The notes beneath the pieces were generated by a model that had not been told where the DNA came from, searched no databases, and was given only the letters and a program-made list of their open reading frames with translations. Source: Pseudomonadota bacterium (lineage in GTDB: Bacteria > Pseudomonadota > Gammaproteobacteria > Burkholderiales > Burkholderiaceae_C). Taken from it: a DNA stretch of 64,000 bases. A program made the translations under genes and the position numbers. Where the stretch lies: the NCBI GenBank assembly GCA_020161775.1, contig JAIUOW010000005.1, positions 16,209-80,208 on the forward strand, written 5' to 3'. This document shows positions 1 through 64,000 of this stretch, piece by piece (the first letter of the stretch is position 1; each line of letters opens with the position of its first letter).

Positions 1-54
1 TGAAGGCCGCATACGGTGATTGAATGCGACGGCGCAAGCACTCTATGCCGGCCT

Positions 55-378
55 TCAATCCATGGATACCGGGGCACCCACACGGCGGGCGCTCCAGGTG
101 GGGTGTTTCTGTGCGCGCGCCAGATCAGCCAGGACTTCTTGCCGCGTCAGCGTTCCGGCCTGGGCCGGCACGGGCGCGCCAACGCGAAGGAAGGCCCAGC
201 TGCCGTTGGCCTTGGCACGGTCCATCTCGGCCAACACCTCTGCCCTTGATTTGCCGGGCTGCGCATGCTCGGGGTGTACGGTGTACCCCATCTCGGTGGT
301 GGCGGAGTGGATGACGTTGCTGGCGAACGCCGGAACAGCGACGACAAACAGGGCAGCAGAAAGTACGCGACGGATCAT
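55..378 (-). CDS. DUF4148 family secreted protein
   Basis: A 107-residue exported protein of unknown function. The N-terminus is a signal peptide ending near VAVPAFA, so the mature protein should be periplasmic. The mature part contains the DUF4148-type motif twice: SRAEVLAEMDRAKANGSW...RVGAPV, and then TRQEVLADLARAQKHPTW...RVGAPV. I chose the ATG at 378 because an AAGGA Shine-Dalgarno lies about 8 nt upstream; an in-frame TTG at 396 is the alternative. DUF4148 proteins are common beside heavy-metal two-component genes in Burkholderiales. The gene is divergent from the response regulator at 549 and shares its upstream region, so co-regulation is plausible. Function is not known. Confidence 0.8.
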   Translation of the reverse strand: MIRRVLSAALFVVAVPAFASNVIHSATTEMGYTVHPEHAQPGKSRAEVLAEMDRAKANGSWAFLRVGAPVPAQAGTLTRQEVLADLARAQKHPTWSARRVGAPVSMD

Positions 379-489
379 GGTGATTTCCTTCTTCAAGACG
401 GGGGTGCGGCGAGTCGATCACCGCGAAGACACGACCTTCGTGTCTCTTCCTGAAGTCTGCAAAAACGACGCGGACGTGAAGCGTTCATG

Positions 490-513
490 AAGATTACATC
501 TTTGTCATCTTGA
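490..513 (+). promoter_or_regulatory. Candidate response-regulator box upstream of the two-component operon
   Basis: The core ATTACATCTTTGTCAT (493-508) is an imperfect palindrome of the kind bound by CopR/CusR-type regulators. A 24-nt stretch here matches 19 of 24 positions of a stretch at 6830-6853 upstream of the RND efflux operon. A possible -10 (AGATAA, 533-538) follows, and the response regulator ATG is at 549. The assignment to the neighbouring regulator is inferred. Confidence 0.6.
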
Positions 514-548
514 TCCGCAGGCGGTCTGCGTCAGATAACCTGTGAAGC

Positions 549-1226
549 ATGAAAATTCTTGTTGTGGAAGATGAGCGCAAGCTCGCTGACTATTTGCACA
601 AAGGCCTGAGCGAACACAGCTTTGTCGTGGATGTCGCCCGTGACGGCATTGACGGCAAGTACCTCGCCATCGAGGGCCAATACGATCTGCTGATCCTGGA
701 CATCATGCTACCTGGCATTGATGGCCTGGCGCTGCTGCACGCCGTGCGGCAAGTCAAGGCCACGCCCATCCTGATGCTGACCGCGCGCGACCGGATTGAG
801 GACCGGGTTCACGGGCTGCAGCAAGGCGCCGACGACTACCTGGTCAAGCCTTTCGCCTTTTCGGAACTGCTGGCCCGCGTGCGGGCGCTGCTGCGCCGCG
901 GCGGTGCCGTACAGGAAAGCGCCGTTCTGCGTTTGGCCGACCTGGAGGTCGATCTCATCCGCCGCAAAGCCACCCGTTCGGGCCAGAGGCTGGACCTGAG
1001 CGCCAAGGAATTCTCGTTGCTCACCCTGCTGATGCAACGAAAGGGCGAGATCCTGGCAAAGACCACACTGGCCGAGCAGGTCTGGGACATGAACTTTGAC
1101 AGCGATACCAATGTCGTGGAGGTTGCGGTTCGGCGCCTGCGCGCCAAACTAGACGATCCTTTCAGCGCCAAACTGCTTCAGACGGTGCGCGGGATGGGAT
1201 ACGTCCTGGAAGAACGCAGCGAATGA
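549..1226 (+). CDS. Heavy-metal two-component response regulator (OmpR/CopR/CusR type)
   Basis: A 225-residue transcription factor. The N-terminal receiver domain (about 1-115) has the acidic pair in VVEDE, the phospho-acceptor Asp51 in LDIMLPGIDG, the Thr in MLTARD and the Lys in LVKPF. The C-terminal winged helix (about 125-222) ends in RGMGYVLE. The family responds to periplasmic Cu, Ag, Zn or Cd through a partner kinase. The kinase gene follows directly, with the stop overlapping the kinase ATG (ATGA at 1223-1226). It very likely controls the RND operon at 6967, because the same box lies before both. The exact metal cannot be told from sequence. Confidence 0.92.
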   Translation: MKILVVEDERKLADYLHKGLSEHSFVVDVARDGIDGKYLAIEGQYDLLILDIMLPGIDGLALLHAVRQVKATPILMLTARDRIEDRVHGLQQGADDYLVKPFAFSELLARVRALLRRGGAVQESAVLRLADLEVDLIRRKATRSGQRLDLSAKEFSLLTLLMQRKGEILAKTTLAEQVWDMNFDSDTNVVEVAVRRLRAKLDDPFSAKLLQTVRGMGYVLEERSE

Positions 1227-2581
1227 ACCCAGGGCAAAAGAAACCCTATTCCATCGGGTTGCGGCTGTCCTGGACATTTGCGGGCCAGACGCTGCTGGGC
1301 CTGGGCGCCACCAGCCTGGGCATTTATCTTGTCATGCTCTTCGACCTGTCTCACCGTGCCGACGCCGAACTGGCTCGCAAGGCGGCACTCGTACAGCACC
1401 TGGTGAACGAGGCGCGGCAAAGCGGTGACTTGCCCACGATGCGCCACAAGCTGGATGAATTTTTTGTCGCGCACGATGACCTGGAGGTCACACTCATGGA
1501 TGCCAGTGGCCACCCGGCCTACACGGGCGTGCGGCTTCAGGGCGTACTCAGCAGCCATCTGCGCAGCACTACATTCGACCTGCCCGCGGGGGTGGTCGGC
1601 ACTGGCCCTGGCCGGGCGCAGATCACAATGAACCGGTCTGCGGACAGCCAGATGCTCCATCGCCTTGCGCTGGCGCTGATCGTGGCCACAGTCATGGGCG
1701 CGGCGATCGTTTCGGCAGTAGGATTCTGGATGGTGCGCAGGTCACTCGCCCCACTGCATGATCTGGCGCGTCAGACGCAGGCATTGCGGGCCGACCGGCT
1801 GGGCAAGCGCCTTTCACTAGGTCAGCCGGTACAGGAGCTGCAGCCGTGGATTGATGAATTCAACGAGCTGCTGGTCCGATTGGAATATGCCTACGGGCAG
1901 CTGGAGGGCTTCAACGCAGATGTAGCACACGAGCTGCGCACGCCGCTGGCTACATTGATGGGCCAGACCGAGGTCGAGCTGTCGCGTGACCGCAGCGCGG
2001 ACGCATTGCGCGATACCTTGGGGTCTAACCTGGAAGAGCTGCGAAGGTTGTCCTCGATCATCAATGACATGCTGTTCCTGTCACGGGCGGACAACGGCGC
2101 CAGAGTCGCCGCTTCGCCTGAGGCCAGCCTCGCCGCGGAAATCCACAAGGTGCTTGAGTTCTACGAAGCCGCTCTGGCCGAGCGAGGCCTGGTCGCGTCG
2201 GTGCACGGCGATGCCCGCACCGCCTTTGACGCCGGCCTGATCAAGCGCGCAGTATCCAATCTGCTGAGCAATGCAATCCGCTACGCCTATCCTGGCACCG
2301 AGGTGATTGTCCGGGTCCGGCGGCAAGAATGCGCCATCGCTTTGGTGGTGAGCAATACCGGGCCTGAGCTAGCGCCAGGCGAGCTTCCCCGGCTGTTTGA
2401 TCGCTTTTATCGCGGGCAAAGCTCGCGTGAAGGCAGCAGCGAAAATCATGGGCTTGGCCTGGCGATTGTCAAGGCAATTGCCCAGATGCATGGCGGCCAG
2501 GTGCTGGCGACCACCAACGGGGATCTCACCTCCATCGGGATGACGCTGGCTCTTGTTGCACATCACGATGCGGCGCGCTGA
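1223..2581 (+). CDS. Heavy-metal sensor histidine kinase
   Basis: A 452-residue inner-membrane kinase, partner of the upstream response regulator. TM1 is about 17-40, a periplasmic sensor of roughly 105 residues follows, TM2 is about 148-172, HAMP about 172-225. The phospho-accepting His236 lies in DVAHELRTPLA. The ATPase domain has the N box (NLLSNAIRYAY), G1 (SNTGPEL) and G2 (HGLGLAIVKA). The sensor is short and has no striking Cys/Met/His cluster, so the ligand is not evident. It is translationally coupled to the regulator by the ATGA overlap. A second regulator gene converges on it from 3270, with only 11 bp between the stop codons. Confidence 0.92.
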   Translation: MNPGQKKPYSIGLRLSWTFAGQTLLGLGATSLGIYLVMLFDLSHRADAELARKAALVQHLVNEARQSGDLPTMRHKLDEFFVAHDDLEVTLMDASGHPAYTGVRLQGVLSSHLRSTTFDLPAGVVGTGPGRAQITMNRSADSQMLHRLALALIVATVMGAAIVSAVGFWMVRRSLAPLHDLARQTQALRADRLGKRLSLGQPVQELQPWIDEFNELLVRLEYAYGQLEGFNADVAHELRTPLATLMGQTEVELSRDRSADALRDTLGSNLEELRRLSSIINDMLFLSRADNGARVAASPEASLAAEIHKVLEFYEAALAERGLVASVHGDARTAFDAGLIKRAVSNLLSNAIRYAYPGTEVIVRVRRQECAIALVVSNTGPELAPGELPRLFDRFYRGQSSREGSSENHGLGLAIVKAIAQMHGGQVLATTNGDLTSIGMTLALVAHHDAAR

Positions 2582-2592
2582 AGCGCCGTGAG

Positions 2593-3270
2593 TCAGGACC
2601 GATCCTCAAGGACGTACCCCATGCCACGCACCGTGTGCAGCAGCTTGTGCGTGAATGGATCGTCCAGCTTGGCGCGCAAGCGCCGCACGGCAACCTCGAC
2701 ATAGTTGGTGTCACTGTCGAAGTTCATGTCCCAGACCTGCTCTGCAATGGTCGTGCGGGCCAGGATTTCACCGTTCCTGCGAACCAGGAGCGCAAGCAAG
2801 GCAAATTCCTTGGAGGTCAACAGCAACTGCTGGCGCCCGCGAAATGCCCTGCGCCGGACCAGGTCGAGCTCAAGGTCGGCGATCTTAGGGAGGCCGGTCT
2901 CGGCCTGCGCGGGGCCGCTGCGCCTGAGCAATGCGCGAACACGCGCCAGCAATTCGGGAAACGCGAACGGTTTCACCAGATAGTCATCCGCCCCCTCATG
3001 GAGGCCACGCACGCGGTCCTCCACGCGATCACGCGCCGTCAGCATCAAAACAGGAGTCTTCCTGCGTTGGCGCAGGGACTTGAGAATCGAGAACCCGTCG
3101 ATTCCCGGAAGCCCTACATCCAGCACGACAAGATCATGATCGCCTTGCAGCGCACGGAACTGGCCGTCCAATCCATTGCGGGCCAGCTCGGTCGTGTAGC
3201 CGTTCTCGTCGAGTCCTTTTTTCAGGTATTCGCCGAGCTTGAATTCATCCTCAATGACCAGAAGTCTCAC
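2593..3270 (-). CDS. Second heavy-metal-type response regulator, without adjacent kinase
   Basis: A 225-residue OmpR-family regulator with receiver Asp51 (LDVGLPGIDG), MLTARD, LVKPF and a C-terminal winged helix. It is close to the regulator at 549: the C-terminal segment around QVWDMNFDSDTN, VEVAVRRLRAKLDDPF and RGMGYVLE is nearly identical. In this family the kinase gene normally follows in the same direction, but here the next gene downstream is the convergent kinase of the other system. It therefore looks like an orphan left by duplication or recombination, or a second output of the kinase at 1223. The start is ATG at 3270. Its target and signal are unknown. Confidence 0.9.
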   Translation of the reverse strand: MRLLVIEDEFKLGEYLKKGLDENGYTTELARNGLDGQFRALQGDHDLVVLDVGLPGIDGFSILKSLRQRRKTPVLMLTARDRVEDRVRGLHEGADDYLVKPFAFPELLARVRALLRRSGPAQAETGLPKIADLELDLVRRRAFRGRQQLLLTSKEFALLALLVRRNGEILARTTIAEQVWDMNFDSDTNYVEVAVRRLRAKLDDPFTHKLLHTVRGMGYVLEDRS

Positions 3271-3318
3271 GTAGCGAACCCAATTAAGTGGTGCTGAACT
3301 TTGGCTGGCGGTTTGTAC

Positions 3319-3342
3319 CGAACCTCGTGGGTACGAGGTTCG
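3319..3342. repeat. Perfect 10-bp inverted repeat with 4-nt loop
   Basis: CGAACCTCGT and ACGAGGTTCG flank the loop GGGT. It lies between the end of the broken Sel1 gene (3365) and the start of the response regulator (3270). Neither direction has a T-run after the stem, so it is not a standard intrinsic terminator. It could be a regulator site or a processing hairpin. Confidence 0.7.
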
Positions 3343-3364
3343 CGTCCGGTCCGCTGGACAGCGG

Positions 3365-4909
3365 TCAGGGCAGATGCTCTGACAGCGCCAGCTTCAGCGT
3401 GTGCCTGGTCTTGTGCGCCCAACGCGGGCCAATCCGCAGGGCATCGCGCTCTGATGAGCTGGCCGTCGCAAAGAACATCGCTTCTTTCAGTTCAAGCCGC
3501 TCAAAGACCCTCCTCAGCGTCATCGCCCGCTTGCGGGGGTTGCCTTCAACGGAGTCGTTGACAGCGTTGCCGTCCCGAAAAAGTGCAGCGGCTGACACAG
3601 CGCAAGACAGCGCCTCTTCGCTGATGGCGGGAACCGCTCTGGGTGATGAAAGGCGGGTGTGCATGATGAATGGGTTGTGGCCCACCACCAAACCTCAAGG
3701 TCGCAGGCCCGCAGCAGGGTCCACTGAGAGAGCCTCCTGCTTCGTCAACCCGAAGTGCCGGGCAAGGCGCAGGCGGATGGCCAGCCACGGATCGATGGCC
3801 TTGACATCGGCGATCAGCCGGCGGGCATCATCCTCGCTCCCTTGAACAGGTAACACCAGCGAGGCGAGCAGGGTCTTGGCATGCGAATCGCCCTTGGCGC
3901 TGGCCCGAAACAGCAAGTCCAGCGCCCGTTCCGCGTCGGCGACGGACATCGCCTCGCGCATTTCCAGAGCACCGAGACGGCGCTGTGCCTCGGTGCTTCC
4001 GCCGTATGCTGCTTTCTCCAGGCAAAAACGGGCCAGTTGGGGATTCGCAACCGAGCAGCGGTAGTCCGAACTGATGCGATACAAATGCAGCCAGGCATCG
4101 GTGTTACCCGAATCCGCGACACGCAGAAGCAGGGCGGAGCCTTTGCGCAGATTCGTTCCCGCGACAATTCGCTGCCAAGGCAAGCCACCGCAGTTGATAC
4201 CGCAGAGTGCGCGGCCGAGCAGGTAGCTGGCCTTGATGTCACCGCGCGCCGATGCCCGCTCAAGGCTGGCCTGAATCTGCGGGATTTCAAGCTCGCCAAG
4301 AGAATGGCCCGGTGCTTCAGCAAGTCCTACCGCTTCAACCACTGCATCGTGCAGGCTCTGGCTGATTTCGCCAGAGACATCGACAGACGCGGCCAGTAGG
4401 CTCACGATGCTAGGCAAATCTTTACGCCTGGACGCCATATTTATTGCTGATCGCACCACCGCTTGGGTGTCCATGGGCTGCGCGGCGGCGGCTGCCCATA
4501 GCGCGGTGCGCAACCGGGATGACTGGTTCGAGTCCTTCAACGCGGCAAGCACTTTCCCCCAAGCGGCGGGAGTCCTTTCCAGTACGGTGACGGCTGCTGT
4601 GTGGTCGCCTGTGAGAAGGAGCCAGATGGCGAGCTTGAGCTGGGCTTGAGGCGAGCTGCTTGCAGCAAGTTTCAGTGCGTCAAGCTGATCGTGCTCAAGA
4701 ATCTCTTGCAGTTGAAGGGACTCAGCAATCGTCATCGCAACGTCGGCGCAGACGATGGGCAATCCGGTGCCGCGCAAGTAGCTCAAGCCAGCAGCTATGT
4801 TTCGCGGGATGCTTTCCGTCCCATTCAGATAAATGCGGCCTAACCTGAGCTTGGCCAGGGCGTCTCCTTGTCTAGCCAGCATTCGAAGATGAAGATCCTG
4901 CTTGCGCAT
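3365..4909 (-). pseudogene. Sel1-repeat protein interrupted by an in-frame TGA
   Basis: The 5' part (4909 to 3695) encodes 404 residues with Sel1/TPR-like helical repeats, for example GDALAKLRLGRIYLNG, GDIKASYLLGRALCG and GSTEAQRRLGALEM. There is no signal peptide. The frame stops at TGA (3695-3697) after SVDPAAGLRP, yet continues open in the same frame for 109 more codons to 3365. The 3' part reads naturally as a continuation, which suggests TGG (Trp) changed to TGA. A TTG at 3691 could restart translation, so a truncated protein plus a separate small protein is possible. Sel1 proteins act as protein-protein scaffolds; the partner here is unknown. I see no linked secretion or polysaccharide genes. 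Confidence 0.65.
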
Positions 4910-5275
4910 GCGCTTGATGATCCTGACATGGTTTGTGAAGCCCGGCTGCGAGTCAGAAGCATCATGGCTCTGGCCCAGCGAGTGGGCGGATTATTCAGCC
5001 GCCTACCTGACCGAAACATTGCCTGAACATTACAAGTGCGCAGACCGGGATGCCTGCATGGCTCCTTGTGCGCCATTCACGATGGCCTGCGCGTGATCGC
5101 TGTTGCAACGGGGGCACGCATTGCTGGCGACCAGGGTGGGGTTCGCATGCGACGGGCCCGCAACTTCGTGCACAACGGGTGCACTTCATTGATGGGATTC
5201 ATACGATCAGCTCCGATGTCTACACAGGGGCATCCACTCCGCTTTTGGAGCACATGTTTAACTTGGAGAACTTGC
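4910..5275. other. Divergent intergenic region between Sel1 gene and porin
   Basis: About 365 bp hold no convincing gene. It must contain the promoters of the leftward Sel1 gene and the rightward porin. Open frames crossing it lack family features and a ribosome site. I see no strong operator and no copy of the 490-513 box. Confidence 0.6.
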
Positions 5276-6343
5276 ATGAAGAAATCCCTGATCGCACTGG
5301 CTGTAACGGCTGCCGCCGGCATGGCCTCTGCCCAGTCGTCTGTCACGTTGTTTGGTGTCGTCGATGCGACTCTCGCGGTCGGTAACGGCAGTGTTGCCGA
5401 CCGCACGCAACTGACCCATTCCGGCTATACCAGTTCCCGCCTGGGCTTTCGGGGCACGGAGGATCTGGGCGGCGGCATGGCCGCCTCGTTCTGGCTTGAA
5501 GCTGGCTTTGCAAATGACAGCGGCGCCGGCCAGGCAACGAACATCAACAACCAGGCCGCAGGCGGTGCACCCGCCGGCCAGAACGGCGGGCAAGGCCTGA
5601 CTTTCAACCGCCGCTCCACGGTCAGCCTGTCCGGCGGCTGGGGTGAAGTGCGCCTGGGCCGCGACTACACGCCGCAGTTCTGGGGGCTGGTTGTCTTTGA
5701 TCCGTTCGGCGTGGTGGGCGTGGGTGCTACACAGACCCTCGGCTCCATCATCACGGGCGCCACATCGGTGCGGGCATCCAACAGCGTGGGCTACCTGCTG
5801 CCGGGCAAGCTTGGCGGCTTCTATGGCCAGGCGCAGTACTACATGGGTGAGAACCTCAGCAATGCAGGCGCGACCTCCGACGACGGCAAGGGCATGGGCT
5901 TTCGCCTGGGCTATGCGGCCGGTCCTTTGAACGTCGCCGTTGCCGCAAGCAGCACCGACTACGCCGCAGGCAAGGTGCGCCAGAGCAATATCGGCGCTTC
6001 ATGGGACTTCGGCGTAGCCAAGCTGATGGGACACATCAGCCGCGACAAGGCAGGCACCGTGGACGGCAGCGGCTGGCTGATTGGCGGCCTGGTGCCCATG
6101 GGCGCCGGCGAGGTCCGTCTGGCCATTTCGCAGTACAAGGCAGACCAAGCTGTTGGCGCCGACCCGCGCACCCGCAAGATCGCCCTGGGTTATGTGCACA
6201 ACCTGTCCAAGCGCACCGCGCTGTACACGACCTTTGCGCGCGTGCGCAACGACGGTGGGGCGACGCATGCCCTGAACGCATCGGTGACCGCGGCAAACGC
6301 GTCGTCCAGCGGCTACGACTTTGGCCTGCGCCACAGCTTCTGA
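5276..6343 (+). CDS. Gram-negative trimeric porin (Burkholderiales type)
   Basis: A 355-residue outer-membrane general diffusion porin. The ATG at 5276 is chosen because it begins a clear signal peptide (MKKSLIALAVTAAAGMASA, then QSSVTLFG) and follows a GGAGA ribosome site; longer frames start upstream without one. The mature protein begins with the typical first strand SVTLFGVVDATL. It carries further porin signatures (SRLGFRGTEDLGGG, RRSTVSLSG, VRLGRDYTPQFWG). It ends in YDFGLRHSF, the terminal Phe expected for BAM-dependent insertion. It is transcribed alone and followed by an intrinsic terminator. Its presence among metal genes may be incidental. Confidence 0.93.
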   Translation: MKKSLIALAVTAAAGMASAQSSVTLFGVVDATLAVGNGSVADRTQLTHSGYTSSRLGFRGTEDLGGGMAASFWLEAGFANDSGAGQATNINNQAAGGAPAGQNGGQGLTFNRRSTVSLSGGWGEVRLGRDYTPQFWGLVVFDPFGVVGVGATQTLGSIITGATSVRASNSVGYLLPGKLGGFYGQAQYYMGENLSNAGATSDDGKGMGFRLGYAAGPLNVAVAASSTDYAAGKVRQSNIGASWDFGVAKLMGHISRDKAGTVDGSGWLIGGLVPMGAGEVRLAISQYKADQAVGADPRTRKIALGYVHNLSKRTALYTTFARVRNDGGATHALNASVTAANASSSGYDFGLRHSF

Positions 6344-6392
6344 GTTTGACCATCCGCCTTGTCTCTGCGATAGAACAAGGCTCTTCGCAGGA

Positions 6393-6416
6393 GGCCGCCC
6401 ACGGGCGGCCTTTTTT
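6393..6416 (+). terminator. Intrinsic terminator after the porin gene
   Basis: GGCCGCCC and GGGCGGCC form a GC-rich stem immediately followed by TTTTTT (6411-6416), about 50 bp past the porin stop. This is a standard rho-independent terminator. Confidence 0.88.
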
Positions 6417-6466
6417 GCCGATGGCGTTGCCACCAAGAACCCCGCATGCCCCTTCACAATGCGGGG

Positions 6467-6787
6467 ATGAAAACCTTTTTGCTTTTCGTTGCGACTGCCC
6501 TGGCCGAGATCATCGGCTGTTACCTGCCATACCTGTGGCTCAAGCAAGGCCGGTCCGCGTGGCTGTTGATCCCCGCCTTCCTGAGTCTGGCCCTGTTCGC
6601 CTGGTTATTGACGCTGCACGAATCAGCGGCGGGCCGTGTCTATGCCGCCTACGGCGGCGTTTACGTGGGCGTCGCGCTCATTTGGCTTTGGGCCGTGGAT
6701 CAGGTCCGCCCCACCTTGTGGGACGTGGCCGGCGTGGGGGTTGCGCTGATGGGGATGATGATCATCATGTTTCAGCCGGCACGGTAA
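6467..6787 (+). CDS. ynfA: YnfA/UPF0060 family small membrane protein
   Basis: A 106-residue integral membrane protein with four predicted helices, matching the usual length of the UPF0060 (YnfA) family, which is related to small multidrug resistance transporters. Characteristic parts are [19 protein letters not shown] near the start, [13 protein letters not shown] in the middle and a hydrophobic C-terminus. I start at ATG 6467, which matches family N-termini; an in-frame ATG at 6446 would add seven unsupported residues. Some homologues are linked to drug or cation tolerance, but activity is poorly established. It sits alone between the porin terminator and the efflux operon promoter. Confidence 0.9.
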
Positions 6788-6829
6788 AGAGCGATGCACC
6801 AGACTGATCGCCGTCAGCCAACGATCATC

Positions 6830-6853
6830 CAGGTTACATATTCGTCAGCTTGA
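6830..6853 (+). promoter_or_regulatory. Candidate response-regulator box upstream of the RND efflux operon
   Basis: The core GTTACATATTCGTCAG (6833-6848) resembles the core at 493-508; over 24 nt the two stretches agree at 19 positions, including the flanking CTTGA. A possible -10 (TAGTAT, 6876-6881) lies at nearly the same distance as in the first copy. The first gene of the operon begins at 6967. This suggests control by the regulator at 549. Confidence 0.6.
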
Positions 6854-6966
6854 AATCAGAGTCGGCAGTGTCAGGTAGTATTGCCGGTGAAAATTCTTGA
6901 AGTTCCTATCGCCTTGTTGCTTCCAGGTAATTAGCCCGAGCCCATCAGCCCGCTAAAATCCCTTCT

Positions 6967-7302
6967 GTGAAACGTTTCCTCTGCTTCCTGTTCATGCTGT
7001 GGCTTGCCGCTCAGGCCAGCTTGGCACAGGTGCATGTTGTGGCAGAAGATCTTCACGCGCTGACCCACGCCGTGCAGGCGCTTGACGTACAACAGGCCGA
7101 TGCGGACCACCAGGACGATCCTTGTGGCGTGACGCACTGCTGCCACCCCACGGGCTTTTTCACAAGTTCGTCAAGCGTGCATCCGCCAGAGCCAATGGCC
7201 CGCATGCCATCCATGGCTGAGAGCGCCAACAGCCGAACGCCCCCGCACGAAATAGAACGCCCCAAATGGGCTCTCGCCACCACCGCCGTGGCGAGCCTCT
7301 GA
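6967..7302 (+). CDS. CzcI-like small exported protein at head of the efflux operon
   Basis: A 111-residue protein with a signal peptide (MKRFLCFLFMLWLAAQASLA). The mature part is rich in metal-ligand residues, notably DDPCGVTHCCHPTGF. It occupies the place of CzcI, the small periplasmic protein that precedes czcC in Cupriavidus-type operons and is thought to modulate induction or bind metal. Sequence similarity to CzcI is judged by position, size and residue pattern only. The start codon is GTG at 6967 with no clear ribosome site. The czcC-like gene follows after roughly 80 bp. Confidence 0.65.
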   Translation: MKRFLCFLFMLWLAAQASLAQVHVVAEDLHALTHAVQALDVQQADADHQDDPCGVTHCCHPTGFFTSSSSVHPPEPMARMPSMAESANSRTPPHEIERPKWALATTAVASL

Positions 7303-7380
7303 TCCTGCCGGCACCAGCCTTCCTATCGCCGTCAGTCTCTTGAGGTTCGCCGAAGTACCTGTTTGCTTCGGAGAGCTGTC

Positions 7381-8598
7381 TTGCTTGTTTTACCTTTGTC
7401 GCTTCGGCGCGCGAGCGTCGTCGCCGGGCTGTGCCTTGGCCTGCTTGCGCCAGCGCATGCCCAATCCCCCTCCCCTGTTTCCCTGCGCCAGGCGCTTGAC
7501 GCCGCCTGGGCACTGAGCCCTGCCGCGCGTGCGGCCGCCAGCCGCCAGGCTGAGCTGCAGGCGCGCGCCGGTGCAGCCCGCGCGTTTCTGTCCGGCAGCC
7601 CGTCAGCCACGCTGGCCCACCGCACCGACCGTCTGCAAACCAACGGCGGCCTGCGCGAGTACGAGGCCGAGGTCGGCCTGCCACTGTGGAACCCCGGCAT
7701 GCGCCAGGCCACGCAACGCCAGGTGGCAGCCGACGCCGCCTTGCTGGACCAACAGAACACCCTGGCCCGGCTCAAGCTGGCTGGCGAGCTGCGCGAAGCA
7801 GCAGGACAGCTGGCCGCACTGCAGGCCGAGCGGGAGCTGGCTGCACGCAAACTGGACGAAGCCAATCGCCTGGCGGGCGACACCGAGCGCCGCGTGAAAG
7901 CGGGCGACACCGCGCGCGTGGACCTGCTGCAGACCCAGGGCGCCGCCCGGCAGGCAGAGAGTACGCTGGCTCAGGCCGATGCCGCGCTCGCGCGGGCCGG
8001 GGGCCACTGGCGCAGCCTGACCGGCCTGAATGCCTACCCGGCCTGGAGCGAACAGCCCGGCACGATGTCGGATCACCCCGGCCTGCTGGCCGCCCAAGCC
8101 CAGGTGCGCAGTGCACAAATGCGCCTGGCGCTGACCGATGCAGACCGGCGCGACCCGATGGAGCTGGGCGTGGGCCTGACCCGCGAACGCGCCGCTGCCG
8201 GTGCGCCGGGTGAAACCACGATGCGCCTCGCCTTGCGCATACCGTTCGGCGGCGACACCCGCAATGCCGCCAAGCTGGCAGCGGCCCGCGCCGAGCTGGA
8301 TGCCGCGCAAGCAGAAGCGGATGCCTTGCAACGCCAGATTGAAACCGAACGCGAAAGCGCCCAGGTGCATCTGGACGCCGCACGCCGCAATGAGGTGCTG
8401 ACCGCCCAACGTGCCACGCTGGCGGGCCAGGCCCAGGCGCTGATCGCCAAGGCGCACCAGCTCGGCGAAGCCGACCTGCCCACCCGCATGCGCGCCGACA
8501 ACGACAAGTACGACGCCGACCTCGCGCTGGCCCGCGCCCGCATAGACACGCTGCGCGCCATCGCCCAACTGAACCAAGCCCTCGGACTGCTGCCATGA
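7381..8598 (+). CDS. Outer-membrane factor of HME-RND efflux (CzcC family)
   Basis: A TolC/CzcC-type outer-membrane channel of about 405 residues. A signal peptide (…VVAGLCLGLLAPAHA) is followed by the paired coiled-coil repeats typical of OEP proteins (SLRQALDAAWALSPAARAAA near residue 35; a second repeat around DHPGLLAAQAQVRSAQMRLA). The start is uncertain: I choose TTG 7381 because GGAGAG lies 5 nt upstream; TTG 7363 is in frame too. It forms the exit duct for the adaptor and pump encoded next. The stop overlaps the adaptor start codon (ATGA at 8595-8598), so expression is coupled. Confidence 0.9.
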   Translation: MLVLPLSLRRASVVAGLCLGLLAPAHAQSPSPVSLRQALDAAWALSPAARAAASRQAELQARAGAARAFLSGSPSATLAHRTDRLQTNGGLREYEAEVGLPLWNPGMRQATQRQVAADAALLDQQNTLARLKLAGELREAAGQLAALQAERELAARKLDEANRLAGDTERRVKAGDTARVDLLQTQGAARQAESTLAQADAALARAGGHWRSLTGLNAYPAWSEQPGTMSDHPGLLAAQAQVRSAQMRLALTDADRRDPMELGVGLTRERAAAGAPGETTMRLALRIPFGGDTRNAAKLAAARAELDAAQAEADALQRQIETERESAQVHLDAARRNEVLTAQRATLAGQAQALIAKAHQLGEADLPTRMRADNDKYDADLALARARIDTLRAIAQLNQALGLLP

Positions 8599-10277
8599 AA
8601 TTGCTTAATAAAGCCAAAACCTGGGCGGACGCCCTGATGAAGAATGCACACATTGCCGTGCTGGCCGTGGCGCTGGCCACCGGCGCGGGCGCCACGCTGG
8701 CGGGGCCGGGGCACGACCATGGGGACGAGGCCCCGGCGGCATCAGGCACGGCATCGCCCCGCGTCACCAGCCATTCAGACCTGTTCGAGCTGGTCGGCAT
8801 CGTGGACGCAGGTGTCATGACGGTGTACCTGGACCGTTACGCCAGCAACGAGCCAGTTGTGGGCGCCAAGGTCGAAGTCGAGGCCGGCGCCGCCAAGGGC
8901 ATGGCCCTGCCACAGCCTGACGGAACCTACCGCTTTGAGCACGCCATCTTCAAAACACCCGGCACGGTGCCCGTGAGCTTTACCGTGAACGACGGCAAAG
9001 ACACCGACCTGCTGGCCGGCGACCTGAAGCTGCAGGACGAGCACGCCGGCCATGACCATGACGATGCTGCCCGGCCCTGGCTGCGCTGGGCGGGCTACGC
9101 TGCCGGTGCGCTGGTGCTGCTGGCGCTGGCGGGCTGGGCTGCGAAACGATGGGGCCGCCGCAGTGTGATGCCCATGTTGGCAGTTGCTGTCGTAGCGGCA
9201 GGCCTTGCAATGCCTCAAGACGCCGCAGCGGGCCCCGGCCACGACCATGGCGAAGAAGCGGCATCGGCAGGAGGCAATTCACCCAAACGTCAACCCGACG
9301 GCAGTGTGTTCCTGCCCAAACCCAGCCAGCGCCAGCTGGGCGTACGCACGGTGGTAGCTGAAGAAAAAGCCTTGCCCAAAACCGTGGAGCTGACTGGCCG
9401 CGTCGTGGCGGACGCCAACGCAGGCGGCAAGGTGCAGCCCACCCAGGCCGGCCGCATCGAGCCCGGCCCGCGTGGCCTGCCCCAGCTGGGCCAGGCCGTG
9501 CGCAAGGGCGAAACGCTGGCGGTGGTGCGTGCGTCCAACGCCGCCATCGAACGCGCCAACCAGGTCGCACAAACCGCCGAGCTGAAGGCCAACCTGGACC
9601 TTGCCCGCAAGCGCGTGGCGCGTCTGGGGCAGCTGGAAGGCACCGTGGCACAAAAGGACGTAGACGCCGCCCGCGCAGAAGCCGACAGCCTGGCGCAGCG
9701 ACTGGCTGCAGTGGGCGCGAGTGTGAACGCGACCGAGGCGCTGGTGGCCCCGGTGTCTGGCGTGATTGCCGCCGCCAACGTGGTGGCAGGCCAGGTGGTG
9801 GAAGCACGCGAGCTGCTGTTTGAAATCGTGGACCCGTCACGGCTGATGGTGGAGGCCAGCGCATTTGACGCGGCCCTGCTGGGCAACATTGCCTCAGCCA
9901 GCGCCAGTGCCACGCCGGGCACGTCCGTGGCGCTGCGCTTTGTGGGCGCAGGCCGCACCCTGCGCGAAGGCGCCATTCCGCTGCAGTTCAGTACCAGTGC
10001 GGCGCAGGGCAACGTGCCACTGGCCGTCGGCCAGCCGGTCAAGGTGATCGTGCAGACGCGTGAAACCGTCAAGGGCTTTGCCGTGCCCACCGGCGCGGTG
10101 GTCAAAAACCCGAGCAACCAGGACATGGTCTGGGTGCATACCGGCGCCGAGGTGTTCCAGCCGCGCCCTGTACGGGCGATTGCGCTGGACGGCGCAACCG
10201 TGTCGGTGGTGGATGGGCTCAAGGCCGGTGACCGGGTGGTGACGCAAGGCGCACCGCTGGTCAACCAGGTCCGCTGA
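8595..10277 (+). CDS. Periplasmic adaptor (membrane fusion protein) with unusual N-terminal extension
   Basis: A 560-residue adaptor of the CzcB/HlyD class. The second half is a normal adaptor: a barrel-sandwich (TVELTGRVVADANAGGKVQP…), a helical hairpin (about 315-375) and a beta-barrel region ending in DGLKAGDRVVTQGAPLV. The first half is unusual. A signal-like helix leads to GPGHDHGDE, then comes a beta-rich domain (about 50-145), DEHAGHDHDD, a membrane helix (WAGYAAGALVLLALAGW), and a second signal-like helix leading to GPGHDHGEE. The repeated leader plus His motif suggests fusion of two exported proteins. His clusters may bind Zn, Co, Ni or Cu in the periplasm. The pump gene follows after 14 bp. 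Confidence 0.9.
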   Translation: MKLLNKAKTWADALMKNAHIAVLAVALATGAGATLAGPGHDHGDEAPAASGTASPRVTSHSDLFELVGIVDAGVMTVYLDRYASNEPVVGAKVEVEAGAAKGMALPQPDGTYRFEHAIFKTPGTVPVSFTVNDGKDTDLLAGDLKLQDEHAGHDHDDAARPWLRWAGYAAGALVLLALAGWAAKRWGRRSVMPMLAVAVVAAGLAMPQDAAAGPGHDHGEEAASAGGNSPKRQPDGSVFLPKPSQRQLGVRTVVAEEKALPKTVELTGRVVADANAGGKVQPTQAGRIEPGPRGLPQLGQAVRKGETLAVVRASNAAIERANQVAQTAELKANLDLARKRVARLGQLEGTVAQKDVDAARAEADSLAQRLAAVGASVNATEALVAPVSGVIAAANVVAGQVVEARELLFEIVDPSRLMVEASAFDAALLGNIASASASATPGTSVALRFVGAGRTLREGAIPLQFSTSAAQGNVPLAVGQPVKVIVQTRETVKGFAVPTGAVVKNPSNQDMVWVHTGAEVFQPRPVRAIALDGATVSVVDGLKAGDRVVTQGAPLVNQVR

Positions 10278-10291
10278 AGTGAGGCATACCC

Positions 10292-13200
10292 ATGTTTGAA
10301 AAGTTGGTGCATGCCTCATTGGGCAATCGCCTGATGGTGATCGTCATGTCGGTGGTGCTGCTGGTGCTGGGCGCGTTCACGCTCGTCAAGATGCCGGTGG
10401 ACGTGTTCCCCGACCTCAACAAACCCACCGTCACGCTGCAGGTGGAAGCCGGCGGCATGGCCCCCGAAGAGGTGGAACAGCTCATCACCTTCCCGCTGGA
10501 AACGTCGATGGGCGGCATACCGGGCGTGGAGTCCATCCGCTCGGTGTCCAGCGTCGGCCTGTCGTTCGTGTACGTCACGTTCGACTGGAAAACCGACATC
10601 TACCGCGCCCGCCAGATGGTGGGCGAGCGGCTGCAGGTCGTGCGCGAGCAACTGCCACAGGGCGTGGAGCATGTGGGCATGGGCCCCATCAGCTCCATCA
10701 TGGGCGAGATCATGTTGCTGGCGTTGCCGATCGACACGGCAAAAATCAGCCCGATGGCCGTGCGCGAATATGCCGACTTTGTGATGCGCCCGCGCCTGCT
10801 CACGCTGCCCGGCGTGGCGCAGGTGGTGCCTATCGGCGGCGAGGTGCGCCAGTACCAGGTGCAGCCCGATACCGCCCGCATGGCGGCGCTGGGCGTGGAC
10901 CTGGAAGGCATTGAGGCTGCCCTCAAGGGTTTCTCGGGCAACTCCAGCGGCGGCTTTCTGGAGCTGAACTCGCGCGAATACCTGATCCGCAACATTGGCC
11001 GAACCACGCGGCTGGAAGACCTGCAGCGCCTGCCGGTCGCCTTTCGCAACAACCGGGCCATCCAGCTGCAGCAGGTGGCCACGGTCACGTTCGCGCCCGC
11101 CATCAAGCGCGGGGACGCCGGCCTGAACGGCCAGCCGGCCGTGATCCTGGGCATCCAGAAGCAGCCGGATGCCGACACCGTCAAGCTCACCGAGAAGGTG
11201 GAAGCCGCGCTGGATGAGTTGAAAAAGGGCCTGCCCGCCGGCATGGGCGAGCCCAAGATCACCATGCGCCAGGCTACCTTCATTGAATCGTCGGTAGACA
11301 CGCTGCGCGGCAAGCTGATCGCAGCCTCTGTGGTGGTGGCGGTGGTGCTGTATTTCTTCCTGCTGAACATCCGCACCACGCTGATCTCTTTGACCGCCAT
11401 TCCGCTGAGCGTGATGATCACGGTGCTGGTGTTCAAGTATTTCGGCCTGTCAATCAACACCATGACGCTGGGTGGCTTGACCATTGCCATCGGCGGGCTG
11501 GTGGACGATGCCGTGGTGGGTGTAGAGAACGTGCTGCGCCGGCTCAAGATGGACCGGGCTGCGCACCCCAACCACCGCATGGGTCCGCTGGAGCTGATTG
11601 CCAAGGCCACGCTGGAGGTGCGCTCGGGCATCGTGATCGCCACGGTCATCATCGTGCTGGTGCTGATGCCGCTGTTCTTCCTGCCCGGCATCGAGGGGCG
11701 GCTGATGCAGCCGCTGGCTATTGCCTACATCGTGTCGCTGCTCGCGTCGATGGTGGTGTCGGTCACGCTCACGCCGGTGATGTCTTACTACCTGCTGCCG
11801 CGCATCAAGGGCCTGGACCATGGCGACACCAGGGTCCAGGCCTGGATCAAGGCGCGCTACGCCGCCGCCTTGACGCGCGTGCTGGCGGCGCCACGCGCCT
11901 GGGTGGTTGCGGGCGCCGTGTCTGCGGTGCTGGCCATGCTGGCAGTGCCCCTGTTTCCCACCACCTTCCTGCCGCCGTTCAACGAAGGCGTGGCGCTGGT
12001 GGGCCTGCGGCTGAACCCCGGCACCACGCTGACCGAATCGGCACGGATCGGCAGCATTGCCGAGAAAGCACTGGCCGGTGTGCCCGAGGTCGAGCATGTG
12101 GGCCGCCGTTCGGGCCGCGCCGAGCTAGACGAACACGCCGAGGGTGTGCACGTGTCGGAGCTGGACCTGAAGCTCAAGCGCAGCGACCGCAGCCTGGAGG
12201 CGGTGTATGCCGACATTCGCAGCCGCATCGCCACACTGCCAGCGGCCATCGGCATCGGCCAGCCCATCAGCCACCGCATTGACCACATGCTGTCAGGCGT
12301 GCGCTCGCAGATCGCCATCAAGATTTTTGGTGACGACCTGGACGTGCTGCGCGGCGAGGCCGAGGCGCTACGCCAGCGGCTGTCGTCCATCAACGGCGTG
12401 GTGGACCTCGAAGTGGAAAAGCAGGTGCTAACGCCACAGATCAAGGTGCAGGTGGACTACGACCGCGCGCTGGGCCTGGGCATTCCTCCCGCCAAGCTGC
12501 TGGGCGAGCTGCAGGTGCTGATCGACGGCGAGCGTGTGACGCAGATTGTGGAAGGCAGCCGCCGCTTCAACCTGGTGCTGCGCCTGCCCGAAACTTCACG
12601 CGGCATCGAGGGCCTGCGCAACCTGATGATCGACACGCCGGGCGGGCGGGTGCCGCTGTCGCAACTGGCGTCGGTGGAAGAGTCAGACGGGCCCAACCAG
12701 GTCAGCCGCGACGACGGGCGCCGCCGCATCGTGCTGTCAGCCAATGCGCAGGGGCGCGCGCTGAGCGATGTGGTGGCCGACATCCGCGCGGCAATCGGTG
12801 AGACCAAACTGCCCGAGGGTTACTTCATCAGCATCGGCGGCCAGTTCCAGGCGCAGGAGGAAGCGTCAAGGTTGATCGGGCTGCTGTCCATCGCATCCGT
12901 GGCCTTGATCTTCCTGATCCTATATTCGCGCTATCGCTCGGGCATCCTGGCCGCGATCATCATGGCCAACATTCCGTTGGCGCTGGTGGGCGCCGTGGTG
13001 GGCTTGTGGCTCTCAGGCCAACCGCTGAGCGTGGCCGCGCTGGTGGGCTTCATCACGCTGGCGGGCATTGCGATTCGCAACGGCATCCTGAAGGTGTCGC
13101 ACTACATCAACCTGTGCGCCTTCGAAGGTGAAAACTTCGATACCACGATGCTCCTGCGCGGCTCGCAGGAGCGGCTCACACCCGTGCTGATGACCGCTTT

Positions 13201-13405
13201 GGTGGCAGCCCTGGCTCTCGCACCGCTGCTGTTCGAGGCCGACATGCCCGGCACTGAAATCCTGCACCCCGTGGCCGTGGTGATCTTCTCGGGCCTGATC
13301 ACCTCGACCCTGCTTGACTCGTTCCTGACCCCCGCGATGGTCGCGCTGTTTGGCCGCAAGCCAATTGCAGCCCTCGTCGAAAACTCTGGCTCTGAAACTT
13401 TCTGA
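10292..13405 (+). CDS. RND efflux pump of the heavy-metal (CzcA/CusA) family
   Basis: A 1037-residue inner-membrane proton-driven pump of normal family length. The N-terminal first helix is followed by the periplasmic porter domain, TM2-6 (about 340-510), a second porter domain and TM8-12 (about 865-1020). The proton-relay segment in TM4 reads AIGGLVDDAVVGVEN, with Asp405 and Glu412; this lacks the first Asp of the CzcA motif DFGxxVDGAVV and so resembles CusA more than CzcA here. The segment ISHRIDHMLSGVRS matches the HME porter region. It assembles with the adaptor and outer-membrane factor encoded upstream. The metal cannot be assigned from these residues. Confidence 0.93.
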   Translation: MFEKLVHASLGNRLMVIVMSVVLLVLGAFTLVKMPVDVFPDLNKPTVTLQVEAGGMAPEEVEQLITFPLETSMGGIPGVESIRSVSSVGLSFVYVTFDWKTDIYRARQMVGERLQVVREQLPQGVEHVGMGPISSIMGEIMLLALPIDTAKISPMAVREYADFVMRPRLLTLPGVAQVVPIGGEVRQYQVQPDTARMAALGVDLEGIEAALKGFSGNSSGGFLELNSREYLIRNIGRTTRLEDLQRLPVAFRNNRAIQLQQVATVTFAPAIKRGDAGLNGQPAVILGIQKQPDADTVKLTEKVEAALDELKKGLPAGMGEPKITMRQATFIESSVDTLRGKLIAASVVVAVVLYFFLLNIRTTLISLTAIPLSVMITVLVFKYFGLSINTMTLGGLTIAIGGLVDDAVVGVENVLRRLKMDRAAHPNHRMGPLELIAKATLEVRSGIVIATVIIVLVLMPLFFLPGIEGRLMQPLAIAYIVSLLASMVVSVTLTPVMSYYLLPRIKGLDHGDTRVQAWIKARYAAALTRVLAAPRAWVVAGAVSAVLAMLAVPLFPTTFLPPFNEGVALVGLRLNPGTTLTESARIGSIAEKALAGVPEVEHVGRRSGRAELDEHAEGVHVSELDLKLKRSDRSLEAVYADIRSRIATLPAAIGIGQPISHRIDHMLSGVRSQIAIKIFGDDLDVLRGEAEALRQRLSSINGVVDLEVEKQVLTPQIKVQVDYDRALGLGIPPAKLLGELQVLIDGERVTQIVEGSRRFNLVLRLPETSRGIEGLRNLMIDTPGGRVPLSQLASVEESDGPNQVSRDDGRRRIVLSANAQGRALSDVVADIRAAIGETKLPEGYFISIGGQFQAQEEASRLIGLLSIASVALIFLILYSRYRSGILAAIIMANIPLALVGAVVGLWLSGQPLSVAALVGFITLAGIAIRNGILKVSHYINLCAFEGENFDTTMLLRGSQERLTPVLMTALVAALALAPLLFEADMPGTEILHPVAVVIFSGLITSTLLDSFLTPAMVALFGRKPIAALVENSGSETF

Positions 13406-13429
13406 CAACCCAACCCGAAAGGAAACACC

Positions 13430-13807
13430 ATGAAACTCAAGACCCTAGCAATCCTGTCCACGTTCGTACTGGGCGCGGCCGCCGCCCAGGCCGCCGGTAA
13501 CGATGACCACACGCCGAAATTCGGCGGCGTGGTGGTGGAAACCAAAGCGGGCGATTTTGAAATTGTGGCTAAGCCCGACATGATCCGGATCTATGTGAGT
13601 GACCACGGCAAGGCCGTGAAGCTGGACGGCGCCAAGGCCAAGGTCACGCTGCTCAACGGCAGCGAGAAAACAGAGGCTGACCTCACCCCGGCCGGCGACA
13701 AGCTCGAAGCCAAGGGGACATTCAAAGTCGCCAAGGGAACCAAAGGCATTGCGCTTGTGACGCTGGCCGGCAAGCCGGCTGCAACCGCACGGTTCGAGAT
13801 CAAATGA
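13430..13807 (+). CDS. Small periplasmic accessory protein of the efflux operon
   Basis: A 125-residue protein with a signal peptide (MKLKTLAILSTFVLGAAAAQA) preceded by an AAGGA ribosome site. The mature domain is predicted beta-rich (FGGVVVETKAGDFEIVAKPD, then KAKVTLLNGSEKTEADL) and ends ATARFEIK. It has no Cys and few Met or His apart from NDDHTPKF at the mature N-terminus. Similar small proteins occur at the ends of HME-RND operons. I do not recognise a characterised function; a metal-carrier or complex-assembly role is inference. The gene overlaps the next by ATGA. Confidence 0.75.
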   Translation: MKLKTLAILSTFVLGAAAAQAAGNDDHTPKFGGVVVETKAGDFEIVAKPDMIRIYVSDHGKAVKLDGAKAKVTLLNGSEKTEADLTPAGDKLEAKGTFKVAKGTKGIALVTLAGKPAATARFEIK

Positions 13808-14157
13808 GCGTGAGCCGTTTGGGCATGGCCGCCGCTGTGCTGCTTGCCAGCATGGTGACGGCTGGTTGCAGCACCATTTACGCAGACAAGTACAACTTCG
13901 CAGATGGCTGGCGGGAGGGCGAGATCGAGTCGACCGGCAGCGCTGCAAGTATTGCAACTCCACAGTTCTCGGATTGCCGCCTGACCCTGCCGCAAGACCA
14001 GGTGCGTAACGGCCAATTCGCACTTGTGAAGTTCAAGTACCTTGGCCGCAATCAGCGGCGGGTGGTGCCGCTGGCTGGGGATGCCCCTGCATTCCGGTCA
14101 GGAGAGCAGGTCTATCTGAACGTACGCAACTGCGCGCTTGCGCTGGTTAGACGATGA
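13804..14157 (+). CDS. Small lipoprotein, last gene of the efflux operon
   Basis: A 117-residue protein with a lipoprotein signal: hydrophobic helix ending in the lipobox VTAGC, with Cys22 as the lipidated residue. The mature part has two further Cys (SDCRLTL and VRNCALAL) that could form a disulfide. No family recognised. It starts inside the stop of the preceding gene (ATGA at 13804-13807), so it belongs to the operon. No Asp follows the lipid Cys, so outer-membrane sorting is likely by the +2 rule. Confidence 0.75.
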   Translation: MSVSRLGMAAAVLLASMVTAGCSTIYADKYNFADGWREGEIESTGSAASIATPQFSDCRLTLPQDQVRNGQFALVKFKYLGRNQRRVVPLAGDAPAFRSGEQVYLNVRNCALALVRR

Positions 14158-14179
14158 ACGACGGCACCTGATCCGGCTG

Positions 14180-15235
14180 CTACGGATGCAGGTCCTGGTG
14201 GTGAGCGTCGGGCACATGCGCGTGAGCGTGCCGCACAGGCACATGCACTTGCGGATGGCTGTGCGGCCGCAACGGCATTACCTCGTGCGTGTGTGAGTGG
14301 TGCCCGTCGTCATGGTCATGCGCATGTTCATGCGTCAGCGCATCGTGCGCATGACTGTGCTCATGGGGCTCCATCAAATGAAGCAGCACCCCGCCACCAT
14401 GAGCGCTCCGCCCAACAGAAGGTACAGGGACGCTGACTTGTCGCCCAGAAGGAGCGCCCCGAGGGCGCCGATGAAGGGCGCAAAAGCAAACACCGAGCCT
14501 GTGCGGGCGGCGCCGAACGCGCGCTGTGCCAGCAGATAAAACCGCAGGCTCAGCCCGTACCCGGTGGCGCCGACCGCCAGCAAAACCATCGCCGCCGCCC
14601 AGGACGGTGCGGGCTCACCCAGCATGCCGGCCAGCAGGCCTGTCGCGGTGAAGCCCAGCACGGCCTTTACCAGTACCACAGCCCCTGGGTCACGATCAGC
14701 AACGCCGCGTGACAGGGCGTTGTCTACCCCAGGCGGCCGTGGCAATCAGCACGGCCAGCAGCCCCAGCATCTGAGCCTGGCCCGCGAGCCCTTGCCCGAT
14801 CACCAGCACAGCGCCGCCCGCAGTCAGCAGCGCCATGGCCACCACCACCCGCCTGTCCAGAACCTCGCGGTACAGGTACCAGGCAAGGACAGCGGTAAAC
14901 ACGGCCTCCAGCGTCAGCATCAATGACGCGCTGGCCCCGCTGGTGTTCTGCAGCCCCCAGGCCAGGGCAACGGACCCTACCACGGCACCCAGGCCCGCCA
15001 TGGCCAGCAGCCGGGGGGCGTCCGATCGCCGCAGGCGTGCTTCGCGCGAGGCGGGGCTGCGCAATGCAAGCGCCACCGCAGCGCACCCGATGTAAAGCAG
15101 TGCCGCTGTAGTGAAGGGGCCGAGGCCTGTGCCAAAGTGCTGGACCAGGGGCGTGCTCACGCCGAACAGCGCGGCAGCCAACAGCGCCAAGGCTGCGCCG
15201 CGAGCAGCGGGCTTTGTCCCGGGTGACGGAATCAT
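14180..15235 (-). pseudogene. EamA/DMT-family exporter with His-rich tail, broken by two frameshifts
   Basis: Three consecutive frames together make one ten-helix drug/metabolite transporter. The first (from ATG 15235, MIPSPGTKP…) runs to TAAWG near 14726; the second resumes at VDNALSRGVADRDPG and runs to GGALMVAG near 14385; the third gives LLHLMEPHEHSHAHDA and a tail of about 60 residues rich in His-Asp/Glu. Both breaks lie in G-runs on the coding strand (TGGGGTAGAC and GCGGGGTGCT), consistent with loss of two and one G. His-tailed EamA proteins are often tied to metal tolerance. The gene is convergent with the lipoprotein gene. Real decay or sequencing errors in homopolymers are both possible. 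Confidence 0.75.
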
Positions 15236-15427
15236 GATGCGAACTACTCCAGTGGCCTCGCATGATAGGCCGGATTCGGCGACGTCACATCTGATGGTTG
15301 CCATCAATCGCTTTGGTCGTGGCAGACCTGCGGAAACCCTCTTGCGCTGGTCGGTCAGCCACAGTTGCATGGCATCGGCGACCGACCGGAATCGCTCCTT
15401 TCGCATTCGTTTTCAGTGGGCGGAAGG

Positions 15428-15904
15428 CTATCCGCAACAGCGCTGCGGCATCGACTCATCACCCTTGGCTTCGGGTACCGCGCTGTGTGCGGCCAGGTCC
15501 TTGAGAATGGTGCACTGCGGTGCCGGACCTCCTACACACTGGTCGGTGCATGCCGTCACAAACCTGCTCAGGCCGCGCTCGAGCGCATGCAATTCGGCCA
15601 GCCGCGCGCGCACGGTGCCGAGATGGACCTGGGCGATTTCTCGGGCTTCCACACAATCCCTGTCCTGGCTGGACGTCAGCGACACCAGGGCGCGAGTGTC
15701 TTCGACGGAGAAGCCGAAATCGAGGCAATGCCGGATCAGCGTCAACAACTCCTGTGCCGCAGTGCCGTATACCCGATGACTACTGGGCCGCCGCATCGCT
15801 TGCGGAATCAGGCCGATCTCCTCGTAATAGCGGATAGCGGAAACATTGAGGCCGGTCCGTTCGGCCAGCACGCCAATGGTCAACTGCGCGGAAGGGTTAT
15901 GCAT
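15428..15904 (-). CDS. MerR-family metal-responsive regulator
   Basis: A 158-residue activator/repressor. The N-terminal winged helix carries TIGVLAERTGLNVSAIRYYE and the wing HRVYG; a long dimer helix follows. Likely metal ligands match ZntR/CadR positions: Cys in DCVEAREIAQVHL at the dimer helix, and a C-terminal loop CTDQCVGGPAPQCTILKDLA comparable to the ZntR loop. A terminal CC pair is extra. I start at ATG 15904; a frame extension to 15928 would run through the operator. It is divergent from the CCxxP membrane protein at 15981, its probable target. Zn, Cd, Pb or Hg are possible inducers. Confidence 0.9.
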   Translation of the reverse strand: MHNPSAQLTIGVLAERTGLNVSAIRYYEEIGLIPQAMRRPSSHRVYGTAAQELLTLIRHCLDFGFSVEDTRALVSLTSSQDRDCVEAREIAQVHLGTVRARLAELHALERGLSRFVTACTDQCVGGPAPQCTILKDLAAHSAVPEAKGDESMPQRCCG

Positions 15905-15913
15905 CGCGTGTCC

Positions 15914-15944
15914 TTGCACCTCAAGCAACTTGAGGTTTTAGAGT
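15914..15944 (+). promoter_or_regulatory. MerR-type promoter with 19-bp spacer and palindromic operator
   Basis: -35 TTGCAC (15914-15919) and -10 TAGAGT (15939-15944) are separated by exactly 19 bp, the over-long spacer that MerR activators correct by twisting DNA. Overlapping the spacer is the perfect palindrome ACCTCAAG-CAA-CTTGAGGT (15918-15936). It drives the gene at 15981. Confidence 0.88.
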
Positions 15945-15980
15945 CAGTCTATCGCAATGACACCCGACGAAAGGACCCTC

Positions 15981-16265
15981 ATGAAGAAACCCATTCTCGC
16001 CACCTTTGGTGTGGCTGGCGCGTGCGCCGCATGCTGCGCCATTCCAATTGCCATTCCGCTGTTGTCCGGCCTGTCGGTCGCCTCGCTATTGAGTTTCGAA
16101 TGGGCGCAAACCACCCTCACGTCCGGGACCCTTGCTGTGGCTGCGGGAATTGCAACGGCGATCGCGGCGGGCGTGGGCCTTTGGGTGGCGCGCCGGCGCC
16201 AGCCGGCCTTGGCGTGCAGCGTCCCGGTGGATGTCAAGGCCACGAGTTGCGGCTGCACCTCCTAG
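15981..16265 (+). CDS. Small Cys-rich membrane protein, MerT/MerF-like
   Basis: A 94-residue protein with two hydrophobic helices (about 8-38 and 48-74). The first carries ACAACCAIP, a vicinal Cys pair before Pro as seen in the metal-relaying first helix of MerT and MerF. The C-terminus ends in ATSCGCTS, a second Cys pair. The start is ATG 15981, after an AAAGGA ribosome site at about 15970. The MerR operator lies just upstream, so induction by a thiophilic metal is likely. Uptake (as in MerT), efflux or sequestration cannot be distinguished. No merA or merP is nearby. Confidence 0.75.
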   Translation: MKKPILATFGVAGACAACCAIPIAIPLLSGLSVASLLSFEWAQTTLTSGTLAVAAGIATAIAAGVGLWVARRRQPALACSVPVDVKATSCGCTS

Positions 16266-16326
16266 TGTTTGGTTCGCTTGGCTGGTCAGGTGTTCACGTT
16301 GAATTCGCGATTTGATCAGCCCCTTC

Positions 16327-17835
16327 TTAGCGGTGAATGCTTCCGAGTGCTGCAAGGTTCCTGGTCCGATGATTTCGGCTACATGCAGCCAGTGATGTCA
16401 ACTCACGGGTGTCCCTGGGCATTTCGACATAGAGAAGCCCTGGTTCGTCCTGCGTTCCTCGCCCACTACATGCCCAATGTCTGAAGTTGAAGTTGCGGCA
16501 CTCTTCGTGACTCCAAAAGATCCGGCCAGTTGCCTCCGAACGGTTGGCACTGTCCAGCCACCCGTAGAACGAATCTAGGCAAGCAAATCCCAGCAAGTGT
16601 TTCGTCAGCCAGCGAGTCAGGCCTTCCGTCCACAATACTGAAGGAATCGGAGCTTCGCTGTAGACCCACCCGATCAGTCCATACAACGTCCTCAATCGCC
16701 GTTGCTGATCCAGGGCGGCCGGGATTCGGCATCCTTCCCATTGCATGCGCCATCGCAAGAACGCGATGGCGACTGGACAGAACGCAGTGGTTGTCTCGCC
16801 CTCGGTATTCCACCAGAGATGTCGTTGAGCTTCGGCCACGCAATGCCTGTGGCCGCACAGCACTCTTCGACCAATCCAACGGCGCAAGGAGCGGTACACC
16901 ACCAGAGCGTCTGCCTGAATTTCTTCAGAGTTGCTTTTCACCCGACTCGTCATGAGAATCTTCTCCATGGGGAGATAGGGTTCGGAATAGGCCACCATCG
17001 GATCTGAAATGTCGAGGTGAACTTGTGGGAGACCACGCCGTGCGGCGACAGAAGCCAGCATGCTGGTGACAAACTGATGGAAATGCGCCCGCCGGCGAAG
17101 CGCATCAGCTTTGCTGATAACGATTGGGAGATGCGGTGCGCCCATCAGAGTTCTCTGTGCGTTGACAAGGGTCGGCAAGCTGTCAACTAACGATACAAGC
17201 TCGACGTGGTCGGCGAACAAGCTGCATTCATCTTCGGCGAGCATCAGATTGACACGAAGCTCCTGCAACCTCTGGGCGTGATTGAGCCCGCAGTTTGGGC
17301 AGATGAAGAAGCCGACACTTTGAGGCGGGTATAGCCAGTATGGAAGGGGTCGGTGACATTTGCTGCATACACGCCGGAGCTCAGTTTTGTGCAAAGGGCA
17401 CCTGCGGTAAAAGTTCAGCTGGAAGGAGGCACAGTGATAACCCCGTTGGGCGCACTGGGGACACCAGATCAAATCTGGACTGGCCAGCCCAATCGCGTGG
17501 GGGAACTGTTCTGAAACAAAGCCCTTGCGCAACTGATCGGCATCGATTTTGAGGATGTTCGCCAGTCGTCCGTACCGGATATCGGTGGAGAAACGTAGAT
17601 CGACCTTGGGGAAATGCGGTTTGCCGACCATCTTGTAGCGGGCGGCTCCGGTCGGCTCGACGAGCAGCTCGCATAGCTCGCGCGGCTTGATCCGATTGAG
17701 CGCTGCGAACTTGGCCAGGACGGCGTAGATCGACTCGCTGCCGGAATACCACGAACTGCGCCATGACCAACCCGAGTCAGGCGCTTGCTGCGGCTGTGGC
17801 GTGAAGATCCTGGCTGCTGATAGCTCAGTAGTCAT
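16327..17835 (-). CDS. tniQ: TniQ/TnsD-family target-selection protein
   Basis: A 502-residue protein. The N-terminal half (about 20-200) has TniQ features: SWYSGSESIYAVLAKFAALN, then the zinc-finger series WCPQCAQRGYHCASFQ, RRCPLHK, RRVCSKCHRPLP and FFICPNCGLNH. TniQ/TnsD proteins choose the insertion target and recruit the TnsC-type ATPase. I start at ATG 17835, overlapping the tnsC stop by 11 bp; this indicates coupling. The C-terminal 300 residues are less conserved and may hold the DNA-specific part. It is the last gene of the module and closest to the putative cargo. Confidence 0.88.
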   Translation of the reverse strand: MTTELSAARIFTPQPQQAPDSGWSWRSSWYSGSESIYAVLAKFAALNRIKPRELCELLVEPTGAARYKMVGKPHFPKVDLRFSTDIRYGRLANILKIDADQLRKGFVSEQFPHAIGLASPDLIWCPQCAQRGYHCASFQLNFYRRCPLHKTELRRVCSKCHRPLPYWLYPPQSVGFFICPNCGLNHAQRLQELRVNLMLAEDECSLFADHVELVSLVDSLPTLVNAQRTLMGAPHLPIVISKADALRRRAHFHQFVTSMLASVAARRGLPQVHLDISDPMVAYSEPYLPMEKILMTSRVKSNSEEIQADALVVYRSLRRWIGRRVLCGHRHCVAEAQRHLWWNTEGETTTAFCPVAIAFLRWRMQWEGCRIPAALDQQRRLRTLYGLIGWVYSEAPIPSVLWTEGLTRWLTKHLLGFACLDSFYGWLDSANRSEATGRIFWSHEECRNFNFRHWACSGRGTQDEPGLLYVEMPRDTRELTSLAACSRNHRTRNLAALGSIHR

Positions 17836-18817
17836 CGACATTGATCTTGGTGAGCAGTTCTTCCTGGGCAGTCGCAAATTTCACATAGTCAACAGCGTCT
17901 TGCCAGTGCTCTTCAGTGAACTGAAAGTTGAAATCGTCGTTCTCAGGCGCGACCTCCGTCAAGAGGTACTCAACTGCACGTGTGAAGTACGTCATGGGTA
18001 TTTCCATGGCACCGCTGGGCAGTTCAAGGCTGCGATGAATTGAGTCAAACGTGTCCCACAACACCGAGGAGCAGGTCTCCAGGCGATACCCATGTGACCA
18101 TGCCTTTGGTAGAAAGAAGCGCGTGTAGCTCCAGTCGGTTCCATGAGGGAAGCATGAGGTGTCATAGCCTCGCATGCAACGCTCAACCTCCTGTTTGTTG
18201 CGCAGACCATGGAATTGACTCTCTTCGATCATGAAGCGCGCCACTATTTGAGACTCACCTGAAAGTTTCAGTGCGGTCTTTCGATTCACAAGCTTTGGCT
18301 GCCCCACGAGGAAAGTGATCATGCGGAATCCCCGCCGTTCTAGTGCGTCATGAATCTCCCAAAGCCACTCATACTCTTCAATCTCGAGCTTCTGAGCTTC
18401 ATCCACAAAAACAACTAACCTTCGCTGTCCTGATTTGGAAAGCTTGTCCAAAAGTTTGTTCATAAGACGAGCGCGCCGATCCATGACTGAGCCGCTGGTT
18501 GGTCTTTCGTGTCCCACGGCTAGCAGCAGCATGGAGAAGAAAGCGCCTTCGCTGGGCTTCTTGCGGAGTTGACACCCGAAGTTGATCGCCACGATGCCAG
18601 GGAAGTCTTCGATCACAGTCCCCATTGCGTACCTGATGAAGTACGTCTTTCCATAGCGGGTGATGGCGTAGATGATGGATCCAGGTATTCGAGTTCGAAT
18701 GCAGCGTTTGATATGCTGGTAAGCCTCGTCGATCGAAGGCGTCGCAAGAAGGTATGCCTGCTGGTTTGCCGGGTGGCTGTCAATTGGAATCGGCCGTTCA
18801 AAAGCTTGGTTTTGCAT
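17825..18817 (-). CDS. TnsC/TniB-family AAA+ transposition ATPase
   Basis: A 330-residue AAA+ ATPase that would link target recognition to the transposase. The Walker A segment is IIYAITRYGKTYFIRYA, keeping GKT (Lys57) but with Ala in place of the usual first Gly. Walker B is RRLVVFVDEAQ (about 133-142), and a sensor-1-like LVGQP lies near 190. A conserved DRRARLMNKLLDKL helix precedes Walker B. It is 17 bp after tnsB and overlaps tniQ. The degenerate P-loop still has the phosphate-contacting Lys-Thr, so activity is plausible. Confidence 0.88.
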   Translation of the reverse strand: MQNQAFERPIPIDSHPANQQAYLLATPSIDEAYQHIKRCIRTRIPGSIIYAITRYGKTYFIRYAMGTVIEDFPGIVAINFGCQLRKKPSEGAFFSMLLLAVGHERPTSGSVMDRRARLMNKLLDKLSKSGQRRLVVFVDEAQKLEIEEYEWLWEIHDALERRGFRMITFLVGQPKLVNRKTALKLSGESQIVARFMIEESQFHGLRNKQEVERCMRGYDTSCFPHGTDWSYTRFFLPKAWSHGYRLETCSSVLWDTFDSIHRSLELPSGAMEIPMTYFTRAVEYLLTEVAPENDDFNFQFTEEHWQDAVDYVKFATAQEELLTKINVDDY

Positions 18818-18834
18818 TCATGCCCCCGGTACAG

Positions 18835-20853
18835 CTAGAAGTAGAGAGTTTTAGTCAGGGTTACCGGGACAGGCCCGGATGACGGCTTACTGGGTCGACG
18901 ACGCGACATTGGCCGCTCAATGGGCTCGTCACCTGGTTGCGCCGGCCGGGCTACAGGTCCAAATGGACTATCGCCATGCTCGGCATCGAGGTTCGCAGCC
19001 CTGACACCCGCCCGAACTTGAGCCAGCGATCCAGCGGCTTTCTTGCTCTCCCGAGCTAGCTTGGCTTTGTAGCGTACGTAGACCTCGACAGGGTCATCGT
19101 CTCCATTCAAGCGGATTTTCCCCATGCTGATCAGGCGCAGGATTTCCCGGCGCAGCCGCAAAGAGTGCGGAGTCGTCCTCCACCGACGTTCAGCCACAAG
19201 AATTCCCAGCTCGGTTCCATCCGCAAAGAAGGCATGGACCTGCCGGAGATCACGCGCCATGTAGTAGATGCGCAGTGGCTGGCCTTTGAGTTCGGGATGA
19301 CGTTGCAGCACATCGCTGGTGTAACGCACACCTTCAAAGTTGATGTGCGCCGGTCCTTTTCCGCGACAAACCGTTCGTTCAACGTGTTCCTTCAACAGAA
19401 ACAGCTGATGGCGCCTGGTAACCGGAAGCAGTTGCGGAAGGAAGTCATCCCGAGAGGTGAAGTACTGCATGGCCTCAAGAGCAGATCGTCCTCCGAGTCC
19501 CGATTGGCTTTCACCATTCAGATTGGCCAACAGAACATACGCAAGCTGCTCCAATTCGTCCAGGGTCAGGACTACAGAAAGTTGGTCTCCGACATCAGCC
19601 AGACGACGTATCGGGTCATGCGCACTGGAGCCAAGTGAGCCAGGAATCTGGTGGAAGCCAAACTCTTCCAACAGCCCGAAAAGCCGTTCCTGGTATGACC
19701 GATCATTTGGCTCGCCTAAACGGCCGGCCATCGTAACCGTTCCCAAGGTCTCGGTCACTCGTGCGAGCGAAGCGTCTGCCAGATGACACTTGGCCTCGTC
19801 ATACTGCAAAATCTGCCAGCGCTGGTAGGCCAGCTCCGGCTGCTGTTGTGTCGGAAAGCCCCCACTCTCCTTCACCTTGAGTCCCGGGATCGACAGCTTC
19901 ACAGGCCGATGAGGCGCTATGGCCGCCTGTAAGGCTTCCGCGAAGTCATCCTTGTTGTACTCTTTTCCGTACGCGAGACAGTACCCGAGAACGGCTTTGG
20001 TTTTCACCTCTGTCACCACGAGAATCCAGATCCGGTGCAACTCGTAGATGGTCTCCATTCCAAATGGATCGGGGACTTTGAGCGTAAGTCGGAGGTCGAT
20101 CTTGTGTCCATCAAACTGCACCAGCAGAAACGGTCTCGTAGCCACGGGCCACATGACAGGCATCACCTGAGGTGAGCCGGCGGTTTGCACTGGCGATTGG
20201 GTATCGTCAGGCACATCCACGGGTAAGCCCTTTTCGATGTCGCTGAGCTTCTTCTGAAAGGATCGGAAGCCCCTTAGATCCTGGTTGAAGGGCCACTCCG
20301 CGAGGGTCACGCCTTGACCTGCGCACTGATCCAGCCACTGCCCATGTAAATCACGTACGGGTTTTCTTACTGCGCGGATTTCGCCTGGTCGCAACTTCTT
20401 CAGTCGGTCTTTGGCGACTTTCTTCATCCATTTCAGGATCTGGGGATACCTGCGCAGCAACTGTTCCATTGCACCCGCGGCGCTGGTGTTGACCAAACCA
20501 GAGCGAGGCTGTACAGCCATCGTTCGGATGTATGCGCGGTAGTGCTTGTGCGGGATCAGTGCCCGTTGACCACGAATTCGTCCGTCCAGATCGCGCTCCA
20601 CCATCCGGCTCAACAGAAGGTAGAGCTGATTTGGGTGTACACCGGTACGCTCGCGAATTTCTTTGATGGAGATCGCCGGTTCTAGGGCAAAGAGTCTGGT
20701 TGCCTCCAGGTTGTTCAAAAAGTCGACTCGAACATCTGGCGGCATCGCCGTGTCATCCACCATCGGCATGTTTTCGAAGTCAGCCAGGATGTCCGGAATC
20801 GAAGCTCGCGTGAAGCTACTCAACCCGAAGACGATGATGCGGGCTGCTTTCAT
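18835..20853 (-). CDS. tnsB: TnsB/TniA-family DDE transposase
   Basis: A 672-residue retroviral-integrase-type transposase. An N-terminal helix-turn-helix region (about 45-115, with ISIKEIRERTGVHPNQLYLL) is followed by the catalytic core: Asp248 in LVQFDGHKID, Asp352 in ILQYDEAKCHL, and Glu389 in NDRSYQERLFGLLE. The last two are 37 residues apart, normal for the DDE fold. The C-terminal region (about 530-672) is of the Mu-transposase C type, with a basic Pro-rich tail. ATG 20853 overlaps the tnsA stop as ATGA, which fixes the start; a frame extension upstream is not needed. Confidence 0.92.
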   Translation of the reverse strand: MKAARIIVFGLSSFTRASIPDILADFENMPMVDDTAMPPDVRVDFLNNLEATRLFALEPAISIKEIRERTGVHPNQLYLLLSRMVERDLDGRIRGQRALIPHKHYRAYIRTMAVQPRSGLVNTSAAGAMEQLLRRYPQILKWMKKVAKDRLKKLRPGEIRAVRKPVRDLHGQWLDQCAGQGVTLAEWPFNQDLRGFRSFQKKLSDIEKGLPVDVPDDTQSPVQTAGSPQVMPVMWPVATRPFLLVQFDGHKIDLRLTLKVPDPFGMETIYELHRIWILVVTEVKTKAVLGYCLAYGKEYNKDDFAEALQAAIAPHRPVKLSIPGLKVKESGGFPTQQQPELAYQRWQILQYDEAKCHLADASLARVTETLGTVTMAGRLGEPNDRSYQERLFGLLEEFGFHQIPGSLGSSAHDPIRRLADVGDQLSVVLTLDELEQLAYVLLANLNGESQSGLGGRSALEAMQYFTSRDDFLPQLLPVTRRHQLFLLKEHVERTVCRGKGPAHINFEGVRYTSDVLQRHPELKGQPLRIYYMARDLRQVHAFFADGTELGILVAERRWRTTPHSLRLRREILRLISMGKIRLNGDDDPVEVYVRYKAKLARESKKAAGSLAQVRAGVRAANLDAEHGDSPFGPVARPAQPGDEPIERPMSRRRPSKPSSGPVPVTLTKTLYF

Positions 20854-21488
20854 ACTCGAGCCAAACGGGTCGTGGGCGTTAGTGGGGCCTCGTCTAGCGA
20901 CGGGCAATGAAGACTGCCGCGCGACAGCAGATGAAATATTGCGGCGCGCGCCAACATGGGATCTACATCTAACAGCAATAGCTCGGCCTGCCCGAGGGAG
21001 AAGTCATGCGGCAGTTCGGCAGCGAAGCGGTCGATCAGCTCCGGGGTAACCTGCCCTTTGTGCGACACAAGATGTTCGACGATGACCAGAAAGTTATCCA
21101 GTCGGACACGGCGTGACTCAAAGACATCGATGGCGATCTCTTTGATACGTCCACGCTCGGCGGCAACCCAAGAACAAAAGTCGGTATAGGCCAGTTTGAG
21201 GGGAAACGAGCCGCCAATTTCCCCATTTCTCAGCAGCAAGTAGAACGTTGATACTCCTCCCTCCAGTGCCCAAAAATCGATCACGCGCTTAGGTTTTGAG
21301 TCAGGGATGAGCAGAGGTCGTTCACAGATGGCGGTGACCTCGGAGTTCGCTTCCAGTTCAAGCCACTGGCACAACGCTGCCTTTCCATACAGGGTCATTC
21401 GCCGGCCGGCCTTGAGGCTGTAGACGTCGAATCGGAAAGACTTGTACGGCCGCTGAATTTCCAACGGCTTGACGAAGGTGAGCGACAT
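20850..21488 (-). CDS. tnsA: TnsA-like transposase endonuclease subunit
   Basis: A 212-residue protein in the tnsA position. The N-terminal part resembles TnsA nucleases: GKAALCQWLELEANSEVTAI followed by CERPLLI and RVIDFWALEG, giving a Glu and an Asp of the PD-(D/E)xK type. The usual catalytic Lys is not evident: the next strand reads TFYLLLRNGE with Arg. TnsA normally cuts the 5' ends so that the element moves by cut-and-paste; if this one is inactive, copy-in or cointegrate movement would be expected. The start is ATG 21488; GTG 21506 is an alternative. Assignment relies on both context and weak sequence pattern. Confidence 0.72.
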   Translation of the reverse strand: MSLTFVKPLEIQRPYKSFRFDVYSLKAGRRMTLYGKAALCQWLELEANSEVTAICERPLLIPDSKPKRVIDFWALEGGVSTFYLLLRNGEIGGSFPLKLAYTDFCSWVAAERGRIKEIAIDVFESRRVRLDNFLVIVEHLVSHKGQVTPELIDRFAAELPHDFSLGQAELLLLDVDPMLARAAIFHLLSRGSLHCPSLDEAPLTPTTRLARV

Positions 21489-21537
21489 GGTGGGTACGTC
21501 TCCCACCTCCAGTAATAAGCGGTATCGCGTCGAAGTT

Positions 21538-21616
21538 CAAATTTCTCTTCATTTTTTTACACGCGATTTCCCTCGTCGTGCTAACTTCCCTTCGCAAGCG
21601 AGTGAAGGGAAATTGG
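21538..21616. repeat. Inner cluster of transposon-end repeats
   Basis: Copies of a 12-14 bp motif related to AATTTCCCTTCA: CAAATTTCTCTTCA (21538-21551), a partial ATTTCCCT (21566-21573), and an inverted pair CTAACTTCCCTTC (21581-21593) and GAAGGGAAATTGG (21604-21616). They lie upstream of tnsA and are probably TnsB-binding sites that may also autoregulate the operon. Confidence 0.7.
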
Positions 21617-21732
21617 CTTTTCGTTCGCTGCCTCTTCTCTAGAAAAGGGATCAGATTGCCTAGAACGTGGGCACTTGTAAGGTGAGGAAAAAGCCGCCTT
21701 CGCGCTCACGCTTCCCATCGATCCGTCGATTC

Positions 21733-21768
21733 CTAATTTCCCTTCAGCTATTTGTGAAGGGAAATTAG
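21733..21768. repeat. Outer transposon-end repeat, perfect 14-bp palindrome
   Basis: CTAATTTCCCTTCA (21733-21746) and TGAAGGGAAATTAG (21755-21768) are exact inverted copies around an 8-nt centre. The same motif recurs in the inner cluster. It lies 17 bp inside the candidate terminal ACA (21785-21787). Confidence 0.75.
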
Positions 21769-21834
21769 CATTTCAGTGGACCGCACAGAGGAGAGTCTCG
21801 GGAAAACCGAACGCTGGTTTCTCTTCAGCGGACG

Positions 21835-22494
21835 TCACCATTGACCTTTTGGCTGCTTGGCCCGCACAAAGGCTGCAATCAGGCCGGCTGCTTCTGTGCG
21901 GTTGCCCCGATGTGCGAAGTCCAGCGCCGTCAGGCCCAGCTGGTTCTTCAGCAGCGGATCGGCGCCCGCTTCCAGCAGCAGCTTGACGGCCTCGGGCGAG
22001 CCGTAATGTGCCGCCATCATGAGCGGCGTCGTCCCGTTGGGCGATTCCGCGTCGATGTATGCGTGATGATCCAGCAGCAACCGCATGATGGCCACATGGC
22101 CGTTGGTGGCGGCGTAATGCAGCGGCGTCCAGCCCGTCTTGTTCACGTCGGCGTCGCGCGCAATCAGCTGCCTTACCAGCCCCATGTGGCCCTTGAGCGC
22201 GGCCATCATCAACGGGCTTTCGTCCTGGGCCGTGCGCACTTCCACATTGGATTTGGGCCACGCGATCAGTGCCTCGGCCACCTTCAGCGACGGCTCCCGC
22301 ACGGCCAGGTACAGCCCGGGCGTCCCGTCCGGGTCGCGGGTGTCCGGGTCAAAACCCCGGCTCAGCAGCGCGGTGACGGCGGCTGCGTCGTCACGCTTGA
22401 TGGCGATGAAGAAGTCCTCATAGGAACCCGCGTGCGCCCAGTTTAATCCTGTAATGACAACAAGATAAAGAATTTTTTTGAAGTAAATTCTCAT
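21835..22494 (-). CDS. Exported ankyrin-repeat protein
   Basis: A 219-residue protein with a short signal peptide (ILYLVVITGLNWAHA) and about five ankyrin repeats. Clear repeat cores are ESPLMMAALKGHMGLVRQLI, WTPLHYAATNGHVAIMRLLL, TTPLMMAAHYGSPEAVKLLL and LTALDFAHRGNRTEAAGLI. Ankyrin repeats bind other proteins, presumably in the periplasm here. It overlaps the tatD stop (ATGA at 22491-22494), so it is the distal gene of the housekeeping operon. The transposon right end lies only about 48 bp past its stop, so the insertion is just downstream and leaves the gene intact. Confidence 0.9.
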   Translation of the reverse strand: MRIYFKKILYLVVITGLNWAHAGSYEDFFIAIKRDDAAAVTALLSRGFDPDTRDPDGTPGLYLAVREPSLKVAEALIAWPKSNVEVRTAQDESPLMMAALKGHMGLVRQLIARDADVNKTGWTPLHYAATNGHVAIMRLLLDHHAYIDAESPNGTTPLMMAAHYGSPEAVKLLLEAGADPLLKNQLGLTALDFAHRGNRTEAAGLIAAFVRAKQPKGQW

Positions 22495-23297
22495 GATCTG
22501 GCGGCGGTAAACAGGCGCTCGAAATTGCGGCTGGTGATCTGCGCAATCTCCTGGACGGGCAACTGGCGCAAGGCCGCCAGCTGGGCCGCCACATGCGGCA
22601 CATAAGACGGGTTGTTGGTCTTGCCGCGGTAAGGCACTGGCGCCAGGTAGGGGCTGTCGGTTTCAATCAGCAGCCGGTCCAGCGGCACAAAGGCAGCCAC
22701 GTCGCGCAGCTCCTGCGCGCTTTTGAACGTCAGGATGCCGGAAAACGAGATGTAGAAACCCAGGTCTAGCGCGGCCCTGGCCACCTGGGCCGTTTCAGTA
22801 AAGCAGTGGAACACCCCGCCGGCAGCGCCCGACGAGCCGTCTTCGCCCTCCTCGCGCAGCATGGCAAGGGTGTCGTCCGAGGCGGCCCGCGTGTGGATGA
22901 CCAGCGGCAACCGGGCCTGCCGGGCGGCATGGATATGGGTGCGAAACCGCTCGCGCTGCCACTGCATGTCGGCCACCGTCCGGCCGCCCTTGCGCTCGTC
23001 CATCTGGTAGTAGTCCAGCCCGGTCTCGCCAATGGCCACCACGCGGGGCCGGGCGGCTCGCGCCAGCAGGTCCTGCACGGTGGGCTCGGTCACCCCTTCG
23101 TTGTCCGGGTGCACGCCAACCGTGGCCCAGAAGTTGTCGTAGGTGGCGGCCAGTGCGTGGACGTCGTCGAATTCCTCCAGCGTGGTGCAGATGCACAGCG
23201 CGCGGTCCACCTGCGCGCTGGCCATGGCGGCGCGGATCTCGGGCAGGCGCGAAGCCAGCTCGGGAAATGTCAGATGGCAATGGGAATCGACAAACAA
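22491..23297 (-). CDS. tatD: TatD-family metal-dependent hydrolase
   Basis: A 268-residue TIM-barrel nuclease/hydrolase. Metal ligands are visible in order: MFVDSHCHL at the N-terminus, GVHPDN, GETGLDYY, LVIHTRAA, and GGVFHCFTE, with LIETDSPYLAP near the C-terminus. TatD proteins are Mg-dependent DNases/exonucleases involved in DNA repair and quality control. It is 5 bp after the PilZ gene and overlaps the ankyrin gene. Length is normal for the family. Confidence 0.95.
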   Translation of the reverse strand: MFVDSHCHLTFPELASRLPEIRAAMASAQVDRALCICTTLEEFDDVHALAATYDNFWATVGVHPDNEGVTEPTVQDLLARAARPRVVAIGETGLDYYQMDERKGGRTVADMQWQRERFRTHIHAARQARLPLVIHTRAASDDTLAMLREEGEDGSSGAAGGVFHCFTETAQVARAALDLGFYISFSGILTFKSAQELRDVAAFVPLDRLLIETDSPYLAPVPYRGKTNNPSYVPHVAAQLAALRQLPVQEIAQITSRNFERLFTAARS

Positions 23298-23302
23298 GGC
23301 GG

Positions 23303-23665
23303 TCAGATCGTCTGCGTGGGCCGTTCGGACGCCAGGTGGCCCCCCAGGATTTCCTCGATCTTGAGCTTGAGCAGCCGGGATTTTTCGTCCGACGGAAAGC
23401 GGATGCCCACGCCCTGGGTCCGGTTGGCGGCGCTGCGTGCCGGCGTGACCCAGGCGACCTTGCCGGCCACCGGGTAACGCTGCGGGTCCTCGGGCAGGGA
23501 CAGCAGCACATAGACGTCGTCACCCAGCTTGTAGTCGCGCGTGGTCGGAATGAACACGCCGCCGTCGGTGAACAGCGGGATGTACGCCGCGTACAACGCC
23601 GCCTTTTCCTTGATGGCGAGCTGGATGACGCTGGGGCGCGGGGTGGTCGGGGATGGATTGCTCAT
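23303..23665 (-). CDS. PilZ-domain protein
   Basis: A 120-residue single-domain protein of the type IV pilus PilZ type. Core strands LFTDGGVFIPTTRDYKLGDDV and GKVAWVTP are present, and GVGIRFP matches the family. The RxxxR c-di-GMP motif at the N-terminus is not visible, as in the founding PilZ, which does not bind the nucleotide. The position between holB and tatD is conserved in beta- and gammaproteobacteria. It is needed for pilus assembly in species with type IV pili. Confidence 0.9.
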   Translation of the reverse strand: MSNPSPTTPRPSVIQLAIKEKAALYAAYIPLFTDGGVFIPTTRDYKLGDDVYVLLSLPEDPQRYPVAGKVAWVTPARSAANRTQGVGIRFPSDEKSRLLKLKIEEILGGHLASERPTQTI

Positions 23666-23686
23666 GGCGCGTATCTGCTGCGGAGT

Positions 23687-24700
23687 TTAGGGCAATCTGA
23701 TCGCGCGGTGGGCCTGCGCGGCCAGAGACTCCAGCATCAGCCCGGCATTGAAAGGGTGTTCGACCGTGCGGGCGGTCTGCGCCAGCTCACGGCCCCAGGC
23801 CGTCAGGGCTGCGAGCCCCGCCACCGGCGGCAGCCCGGCTGCGTCAAAAAACCGGGGGGCGGCGCCTGCCTTGACGGCGATCAGGTCGTGGCAGAGCTTT
23901 TGCAGGGCATCGACGGCCTGCGCCGGGGTCAGGCCGGCCAGCGCGCCGGCATCGCCCCGGGCCATGGCGCGCGGCAACAGCGCCCAGGATTTCGGGTCGC
24001 GCCCGGACTGCACGAATGCCAGCGCGTCATCGGGCCGGCCGCCGGCCGCGCGCAGCAAGGCTTCTGTGTCGGCAGCCTTGATGCCCTGGGACTGCAGCCA
24101 CTGCTGCGCTTCGCCGTCCTGCGGCCAAGCCATGGTGTGGCCCAGGCAGCGGCTGCGGATCGTGGGCAGCAACTGGTGCGCGGCTTCGCTGGCCAGCACA
24201 AATTTCACGTCACCGGGCGGCTCTTCCAGGGTCTTCAGCAATGCATTGGCCGTCACATGGTTCATGCGCTCGGCCGGGTACACCAGCACCGCCTTGCCCC
24301 GGCCGCGGGCGCTGGTGCGCTGGGCGAACTCCACCGCATCGCGCATGGCGTCCACGCGGATTTCGCGGCTGGGTTTGCGCTTTTTCTGGTCGATCTCGTC
24401 CTGGGCCTTTTCAGACAGCGGCCAGCCCAGCGCCTGCATGGCGGTCTCGGGCATCAGCACGCACAGGTCTGCATGGGTGCGCACCTGGATGGCGTGGCAG
24501 CTTGCGCATTCGCCGCAGGCGCCCTGCCCCGTGGGCCGCTCGCACAGCCAGGCGCTGGCCAACTGCAGCGCCAGCCCGTACTGCCCCAGGCCCGACGGCC
24601 CCTGCAGCAGCCAGGCATGGCCGCGCTGCGCCAGCAGCGCTTCAAGCTGCCGCTGCACCCAGGGTGCGACGGTGGTGTCCAACGTGGCTTCGCCGGTCAT
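23687..24700 (-). CDS. holB: DNA polymerase III subunit delta'
   Basis: A 337-residue clamp-loader subunit. The N-terminal AAA+ domain has a degenerate P-loop ([18 protein letters not shown], with Gln-Tyr in place of Lys-Ser/Thr), as expected for the non-ATPase delta' subunit. The zinc module [15 protein letters not shown] and sensor region [20 protein letters not shown] are present. Its ATG overlaps the tmk stop (24697-24700), an order conserved in many proteobacteria. Confidence 0.93.
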
Positions 24701-25362
24701 TTCGGTCCCCCGTTGGCCGCCACCATGATGGCCAGCCAGCCCCGGCGCACAAAGGCGCTGGTCAGGGCCTGCCAGACCTTGTGGCGCTCCTGGCTTGCGT
24801 TCACCCGCACAAACCGCTGCGGGGCCTGGGACGCACGGGCGGCATAGCCGGCGGCCACCCGGGCAAAGAATTCCAGCGGCTGGGACTCGAACTTGTCGGG
24901 CACCCGGGCACCGGCCAGCCGTTGGGCGGCCACCTCGGGCGGCAGGTCAAACCACACCGTCAGGTCGGGCTGGCGCAGGCCGCCGTCCGGCAGGGCCTGG
25001 ACCCATTGCTCCAACTGCGCCAGCACACCCAGGTCAAAGCCCCGGCCGCCACCCTGGTAGGCAAAGGTGGCGTCGGTAAAGCGGTCGCACAGCACCACCT
25101 CACCCCGGGCCAGGGCGGGCTCGATCACCTGCTGCAGGTGGTCGCGCCGCGCGGCGAAGATCAGCAGGGCTTCGCTCAGCGCGTCCATGGGGTCATTGAG
25201 CACCAGGGCCCGCAGTTTTTCGGCCAGCGGCGTGCCGCCCGGCTCGCGCGTGAGCGTCACGGTGCGCCCCTGCGCGCGAAAGGCCGACGCAAGACCGTCG
25301 ATGTGGGTGGACTTGCCCGCCCCGTCGATGCCCTCAAAACTGATGAACAGGCCGGTGCTCAT
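24697..25362 (-). CDS. tmk: Thymidylate kinase
   Basis: A 221-residue dTMP kinase. The P-loop is [13 protein letters not shown] near the N-terminus, the DRX motif is [20 protein letters not shown], and [14 protein letters not shown] contacts the substrate. It makes dTDP for DNA synthesis. Start ATG 25362 overlaps the mltG stop (ATGA at 25359-25362), and the end overlaps holB, forming a tightly coupled cluster. Confidence 0.96.
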
Positions 25363-26363
25363 GGCGGGTTGCGCCCCCGCTGGTACTGGTTGACGGCCCG
25401 GTTGTGCTCGTCCAGCGTGGCGCTGAACTGGCTGCTGCCGTCGCCACGCGCCACGAAGTACAGGGCCTTGGACGCTGGCGGCTGAACGGCGGCCAGCAGC
25501 GATGCCTTGCCGGGCATGGCAATCGGGGTGGGCGGCAGGCCGCTTCGGGTGTAGGTGTTCCAGGGCGTGTCGGTCTGAAGGTCTTTCTTGCGCAGGTTGC
25601 CGTCAAAGGCTTCGCCCATGCCGTAGATCACCGTGGGGTCGGTCTGCAGCGGCATGCCCACGCGCAGGCGGTTGTTGAACACGCTGGACACCAGCGGCCG
25701 GTCCGCGGCCTTGCCGGTTTCCTTTTCCACGATGCTGGCCAGGATCAGCGCCTCGGCCGGGGTTTTGGCCATGGCTTCGGGTGTGCGCTGGGCCCAGGCC
25801 GCTTCCAGGCGCCGGTCCATGGCGTGCATGGCGCGGCGCAGCAGGGCCACATCGCTGGAGCCGCGTGAATAGGTATAGGTATCGGGGAAAAACCGCCCCT
25901 CGGGGTGAACGCCTTGTCGGCCCAGCAGGGCCATGACGGCTGCGTCATCCAGCCCCTTGGTGTCGGGCTTGAGCTGTTCTTCCTTCAGCAGGGCCGCGCG
26001 CACCTGGCGAAACGTCCAGCCTTCGACCAGCACGACGGCTTGCAGGGCTTCCTCGCCCCGGGCCAGCTTGCGCAGCAGGCGGTGCGGCGTGATGCCGGGT
26101 TCCAGTTCATAGCTGCCGGCCTTGATCTGGCGGTCCTGCCCGGACAGCCGGAACCAGAAGTACAAAAGGTCCGGGTTGACGTCCACGCCCGCATCGGCGA
26201 CGGCCTGGGCCACGCCGCGCGGCAGCGTGCCGGGGTCGATGGACAGGTCCACGGCCTGCGCGGGTGTGCGCAGCGGCTGATACACCCACCATAGGCCGGC
26301 GCCGCCCACCGCAATGGCCGCCAGCGCACCCAACAGGAAAACCGTGACCAGGAATCGCCGCAA
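25359..26363 (-). CDS. mltG: Endolytic transglycosylase MltG
   Basis: An inner-membrane lytic transglycosylase (YceG/MltG) that terminates glycan strands. One N-terminal membrane helix ([23 protein letters not shown]) precedes a LysM-like region and the catalytic domain, with the active-site Glu in [10 protein letters not shown] and [20 protein letters not shown] start at TTG 26363 because AGGGG lies 7 nt upstream, giving 334 residues. An ATG at 26417 is in frame, but it would overlap head-to-head with the ygfZ start codon at 26416 and adds an unconserved polar stretch. Confidence 0.9.
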
Positions 26364-26415
26364 ACCACTGCCCCTACTTCTGCGAGTGAAATCAACGGAC
26401 GATGATAATTCACGC

Positions 26416-27324
26416 ATGACCCATGAACTCAATGGCGTGGCCACCCTGACTCACCTGGGTGTGATCCGTGTGCAGGGCGAGGACGCCGCCAGATTCCTGC
26501 AGGGCCAGCTGACCCAGGACTTTATGCTGCTGGGCGACGGGCAAGCCCGCCTGGCGGCGTTCTGTTCGCCCAAGGGCCGCATGCAGGCGAGCTTCGTGGG
26601 CCTGCGCCGCGGCCCGGACGAGGTGCTGCTGGTGTGCAGCCTCGACATCCTGGCGCCGGTGCTCAAGCGGCTTTCGATGTTTGTGCTGCGCGCCAAGGCG
26701 AAGCTGACCGATGCCACGGCCGATTTCACCCTGCATGGGCTGGCCGGCACGTCCTGCCCCGCCATCGGCACGCAGGCGCCATGGGAACGGGCGGACGACG
26801 GTGCGGCCAGCCTGGTGGCGCTGTATCCGGCAGCCGGGCAGGCCCGGGCGCTGTGGATCGCCCCGGTGGGCCACCCGGCGCCGCCGGGCCCGGCGCTGGG
26901 CCTGGACGGCTGGCTGTGGGGGGAAGTGATGAGCGGCATTGCCACCATCACCGCGCCCATCGTGGATGCCTTCGTGCCGCAGATGCTCAACTACGAATCC
27001 GTGGGCGGCGTGAACTTCCGCAAGGGCTGCTACCCAGGCCAGGAAGTGGTGGCGCGCAGCCAGTTCCGCGGCACGCTCAAGCGCCGTGCTTTCGTGGTGC
27101 ACGCCGGCTCGGTGCTGGCCACCGGGCAGGAGGTGTTTCATGAGAGCGACGACACCCAGCCCTGTGGCACGGTGGCCCAGGCCGCACGTTCGCCGCTGGG
27201 CGGGTTTGATGCGATCGTGTCCATGCAGCTGAGCGCCGCCAGCGGTGGACGGCTGTGGGCCGGCGACGCCGGCAACACGCTGGCGCTGCAGCCCCTGCCC
27301 TACTTGCTGGCCGAAGACGTCTGA
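26416..27324 (+). CDS. ygfZ: YgfZ-type folate-binding Fe-S cluster protein
   Basis: A 302-residue protein of the YgfZ/GcvT family that supports folding or repair of certain Fe-S enzymes with tetrahydrofolate. The signature KGCYPGQEVVARSQFRG is present near residue 205, with the catalytic Cys. The N-terminus THLGVIRVQGEDAARFLQGQ is typical. It is divergent from mltG; the intergenic is 52 bp or effectively none, depending on the mltG start. Its end overlaps the convergent ligase gene by 25 bp. Confidence 0.93.
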   Translation: MTHELNGVATLTHLGVIRVQGEDAARFLQGQLTQDFMLLGDGQARLAAFCSPKGRMQASFVGLRRGPDEVLLVCSLDILAPVLKRLSMFVLRAKAKLTDATADFTLHGLAGTSCPAIGTQAPWERADDGAASLVALYPAAGQARALWIAPVGHPAPPGPALGLDGWLWGEVMSGIATITAPIVDAFVPQMLNYESVGGVNFRKGCYPGQEVVARSQFRGTLKRRAFVVHAGSVLATGQEVFHESDDTQPCGTVAQAARSPLGGFDAIVSMQLSAASGGRLWAGDAGNTLALQPLPYLLAEDV

Positions 27325-29666
27325 GTCGGGGTGGCCTGCACCGGGATGGCGTTGGCGTAGCCGATCTGGGGCCAGTAGGCCGGCGGGATTTGTGGAAGCA
27401 GTGCCCGGTGTTCGGCCGCTGGCGCCAGTTCCATCGCCTTCTTGAAGGACTCCAGCGCTTTTGCGGGTTGCTTCAGGCCCGTGGTGTACATGTTGCCCAG
27501 CTGGATATAGCCGTTGACCTGGGTGGTGGGCCAGTCCTTCATGCGCAGGTCCATGGCTTTCAGTGCCAGGTCGAAATCCCCTCCGCGCCAGCCCAGGATG
27601 AAGGCGGCGTTGACCAGGTCGTAGTCGTAGATGTTGTTGGCCAGCGCGTCGCGCGCCATCGCCAGGGCCTTGGGCTCCTGGCCCGTGCGGCTGAGCAAAA
27701 CGACCTCCAGCGAACGCACCGATGAAGCCTTGGGCTGGATCTTTTTGGAACGGTCGAGGTATTCGAGTGCCTTGTCAGCGTTGCCCATAGAAGCGTAGCC
27801 ACGCGCGATGTTGGACATGATGGCCACCACATAAGGACGCGAGGACACCACGGTTTCCCATACCCAGGTGGCGTTCTTCCAGTCACCCCACTTGGCCAGC
27901 TCATCGGCCACCATGGGCGTGATCTTGCGGTAGTGCGGATTGATGTCCGTGCCTTCCTTGATCAGGCGCAGCATGTCGGCCTTGGGCTTGTCCCACTTCG
28001 GGTTGTGGTAATCGCCAGACTGCGAGATGGTCAGTGCGATCTTGGTCGCCTTGACGATCTTGCTTTCACATTCGGCCGCTTGCTGGGTGATATAGGCTGC
28101 CAGCGCCAGGCAGACCATGGTGCCCACGGCCAGCCCCTGGGAGAACGCAGGCCGCCAGTTCAGGCGCATGGCTGCGGTGTAGCCCCGGTAGCCCAACCGC
28201 GCATCGGATGCCGCAAGGATCGCCAGGCACAGGGCGAACAAGGCGCCCGTGCTCGCCATGCGCCAGGGAAAGCCGACGTTGCTGACGATGAACAGCGCCA
28301 GCAGCCCTGTCATCGCGACCGCCCTCGCAGGCGCCTCGGCCTGACCTTCGGTGGAGCGGTCGCGCAGCGTCTGCCAGGCTGCCCTCAGCAGATAGGCAAA
28401 CAGCAGCAGCAGGAAGAGCCATCCGACCAGGCCGTACTCGGCCAGCAACTGGAGGAATTCGTTGTGGACGTAATAGTCGGTTTCCAGCTGCGCGCCTTCG
28501 ACCTGGTACAGGGGAATGTCAGCTTCCCATGAGCCCGCGCCAACACCCGTCAGGGGACGCGTCTGGATGATGCGCGCGGTAGCCTTCCACATCACGAAGC
28601 GCACGCCCAGCGAGCCGTCCGCGATATTGATCTTGGCGGTGCGCTTGAATCCGCGCTCCAGGGCGGTCAGTCCCTTGCCTTCGGCACGGTTTTCCTCGAT
28701 CAGCTTGGGGTTGTTGGTGGAAATCATGCCCAGACCGACGACCGTGGCCAGCAAGACGCCAATGGCAACAATGCGCTTGCCCGCGTCCCAGTGGTAGAAC
28801 GCGAATTGCCGCCGGTACAGAAAGCCGATCACAGGCAGCAGCACCAGCAATTGCAGCCACATGGCTGTCATGGCGCCACGCGTGCCCGTCATGAGGATGG
28901 CAACGACCACAAAGGCCGATGTGAATGCCAGCAAGGCAATCTGGCTGGATGACCGGGAACGCGCGAGCAACAATGCGCTGAATGCGATCGTGCAGGTCGC
29001 GAATTCGGCGAAGAAGTTGCGGTTGACAAAGGTGGATGCCGGGTTGGGGCCCTGCGGAAAGTACCTGAAATCAATCCAGAACTGCAGCGCCGCCCACAGC
29101 GAGGCCACCACGGCCCCCCAGTGAATGCCCCAAACCACCAGCATGGTCCTGTCGCGGTTGAGCGTGTTCATGCCCAGCCACAGCAGCACACTGAAGATGA
29201 ACCAGCGTATGGCCTCCACCCCGCTCAGGTACGTATGGGACCAGGCCATGCTGCCCAGGGCATAGACCATCAGGGCCAGCGGCAACCACATCAACGCGTG
29301 CCAGCGCAGTCCGTCGCGCCGGTTGCGCTGCTGCCAGAAGAAAAGCAGCGCCGCGCCCAGCGCGCCAAACGACACCACGATGGACTTCAGCGTGTCCTGC
29401 AGCATTTCCTCGTGGGGGACACCCAGCGCCGGGGCAAAGAAAATCGTCAGCGCAAAGATCAGCGCGGTCCAGTCGCCGCGGGTGATCTCCAGCGGCAGTG
29501 CGCCCGCAGCGGCCTGCGGCTTGTAGCGCGACACCGGTGGCACCGCCCCGCCCATGGGGGCGCTGGGGGCGGTGGTCCACGCCGCCGTGCCGTTGCCAAA
29601 GTCCGGGCGGCTTGCATTTGGATTGCCGGACGACCTGTCAGGCGCGTTGCGTTTTTTCTTGGCCAT
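27300..29666 (-). CDS. O-antigen-ligase-family membrane protein with TPR tail
   Basis: A 788-residue protein. After a polar N-terminus of about 60 residues come about ten membrane helices, a large periplasmic loop and the Wzy_C/ligase region: GTRGAMTAMWLQL, VMWKATARIIQTRPLTGVGAG, and YYVHNEFLQLLAEYGLVGWL with the conserved His. The last 220 residues are TPR-like (YNPHYRKITPM… NADKALEYLDRSKKI, KQPAKALESFKKAMELAP). This family includes O-antigen ligases and PglL-type oligosaccharyltransferases that move lipid-linked glycan to protein. Which it does here is not clear; the TPR tail favours a protein acceptor or partner. It faces ygfZ. Confidence 0.85.
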   Translation of the reverse strand: MAKKKRNAPDRSSGNPNASRPDFGNGTAAWTTAPSAPMGGAVPPVSRYKPQAAAGALPLEITRGDWTALIFALTIFFAPALGVPHEEMLQDTLKSIVVSFGALGAALLFFWQQRNRRDGLRWHALMWLPLALMVYALGSMAWSHTYLSGVEAIRWFIFSVLLWLGMNTLNRDRTMLVVWGIHWGAVVASLWAALQFWIDFRYFPQGPNPASTFVNRNFFAEFATCTIAFSALLLARSRSSSQIALLAFTSAFVVVAILMTGTRGAMTAMWLQLLVLLPVIGFLYRRQFAFYHWDAGKRIVAIGVLLATVVGLGMISTNNPKLIEENRAEGKGLTALERGFKRTAKINIADGSLGVRFVMWKATARIIQTRPLTGVGAGSWEADIPLYQVEGAQLETDYYVHNEFLQLLAEYGLVGWLFLLLLFAYLLRAAWQTLRDRSTEGQAEAPARAVAMTGLLALFIVSNVGFPWRMASTGALFALCLAILAASDARLGYRGYTAAMRLNWRPAFSQGLAVGTMVCLALAAYITQQAAECESKIVKATKIALTISQSGDYHNPKWDKPKADMLRLIKEGTDINPHYRKITPMVADELAKWGDWKNATWVWETVVSSRPYVVAIMSNIARGYASMGNADKALEYLDRSKKIQPKASSVRSLEVVLLSRTGQEPKALAMARDALANNIYDYDLVNAAFILGWRGGDFDLALKAMDLRMKDWPTTQVNGYIQLGNMYTTGLKQPAKALESFKKAMELAPAAEHRALLPQIPPAYWPQIGYANAIPVQATPTQTSSASK

Positions 29667-29778
29667 GTCGTGTGTTCGGGCTCGGGTCAGCCGGGGCGAT
29701 GTATCAGGCCCCGTACGGGTAACCCTGTATTGTCGCCGTTTCCCCGCCTGGTCTTACGCCGCGCGGGCGGGCGGCGGA

Positions 29779-30645
29779 TCAACCGTTGCGCAATTCCGTG
29801 AACATTTCGATGTGCGGGATGCCGGCCTCTTCGAATGGTTCACCCCGGGGCTGAAAGCCCAGCCGGCCGTAAAAGCCCTCGGCGCTGCGCTGCGCATGCA
29901 GCACAACCTCGCGATCCCCGCGCTGGCGCGCGGCCTGCAGCAGGGCCTGCAACACCTCGCGCCCCAGGGAGGTCCCGCGCACCACGCGGCAGACCGCCAT
30001 GCGTCCAATGCGTCCCTGGCCGGGGCCGTGCTGCAGCAGCCGGCCGGTTGCCAGCGGCTGGCCCAGCCTGTTGCGCACCACCGCATGCAGCGCCGTCTGG
30101 TCGGCATCGTCCCATTCCATGTCCCGGGGGATGCGCTGTTCCTCGACGAACACTTCGGTACGCACCCGGGACGCGTCGCCGCCCAGGGTCTCCCATCCGC
30201 CAGTGGCCAGCGTCACCATGGGCTCGCCCGCCTCGTAGCCCAGCAGCATGTCGCGCAGCGCCAGCGGAACCGGTCTGGAGGTCTGGGTGGCCGGGTCGGC
30301 GAACACATAGATCAGCTCGCAGGTGATGAGCAGTTCGTCACCGCGGAAGATCGCGCCGAGGAAGGTCATGGATGAATTGCCGATGCGCGCGCATTTCATG
30401 CCCACGTCGATCTGGTCGTCCATGCGCGCCGACGCATGGAACTCCACCGTGGCCTTCTTGACGTACAGGTCACCGCCCAGCTGCTGCATGGATTCTTCAT
30501 ACGGCAAGGCCAGCGCGCGCCAGTAATCGGCGACAGCGGTATCAAAGTACATCAGGTAGTGGGCATTGAAGACGATCTTCTGCATGTCCACTTCGGCCCA
30601 GCGCACACGCAGGCGGTGAAAAAATCGGAAGTCAGTGCGTTTCAT
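29779..30645 (-). CDS. Thioesterase-acetyltransferase fusion protein (4HBT + GNAT)
   Basis: A 288-residue two-domain protein. Residues about 1-140 are a YbgC/FadM-type hotdog thioesterase, with DFRFFHRLRVRWAEVDMQKIVFNAHYLMYFD, including the catalytic-type Asp. Residues about 145-288 form a GNAT domain of the ElaA type: RTEVFVEEQRIPRDMEWDDAD, IGRMAVCRVVRGTSLGREVL for acetyl-CoA binding, and EGFYGRLGFQPRGEPFEEAGIPH. I start at ATG 30645, which begins the hotdog domain. It starts 4 bp after the hydrolase gene stop, so the two form an operon. Substrates are not known. Confidence 0.88.
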   Translation of the reverse strand: MKRTDFRFFHRLRVRWAEVDMQKIVFNAHYLMYFDTAVADYWRALALPYEESMQQLGGDLYVKKATVEFHASARMDDQIDVGMKCARIGNSSMTFLGAIFRGDELLITCELIYVFADPATQTSRPVPLALRDMLLGYEAGEPMVTLATGGWETLGGDASRVRTEVFVEEQRIPRDMEWDDADQTALHAVVRNRLGQPLATGRLLQHGPGQGRIGRMAVCRVVRGTSLGREVLQALLQAARQRGDREVVLHAQRSAEGFYGRLGFQPRGEPFEEAGIPHIEMFTELRNG

Positions 30646-30649
30646 GGTG

Positions 30650-31594
30650 TCAGGCGTTGGCGAAAGCGAGTTGCAGGGCGCGCGCGGCGTCGGCATGGGC
30701 CTGTACGGCTTCGGGCAGCGCCCGGCCCATCTTGATGAATTCGTGGGTGACGCCGCGGTACAGCGCCAGGTCCACGGCAACACCGGCCGCGCGTAGTTTA
30801 TCTGCGTAGGCCAGGGCTTCGTCCACGAGAGGGTCGCATTCAGCCAGGCCAAACCAGGCCGGCGCCACACCGTCCACCTCGTCCGCGGCAAGCGGGGCGA
30901 ACCGCCAGTCGTGCCGGTCGGCGTCGCTGCGCAGGTACTGGTTGAAGAAGAACCGGATCAGTTCGCTGTCCAGCAACAGCCCCCGGCCATAGCGGGCGTG
31001 CGACGCGCTGTCCTGCCAGGACGCACAACCGGGATAAAACAGCAACTGCAGCGCCAGCGGCAGCCCGGCATCACGGGCCTGCAGTGCACAGACGGCCGCC
31101 AGCGTGCCGCCGGCGCTGTCGCCGCCCACCGCGATGCGGCCCGGATCAATGCCCACCGCGCTGCCATGGGCGTGCAGCCAGGCCAGCGCATCCCAGGCGT
31201 CATGGGCCGCCACGGGAAACCGGTGCTCCGGCGCCAGCCGGTAGTCCAGCGACGCCACCGCGCAGCCGCTGCGGCGGGCCAGCTCGCGGCACAGGATGTC
31301 GTGCGTGGCGATGCTGCCCACGGTAAAACCGCCGCCATGAAAGTACAGCAGCACCGGCAGCACACCCGGCGCTGGTGCATACAGCCGAAGCGGCAGCTGG
31401 GCGCCGTCACGGGCAGGCACCGCCAGGTCCTGCACGCTGGCCAGCGCGGCACGCGGGACTTCCAGCACGTCGGCGCCTGCGGCATACGCCTGGCGCGCGG
31501 CCTGCGCGGTCATTTCGTGCAGCGGCGTGCGCCGCGCGCGGCCCATGCGCTGCAGCACGGCCTGCATCGAAGGTGACAGATAAATTCCGGTCAT
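30650..31594 (-). CDS. Alpha/beta hydrolase (HSL-type esterase)
   Basis: A 314-residue esterase of the hormone-sensitive-lipase (family IV) type. The oxyanion motif is YFHGGGFTVGS (near 85), the nucleophile Ser is in VGGDSAGGTLAA (near 158), and Asp and His lie in AECDPLVDEA and VTHEFIKMG. It hydrolyses short-chain esters in family members; the natural substrate is unknown. It is upstream of, and cotranscribed with, the thioesterase fusion, and divergent from the alcohol dehydrogenase by about 40 bp. Confidence 0.9.
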   Translation of the reverse strand: MTGIYLSPSMQAVLQRMGRARRTPLHEMTAQAARQAYAAGADVLEVPRAALASVQDLAVPARDGAQLPLRLYAPAPGVLPVLLYFHGGGFTVGSIATHDILCRELARRSGCAVASLDYRLAPEHRFPVAAHDAWDALAWLHAHGSAVGIDPGRIAVGGDSAGGTLAAVCALQARDAGLPLALQLLFYPGCASWQDSASHARYGRGLLLDSELIRFFFNQYLRSDADRHDWRFAPLAADEVDGVAPAWFGLAECDPLVDEALAYADKLRAAGVAVDLALYRGVTHEFIKMGRALPEAVQAHADAARALQLAFANA

Positions 31595-31634
31595 TGGGTA
31601 CAGTGGATGGCTTCCATCCTACCCGCGCACCACC

Positions 31635-32771
31635 ATGGCCTTCATCTACTACGTCACCCAGATCCAGTTCGACTACGGCGCCGTCCAGTTGCTCAGGCAG
31701 GAGTGTGAGCGCGTGGGTATTTCCCGGCCGCTGATCGTGACCGATCAGGGGGTCAAGGCCGCCGGCGTGCTGCAAAGGGCGCTGGACGCCCTGCCCGGAA
31801 TGCCGGTAGCCGTGTTTGACCAGACCCCCTCCAACCCCACCGAGGCGGCCGTGCGCGCCGCGGCGGACATGTACCGCGTCAACGGCTGCGATGGCCTGAT
31901 TGCCGTGGGCGGCGGCTCTGCCATCGACTGCGCCAAGGGCGTGGCCATTGCCGCCACGCATGACGGCCCCCTCACCCACTACGCCACGATTGAAGGCGGC
32001 TCGCCGCGCATCACCGACCGGGCCGCGCCGTTGATCGCCGTGCCCACCACCAGCGGCACCGGCAGCGAGGTAGCCCGTGGCGCGATCATCATCGTGGACG
32101 ACCACCGCAAGCTGGGCTTTCATTCCTGGCACATCGTGCCCAAGGCCGCCATCTGCGACCCGGAGCTGACCCTGGGCCTGCCGCCCAGGCTGACCGCGGC
32201 CACCGGCATGGACGCCATCGCGCACTGCATGGAAACCTTCATGTCGGCGGCCTTCAACCCGCCGGCCGACGGCATCGCGCTGGACGGGCTGGAACGCGGC
32301 TGGGGCCATATCGAGCGCGCCACCCGCGATGGCCAGGACCGCGAAGCCCGCCTCAACCTCATGAGCGCGTCCATGCAGGGCGCCATGGCGTTCCAGAAGG
32401 GGCTGGGCTGCGTGCACAGCCTGAGCCACAGCCTGGGCGGCGTGGACCCGCGGCTGCACCATGGCACGCTGAACGCCATGTTCCTGCCGGCGGTGGTCAG
32501 GTTCAACGCGGCGGCCGAATCGGTGCAGAAAGACCGGCGCCTGGAGCGCATGGCCCGCGCCATGGGCCTGGCGTCGGCCAGCGACATCCCCGACGCCATC
32601 CGCGACATGAATGCCCGCCTGGGCCTGCCCGCCGGGCTGGGCGAGATGGGCGTCCAGCCTGACTGGTTCGACCGGATCATCACCGGCGCGCTGGCCGACC
32701 ATTGCCACAAGACCAACCCGCGCATTGCCAGCGCGGACGAGTACCGCGCAATGCTGTCGGATTCACTCTGA
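31635..32771 (+). CDS. Iron-containing alcohol dehydrogenase
   Basis: A 378-residue group III (Fe-dependent) NAD(P)-linked alcohol dehydrogenase. The nucleotide motif is [11 protein letters not shown], followed by [15 protein letters not shown]. Metal ligands are visible in [14 protein letters not shown] (Asp side and His) and [23 protein letters not shown] (two His). Such enzymes interconvert small aldehydes and alcohols, including hydroxy-acid semialdehydes. The sugar operon starts 46 bp later on the same strand; a link to it is possible but not shown. Confidence 0.9.
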
Positions 32772-32817
32772 GATTGGGGATAATCAGCCGCACCCATATT
32801 CAGCGCGGCAACTATTC

Positions 32818-33585
32818 ATGAAACTGGTGATCCTGGCCGGCGGCCTCGGAACCCGCATCAGCGAGGAGACGACGCTCAAGCCCAAGCCCATGGTGGAGAT
32901 CGGCGGACGGCCCATCCTCTGGCACATCATGAAGATGTACGCAAGCCATGGCATCAACGACTTCATCTTCTGCCTGGGCTATAAGGGTTATGTGATCAAG
33001 GAGTTCTTTGCGAACTACTTCCTTCACACCTCCGACGTCACCTTTGACCTCGCCAACAACAGCATGGACGTGCACCAGCGCCACGCGGAACCCTGGCGCG
33101 TGACGCTGGTGGACACCGGTGAATCCACCATGACGGGCGGGCGCCTTCGCCGCGTCGCCCGCTACCTGGGCGACGACGATTTCTGCTTTACCTACGGCGA
33201 CGGCGTAGCCGACGTGGACGTGTCGGCCCTGGTGCGCTTTCACCGCCAGCACGGCAAGCTTGCCACGCTGACGGCGGTGCAGCCCCCCGGACGGTTTGGT
33301 GTCCTGGACCTCGCCGGCAGCGCGGTGCGCGGGTTCCAGGAAAAGCCCAAGGGCGATGGGGCCTGGGTCAACGGAGGCTTTTTCGTGCTGTCGCCCAAGG
33401 TGGCCAGCCTGGTTGCCGATGACGACTGCGTCTGGGAGCGCGAGCCGCTCGAAACACTGGCCGCCCAGGGCCAGCTGGAGGCGTTCCAGCACCATGGTTT
33501 CTGGCAACCCATGGATACCTTGCGTGACCGCGTCCTGCTGGAGGAACTCTGGGCCACGGGTCGCGCGCCCTGGAAGAACTGGTGA
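32818..33585 (+). CDS. rfbF: Glucose-1-phosphate cytidylyltransferase
   Basis: A 255-residue enzyme that makes CDP-glucose from CTP and glucose-1-phosphate, first step of CDP-6-deoxysugar synthesis. The N-terminal [19 protein letters not shown] with [12 protein letters not shown] is diagnostic of RfbF, and the metal-binding [10 protein letters not shown] is near residue 130. I start at ATG 32818, which begins the nucleotidyl domain; upstream in-frame sequence lies within the previous gene. It overlaps rfbG (GTGA at 33582-33585), so the two are coupled. Confidence 0.96.
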
Positions 33586-34676
33586 GCGCCCTGCCTGACC
33601 CCGGCTTCTGGGCTGGCCGCCGTGTGTTCCTGACCGGGCATACGGGGTTCAAGGGCAGCTGGCTCACGCTGTGGCTGGAGCATCTGGGTGCCACCGTCAC
33701 CGGCTACGCGCTCGCGCCGGACACCCGCCCCAGCCTGTATGACGACGTGCACAGGCAGCCGGGTCATCGCCATCACATTGCCGACATCCGCGACGCCGCA
33801 AGGCTGGCCGAGGCCGTCGCCCAGGCGCAGCCTGAGGTGGTGCTGCACCTGGCCGCGCAGCCGCTGGTGCGCCGTTCCTACCGTGAGCCGGTGCAGACGT
33901 ATTCCACCAACGTCATGGGCACCGTCCATCTGCTCGAAGCCGTGCGCGCCACGCCGGGCGTGCGCGCGGTGGTCGTGGTGACCAGCGACAAAGCCTATGA
34001 GAATACCGGCCAGCCTGGCGGCTACGTTGAAACCGACCGTCTGGGTGGTTATGACCCCTACAGCAACAGCAAGGCCTGCACCGAGCTGGTCGCGCAGGCG
34101 TACCGCAGCTCCTACTTTGAACCTGGCGCCCATGCACGGCACGGGGTGGCCCTGGCCACCGTGCGTGCCGGCAACGTGATTGGCGGAGGCGACTGGGCCG
34201 AGGACCGGCTGGTCCCTGACCTCATGCGCAGCTTTGCCGCGGGGCAGCCCGCCGTCATCCGCTACCCTGGGGCGGTGCGGCCCTGGCAGCATGTGCTGGA
34301 GCCCCTGGGCGGCTACCTGGTACTGGCCCAGCGGCTGGTGCAGGACGGCGCTGCGTGGGGCGAGGCCTGGAATTTTGGCCCCGCCGACAGCGACGCCCGG
34401 CCGGTGTCATGGATTGCCGACCGGCTGGCCAGCCTGTGGGGAGCCGGTGCAAGCTGGCACACCGGGCCGGGCGAACAGCCCCACGAGGCTGCGTACCTGC
34501 GGCTTGACTGCGCCAAGGCCCGCGAGCGGTTGGGCTGGACGCCGCGCTGGTCTCTGGACCAGGCACTGCAGGCCATTGCGGCGTGGCATCACGGCTACAG
34601 CCGTGGTGAAGATGCCCGCCAGCTTTGCCTGGCGCAGGTGCGCGCGTTTACGGCGGCGCCTGGCACGGCACAATAA
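33582..34676 (+). CDS. rfbG: CDP-glucose 4,6-dehydratase
   Basis: A 364-residue SDR-type dehydratase making CDP-4-keto-6-deoxyglucose. The NAD motif is [18 protein letters not shown], the catalytic Tyr-Lys pair is in [14 protein letters not shown], and [16 protein letters not shown] and [14 protein letters not shown] are typical of RfbG. It begins with GTG inside the rfbF stop. Its product is the branch point for dideoxy and branched CDP-sugars. No RfbH (C3 dehydrase) gene follows, so a 3-deoxy sugar is not expected. Confidence 0.96.
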
Positions 34677-34726
34677 CGGGCTTGGGCAATCCAGCCGCAA
34701 CGATTCACCCCCTGTAAAGCGCACTC

Positions 34727-35677
34727 ATGCACCCCTTCAACCTGATCTTCATCTCGGCCATGTACGAAAACGGTGGCAACACGACCCACCGCATGCTGGA
34801 CGGGCACCCGGAGCTGTTCGTGTATCCGTTCGAATCACAGGTTGGCACGGGTTTCAACAACGACTACCTGGCCAGCTACGTCCCCATCCGCTACCGCTGG
34901 CCGGAGTTCCCCATGAATTCCGAGCCGGGAGCGGACTACGAAGCCTTCTGGGACGAAGAACTCAAAACCTACCTGCGCGCGCCCTCTCGCTCCAAGTTCA
35001 AGGACTGCGGACTGGTGATGGACGAGTCCAAACGCAAGGCGCGCTTTGCCGAAATCGTGGCGGAAGTCGGCCGGACCCGGGCGGGCCTGGTGCAGGCGTT
35101 CTTTCGCAGCACCTTCGATACCTGGGAGAACGTCAACCGCACCGGCCGCGAACGTTTTCACGTGGGCTACAACCCGGTGCAGGTGCTGGACACCGAGAAA
35201 ATCCTCTCCGACTTCCCCAACGGCCATGTCATCCACGTGGTGCGCAACCCCTATTCCGGCTACGCAGACCAGTTCCGGCGGCCGTTTCCGCCGCCGCTGG
35301 GGCGCTACGGCCACACCTGGGCGTATTGCCAGATGCTCGCGCTGACCTACCGCGAAAAGTACAAGGGCCACTTCCACATCGTGCGCTTTGAGGACCTGGT
35401 ATCGGACCGCCGCGGCACCGTGACCACCCTGCTGAATGCGCTGGGCCTTGAATTCAGCGAGAAATGCATGGTGCCCTCGTTCAATGGCGTGGAACTCAAG
35501 CAGATCAAGCCCTGGGGCACGATCCGCACGGCCACGCCTGAAGAAAACTTCGCCACCGCCAACGAGCTGTCCGCCCAGGACAAGGCCGGCATTTCGGAGC
35601 TGACCGTGGTGGCGCGCAAGCTGCTGGGCTACAGCCGTTTCATTGAAACCGGCACGGTGGACCCCATCGCGTTCTGA
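34727..35677 (+). CDS. Sulfotransferase-like protein
   Basis: A 316-residue protein related to P-loop sulfotransferases. The N-terminal FISAMYENGGNTTHRMLDGH is a variant 5'-PAPS loop followed by HPELFVYPFESQVGTG. The 3'-phosphate site appears as HVVRNPYSGYADQFRRPF, and FHIVRFEDLVSDRR is the conserved second motif. Such proteins transfer sulfate from PAPS to carbohydrates or lipids. It lies between rfbG and the sugar-operon kinase, which implies modification of the glycan. The P-loop lacks the usual Arg/Lys-x-Gly-Ser/Thr form, so activity needs testing. No PAPS-synthesis gene is in the window. Confidence 0.75.
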   Translation: MHPFNLIFISAMYENGGNTTHRMLDGHPELFVYPFESQVGTGFNNDYLASYVPIRYRWPEFPMNSEPGADYEAFWDEELKTYLRAPSRSKFKDCGLVMDESKRKARFAEIVAEVGRTRAGLVQAFFRSTFDTWENVNRTGRERFHVGYNPVQVLDTEKILSDFPNGHVIHVVRNPYSGYADQFRRPFPPPLGRYGHTWAYCQMLALTYREKYKGHFHIVRFEDLVSDRRGTVTTLLNALGLEFSEKCMVPSFNGVELKQIKPWGTIRTATPEENFATANELSAQDKAGISELTVVARKLLGYSRFIETGTVDPIAF

Positions 35678-35691
35678 CGACCGCGTCCTCC

Positions 35692-36753
35692 ATGACCGAC
35701 GCCCTGGCCCGGCGCATCGAGCTGCACACAGCCCGGATGCGGGCCATGTTCTATCCGAAGAGCGACTTGCCCGCCGGTGACGCGCAACTGCGTGCGCTGC
35801 GCGACATTCCGGCGGCGGCCGTGCTGGCGGCGGCCGGTCCGGTGGCCGGCGGCCCCTGGACCCCACTGCCTGCGCAAGGCACCTTTCACGCGCTGTTTGG
35901 CAATGGGCAGGGTGAAGTCCTGAAGCTCAACAAATGCCCTTCCTTGCTGGAAAACTGGCAGTTGCACGCGGATGCCCTGGTGGCCCGCGCGCTGGCGGCG
36001 GCCGGCCTGCGCTGCGTGCCGGTGCTGTCGGTGGATTGCAGCCGCACTGCGCTGGCCACCGATGCCGAACGCCTGGGGCAGGCACCCGGCCAGCCGCTGG
36101 CGGCATACGACCACGACGACGCGCTGATGTTGCCCCGCCTGGCCATCATGGCGCGCTACCTGCGCGCGGTGCATGCCATCACCGGCCAGGGCTTTGGCTT
36201 TCTGGACATCCGTTCGCAGGCGCTGTCTGGTGCTGGTGCAGGTGCGGGTGCGGGCCCGCTGCGCGGCGTGCACCGCCATTGGGCTGACTACCTCGTCCAG
36301 CAGCTGGACGCCCACCTGGCGATCGTCGCGCGCCACGCTGACGCGACGCCGGCCGAATGCGCCCAGATGGCCGCGCTGCTGCGCGAAGCCTGGCCCGAGC
36401 CCGCACAGCCCAGCCTGCTTCATGGTGATTGCGGCAGCCACAACATCTTTATGGACGGCGACGCGGCAGTGGCCATCGACTGGGAGGACGCCCTGTTGGG
36501 GGACCCCTTGTTTGACCTGGCGTTCTGGGCCAGCTTTCACCCGCAGCGGCGCTGGGCGGTCATGTTCGAGGCCTACTTTGGCCGTCCCTGGACGCCGGAG
36601 CGGACGTTCTGGCGCTATTACCTGCGGGTTGCCCTGTCCAAAAGCGTCCACCGCCGCCGCTTCGGCTACGCCGACGTGGCCGGGCGGCCCCGGGCATCGC
36701 TGCGCATGCAGCAGGCGCTGACGGCGCTGCATCCCACCGGAGCGGCCGCATGA
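35692..36753 (+). CDS. Phosphotransferase of the APH/choline-kinase fold
   Basis: A 353-residue kinase-like protein. The catalytic loop is LLHGDCGSHNIFMDGD (Asp and Asn) and the metal-binding motif is AIDWEDALLGDP. The N-terminal lobe contains EVLKLNKCP, with a likely ATP Lys. The fold is used for aminoglycosides, choline, sugars and 5-methylthioribose. In this operon a sugar or glycan phosphorylation role is more likely than antibiotic resistance. A low-complexity Gly-Ala tract interrupts the protein near residue 180. It overlaps the next gene (ATGA at 36750). Confidence 0.75.
   Translation: MTDALARRIELHTARMRAMFYPKSDLPAGDAQLRALRDIPAAAVLAAAGPVAGGPWTPLPAQGTFHALFGNGQGEVLKLNKCPSLLENWQLHADALVARALAAAGLRCVPVLSVDCSRTALATDAERLGQAPGQPLAAYDHDDALMLPRLAIMARYLRAVHAITGQGFGFLDIRSQALSGAGAGAGAGPLRGVHRHWADYLVQQLDAHLAIVARHADATPAECAQMAALLREAWPEPAQPSLLHGDCGSHNIFMDGDAAVAIDWEDALLGDPLFDLAFWASFHPQRRWAVMFEAYFGRPWTPERTFWRYYLRVALSKSVHRRRFGYADVAGRPRASLRMQQALTALHPTGAAA
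36229..36252 (+). repeat. Short hexanucleotide repeat inside the kinase gene
   Basis: Four units of GGTGCN (GGTGCT, GGTGCA, GGTGCG, GGTGCG) encode a Gly-Ala run in a loop. Because the unit is 6 bp, copy changes keep the frame and would only lengthen or shorten the linker. Confidence 0.8.
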
Positions 36754-37673
36754 AAGTGCTTCTGACCGGTGCCACCGGATTCCTGGGTTCGTGGGTGCTG
36801 GAACAGCTGCTGCAAGGCGGCGACACGGTCGCGGTGCTGCTGCGCGACGGCGCGGACACGTCGCGCATCACGCACTGCCTGGACCGCGTGCACGTCGTGC
36901 GCGGTGATCTGGGCGATATGGCTGGCGCCGCCCCTGCCCTGCGCGCCTGGGCACCGCAGGCGGTGGTGCACCTGGCCTGGGACGGCGTGGCCGGCGCGCA
37001 GCGCAATTCGCCGCGCCAGTGGCGCAATGTCAGTGCCGCGCTTGAACTGGTGGAACTGGCCGCGCAATGCGGCGCCAGACACTGGATCGGTGTCGGCTCG
37101 CAAGCCGAATACGGCCCCTGTGCCAACGTCATCGATGAAAACACGCCCACCCGCCCCACCACGTTGTATGGCGCCAGCAAGCTGGCCACCGGCCAGCTCG
37201 CGCAAGCCCTGTGCGGCCAGTTGGGCCTGCGCTTCGCCTGGCTGCGGCTGTTTTCGTCCTATGGCCCGCGCGACAATCCGTCCTGGCTGATTCCCAGCCT
37301 GATCCTGGCGCTCAAGCGGGGCGAAAGGCCTGCGGTCACGGGTGCGCAGCAGCTGTGGGACTACATCCACGTGGCCGACGCGGCAGCCGCCGTGGTGGCC
37401 GTGCTGCACAGCCCGCACGCGCAGGGCTTCTTCAACCTCGGCTCCGGCAGTGCGCCGCCGCTGCGCCAGGTGATCGAGGCGGTACGCGACCTGGTGGCGC
37501 CGGGCCAGTCCATCGGCTTTGGCGAGGTACCCTACCGGCCAGACCAGGTCATGCACCTGCAGGCTGACATCCGGCGGCTGACCCAGGCCACCGGCTGGCG
37601 TCCGGTGGTGCCGCTGGACGAAGGCCTGCGTTCAACGGTACGGTGGTTCGCACCAGAATCAGGAACATCATGA
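36750..37673 (+). CDS. NAD-dependent sugar epimerase/reductase
   Basis: A 307-residue extended SDR. The NAD motif is VLLTGATGFLGSWVLEQLL, the active-site Tyr-Lys pair is in TTLYGASKLATGQ, and YGPRDNPSWLIPS, DYIHVADAAAAV and FNLGSGSAPPLRQVIEA are family features. It resembles sugar-nucleotide 4-epimerases/4-reductases of CDP- and dTDP-sugar pathways. Between rfbG and the transketolase genes it could reduce or epimerise a CDP-keto sugar before or after chain branching. It is coupled to both neighbours by ATGA overlaps. Confidence 0.88.
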   Translation: MKVLLTGATGFLGSWVLEQLLQGGDTVAVLLRDGADTSRITHCLDRVHVVRGDLGDMAGAAPALRAWAPQAVVHLAWDGVAGAQRNSPRQWRNVSAALELVELAAQCGARHWIGVGSQAEYGPCANVIDENTPTRPTTLYGASKLATGQLAQALCGQLGLRFAWLRLFSSYGPRDNPSWLIPSLILALKRGERPAVTGAQQLWDYIHVADAAAAVVAVLHSPHAQGFFNLGSGSAPPLRQVIEAVRDLVAPGQSIGFGEVPYRPDQVMHLQADIRRLTQATGWRPVVPLDEGLRSTVRWFAPESGTS

Positions 37674-38473
37674 ACAGCCTGGAACTCGCACGCAACATCC
37701 GACTGAGCGCCCTGCGCATGGTGCATGCGGCCAATGCGTCCCATATCGGGTCATGCCTGTCGCTGACGGACATCCTGGCCGTGCTGTATGGCCGGGTCAT
37801 GAAGGTGGACCCAACCCAGCCGGGCTGGGCGGGCCGCGACCGGTTGATCGTCTCCAAGGGCCACGCATCGGCCGCGGTGTATTCCGCGCTGGCCGCGCGG
37901 GGCTTTCTGGATGCGGCCGAGCTCGCCGACTACGGCAAGGACGGCTCGCGCCTGATGGCCCACGTGAGCCACAAGGTACCGGGCGTGGAGATGTCCAGCG
38001 GTTCACTGGGCCATGGCCTGCCCTTCGGCGTGGGCAAGGCGCTGGCCGCCCGCCAGCTGGGCGCGGCGTGGCGTGTGTACGTGCTGCTGTCGGACGGCGA
38101 AATGGACGAAGGCTCCAACTGGGAGGCGCTGATGTTTGCCGCCCATCACGGCCTGGACAACCTCACCGCGGTGATCGACTACAACAAATACCAGAGCCTG
38201 GACACCGTGTCCGCCACGCTGGCGCTGGAGCCGCTGGGTGCCAAGCTGTCGGCGTTTGGCTGGGACGTGGCCGAAGTGGACGGCCATGACCACGACGCGC
38301 TGGCGGAGGCCGTCACACGCGACACCCAGGGGCGCCCGCGCGCGGTGGTGGCCCACACCATCAAGGGCAAGGGCGTGAGCTTCATGGAAGGCAAGGTGGA
38401 ATGGCATTACCGCAGCCCCAATGCGCAGCTGCTCGAACAGGCCCTGGCCGAAGTGGAGCGCGGCCATGCGTAA
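37670..38473 (+). CDS. Transketolase, N-terminal (TPP-binding) subunit
   Basis: A 267-residue protein equal to the TPP-binding half of transketolase. SKGHASAAVYSALA, GSLGHGLPFGVGKALA and the TPP/metal motif LSDGEMDEGSNWEALMFAA … IDYNKYQSLDTV are clear. The start is ATG 37670 overlapping the preceding stop, with AGGA upstream. The partner subunit follows with an 8-bp overlap. Full-length central-metabolism transketolases are single chains of about 660 residues, so this split pair in a glycan operon is probably specialised. It would transfer a two-carbon ketol unit to a sugar-nucleotide ketone; that is inference. Confidence 0.93.
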   Translation: MNSLELARNIRLSALRMVHAANASHIGSCLSLTDILAVLYGRVMKVDPTQPGWAGRDRLIVSKGHASAAVYSALAARGFLDAAELADYGKDGSRLMAHVSHKVPGVEMSSGSLGHGLPFGVGKALAARQLGAAWRVYVLLSDGEMDEGSNWEALMFAAHHGLDNLTAVIDYNKYQSLDTVSATLALEPLGAKLSAFGWDVAEVDGHDHDALAEAVTRDTQGRPRAVVAHTIKGKGVSFMEGKVEWHYRSPNAQLLEQALAEVERGHA

Positions 38474-39341
38474 TGTTTTCATCGAAGAGCTGATCCGGGC
38501 CGCGCAGGACGACCCGCGCGTCGTGCTGGTGGTGGGTGACCTCGGGTTCAGCGTGATCGAACCCTTCGTCACGCGCTTTCCCGGCCGTTTCTACAACGCG
38601 GGTGTGGCAGAGCAGAACATGATGGGCCTGTCCGCGGGCCTGGCATCCGAAGGTTTCCACGTTTTCGCGTACTCCATCGCGAATTTCCCCACTTACCGCT
38701 GCGCGGAGCAGATCCGCAACGACATCGCCTACCAGAACCTGCCGGTCACGGTCGTCACGGTGGGGGGTGGCCTCTCGTATGGCAACCTGGGGTACTCCCA
38801 TCACGCCGTGCAGGACTACGGCCTCATGCGCGGCATGCCCGGCATGCTGATTGCAGCGCCTGGCGATCCGTGGGAGGTGCGCGCCTGCATGCGCTACCTG
38901 CTGGCCCATCCGCAGCCCTCGTACCTGCGCCTGGGCAAGGCTGGCGAGCCGGCGATCCACACCGCCCTGCCCGAGGTGGCTCCGGGCCGCTGGGTGCCGG
39001 TGCGCGCAGGCAGAGCGCATTGCGTGCTGAGCACCGGTGCGCCTTTGCGCCAGGCCCATGAATGGGTGACGGGCAGCGGCCCGCACGCCGGCAGCACGCT
39101 GATGTCCATGCCCCTGTGGAGCATGGCTGCCAAGCCGTTGCAGCCACAGCAGGTGGCGCCCTGGGACCAGGTCACCACCGTCGAAGACCATCTGGCCGAC
39201 TGCGGCTTCGGCTCCTGGATGGCCGAGTCCCTCATGGGGCATGGGGACCTGGCGTCCCGGCTGCGTGTGCGCGCCCTGGACCCCAAGGTGTGCGGCATGG
39301 TCGGCAGCCAGGCTGCCCTGAACGCGGCCGGCGGGCTGTAG
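38466..39341 (+). CDS. Transketolase, C-terminal (pyrimidine-binding) subunit
   Basis: A 291-residue protein equal to the second half of transketolase. The catalytic Glu is in NAGVAEQNMMGLSAGLA; GGLSYGNLGYSHHAVQDYGLMR contains the His side, and the C-terminal domain has VTTVEDHLADCGFGSWMAE. Its start (ATG 38466) overlaps the stop of the N-subunit gene. The two proteins should form one active site at their interface, as in E1 alpha/beta-type enzymes. No other TPP enzyme is encoded nearby. Confidence 0.93.
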   Translation: MRNVFIEELIRAAQDDPRVVLVVGDLGFSVIEPFVTRFPGRFYNAGVAEQNMMGLSAGLASEGFHVFAYSIANFPTYRCAEQIRNDIAYQNLPVTVVTVGGGLSYGNLGYSHHAVQDYGLMRGMPGMLIAAPGDPWEVRACMRYLLAHPQPSYLRLGKAGEPAIHTALPEVAPGRWVPVRAGRAHCVLSTGAPLRQAHEWVTGSGPHAGSTLMSMPLWSMAAKPLQPQQVAPWDQVTTVEDHLADCGFGSWMAESLMGHGDLASRLRVRALDPKVCGMVGSQAALNAAGGL

Positions 39342-39353
39342 GCGGGCTGCGCG

Positions 39354-39713
39354 GTGCCGCAGTTCGTGCGTTTCCTGGCGGTGGGCGTTCTCAATACGGC
39401 GTTTGGCTATGGCGTGTTTGCCGGCCTGGCATGGTCTGGCCTGCCCTATCCCGCAGCCATTGCGGTGGCGACGATCGCCGGGGTGGCCTTCAATTTCTTC
39501 AGCACCGGGCGGCTGGTGTTTGGCCAGGGTGGTGCGCACAGGCTGCCGCGCTTCGTGGCGGTGTACGCGGTGGTGTACTGCGTCAACGTCGCCGCGGTCG
39601 CAGGGCTTTTGCAGCTGGGCCTGAATGTGTACATTGCCAATGCACTGCTGGTGCTCCCGCTGGCGCTTCTGGCCTACGGGCTGCAGCGCCGGTTTGTCTT
39701 TACGCCACCATGA
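39354..39713 (+). CDS. GtrA-family flippase-like membrane protein
   Basis: A 119-residue protein with four membrane helices of the GtrA family (FVRFLAVGVLNTAFGYGVFA at the N-terminus; RFVAVYAVVYCVNVAAV, LQRRFVFTPP at the C-terminus). GtrA is thought to flip lipid-linked sugars such as undecaprenyl-phosphate-glucose. It starts with GTG at 39354 and its stop overlaps the glycosyltransferase ATG (39710-39713). Together they look like the GtrA-GtrB pair of O-antigen modification systems. Confidence 0.9.
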   Translation: MPQFVRFLAVGVLNTAFGYGVFAGLAWSGLPYPAAIAVATIAGVAFNFFSTGRLVFGQGGAHRLPRFVAVYAVVYCVNVAAVAGLLQLGLNVYIANALLVLPLALLAYGLQRRFVFTPP

Positions 39714-40660
39714 AAAAAACCATCACCGTCGTCACCCCCTGCTTCAATGAAGAAGACAACGTCGAGGAGGTCTACCGCCAGACCGCGGCGGTCTTTGACG
39801 CGCTGCCGCAAGTGCAGCACGAGCACCTGTTCATTGACAACTGCTCCACCGACCGCACGGTCGAGCTGCTGCGTGGCCTCGCGGCGCGTGACAGCCGGGT
39901 GAAGGTCATTCTCAATGCGCGCAATTTCGGGCAGGTACGTTCGCCCTACTACGGGCTCATGCAGGCGCGCGGCGATGCCGCCGTGCTGCTGGTGGCCGAT
40001 CTGCAGGACCCACCGGCTATGCTGGCCGACTTTGTGCGCCACTGGCTTGACGGCGCCGCGCTGGTGGTGGGCGTCAAGCCGGCTTCCCGCGAGAACCGGC
40101 TCATGTTTGCCGTGCGCCGCCTGTATTACCGCCTGGTGACGCGCATCGCCGATGTGCGCCTGATCCAGAACTTTACCGGCTTTGGCCTGTACGACCGCCG
40201 CGTGCTGGACGTGCTGCGGGCGATTGACGACCCCTACCCCTACCTGCGCGGCCTGGTGTCCGAGGTCGGCTTTGAGCCTGTCCAGATTCCCTACACCCAG
40301 CCGCGCCGGGCACGGGGTATCACCAAGAACAACTTCTACTCGCTGTACGACTTTGCGATGCTGGGCATCACCTCCCACTCGCGCGTGCCGCTGCGGCTGG
40401 CCACGATGGCGGGGTTTGCGCTGTCGGGCCTGAGCCTGCTGGTCTCGCTCGGCTACCTGCTGGTCAAGCTGCTGTTCTGGAACAGTTTCTCGCTGGGCCT
40501 GGCGCCCATCCTGATCGGCGTGTTCTTCTTTGCGTCGGTCCAGCTGTTTTTCATCGGGCTGCTGGGTGAATACGTGGGCGCCATCCTCACGCATGTCGCC
40601 AGGCGCCCCCTGGTGGTGGAGCGCGAGCGCATCAACTACGGCGACTTGCCTAAACCCTGA
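39710..40660 (+). CDS. Glycosyltransferase family 2, GtrB/DPM1-like
   Basis: A 316-residue membrane-anchored glycosyltransferase. The GT-A core has VVTPCFNEEDNVEEVYRQ, a DxD-like LLVADLQDPPAML, and TGFGLYDRRVLDVL; two C-terminal membrane helices (about 225-250 and 265-290) are followed by LLGEYVGAILTHV. GtrB enzymes move a sugar from a nucleotide donor to undecaprenyl phosphate. I start at ATG 39710, which begins the GT domain. It is the last gene of the operon; the convergent dioxygenase gene overlaps its end by 11 bp. Confidence 0.93.
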   Translation: MKKTITVVTPCFNEEDNVEEVYRQTAAVFDALPQVQHEHLFIDNCSTDRTVELLRGLAARDSRVKVILNARNFGQVRSPYYGLMQARGDAAVLLVADLQDPPAMLADFVRHWLDGAALVVGVKPASRENRLMFAVRRLYYRLVTRIADVRLIQNFTGFGLYDRRVLDVLRAIDDPYPYLRGLVSEVGFEPVQIPYTQPRRARGITKNNFYSLYDFAMLGITSHSRVPLRLATMAGFALSGLSLLVSLGYLLVKLLFWNSFSLGLAPILIGVFFFASVQLFFIGLLGEYVGAILTHVARRPLVVERERINYGDLPKP

Positions 40661-41543
40661 ACAGCGCGCGGTTGACCCACGGGTCCAGGCCCTGGGGCAA
40701 CGGCATGGTGGGCTCGCCCGGCCCTTGCGGCACCCAGGGCGTCAGGGCATAAAGAACTGAAAAAATCAGCCGGCGGCCTTCCGTGGCCAGCAAGGGGCGG
40801 TGAATGCCCCATGTGTCTTCCAGGAACACCGTGCCAGCCTTGCCCGTCATCGTCAGGATGTCCTGCGCGGGGAAAGAGGCCCGGATGTCCTCGTCGCTGA
40901 TGCTGCCGCGCCGCGTGAACTGAGCGCTGCGGTGCGAGCCCCGCACAAAGCTGTGTGCGCCGTTGCGCTCGCTGGTATCGGTCAGGTAGGCGAAAAGTTT
41001 GACGAACCGCAGATCGTCCACGTCACGGTGGTAGGCGTCGTCAAAGTGGATCTGGCCGCCGTAGTGCTCGCCCAGCGTCCACCAGGCCTGGAATGATGCA
41101 ATCGTGGGCCGCGTGCCCAGCACCGCGCCCACGGCGTCCAGCACCAGCGGTGAATTGGCCAGGGCCACCAACTGCGCACAGCCCAGCAGGTCTTCGCTGC
41201 GGTAATAGAGCTTGGTGCTGGTGCGGGGGATGGGCCCGTCAATGTCGTAGGCGGACACCCCGTCGTACTGGTCGATTACCGGTCGGCCCTTCAGGTGCGC
41301 ATGCACCGAGGCCACGGCCTGCGGGCTCAGCGTGCCCGCGGGCAGGAAACCCACGCCGTCCTCGCGCAGGGCGCGCGCCATGTCATCGCCCTGGGGTTGC
41401 GGCGAGGGCCTGGCCGGGCGCAACCCTGCCACCGCGGTGACTAGCGAGCCCAGCCCCGCGCGCAGCGTGTTGTTGCGCACGGCCTTCTGGGCGTAGTAGT
41501 AGGCAAGCGTGGGCTGCTGGCGGATGTTGGCAAGGACGGACAT
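40650..41543 (-). CDS. Phytanoyl-CoA-dioxygenase-like Fe(II)/2-oxoglutarate enzyme
   Basis: A 297-residue putative oxygenase. The metal facial triad is visible as HFDDAYHRD (HxD) and a distal WGIHRPLL, with Arg of GRRLIFSVL fitting the 2-oxoglutarate site. PhyH-type enzymes hydroxylate lipids, sugars and peptides. I start at ATG 41543, before MSVLANIRQQ; the frame extends further upstream without support. It is 11 bp after the large membrane protein gene, forming a leftward operon that faces the sugar operon. Confidence 0.82.
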   Translation of the reverse strand: MSVLANIRQQPTLAYYYAQKAVRNNTLRAGLGSLVTAVAGLRPARPSPQPQGDDMARALREDGVGFLPAGTLSPQAVASVHAHLKGRPVIDQYDGVSAYDIDGPIPRTSTKLYYRSEDLLGCAQLVALANSPLVLDAVGAVLGTRPTIASFQAWWTLGEHYGGQIHFDDAYHRDVDDLRFVKLFAYLTDTSERNGAHSFVRGSHRSAQFTRRGSISDEDIRASFPAQDILTMTGKAGTVFLEDTWGIHRPLLATEGRRLIFSVLYALTPWVPQGPGEPTMPLPQGLDPWVNRALFRV

Positions 41544-41554
41544 GGCTTGACCTG

Positions 41555-43243
41555 TCAGGGAATGAGCTTTTTGTCGGGCAACGGGTTGGGCAGGACGCGC
41601 CCGGGCTGGCAATCCGTGCCCAAGGCGTCGATTGTCGCAGCCGGCACGCCGGCCGGGCGCACGCCCGCCAGCAGAACTTGCGTTGCATCAAAAGGCGGCA
41701 GCAGCGCCCGATAGCGGCTGATGCAGTCCTCATTGACCAGGCCGTCAATTCCCAGGAAATGCTGCATGGCCGGATGGGTCAGTCCGCCGGTCTGGCGCAG
41801 GTACGCGTGGTACTGCCACTGCATGTCCAGGCGATAGGCCTCCACGGCGTGAAAGCTGGGCCAGTAAGGCGCCTTACCCCAGGCCTCGCGCAGGATCATG
41901 CCGGCGCTCTGGGTCCAGACCAGCCAGTCGGTCACTGGGCGGTAAGACAGTTCGATCACGCCCGGCGGCGCGGGGGGCAGGCTGCGCAGGCCATGGACCA
42001 GGCTCTGTTCAGCGTATTGCGTCTGCAGCTTGTTCCAGTAGGCGGGCAGCACCCACGCCAGCATCATGGCCAGCGTCAGGGCAAACACCCCGCGTGGCGG
42101 CTTGCCCGGCGCGCCGCCCAGCGCGTGCCACGCCAGCCGCCCTGTTGCCCAGGCCAGCAGGCCCATGGCCGCCCCATACAGCAGCGCGTGGCGCCCGGAA
42201 CTGTTGGCCCATGTCGGCGCCAGCGGCCCGCCATGGGCCGCGCGCAGCACCTGCTCGGTCAGGCCATCGCCAATGGACAGCAGCGTGAAAAGCGGCGGCC
42301 CCTTGCCCACCATCACATACGGGAATGCCGCCGCCGCGCACAGGAAGGCCGTGCCGGCCAGCATCGGTCCATGCGCGCCCAGCGCGGCACGCGCGCGCTG
42401 CAAGTCCAGCCGGGGCCAGGTGCCACGCGCGGCCACGCAGGCGGCGGCGATCAGAACGGCCCCCAACGGGATGACGCCCCAGGTCAGGAACATCAGCGTG
42501 GCCTTGACGATGCGGCGCAGATCGTCGGGCCGCCAGGGTTTGAGCAACTGGTTGTATTCGGTGAAGATCTGCGCGGGCGGCAGCAGCCAGCGCATGGTCA
42601 TGTACACGCCGGCCGCGGTGGCCAGCAGCAGCGCACTGGCTGCCAGCCGTGTGCGAAACCGGCCGCCCAGGCGCACCAGCCACACGAGCTCCAGGGCCAG
42701 CGCGAACACCAGGTTGGAATTGAGCTGGAACGACACCGCCAGCACCGCCCAGCCCAGGACCCGCATGCCAGCGGACGCCTGCCGGTACAGCCGGTGGCCG
42801 AAAAACACCAGCCATACACACAACAGGATGGGCACGATCTGGGAAGACACCAGCGTGTAAAGCACCGGCGACGCGCTGCCCAGCAAAGCCGCCTGGCGCG
42901 CCTGGGCCGCCGGCAGGCCGAACACCGTGTGGGCCAGGCAACGCAACTCCAGGTACAGGCCCGCAAGCAGCAATGTGAGGGTGAGCTTGACGAACACCAG
43001 GTAAGGCACGCCCACGGCCTGGCCCAATGCAATGCAGGCCTTGTGAAAGGCCAGCGCGACGGGCCAGTTCGCATCCCGCAGCGCGGCCTCAATGCCGTCG
43101 TGCAGGCCCGTGGCCGCGGCAAATGCGATGGTGGCGCCGTCGAACTGGTCACGCATCACCAGCCAGTGCGGGCCAATCAACAGCACCAGCACGGCCACCG
43201 TCAGCCATGCCGGGTGCCGCTCTTGCACGGCCCCGGCCGTCAC
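41555..43243 (-). CDS. Large multi-pass membrane protein, possible Gtr-type glycosyltransferase
   Basis: A 562-residue protein with about ten or eleven membrane helices, from the N-terminal VAVLVLLIGPHWLVM to about residue 400, then a polar C-terminal domain of about 150 residues. An acidic segment follows TM1 (RDQFDGATI), as in membrane GT-C enzymes where Asp is catalytic. The total size and layout resemble serotype-conversion Gtr proteins, but I recognise no diagnostic motif. GtrA and GtrB genes lie close by, so it could be the third part of that system. It begins with GTG overlapping the patatin stop. Confidence 0.7.
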   Translation of the reverse strand: MTAGAVQERHPAWLTVAVLVLLIGPHWLVMRDQFDGATIAFAAATGLHDGIEAALRDANWPVALAFHKACIALGQAVGVPYLVFVKLTLTLLLAGLYLELRCLAHTVFGLPAAQARQAALLGSASPVLYTLVSSQIVPILLCVWLVFFGHRLYRQASAGMRVLGWAVLAVSFQLNSNLVFALALELVWLVRLGGRFRTRLAASALLLATAAGVYMTMRWLLPPAQIFTEYNQLLKPWRPDDLRRIVKATLMFLTWGVIPLGAVLIAAACVAARGTWPRLDLQRARAALGAHGPMLAGTAFLCAAAAFPYVMVGKGPPLFTLLSIGDGLTEQVLRAAHGGPLAPTWANSSGRHALLYGAAMGLLAWATGRLAWHALGGAPGKPPRGVFALTLAMMLAWVLPAYWNKLQTQYAEQSLVHGLRSLPPAPPGVIELSYRPVTDWLVWTQSAGMILREAWGKAPYWPSFHAVEAYRLDMQWQYHAYLRQTGGLTHPAMQHFLGIDGLVNEDCISRYRALLPPFDATQVLLAGVRPAGVPAATIDALGTDCQPGRVLPNPLPDKKLIP

Positions 43244-44334
43244 AGCGCCTCCACGCGGCTCACGTCAGCCTGCGCCACCCATTGCGCAAACTCATCCGCC
43301 AGCTGCGCGCTGGCCGCCACGGCCGCGCTCCAGGCCTTCACGCGCGCGCGCAGGTCGGTGCCGTAGCGCACGAAATCATTGCGGTCGGGCAGCTTGCCGT
43401 TGGGCAGCGTGCTGACCCATTGCGGGTCAGGCGCCAGCACCACCATGTTGTCCAGGAAGTCCGTGGCGCCGTGGCGCCAGCGCAGACCCTTGTCCAGCCA
43501 GCCGGGCACCACGGCTTTCTGGAAGTGGGGGTACAGCACGATGCCCGCGCCCTGCCCTGGCTGCGCGCCCGGCGGCTGGCGGTAGTCCAGGTGCAGGTGG
43601 TAGTCGGTGATGCCGCCGTCCCAGTACGCCCCACGCGGCGCGCCCGGGATGTCATGGATCGCCTGCAGCACGAACGGGATGGAGCAACTGGCCTGCAGCG
43701 CGGCATTGAAATTGGCTTCGCTCAATGGCACCTGGCGCGTGCGGTAGTCGCGCGTGCCAAACGGCAGGGCCGCCCCCGCGCTTGAAAACACCACCCGCTC
43801 CAGCCAGGCACCCATGGCGCGCCGGTTGACCGTGTTGGTCAGGAAGGCGCCCAGGTAGCCCAGCGGCGTGCGCACGCCGTGCTCGCGCCCCAGCAGGTGG
43901 CGCCCGCGCGAGGTGACGATGTGCAGCCGGTAGCGGTCGTGGCCCAGTACCTCGCCCAACCGTCCGCCATAGAAGGCCCGCAGGTTCTCGCCAAACCGCT
44001 CGCTCACATGGGCTGCCGTGGGCCGCTTCTGGCCGGGCGCCAGGGCGTAGTCCTGGTGGATGTAGTCGTGCTCCAGGCGGCTGAATGCCGCCACCGGATC
44101 GTTCAGGCAGGCGGTGGCCATGCGCCAGGCACCGATGGAGGCGCCCACCAGATGAACTGGCTGGCCAGAGGCGGCCAGCCAGTCTCCGAATATGAACCGG
44201 TCCAGCGGCCCCAGCACCAGGCCCTTGGGGCCGCCAGCGGCGCCGGGCACCACGCCGATATCGCCGGGCTGCAGGCCGTTTTGCCCGATATGGGCACGGG
44301 CGCGCGGGCCCGCATAGATGCGCAACGCTCTCAT
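43240..44334 (-). CDS. Patatin-like phospholipase
   Basis: A 364-residue patatin-family acyl hydrolase. The oxyanion loop is GAAGGPKGLVLG, the nucleophile Ser lies in LVGASIGAWRMA (GxSxG), and the dyad Asp is in YWDGGITDYH. It should cleave acyl chains from phospholipids or glycolipids at the membrane. I start at ATG 44334, which begins the conserved domain; a longer frame runs into the region before tex. It is upstream of, and coupled to, the membrane protein gene (GTGA overlap at 43240-43243). No signal peptide is seen. Confidence 0.88.
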   Translation of the reverse strand: MRALRIYAGPRARAHIGQNGLQPGDIGVVPGAAGGPKGLVLGPLDRFIFGDWLAASGQPVHLVGASIGAWRMATACLNDPVAAFSRLEHDYIHQDYALAPGQKRPTAAHVSERFGENLRAFYGGRLGEVLGHDRYRLHIVTSRGRHLLGREHGVRTPLGYLGAFLTNTVNRRAMGAWLERVVFSSAGAALPFGTRDYRTRQVPLSEANFNAALQASCSIPFVLQAIHDIPGAPRGAYWDGGITDYHLHLDYRQPPGAQPGQGAGIVLYPHFQKAVVPGWLDKGLRWRHGATDFLDNMVVLAPDPQWVSTLPNGKLPDRNDFVRYGTDLRARVKAWSAAVAASAQLADEFAQWVAQADVSRVEAL

Positions 44335-44425
44335 GGCGCCGATTGTCGCAAACCGGGGTGGTGCCACCCGCGCCCGGCGCGTCAGTCTTCGGCCGCGAGC
44401 CGGATCTTGAGCGCCAGGCCCGGGC

Positions 44426-46774
44426 TCACCCCCCGCCGCGCAGCTTCTGGAAGGCCTGCGCCATGGCCGACTGGCCCGGCGCCTGGGCCGGCGCGGCCCG
44501 CTGGCCGCGCGCCAGGCCTTCAAACCGGTTGTCGCGCGGGCCGCCGTCATGGCGGCGCGCCGGCGGCGCATCCAGCTTCATGGTCAGGCCAATGCGCTTG
44601 CGCGCCACGTCCACCTCGGTCACGCGCACCTTCACGATATCGCCGGTCTTGACCACCTCGCGCGCATCGTTCACGAACTTGTGGCTCAGCTGGCTCACAT
44701 GGACCAGGCCGTCCTGGTGCACGCCGACGTCAATGAACGCGCCGAACGCCGCCACGTTGCTGACCGTGCCCTCCAGCACCATGCCTTCTTTCAGGTCCTT
44801 GATGTCGTCCACGCCGTCGTTGAAGCGCGCCACCTTGAAATCGGGGCGGGGGTCGCGCCCGGGCTTTTCCAGCTCGCCCAGGATGTCCTTGACCGTGATG
44901 ACGCCGAATTTGTCGTTGGCAAACAGCTCGGGCCTGAGCGTCTTGAGCATGTCGGCGCGGCCCATCAGTTCCTGCACGGGTTTGCCGGTTTTGGCCATCA
45001 TGGCCTCCACCACGGGGTAGGTCTCGGGGTGCACGCCAGTCATGTCCAGCGGGTTGTCGCCGCCGCGGATGCGCAGGAAGCCCGCGCTTTGTTCAAAGGT
45101 CTTGGCGCCCAGACCGCTCACGTCCATGAGCTGGCGGCGGTTCTTGAACGCGCCGTTGGCCTCGCGCCAGCGCACCACCGCCCTGGCCACCGTGCCCGAC
45201 AGGCCGGACACGCGCGACAGCAGCGGCACGCTGGCCGTGTTCAGGTCCACGCCCACCGAGTTCACGCAGTCCTCCACCACGGCGTCCAGCGTGCGGGCCA
45301 GCTCGCCCTGGTTCACGTCGTGCTGGTACTGGCCCACGCCAATGGACTTGGGGTCGATCTTGACCAGCTCGGCCAGCGGGTCCTGCAGCCGCCGGGCAAT
45401 GCTGGCCGCGCCGCGCAGGCTCACGTCCACGTCGGGCATTTCCTGGCTGGCGAATTCGCTGGCGCTGTACACCGACGCCCCGGCTTCGCTGACCACTACC
45501 TTTTCGATGGTCATCTGCGCCTTGGCCGCCATCTTGATGAGCTCGCCCGCCAGCTTGTCGGTCTCGCGGCTGGCCGTGCCGTTGCCGATGGCAATCAGGT
45601 TCACGCCATGCTTTTCACACAGCTTGGCCAGCGTGAACAGCGCGCCGTCCCAGTCGCGCCGCGGCTCGTGCGGGTACACGGTGGCGGTGTCCACCAGCTT
45701 GCCGGTAGCGTCCACCACGGCGACCTTCACGCCGGTGCGGATGCCGGGGTCCAGCCCCATCACCACGCGCGGGCCGGCCGGCGCGGCCAGCAGCAGGTCG
45801 CGCAGGTTGTCGGCAAACACCTTGATCGCGACTTTCTCGGCGTCTTCGCGCAGGCGGGTGAACAGGTCGCGTTCGGTGGACAGGCTGAGCTTGACGCGCC
45901 AGGTCCAGGCCACGCATTTGCGGATCAGGTCGTCGGCGCGGCGGCCCGCATGGCTCCAGCCCAGGTGCAGGGCGATCTTGCCTTCGGCAAGGCCGGGCTT
46001 GCCTGGCTCCGGCTCAACCGGCAGAACGAGCTTGGCGTCCAGGATTTCCAGCTGCCGCCCGCGAAACACCGCCAGCGCCCGGTGCGACGGCACCCGGCCG
46101 ATGGGTTCGTCGTAGTCGAAGTAGTCGCGGAACTTGGCGACGTCGGGGTTGTTCTCGTCCTTGCCGGTGGCCAGGCTGCTCTTGAACAGGCCTTCGGACC
46201 AGAGCCATTCGCGCAGGCGCTGCACCAGGGCGGCGTCCTCGGCCCAGCGCTCGGACAGGATGTCGCGCACGCCGTCCAGCACCGCCGGCACGGTGGAAAA
46301 GTCCGCGCCGGGCTTGCCGTCGTCCAGCACCTCGGGCGGGCGCGTAAAGGCGGCGGCCTCGGCGGCCGGGTCCAGCGTCGGGTCGGCAAACAGCTTGTCG
46401 GCCAGCGGCTCGATACCGGACTCGCGGGCCATCTGGCCCTTGGTGCGGCGCTTCTGCTTGAACGGCAGGTAGATGTCTTCCAGTTCCTGCTTGGTCGGCG
46501 CGTTGGCGATCGCGGCGCGCAGCGCGGGCGTGAGCTTGCCCTGCTCGTCAATGCTGCGCAGGACCGCCTCACGCCGCTCTTCCAGTTCGCGCAGGTAGGT
46601 CAGGCGGTATTCCAGCTCACGCAGCTGGGTATCGTCCAGCCCGCCGGTGGCCTCCTTGCGGTAACGGGCGATGAAGGGCACGGTGGCCCCGCCGTCCAGC
46701 AGCTGCACGGCAGCCGTGACCTGGTGAACCTGGACCCTGATTTCTGCGGCGATCTGGCCGATGATTTTCTGCAT
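44426..46774 (-). CDS. tex: Transcription accessory protein Tex
   Basis: A 782-residue RNA-binding protein. The N-terminal helical domain starts IIGQIAAEIRVQVHQVTAAVQLL, the YqgF-like domain holds VMGLDPGIRTGVKVAVVD, helix-hairpin-helix units follow (LNTASVPLLSRVSGLSGTVA), and the C-terminal S1 domain spans about 640-715 (GMVLEGTVSNVAAFGAFIDV). Tex affects transcription and pathogen gene expression in several proteobacteria. I start at ATG 46774, which matches family N-termini. There is no clear ribosome site. Nearest divergent neighbour is the LapA-like gene at 46921. Confidence 0.96.
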   Translation of the reverse strand: MQKIIGQIAAEIRVQVHQVTAAVQLLDGGATVPFIARYRKEATGGLDDTQLRELEYRLTYLRELEERREAVLRSIDEQGKLTPALRAAIANAPTKQELEDIYLPFKQKRRTKGQMARESGIEPLADKLFADPTLDPAAEAAAFTRPPEVLDDGKPGADFSTVPAVLDGVRDILSERWAEDAALVQRLREWLWSEGLFKSSLATGKDENNPDVAKFRDYFDYDEPIGRVPSHRALAVFRGRQLEILDAKLVLPVEPEPGKPGLAEGKIALHLGWSHAGRRADDLIRKCVAWTWRVKLSLSTERDLFTRLREDAEKVAIKVFADNLRDLLLAAPAGPRVVMGLDPGIRTGVKVAVVDATGKLVDTATVYPHEPRRDWDGALFTLAKLCEKHGVNLIAIGNGTASRETDKLAGELIKMAAKAQMTIEKVVVSEAGASVYSASEFASQEMPDVDVSLRGAASIARRLQDPLAELVKIDPKSIGVGQYQHDVNQGELARTLDAVVEDCVNSVGVDLNTASVPLLSRVSGLSGTVARAVVRWREANGAFKNRRQLMDVSGLGAKTFEQSAGFLRIRGGDNPLDMTGVHPETYPVVEAMMAKTGKPVQELMGRADMLKTLRPELFANDKFGVITVKDILGELEKPGRDPRPDFKVARFNDGVDDIKDLKEGMVLEGTVSNVAAFGAFIDVGVHQDGLVHVSQLSHKFVNDAREVVKTGDIVKVRVTEVDVARKRIGLTMKLDAPPARRHDGGPRDNRFEGLARGQRAAPAQAPGQSAMAQAFQKLRGGG

Positions 46775-46920
46775 GCTGGAAAGGAGACAACGGACTTTGG
46801 GAAAGGACGAAGGGCGCGAGTTTGCCACACCGACCCACAGCAACACGGGGTGCTGGCTGACAAGGGCCACCGGCCACGTTTTGCACAATGAAATGAACTG
46901 ATCCCCCGAAGGAGACCTGC

Positions 46921-47394
46921 ATGCGCATCCGTATGACCCTGTTGCTGGTGGCCACGCTGGTCACGGCCGTGTTCGTGGCGCTGAACTGGCCCGAATTTGT
47001 GCGCCCTACCCCCGTCAGCCTGGGCATCACCATTGTGCAGATGCCGCTGCCGCTGATCCTGCTGGCGGCGCTGCTGCTGGCCTTGCTGGGCGGGCTGGGC
47101 AACGCCGCGCTGAACGACGCGCGGCATGAACGCGAGCTGGGCCTTCACATGCGCGAACTGCAGGCCCAGCGCAACCTGGCCGACAAGGCCGAGGCGTCCC
47201 GCTTCACCGAGTTGCGCCACTACCTGGACCTGCAGGCAGCCGAAGCCCGCCAGCGTGAAGCCGTCACCACCGAAGCCCTGCAGGCCACGCTGATCAAGGG
47301 CCAGCGCGACATGCAGGCCAGCGTGGAGGCGCTGGCCGCCCGCCTGGCGCGCGACGAGCAGCGCAGCGCACGGCCGGCCAGCACGCCGTTGTAA
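46921..47394 (+). CDS. LapA-like two-helix membrane protein with coiled coil
   Basis: A 157-residue protein: two N-terminal membrane helices (LLLVATLVTAVFVALNW and LPLILLAALLLALLGGL) and then an Ala/Glu/Gln/Arg-rich helix of about 90 residues that is probably a coiled coil. The two-helix pattern with an intervening short loop recalls LapA/YciS proteins, which interact with the LPS assembly control system, but similarity is only topological. It is preceded by AAGGAG. The next gene is convergent, 8 bp after its stop. Confidence 0.75.
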   Translation: MRIRMTLLLVATLVTAVFVALNWPEFVRPTPVSLGITIVQMPLPLILLAALLLALLGGLGNAALNDARHERELGLHMRELQAQRNLADKAEASRFTELRHYLDLQAAEARQREAVTTEALQATLIKGQRDMQASVEALAARLARDEQRSARPASTPL

Positions 47395-47401
47395 AGGGGG
47401 C

Positions 47402-47956
47402 TCAGCCGGGCTTGTCAAACAGGCCCGGCTCGCGGCCAAAGCGGGCGCCTTCCATCAGCAGCATGCGCAGCTTGGTGTCCACGCCGCCAGCGGCCGAGAA
47501 GCCGCCACCACGCGTGCCCGCGGCCAGCACGCGGTGGCACGGCACGATGGGTGCAAACGGGTTGTGTCCCAGGGCCTGACCCACGGCACGCGCCGCGCCA
47601 CTGTCGCCCAGCGCGGCGGCCACCTCGCCATACGTCATGGTGCGCCCCGGTGTGATGGCCCGGGCCACCGCATACACGCGCTGGTGAAACGGCGGCACGC
47701 CCGCCATGTCCAGCGGCACATCCAGCAGGCTGTCTGCCCCACCATCCAGCAGCGCCTGCACCCGGGCCTGGACGCTGGCGACCCAGGGCGGTGGTGCCAG
47801 CTCGGCCACGCCGGGAAAGCGCCGCTGCATGCGCAGGCGGCTGCCTTGCGGGCCTGGTTCAGGCAACTGCACCCCGCACAGCGCCTGCGCGCCCCAGCAG
47901 ATGCCGCAGGCGCCCAGCGCCGTGTCAAACAGCGCCCAACCCTGCGCGGCGGTCAT
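47402..47956 (-). CDS. ogt: Methylated-DNA-protein cysteine methyltransferase
   Basis: A 184-residue O6-alkylguanine repair protein. The suicide active-site motif PIVPCHRVLAAGTRGGGF contains the acceptor Cys, with helix-turn-helix YGEVAAALGDSGAARAVGQA before it. It removes alkyl groups from guanine and is consumed in doing so. The start overlaps the stop of the response-regulator gene (ATGA at 47953-47956), making it the third gene of the hybrid-kinase operon. Confidence 0.94.
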   Translation of the reverse strand: MTAAQGWALFDTALGACGICWGAQALCGVQLPEPGPQGSRLRMQRRFPGVAELAPPPWVASVQARVQALLDGGADSLLDVPLDMAGVPPFHQRVYAVARAITPGRTMTYGEVAAALGDSGAARAVGQALGHNPFAPIVPCHRVLAAGTRGGGFSAAGGVDTKLRMLLMEGARFGREPGLFDKPG

Positions 47957-48360
47957 CCCAGCAGGCGCCGCAACGCCGCCAGCACCTGCTGCGGATCGAC
48001 AGGCTTGGAGATGAACCCCTGTGCGCCCGCGGCCAGGCCCCGCTCACGCTCGGCCGGGTCGTCGTGGGCGGTGACAAACACCACCGGGATGCCCTGGGTG
48101 GCGGGCTGGGCCTTGAGCTGGCGGCAGGCTTCATAGCCGTCCATGCCCTGCATCATCACGTCCATCAGCACCAGGTCGGGCCGTTGGGCGGCGCACACCT
48201 GCAGCGCCTGCGCACCCGAGGTCGCCATCAACACCTGGTAGTCGCGCGCCAGCACCATGTGCAGCACGCGGATGTTGAGTGGCTGGTCGTCCACCACAAG
48301 GATGCGCCGCCGCGCGGACGTGGTGGCAACGGGGTCAGCGGATGGGGTGTGTTCAGGCAT
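47953..48360 (-). CDS. Single-domain response regulator (CheY-like)
   Basis: A 135-residue receiver domain. The acidic pair is in ILVVDDQPLN, the phospho-acceptor Asp is in LVLMDVMMQGMDG, and VTAHDD and SKPVDP complete the site. There is no output domain, so it acts as a diffusible or phosphorelay element. It starts 6 bp after the hybrid kinase stop and is the likely partner of that kinase's terminal Hpt domain. Confidence 0.93.
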   Translation of the reverse strand: MPEHTPSADPVATTSARRRILVVDDQPLNIRVLHMVLARDYQVLMATSGAQALQVCAAQRPDLVLMDVMMQGMDGYEACRQLKAQPATQGIPVVFVTAHDDPAERERGLAAGAQGFISKPVDPQQVLAALRRLLG

Positions 48361-48365
48361 GCAGT

Positions 48366-53147
<4,782 letters not shown>

Positions 53148-53207
53148 CAGGGGGCTGGTTCCGCATGGGAGTATCTCCCATCACGCATCCCCCATGACCG
53201 CGCCGGG

Positions 53208-54164
53208 TCAGGCTTTTTTCAGCACATACCCTATCCGCGGGAAATGCACGTGCACGGTGCCGGCGCGTTCATCGTTGCGGCGCAGGCTGTAGTGCGTGCG
53301 GGTGGCCGCCACCAGTTCGCCCTCGGTGCCTTCGGGCCCGAAGCTTTCCGCGGTGATGACCACGCGGCTGCCCAGCGGGATGCCGTGGTCGTCCTGGAAG
53401 CTGTGGCCGTGCAGCAGGTTGGCGGGCGCCGGCGTGGCCGCGCACAGGGCGATCGCCTCGGCCGACGTCAGCGTGGAAAAGCTGCCGTGGCCGATGGCGG
53501 CCATGCGGTCCATCCAGGCCAGCACCGACGGCGTGGCGTCCAGGATGCCGGCCATGCACGAGGTCTGCGTGCGGGTGAACCACAGAGGGTGGTAGGCGGC
53601 ATAGTCGGCCACGCAGGGCGCGTTGCCCAGCAGGTAGGGCTGCCCGTCCAGCATGTGCGACAGGCGGCGCAGGTAGCCCTTGTAGGCCGAGGTGGCATCG
53701 CCCAGCGGCATGCGCGGCATGCCGACGCGCATCGCAGCGCGGTCTTCGCCAAAGGCCTTGGCCACGGCGGCCCATTGCTCAGCCGGTGCGTCGGGGCTGC
53801 CGCCAAACATCTGTGCCATGCCCCGGGGCGAGAAGTTGTAGGCCATGGCGGCCCAGAACAGCTTTTCGTCGGCCCATTGCGCCACCACGCGCGACAGGCC
53901 CTTGAGCCCGGCGGGGAACAGCGCCGGCTCGGGCTGCAGATGTTCCAGCACCTCGCAGATCAGGGCGGTGTCGCAGTAGATATCGCTGCCCACCTGCAGG
54001 AACGGCGTCTTGCGGTAGCCGCCGGTCAGCGCCACCACGTCCGGTTTGGGGCTGATGCGCGGCACGTCCACGGCTTTCCAGGCCAGCTTCTTGGCGCCCA
54101 GGATCAGGCGGATCTTTTCCGAGAACGGGGAGCTGGCGTAGTGGTGCAGGATGAGATCGGCCAT
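53208..54164 (-). CDS. Glutathione S-transferase family protein
   Basis: A 318-residue protein longer than ordinary GSTs (about 200-230). The N-terminal thioredoxin-like domain begins DLILHHYASSPFSEKIRLIL, with the Ser/Asp pair DTALICEVLE for glutathione. The alpha-helical domain follows to about residue 215. The remaining roughly 100 residues (from LHGHSFQDDHGIPLGSRVVI) are beta-rich and not part of a standard GST. I start at ATG 54164. It lies 13 bp downstream of the AidB-like gene. Confidence 0.88.
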   Translation of the reverse strand: MADLILHHYASSPFSEKIRLILGAKKLAWKAVDVPRISPKPDVVALTGGYRKTPFLQVGSDIYCDTALICEVLEHLQPEPALFPAGLKGLSRVVAQWADEKLFWAAMAYNFSPRGMAQMFGGSPDAPAEQWAAVAKAFGEDRAAMRVGMPRMPLGDATSAYKGYLRRLSHMLDGQPYLLGNAPCVADYAAYHPLWFTRTQTSCMAGILDATPSVLAWMDRMAAIGHGSFSTLTSAEAIALCAATPAPANLLHGHSFQDDHGIPLGSRVVITAESFGPEGTEGELVAATRTHYSLRRNDERAGTVHVHFPRIGYVLKKA

Positions 54165-54177
54165 GGCGGGGCTGCTT

Positions 54178-55815
54178 TCAGCGCGGCATCGCGCGGTGGA
54201 TGAGGCTGTCAAAGTCGGTCCGGGCGCCCAGGGTGCCGAAGGCATGGCCCCAGTCGCCGCCCAGGCGCGATTCACAGAACGCGGCGAACACGGCCGCGGG
54301 CGCTGTCTGGCACAGCAGCGCGGCCTGCACGGCCAGGGCGACGTCCTGCGCCAGGCGGCGCGCCTCCATCTCGGTGGCCATGGCTTCCACCCGGGTGGGC
54401 AGCGCGGCGGCCAGGCGGTCCAGCGCGGCATGGGCCCCGCGTGCGGGCGCCAGCTCGTGGGCCAGCGCGGCGGCGGCGTCGGCACGGCGCAAGGCGCGCA
54501 GCAGGTCGATGGCCATGATGTTGCCCGCGCCTTCCCAGATGGAGTTCAGCGGCATTTCGCGGTAGATGCGGGCCATGATGCCCTGCCCGCCCTCTTCCAC
54601 ATAGCCGTTGCCGCCCAGGCATTCCATGGCCTCCTGCGCAAAGTGGCTGCCGCGCTTGCAGATCCAGAACTTGGCCACGGGCGTCAGCAGCCGCGCCATG
54701 GCCTTTTCGTGTTCATCGTCCTGCCGGTCAAAAGCCCGGGCCAGGCGCAGGGCCAGGGCGGTGGCGGCCTCCGATTCGAGCGCCAGGTCGGCCAGCACGT
54801 TGCGCATCAGCGGCTGGCTGACCAGCGGCTTGCCAAAGGCCTGGCGCTGCGACGCATGGTTCAGCGCAATGGACAGCGCCTGGCGCATCAGGCCGCTGGT
54901 GCCCAGGGCGCAGTCCAGCCGCGTCATGGTGCCCATCTCCAGGATCTGCGGAATGCCGCGGCCCTCATCGCCCACCAGCCAGGCGGTGGCGCCATGGAAT
55001 TCGACCTCGGAGCTGGCGTTGGCCTTGTTGCCCAACTTGTCTTTCAGGCGCTGGATGTGGATGGCGTTGGTGGTTCCGTCCGGCAGGACGCGCGGCAGGA
55101 ACAGGCAACTCAGGCCGCTGGTGGTCTGCGCCAGGATCAGGAAGGCGTCGCACATGGGCGCCGAGAAGAACCACTTGTGCCCGGTGACGGTGTAGCGCGC
55201 GCCCCAGCCGTCGGATCCATCCGGCTCGGCCCGCGTGGTGTTGGCCCGCACGTCGCTGCCGCCCTGCTTTTCGGTCATGCCCATGCCCATGGTCAGGCCG
55301 GGTTTGCGGCTGTACTGCGTGAGCGCCGGGTCATACGCGCGGGCCGCGAGGCCAGGCCCCCAGTCGCGGTAGATGGCGGCATTGCTGCGCAGCGCGGGCG
55401 TGACCGCATAGGTCATCGAGATGGGGCACAGGATGGACGGTTCCAGCTCGGTGAACAGCATGAAGCCCGCGGCGCGCTGCACATGGGCGCTGGTGCCGCC
55501 GGCCCAAGGCGTGCCGTGCAGGCCGGCACCGGTGGCCAGCGTCATCAGCGCGTGGTAGCTGGGGTGAAATTCCACCTGGTCCACGCGGCGGCCAAAGCGG
55601 TCGTGTGTGAGCAGCTCGGGCGTGTGGATGTTGGCGAGCCGGGCATGCGTCTGCATGGCTTCGCTGCCCAGCTGCTCACCCAGGGCTTCCAGGTCCGCCG
55701 TGGCCAGTTGGGGCGCGTTGAACTTCAGCGCGGCCTGGAGTGGCTGGTTGCCGCTGAACAGGTTGTAGCCGGTCAGTGGAGCGGGCTGGTTGAAGACCTC
55801 GTGGGTGGGTTGCAT
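54178..55815 (-). CDS. AidB-like acyl-CoA dehydrogenase
   Basis: A 545-residue flavoprotein of the AidB branch. FAD/substrate motifs are GMGMTEKQGGSDVRANTTRA and VTGHKWFFSAPMCDAFL; the C-terminal region has ECLGGNGYVEEGG and NSIWEGAGNIMAIDLLRAL. AidB proteins are induced by alkylating agents and bind DNA; other members are ordinary acyl-CoA dehydrogenases. A repair gene (ogt) lies some 6 kb away, but no operon link exists. The N-terminus HEVFNQPAPLTGYNLF is typical of the group. Confidence 0.92.
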   Translation of the reverse strand: MQPTHEVFNQPAPLTGYNLFSGNQPLQAALKFNAPQLATADLEALGEQLGSEAMQTHARLANIHTPELLTHDRFGRRVDQVEFHPSYHALMTLATGAGLHGTPWAGGTSAHVQRAAGFMLFTELEPSILCPISMTYAVTPALRSNAAIYRDWGPGLAARAYDPALTQYSRKPGLTMGMGMTEKQGGSDVRANTTRAEPDGSDGWGARYTVTGHKWFFSAPMCDAFLILAQTTSGLSCLFLPRVLPDGTTNAIHIQRLKDKLGNKANASSEVEFHGATAWLVGDEGRGIPQILEMGTMTRLDCALGTSGLMRQALSIALNHASQRQAFGKPLVSQPLMRNVLADLALESEAATALALRLARAFDRQDDEHEKAMARLLTPVAKFWICKRGSHFAQEAMECLGGNGYVEEGGQGIMARIYREMPLNSIWEGAGNIMAIDLLRALRRADAAAALAHELAPARGAHAALDRLAAALPTRVEAMATEMEARRLAQDVALAVQAALLCQTAPAAVFAAFCESRLGGDWGHAFGTLGARTDFDSLIHRAMPR

Positions 55816-55929
55816 TGCTTTTCACCTTTTCGTCATTCTTTTGTCACTCGCGGGGTTCGCCGCGGGCGTGGCTTTGCCGCGAAGTGCAACGCAAAAAAAC
55901 GCGACACCACCACGGCAATCACCAGGAAA

Positions 55930-56946
55930 TCAGACCAGCTTCACCAACTGCTTGCCAAAGTTCTTGCCCTTGAGCAAACCGAGAAACGCCTCTGGTGCCG
56001 ACTCGATGCCTTGGGACACGGACTCGCGCGGACGCAGCTTGCCGGTGCCCACCAGCATGCCCAGTTCCTTGAGCGCCTCGGGCCACACTTCCATGTGCTC
56101 GCTGACGATGAAACCCTGGATCTTCAGGCGCTGGGTCAGGATCAGCTGCGGATAGGCCATGGGCAGGGGCTGGCCGTCGTAGCCAGCGATCATGCCGCAC
56201 AGGGCGATGCGGCCAAACGCGTTCATGCGCGACAGCACCGCGTCCAGCACCATGCCGCCCACGTTTTCAAAGTGGCCGTCAATGCCGTCCGGGCAGGCTG
56301 CCTTCAGCGCCTTGGAGAGCGACGCGGCGTCCTTGTGCTCGCGGTAATCAATGCAGGCGTCAAAACCCAGCGTTTCGGTGGCGTACTTGCACTTGTCCGG
56401 CCCGCCGGCAATGCCCACCGCGCGCAGGCCGCGCGCCTTGGCCAGCGCGCCAAACGCGCTGCCCACCGCGCCCGTGGCGGCGCTGACCACCACGGTCTGG
56501 CCCGGCTGGGCGTCAATGATCTTCACCAGGCCGTACCAGGCGGTCACGCCGGGCATGCCGACGGCGCCCAGGTAATGGCTCAGCGGCACATGGGTGGTGT
56601 CCACCTTGCGCAGCGCGCCGGGCTGCTCCACGTTGACCACGCTGTACTCCTGCCAGCCGCCCATGCCCACCACCTTGTCGCCCACGGCGTACCTGGGAGA
56701 CCTGCTTTCAACGATTTCACCCGCCGTTCCGCCCTGCATCACCTGGCCTAGCGGCTGGGGCTGGGCATAGCTCTTGGCGTCGTTCATGCGGCCGCGCATG
56801 TACGGGTCCAGGCTCATGTAGTGGTGGCGCACCAGCACCTGGCCGTCCGCCAGGGCCGGCGTATAGGTGGTGGCGAGCTTGAAATTGCTGGCGGTGGCTT
56901 CGCCCGTGGGGCGGTTGTCCAGCAGCCATTGCCTGTTCTGGGGCAT
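55930..56946 (-). CDS. NADP-dependent oxidoreductase (MDR family, CurA-like)
   Basis: A 338-residue zinc-free medium-chain reductase that reduces alkenals/enones in characterised homologues. The N-terminal LVRHHYMSLDPYMRGRM is a signature of the group, the nucleotide motif is VVVSAATGAVGSAFGALA, and FENVGG lies near residue 230. It starts at ATG 56946 after an AGGAG site. It lies 30 bp downstream of the thioesterase gene and probably shares an operon with it and the SDR. Confidence 0.93.
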   Translation of the reverse strand: MPQNRQWLLDNRPTGEATASNFKLATTYTPALADGQVLVRHHYMSLDPYMRGRMNDAKSYAQPQPLGQVMQGGTAGEIVESRSPRYAVGDKVVGMGGWQEYSVVNVEQPGALRKVDTTHVPLSHYLGAVGMPGVTAWYGLVKIIDAQPGQTVVVSAATGAVGSAFGALAKARGLRAVGIAGGPDKCKYATETLGFDACIDYREHKDAASLSKALKAACPDGIDGHFENVGGMVLDAVLSRMNAFGRIALCGMIAGYDGQPLPMAYPQLILTQRLKIQGFIVSEHMEVWPEALKELGMLVGTGKLRPRESVSQGIESAPEAFLGLLKGKNFGKQLVKLV

Positions 56947-56979
56947 GGTGTTCTCCTTTGGGAAAAATCAGTCGGTGAA

Positions 56980-57408
56980 TCAGTCCGTGAATATGACGTT
57001 CAGCGCATTGGCGCTTTTGGGGCCGGTGGGCAGGCTGCGCACGTACTTGAACGTGCCGGTGGCATGGGCGCAGGCCCTGCCCTGTTCGTCATGAATGGTG
57101 CCTTCGGTAAAGGCCATGGTGGCCGTGCGGTGCATCAGCCGGGCCTTGGCCGTCAGCTTGCCGCGCGCGGGCTGCATGAAGCTGGTCTTCATCTCGATGG
57201 TGACCGCGCCCATCTCTTTTTCCACACTGCGCGCGGCCAGCGCCATCACCACGTCCAGCAGCGTCATGCAGGCGCCGCCATGCGTCACGCCAAAGAAATT
57301 GAGGTGCTCGGGTTTCGGCTCGTAATCGATCTGCGATTGCCCGCCTTCAAACAGCACCAGGTCAAAGCCCAGGTGGCTGACGAACGGGATTTCTACGCCA
57401 AACTTCAT
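56980..57408 (-). CDS. PaaI-type hotdog thioesterase
   Basis: A 142-residue acyl-CoA thioesterase. The hotdog helix region GVTHGGACMTLLDVVMALAA is the PaaI/YdiI signature with its catalytic-type Asp, and VTIEMKTSFMQPARGKLTAK follows. I start at ATG 57408, 2 bp after the SDR stop, because it begins the conserved domain (MKFGVEIPFVSH). Together with the SDR and the CurA-like reductase it forms a short acyl-metabolism operon. Confidence 0.9.
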   Translation of the reverse strand: MKFGVEIPFVSHLGFDLVLFEGGQSQIDYEPKPEHLNFFGVTHGGACMTLLDVVMALAARSVEKEMGAVTIEMKTSFMQPARGKLTAKARLMHRTATMAFTEGTIHDEQGRACAHATGTFKYVRSLPTGPKSANALNVIFTD

Positions 57409-57410
57409 GC

Positions 57411-58202
57411 TCAGCCGCCCGTGACTACCGATACACCGCCGTCCACGGCCAGCCACTGGCCCGTGATGTGCTTACCCGCGTCGGACGCATACAGCAGCGT
57501 GATGCCCTTGAGGTCTTCGTCGTCGCCCAGGCGGCGCAGCGGCGCGTGAGCGGCCAGCTTGTCCTCGCCCAGGTTCTTCAGCGTGCCGGCGGTCATCCTG
57601 CTCGGGAAAAAGCCGGGGCAGATGGCGTTGACGGTGATGTTGTACTTGCCCCATTCGCAGCCCAGTGCGCGGGTGAAGTTGATGACGGCGCCCTTGGAGG
57701 TGTTGTACGCAATGGTCTGCATCTCGGGCGGGTTGCCACCCAGGCCGGCGATGCTGGCGATGTTGATGATGCGTCCCTGCTTGCGCGCGATCATGCTGCG
57801 CTTGGCAATGTGCTGGCTCAGGATGAAATAGCCGCGCACGTTCAGGTTCATGACCTTGTCCCAGGCTTCCACCGGGTGGTCTTCGGCCGGGGCGCCCCAG
57901 GCGGCACCGGCATTGTTGACCAGGATGTCCACGTCGCCCATGCGCTCGATCGTCTGGTCGGCCAGGCGGCGGATGTCTTCTTCCTTGGCGCAATCCGCGG
58001 CAATCCAGCGCGCGTCAATGCCCGCGGCCTGCAAGTCGGCCGTGGCTTCTTCCAGGTCGGCGGCCTTGCGCGAGCTGAGCATGATGCGCGCGCCGGCCTC
58101 TCCCAGCGCATGGGCCATCTGCAGGCCCAGGCCACGCGAGCCGCCGGTGACCAGCGCGGTCTTGCCGGTCAGGTCAAAAAGTTGGTGCACGGTACGGGTC
58201 AT
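57411..58202 (-). CDS. Short-chain dehydrogenase/reductase
   Basis: A 263-residue classical SDR. The cofactor motif is TALVTGGSRGLGLQ, NNAG appears in LVNNAGAAWG, the catalytic Ser is in INIASIAGLGG and Tyr-Lys in AYNTSKGAVINF. It resembles gluconate/3-oxoacyl reductases; the substrate is not determined. The start ATG 58202 has an AGGAG site. It is the first gene of the operon with thioesterase and CurA-like reductase. Confidence 0.94.
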   Translation of the reverse strand: MTRTVHQLFDLTGKTALVTGGSRGLGLQMAHALGEAGARIMLSSRKAADLEEATADLQAAGIDARWIAADCAKEEDIRRLADQTIERMGDVDILVNNAGAAWGAPAEDHPVEAWDKVMNLNVRGYFILSQHIAKRSMIARKQGRIINIASIAGLGGNPPEMQTIAYNTSKGAVINFTRALGCEWGKYNITVNAICPGFFPSRMTAGTLKNLGEDKLAAHAPLRRLGDDEDLKGITLLYASDAGKHITGQWLAVDGGVSVVTGG

Positions 58203-58215
58203 GGAAAGCTCCTTT

Positions 58216-58422
58216 TCAGTTTTTGTCCTGCTTCAGGCGTGAGCGCACCCACAGCAGCACGACGCCGGCGGCAGCCACGACGGCCCCTGCCACGCCCAGC
58301 AGCCAGCCCAGCGCGGCGTCGGTGCGCCCTGTGGCCAGGCCCAGCACCAGGGTCAGCAGCCCGCCATAGATCAGCACCCACACCCAGGCTTCAACGCGGG
58401 CCAGCGTCCGGGCGGACGCCAT
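58216..58422 (-). CDS. Small two-helix membrane protein
   Basis: A 68-residue protein with two hydrophobic segments (VWVLIYGGLLTLVLGLATG and AALGWLLGVAGAVVAAAGVV) and a basic tail SRLKQDKN. It starts immediately at the end of the acyl-CoA dehydrogenase gene (the two share base 58422), and the SDR follows after 13 bp. No characterised family recognised. Confidence 0.75.
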   Translation of the reverse strand: MASARTLARVEAWVWVLIYGGLLTLVLGLATGRTDAALGWLLGVAGAVVAAAGVVLLWVRSRLKQDKN

Positions 58423-60260
58423 CAGAAGGCGTCCTCGGCCAGCGTGGCGCAGGTGGCGTCACGCGTTTGCACCACGGCCAGCCAGGCGCCGATCTTGGGC
58501 AGTTCGTAATGGAAGAAGTAGCGCATGGCCGCGAGTTTGCCCTGATTTGCCGGTTGCGTGTCGGCCGGCGGGCTCTGGGGTATGGCCAGCCCCACGTCCA
58601 GCCAGATCCAGGCCAGCACCATGTGGCCAAAGGCCTGCATGTAGGGCACGGCATTGGCCAGTGCATCGGCGGGCTCCCCGGTGGCCCAGGCGGCCTTGGT
58701 GGCGGCGCCCACCTGCTGCAGCGCCTGGCCCAGCGCATTGGCGTGCGCCGCCAGGGCCGGTTGCTGGATGGCGCGCTCGATGGTGGCGTTGATGCGCGCG
58801 GCCAGCAGCATCAGGCCCTTGCCGCCTTCCATCAGCACCTTGCGGCCCAGCAAGTCGGTGGCCTGGATGCCGTGCGTGCCCTCGTGGATCATGTTCAGGC
58901 GGTTGTCGCGCCAGTACTGCTCCACCGGGAAGTCACGCGTGTAGCCATAACCGCCGTGGATCTGGATCGCCAGCGAATTGGCCTCCAGGCACCACTCGCT
59001 GGGCCAGCTCTTGGCGATGGGCGTCAGCACCTCCAGCAGCAGCCGGGCCTCGTCGGCGGCTCCCGCGTCACCCGTGGCCTGCTCGTCCACCAGGCGCGCG
59101 CAATACAGCTCCAGCGCCAGCCCGCCTTCGCAGTAGCTCTTTTGCGCGAGCAGCATGCGCTTGACGTCGGCGTGTTCGATGATGCGCACCTGCGGCTGGG
59201 CCGGGTCCTTGCCTGCCACACCCACCGGCCGGCCCTGCGGGCGGTTCTTCGCATAGTCCAGCGACGCGTAATAGCCGGCCAGGCCAAGCATCACCGCGGC
59301 CGTGCCCACGCCAATGCGTGCCTCGTTCATCATGTGGAACATGCAGCGCAGGCCTTCGTGCGGTTTGCCGACCAGGTAACCCACGGCGCCGGCTTGTCCG
59401 TTGACCGGAAATTTGCCTTCGCCGAAATTGAGCAACGTGTTGGTCGTGCCGCGCCAGCCCAGCTTGTGGTTCAGACCGGCCAGCGCCACGTCGTTGCGCA
59501 CGCCGGTCAGCTGGCCGTCGGTCCCCACCAGCTTCTTGGGCACGATGAACAGCGAAATCCCCCTGGTTCCGGGGATCAGCTTGCCGTCCGGCCCGGGGAT
59601 CTTGGCCAGCACCAGATGGATGATGTTCTCGGTCAGCTCGTGCTCACCCGAGGAGATCCACATCTTGTTGCCCTTGAGGCGGTAGCGCGGGCCCAGCGGG
59701 TCGGTCTCAAAGCCCTCGCCATCGGGCATGGCGCGCGTGGTGATGTCGCTCAGTGACGAGCCCGCCTGCGGCTCGCTCAGGCACATGGTGCCGCTGAACC
59801 GCCCGTTGAACTCGTTGCGCGCGAACACGGCCTTTTGCATGTCGGTGCCGTGCACCAGCAGCAGGTTGGCATTGCCCTTGGTCAGCAGGCTGGAGCCAAT
59901 GCTGGCCGACGCCATCGCAAAGAAGCTGTTGGCCGCCGTCTCAATCGTGCAAGGCAGCTGCATGCCGCCTTCGTCGTAGTCCTGCGCGGCGCTGAGCATG
60001 CCCGATTCGGCATAGGCGCGGTTGGCATCATGCGTGCACTGCGGCAGGATGACTTTCTCGCCGTCAAAGTGCGGCTCCTGCGTGTCCACCAGGCGGTTGA
60101 ACGGCGCGTACTTCTCGCGCGCAATGCGCTCGCAGGTGTCCAGCACCGCGTCAAAGGTTTCGCGGGAATGGTCCGCAAAACGCGGGCGCTGCTGCAGCGT
60201 CTCGGCCCCCAGCCATTGGTAGAGCAGGAAATCCAGGGTGTGGCGCAAGGAGGTGGTCAT
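58422..60260 (-). CDS. Acyl-CoA dehydrogenase with C-terminal domain (DmdC/FadE-like)
   Basis: A 612-residue flavoenzyme. An N-terminal helical extension (about 1-50) precedes the core with GTMCLSEPQAGSSLSDITTR and KGNKMWISSGEHEL. The catalytic Glu is in MIHEGTHGIQATDLLGRKV, and the C-terminal ~150 residues form the extra helical domain of this subgroup. Some members are 3-methylmercaptopropionyl-CoA dehydrogenases (DmdC), others act on long acyl chains. I start at ATG 60260 (MTTSLRHTLDFLLYQ); upstream sequence in frame is not conserved in style. Confidence 0.94.
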   Translation of the reverse strand: MTTSLRHTLDFLLYQWLGAETLQQRPRFADHSRETFDAVLDTCERIAREKYAPFNRLVDTQEPHFDGEKVILPQCTHDANRAYAESGMLSAAQDYDEGGMQLPCTIETAANSFFAMASASIGSSLLTKGNANLLLVHGTDMQKAVFARNEFNGRFSGTMCLSEPQAGSSLSDITTRAMPDGEGFETDPLGPRYRLKGNKMWISSGEHELTENIIHLVLAKIPGPDGKLIPGTRGISLFIVPKKLVGTDGQLTGVRNDVALAGLNHKLGWRGTTNTLLNFGEGKFPVNGQAGAVGYLVGKPHEGLRCMFHMMNEARIGVGTAAVMLGLAGYYASLDYAKNRPQGRPVGVAGKDPAQPQVRIIEHADVKRMLLAQKSYCEGGLALELYCARLVDEQATGDAGAADEARLLLEVLTPIAKSWPSEWCLEANSLAIQIHGGYGYTRDFPVEQYWRDNRLNMIHEGTHGIQATDLLGRKVLMEGGKGLMLLAARINATIERAIQQPALAAHANALGQALQQVGAATKAAWATGEPADALANAVPYMQAFGHMVLAWIWLDVGLAIPQSPPADTQPANQGKLAAMRYFFHYELPKIGAWLAVVQTRDATCATLAEDAF

Positions 60261-60479
60261 GCAGAAATTATGGTGAATCCTGCCCTGCAGGGTCTGTCTT
60301 GTGTGTGACCGGCACGGCGTCCCGAGCCCTCCGACAACGGAAACCCTTCGCTCCAGTGCGACTCCGGTGCGCGCCGGCACTGTCTTTGACGCACCGCTTT
60401 AAAATACAGGCCTTCTCGAAAGAACCGTCATGGACACAGCCATGAAAGGCTTTCATTCTTGCAGCCAGATGTGGTGAAG

Positions 60480-61391
60480 ATGACCAAGCCTTTCATATCC
60501 CTGTGCCCCGAGATCACCCGGGCCGACGCGTTCACTCTCATGGACTGGCTGGAGGACGAGCAAGTCACCCGGTACCTGAGCGATTCCCGCCACGTTTCCC
60601 GCTTCATTGAGCAGGTCGTTGGCCGGGTCCAGCTACCCATCCTCACCCATCTGTTCAACCAGGGCGGCCGCTTCTTCATGGCCTGTGACCGGGACGATAC
60701 GCCGGTGGGGTTTGTGCGCCTGGTCAAGACTGGACCGCAGTGCGAGATGGTTCTGGTCATCGGCAACCGCGAGAACTGGGGCCGCAAACTGGGCGCCAGT
60801 GCCATCCGCGAAGGCATGAAGCTCGCTTTCTTCGACATGCGGGCCGAAAAGCTGATCGCCAAAATTCATGCCGACAATGCACGCTCGCGCAAGGCCTTTG
60901 AGCGCTGCGGCTTCCTGCTCGACGCCGAGACCCCTGCCCTGCACTCTCTTTCAATGACGTCGGGGCGCTACCTGCGGCTGCTGCGCGAGCACCCGGCAGA
61001 CCACACCACCCACATCCATATCACCGAGATCGACAAGGCGCGGCTCACCAGCATGCTCGCCATCGAGGAACCCCAGGGCATTTTTGAGCTGGAGCACGAG
61101 ATCGAGCGCGCCATTGTGGTGGACCCGCTGGCGGTGGCGCGCGACGTGGTCACCATGAATTCCAAGGCCGTGGTGCAGCTGGATGATGAGGCCATGGAAG
61201 TGGCCCTGGTTTATCCCGAAGACGCGGACGACAGCACCGGAAAACTCTCGGTGTTCTCAGACATTGGCACCGCCATCCTGGGCTACAAGGAAGGCGACGC
61301 CTTTGACTGGCGCCTGAGGAACCGCACCCGCCACATCCGGATTGAGAAAGTGCTGTACCAGCCCGAGGCGGCTGGCGACTTTCACCTGTAA
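60480..61391 (+). CDS. Bifunctional GNAT acetyltransferase / Rnk-type regulator
   Basis: A 303-residue fusion. Residues about 1-170 are a GNAT domain (VLVIGNRENWGRKLGASAI, NARSRKAFERCGF). Residues about 175-303 are a Rnk/GreA-C-like domain (HIHITEIDKARLTSMLA, then MNSKAVVQLDDEAMEVALVY and FSDIGTAILGYKEGD). Rnk regulates nucleoside diphosphate kinase and binds RNA polymerase. I chose ATG 60480 (MTKPFISL) because it opens the GNAT domain; a TTG 21 bp earlier is unsupported. It is divergent from the acyl-CoA dehydrogenase. Confidence 0.9.
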   Translation: MTKPFISLCPEITRADAFTLMDWLEDEQVTRYLSDSRHVSRFIEQVVGRVQLPILTHLFNQGGRFFMACDRDDTPVGFVRLVKTGPQCEMVLVIGNRENWGRKLGASAIREGMKLAFFDMRAEKLIAKIHADNARSRKAFERCGFLLDAETPALHSLSMTSGRYLRLLREHPADHTTHIHITEIDKARLTSMLAIEEPQGIFELEHEIERAIVVDPLAVARDVVTMNSKAVVQLDDEAMEVALVYPEDADDSTGKLSVFSDIGTAILGYKEGDAFDWRLRNRTRHIRIEKVLYQPEAAGDFHL

Positions 61392-61416
61392 TCCAGGTTG
61401 CGCCAGCAGCTGTCAG

Positions 61417-62592
<1,176 letters not shown>

Positions 62593-62617
62593 GGCGGGGC
62601 CTTTCAGTTTCAGGAAA

Positions 62618-64000
62618 TCAGTTGGCGGGGGCTGCCGTGTTGAGCAGCAGCTGGTGATAGAAGCGCACGACCTCACCGAGGTTCGTAATGGCAATCCGTT
62701 CGTTCGTGCCGTGAAAGCGCGACAGGTCTTCGGTCTTGGCGCGCACCGGCGAGAAGCGGTAGATGTGGTCGCTCAGGGCGGTGAAGTGGCGCGAATCGGT
62801 CGCGGCCACCATCAGCCCTGGCGCCACCAGCACATCGGGAAACAGCTGGCGCATGGTGCGGTTGATGAGCTGGTACGACGGCGATTGCGTGGGCGACACG
62901 GGCGATGCCTCGGCCGCGCCGGGCAGCGCGATCAGCTCAAAGCGGTCGCTGCCGGCCTTCTGGCGCACGTGGTCGGTCACGCTGGCGATCGTGTCGCCGG
63001 GCAGCAGGCGGAAGTTGACCACCGCCTCGGCCAGGCCGGGAATCACGTTCTCGGCGTTGCCGGCCTTCATGACCGTCAGCGCCGTGGTGGTGCGCAGCAA
63101 TGCATTGGTGCTGGCGCCCTTTTCCAGCTGGGCCTGCACCACCGGGCCAAACAGCCACAAGTTGGACAGTGCCACGCGCTGGAAGCCACCCATCTCGGGT
63201 GCCAGCGTGGCAAACATTTCCTGCGCCACGCCACGGATACCACCAGGCAACTGCTCGTCGTCCAGCCGGCGCAGCGCGGCGCTCATCATGCCGATGGCGC
63301 TGCTGCCCTTGGGCGGCGGCATGGATGAATGCCCCGGCGTGGCCGGCACCTTGAGCACCATGGACAGGAAGCCTTTTTCGGCGATGCCGATCAGCGCGGC
63401 GGGCTTGGCCAGCCCCGGCATGATGCCTTCGGTGATGAGCAGGCCCTCGTCCAGCACGAAGTCCAGCTTGACGTTGCGCGACTGCAGCAGCTTGGCAATT
63501 TCCACCGCGCCACCCAGGCCGCTGATTTCCTCGTCATGGCCATAGGCCAGGTACACCGTCTGGCGCGGCTTGAAGCCGCTGGCGACCAGCATTTCCACGG
63601 CCTCCATCTGGGCGATCAGGTTGCCCTTGTCGTCCCAGGAGCCGCGGCCCCAGATGTAGCCGCCCTTGACCTCACCGGAAAACGGCGGTACTTCCCATTT
63701 GCTCTCGGTCCCCGGCGACACCGGCACCACGTCCTGATGGGCCAGCAGCAGGATGGGCTTGGCCGCAGGGTCCGTGCCAGGCCAGGTGTAGAGCAGGCTC
63801 AGGCCCCCTACCAGCTCGCGCTTGAGCGTGGCGTGGGTCTTGGGGTAGCGCTGCTGCAGGTAATCGTGCAGCTTGCGGAATTCCGCGGCGTTGGCCTCGG
63901 GGTTGTCACGGCTGGCGATCGTCTGCAAGCGGATCGCCCCGCCCAGGCGCTCGGCCACGCCCTGCTCGTCCAGCGCCAGCTTGGCCACCGGCGGCACGTT
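62618..64000 (-). CDS. M20-family metallopeptidase, 5' end beyond the window
   Basis: At least 460 residues of a di-zinc peptidase/deacylase. Metal ligands are visible: [10 protein letters not shown] (His and Asp), [10 protein letters not shown] (second Asp), [12 protein letters not shown] (Glu pair), and VLDEGLLIT, with [13 protein letters not shown] near the C-terminus. The dimerisation domain carries [10 protein letters not shown]. The frame is open to the right edge (…[11 protein letters not shown]), and members of this group usually have an N-terminal membrane helix, so the start is outside the window. Confidence 0.93.

Follow-up and report, generated by a model that had tools for sequence, protein, structure and literature searches.

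The 64,000-nucleotide stretch of bacterial DNA analysed here (the window) carries a tight operon of nine genes, at positions 32818-40660. The operon's probable product is a C-branched 6-deoxy sugar, CDP-linked and destined for a glycan at the cell surface. A split transketolase would add a C2 ketol unit to the sugar, an SDR would reduce the resulting branch, and a GT2 glycosyltransferase and a GtrA-type protein would load and flip the product. Comparison across loci lends good support to the core assignment: the transketolase pair as a counterpart of YerE, C-branching a CDP-keto sugar.

All nine genes lie on the forward strand. RfbF, a glucose-1-phosphate cytidylyltransferase (32818..33585; TIGR02623, 471 bits, cut-off 300), overlaps by 4 bases RfbG, a CDP-glucose 4,6-dehydratase (33582..34676; TIGR02622, 488.5 bits, cut-off 278). 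A sulfotransferase (34727..35677; PF13469) follows after 50 bases and an APH-type small-molecule kinase (35692..36753; PF01636) after another 14. The kinase overlaps by 4 bases an extended SDR of family SDR_B (36750..37673; PF01370, Epimerase), the proposed branch-ketone reductase. This in turn overlaps, again by 4 bases, TKN, the N-terminal ThDP-binding chain of the split transketolase (37670..38473; PF00456, 139 bits), which shares 8 bases with TKC, the C-terminal chain (38466..39341; PF02779, 98 bits). After 12 bases come a GtrA-type membrane protein (39354..39713; PF04138), proposed as a flippase for lipid-linked sugar, and, overlapping it by 4 bases in a Gtr-type GtrA/GT2 arrangement, an ArnC/PgfS-like GT2 glycosyltransferase (39710..40660; PF00535), proposed to transfer the CDP-sugar to polyprenyl phosphate. 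Family matches confirm the gene set that the first-pass annotation placed in one coupled operon (RfbF, RfbG, SDR, and two-subunit transketolase), and scores above the curated cut-offs bear out its view of RfbF and RfbG as makers of CDP-4-keto-6-deoxyglucose. Its five-gene set was incomplete, lacking the sulfotransferase and kinase that separate RfbG from the SDR as well as GtrA and GT2 downstream of TKC.

The window encodes the ThDP-binding and pyrimidine-binding parts of a transketolase as two chains, the mark of a split enzyme. Against a transketolase model TKN reaches 265 bits, compared with 22 against DXS, a pyruvate-using enzyme. The nearest solved chains are 6yak for TKN (E 7.9e-67) and 6yaj for TKC (E 4.3e-35); the predicted structure of TKC (pLDDT 78.9) also has 6yaj as its top fold match, with DXS chains next. 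Both chains carry transketolase domains alone, and the TPP_enzyme N, M, and C set of a YerE-like decarboxylase is absent from them. In the alignment, the ThDP-binding and catalytic columns H26, H66, H100, H261, the Asp of GDG, E411, and H473 (Escherichia coli transketolase numbering) are all conserved, including the catalytic Glu in TKC; the first four histidines presumably bind the donor. Residues of the canonical phosphosugar site are changed: His461 to Gly, Arg520 to Lys, and Asp469 to Leu. Arg358 is conserved, and the Ser385 column falls in an alignment gap. The Carboxydothermus hydrogenoformans split transketolase (6yaj, 6yak), which has the same two-chain layout and supplies the nearest solved relatives of both chains, differs at this site: 6yaj has His at the phosphate-site column followed by GED, where the window has Gly followed by GNL. 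An active-site column tally covering 64 of 77 transketolase pairs found Gly at the His461 column in 23/23 rows, and Gly or Ala in all 41 rows from three groups without RfbG. Because those groups share it, the His461 change does not single out CDP-sugars.

The distribution of these enzymes was followed in a phylum-level sample of 95 CDP-glucose-dehydratase loci. These derive from 97 places above the TIGR02622 cut-off, less two (L172 and L174) that fell below the RfbG model of this analysis; the two places below the cut-off (G607 and G013) lie outside the sample. Score thresholds for locus classification, and for the SDR and sulfotransferase counts, were chosen within the analysis. The transketolase pair occurs in 9 of the 95 loci and a YerE-like enzyme in 12; none has both, an exclusion that is statistically weak alone (p 0.055 over 108 RfbG loci; p 0.010 over the 40 with RfbH). 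Locus L110 reads RfbF-RfbG-RfbH-TKN-TKC-SDR_A and locus L090 reads RfbF-RfbG-RfbH-YerE-SDR_A, so that TKN-TKC occupies the YerE slot. The YerE-like proteins of L090 and of four other loci (L086, L098, L104, and L143) each combine the TPP_enzyme N, M, and C domains in a single polypeptide. Proteins of 538 to 592 residues preceding TKN were considered as YerE and rejected: those of L071 and L038 are RfbH with an over-long start, and those of L073 and L074 are an extra DegT-type aminotransferase.

In 18 of 22 RfbG-linked loci, TKN is either fused to RfbH, RfbG, or an SDR or encoded directly after one of them. The linkage is not due to chance, since RfbG-linked pairs group on the transketolase tree: 5 label changes, against a shuffled mean of 19.4, with 0/500 shuffles as low. 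Two loci were scored here as not linked: L070, whose short contig has RfbF and a transketolase pair but lacks RfbG, and L177, from the same clade as the window and at a contig edge. Related pairs also occur without RfbG, for example beside pseB/pseC and in tree groups lacking the RfbG link.

RfbH was sought in the whole genome, and no match reached the cut-off (best NF011936 match 264 bits, cut-off 423), so the absence noted earlier from the operon holds genome-wide. It does not define the system: RfbH lies within 8 kb in 13 of the 22 RfbG-linked transketolase loci, and L099 comes from a genome with RfbH at another place.

The partner SDR also links the pair to YerE. The window protein has GxxGxxG at residue 7 and YxxxK at 140, and scores 384 bits against a model built from YerE loci L143 and L139 alone. 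Of the transketolase loci, 8 of 9 are matched by two SDR models trained only on YerE loci, as against 2 of the 74 that carry neither enzyme (p 1e-8; 6e-7 after collapsing one genus); neither model matches L122 or the two Pandoraea loci. The SDR_A proteins of L110 and L090 are 51% identical. Moreover, an rfbF-rfbG cluster on a Paenibacillus plasmid encodes an SDR fused to TKN. The window has a candidate C-branching ThDP enzyme adjoining an SDR of a kind common to YerE clusters, as judged by models from YerE loci rather than from true YerF.

The window GT2 scores 183 bits with the PgfS model (under its cut-off of 500) and 101 bits with an ArnC-type model, and its relatives have RfbG within about 10 kb in 8 of 9 genomes. 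Considered as the possible cognate membrane glycosyltransferase (GtrS type), a 562-residue membrane protein on the opposite strand (41555-43243) matched nothing in Pfam or NCBIfam, and the other loci retrieved contain no relative. Sulfotransferase relatives occur in 6/22 loci with RfbG and the transketolase pair, 1/74 with RfbG only, and 0/37 with the pair only; weak kinase relatives adjoin the sulfotransferase in L075, L076, L155, L158, and L160. Bradyrhizose was considered as a possible product of the L155/L158/L160 type; a word search of PMC4743980 gave no transketolase. The YerE-like role first suggested for the pair has gained ground: slot and SDRs are shared, the two enzymes do not co-occur, an SDR-TKN fusion exists, and GT2 relatives track RfbG. 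A hydroxyacetyl (as opposed to an acetyl) unit and reduction of the branch ketone by the SDR are still inferred.

This suggests a pathway in which RfbF and RfbG, according to their curated family models, would make CDP-4-keto-6-deoxyglucose. The TKN-TKC heteromer would act in the role of YerE, its ThDP carbanion carrying a two-carbon ketol, probably from a ketose or hydroxypyruvate, to the ketone of this sugar, an acceptor role that gene context supports. The addition would leave a hydroxyacetyl branch on a tertiary alcohol carbon, and the SDR may reduce that branch to dihydroxyethyl. The 3-hydroxyl would presumably be retained, because there is no RfbH. By family and linkage, GT2 may then load the sugar onto polyprenyl phosphate and GtrA may flip it; the sulfotransferase and kinase may decorate it. 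For and against appear evenly balanced for a broader proposal: that split transketolases are modular substitutes for YerE in surface-polysaccharide clusters of several bacterial groups, placing hydroxyacetyl on CDP-4-keto sugars, with the RfbH-less kind seen in the window giving a 6-deoxy sugar with a 3-hydroxyl and a dihydroxyethyl branch, to which sulfate or phosphate is then added.

Among alternative readings, the pair might add acetyl from pyruvate to the CDP-keto sugar, as YerE and DXS use it, leaving a 1-hydroxyethyl branch like that of 3-hydroxy yersiniose. The SDR families common to YerE and transketolase clusters would suit such a reaction, as would the DXS chains among the fold matches of TKC; we consider it unlikely nonetheless, given the transketolase scores of TKN and the conserved histidines at the four donor columns. 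It is distinctly unlikely that two separate sugars are made, a plain CDP-6-deoxyhexose by RfbF, RfbG, and the SDR, and a different precursor by the transketolase pair. Pairs in clusters or tree groups without RfbG, and the breadth of the SDR family, speak for such a division; the SDR-TKN fusion, the SDRs shared with YerE clusters, and the RfbH-TKN-TKC-SDR_A order speak against it.

The pair could also act at C-3 once the CDP-sugar has been isomerised, or only after transfer, on a keto sugar bound to a lipid or a polymer. Dehydrogenase-type enzymes make both C-3 and C-4 branches, according to a 2025 review (PMC12247030), but neither an isomerase nor a second dehydrogenase could be recognised among the operon's genes and the YerE comparison favours the RfbG-type 4-ketone; this is very improbable. 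More improbable still is an ordinary pentose-phosphate transketolase in the cluster by accident. The pair is a true transketolase by family with conserved catalytic residues, but a canonical one-piece enzyme (521.6 bits) is encoded elsewhere in the genome, the phosphate site is altered (Gly for His461, Lys for Arg520), and RfbG linkage groups on the tree; this reading was rejected.

Known systems resemble parts of the preferred pathway. In yersiniose A synthesis (gene set ddhA-D, yerE, yerF; PMC4509608), YerE acts on a CDP-keto sugar (PMC12247030); RfbF/RfbG-type enzymes, a ThDP enzyme for the C2 branch, and then an SDR recur in the window, which differs in its split transketolase in place of a YerE-like decarboxylase, its lack of RfbH, and its additional sulfotransferase and kinase. 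For miharamycin and amipurimycin in Streptomyces, a split transketolase has been put forward as the enzyme that transfers hydroxyacetyl to a keto sugar (PMC12247030); the likeness in enzyme and acceptor is one of description, and these are antibiotic clusters for which no CDP-sugar context is given there. Rif15 of rifamycin synthesis, likened here by description only, is a two-subunit transketolase that in vitro passes a C2 ketol from a ketose to the ketone of a non-phosphorylated acceptor (PMC6002545), a precedent for attack on a ketone, although it acts on an ansamycin and yields an ester. The avilamycin/paulomycin keto-acid-dehydrogenase type also branches keto sugars with two ThDP subunits (PMC12247030, PMC4753412), but belongs to another ThDP superfamily, uses pyruvate as donor, and serves antibiotic clusters. 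Among the matches listed, in a literature covered without Krug et al. 2024 and Steitz et al. 2022, none describes a transketolase in a CDP-sugar cluster.

The 2025 review assigns keto-sugar branching to decarboxylase-type and keto-acid-dehydrogenase-type ThDP enzymes, and treats transketolases as only proposed, for Streptomyces compounds, with none tested in vitro (PMC12247030). Natural swaps of transketolase for YerE, in which the partner SDRs stay the same and the acceptor is well defined, therefore make transketolase branching of keto sugars directly testable. If the proposal is true, branching of a nucleotide sugar would be shown for a transketolase for the first time, and the sugar would be new. 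A working enzyme would yield tertiary alcohols whose branch is hydroxylated, and would suggest that bacterial surface glycans contain branched sugars not yet described.

The operon (32818-40660, plus strand) comprises nine genes with intergenic gaps of -8 to 50 bases: RfbF, RfbG, a sulfotransferase, an APH-type kinase, an extended SDR (36750..37673), the N- and C-terminal chains of a split transketolase (TKN, 37670..38473; TKC, 38466..39341), GtrA, and a GT2 glycosyltransferase. The first-pass annotation named RfbF, RfbG, the SDR, and the two-subunit transketolase; all are present, but these five genes are not the whole set. Its claim that RfbH (3-dehydratase) is absent holds genome-wide, no protein in the genome exceeding the curated cut-off (best 264 bits; cut-off 423). 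Besides the TKN-TKC pair, the genome encodes one canonical transketolase (521.6 bits). An upstream iron alcohol dehydrogenase (4-hydroxybutyrate dehydrogenase model, 693 bits) ends 46 bases before the operon, and its function probably is separate. Directly after the operon, on the opposite strand, lies a PhyH-type dioxygenase (40650-41543). The minus strand also encodes a protein with a sub-threshold patatin match (43240-44571); a large CHASE/multi-PAS hybrid histidine kinase with receiver and Hpt domains (48366-53147); and a Mu-type transposase C domain (18835-20907), adjoining a G+C dip to 0.554 (20000-21999, versus 0.647-0.719 in other 2-kb steps up to 49999).

RfbF and RfbG, whose family models match here, together generate CDP-4-keto-6-deoxyglucose. 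The genes, their order and family assignments, the absence of RfbH, and the linkage statistics are direct observations of this analysis; the chemistry is proposed. The transketolase pair would attack the ketone of the CDP-sugar, presumably at C-4, with a ketose or hydroxypyruvate as likely donor, and the SDR would then reduce the branch. Two precedents are described: with pyruvate as source, YerE adds activated acetaldehyde to a CDP-keto sugar (PMC12247030), and in vitro the two-subunit transketolase Rif15 transfers a C2 unit onto a ketone (PMC6002545). The ketoreduction in yersiniose synthesis was called uncharacterized in a 2016 account (PMC4753412).

How often does a transketolase pair, rather than YerE, accompany RfbG? 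Of 398 phylum genomes, 97 have TIGR02622 matches at E 1e-80 or better, and in 95 genomes the match exceeds the cut-off. The places that exceed it number 97 (95 fetched, plus the window and L054, already in the set), of which 95 carry an RfbG by our own model. Within 8 kb of RfbG at these 95, nine have a transketolase pair (window included), 12 a YerE-like ThDP protein, none both, and 74 neither; the five YerE seed proteins have TPP_enzyme N, M, and C domains by Pfam. For all 108 RfbG loci, including those found through transketolase, the counts are 22, 12, 0, and 74 (one-sided Fisher p 0.055); the subset of 40 that also have RfbH gives 13, 10, 0, and 17 (p 0.010). This exclusion is suggestive, not proof on its own.

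Shared SDR partners were sought with two models, each built exclusively from YerE loci: SDR_A, from the proteins directly after YerE in loci L090, L086, and L104; and SDR_B, from the SDRs of L143 (directly after YerE) and L139. Our own thresholds separate matches from the rest (for A, accepted matches score at least 405 bits and the next one 27; for B, 244 and 177). Matches occur in 14 of 22 RfbG loci with a transketolase pair, five of 12 with YerE (all five being model seeds), and two of 74 with RfbG only; elsewhere, in one of 37 transketolase-only loci (L177) and none of 21 others. In the RfbG-first sample, eight of nine transketolase loci match, versus two of 74 with neither enzyme (p 1e-8; 6e-7 when three loci of one genus count as one). 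The window SDR belongs to SDR_B (384 bits). The clearest exchange of transketolase for YerE is L110 (RfbF, RfbG, RfbH, TKN, TKC, SDR_A), whose SDR_A shares 51% identity with the SDR directly after YerE in L090 and 61% with its counterpart in L104. Eight RfbG-linked loci (L037, L038, L049, L073, L074, L075, L076, and L122) match neither SDR model.

With the window TKC as query (E 1e-30 or better), 34 of 399 order genomes contain relatives; none of the 11 other genomes that represent the window's family in that sample does. A scan of named genomes gave six TKC loci (Methylococcales, an uncultured Burkholderiales, Polynucleobacter, a betaproteobacterium, and two Pandoraea), all six near RfbF and RfbG (in Polynucleobacter, on the opposite strand). 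Both Pandoraea loci reproduce the window's nine-gene order, with an SDR that matches neither model. Variants include a Methylovirgula plasmid (rfbF-rfbG-SDR-rfbH-TKN-TKC) and a Paenibacillus cellulosilyticus plasmid (rfbF-rfbG-methyltransferase, a 635-aa SDR+TKN fusion, then TKC). In L073 (7547-9202, plus strand) and L074 (7422-9200, plus strand), a DegT-type aminotransferase lies between RfbH and TKN; these proteins carry an N-terminal extension of ~190-230 residues and reach no cut-off among the listed NCBIfam models.

A strict link between RfbG and the pair is weakened by pairs in Azospirillum (L081, a plasmid, adjoining two B12-binding proteins, of which one is radical SAM), Streptomyces (adjoining LysW-type genes), and Erwinia (sugar-nucleotide genes absent nearby), and by TKC in Solidesulfovibrio (L203, a plasmid, adjoining pseB/pseC and an APH-type kinase). 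Other sugar pathways, as in L081 and L203, may use such pairs. On a tree of 77 pairs (quick method, canonical transketolase outgroup, long branches flagged by the program), the 22 RfbG-linked pairs require five label changes, versus a shuffled mean of 19.4; none of 500 shuffles was as low. The window falls in a starred set of 12, 11 of them RfbG-linked and the other, L177, near a contig edge.

The nearest solved structures to both chains are of the Carboxydothermus hydrogenoformans split transketolase (6yak, 6yaj). A TKC model from seven sequences (mean pLDDT 78.9, pTM 0.82; residues 102-111 below 50) best matches 6yaj, then DXS chains. Active-site columns were read against the genome's own canonical transketolase in 12 window-clade and 11 other RfbG-linked rows, with residue numbers and roles that we take from E. 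coli transketolase. The columns of H26, H66, H261, E411, H473, and the GDG-motif Asp are unchanged in all 23; H100 is kept in 12/12 and 7/11, and Arg358 in 12/12 and 10/11. Presumed phosphate-site His461 is Gly and Asp469 is replaced in all 23, and Arg520 is Lys in 12/12 and 7/11. The His461 column also is Gly or Ala in all 41 rows of three groups without RfbG (9, 18, and 14 rows). The His461 change makes an ordinary phosphosugar less likely as acceptor; alone, it names no acceptor.

Relatives of the window GT2 (at least 240 bits) occur in 11 of 22 RfbG loci with a transketolase pair, two of 12 with YerE, four of 74 with RfbG only, none of 37 with transketolase only, and one of 21 others. A GT2-only search of the 399 order genomes (E 1e-60) found nine, the window's included; eight have RfbG on the same contig within ~10 kb (absent in G177), versus RfbG in 97 of 398 phylum-sample genomes. 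This co-occurrence suggests that a CDP-sugar is the GT2 substrate, GtrA being the putative flippase. Nearby, a 562-aa membrane protein (41555-43243, minus strand; seven hydrophobic stretches by simple scan; no Pfam or NCBIfam match) is a candidate for the last glycosyltransferase to act on the lipid-linked sugar. An O-antigen-ligase-type protein (Wzy_C) with C-terminal TPR repeats (27300-29666, minus strand) is a possible user of the sugar.

Sulfotransferase relatives lie in six of nine RfbG loci that have a transketolase pair and no RfbH within 8 kb, versus none of 13 with RfbH in that range (p 0.001), the six representing only three lineages: the window, Pandoraea, and one other genus. The sulfotransferase and kinase together (34727-36753) recur in L075, L076, L155, L158, and L160, whose five genomes have no RfbH over the cut-off, and only in transketolase loci without RfbH. 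A further sulfotransferase relative (60% identical) is in L164, an RfbF-RfbG locus with no transketolase pair. As a lead, sulfation or phosphorylation may be associated with a retained 3-hydroxyl.

For sugar branching, passages of a 2025 review list YerE-like and keto-acid-dehydrogenase-type enzymes; give the split transketolases of miharamycin and amipurimycin as proposals only; and count 13 putative transketolase sequences, which all come from Streptomycetes and include none with in vitro characterization (PMC12247030). Because of these proposals, and because no paper among the literature matches listed placed a transketolase in a CDP-sugar or O-antigen branching pathway, the operon is rated as a known pathway type in which the key enzyme is replaced by one of another family.
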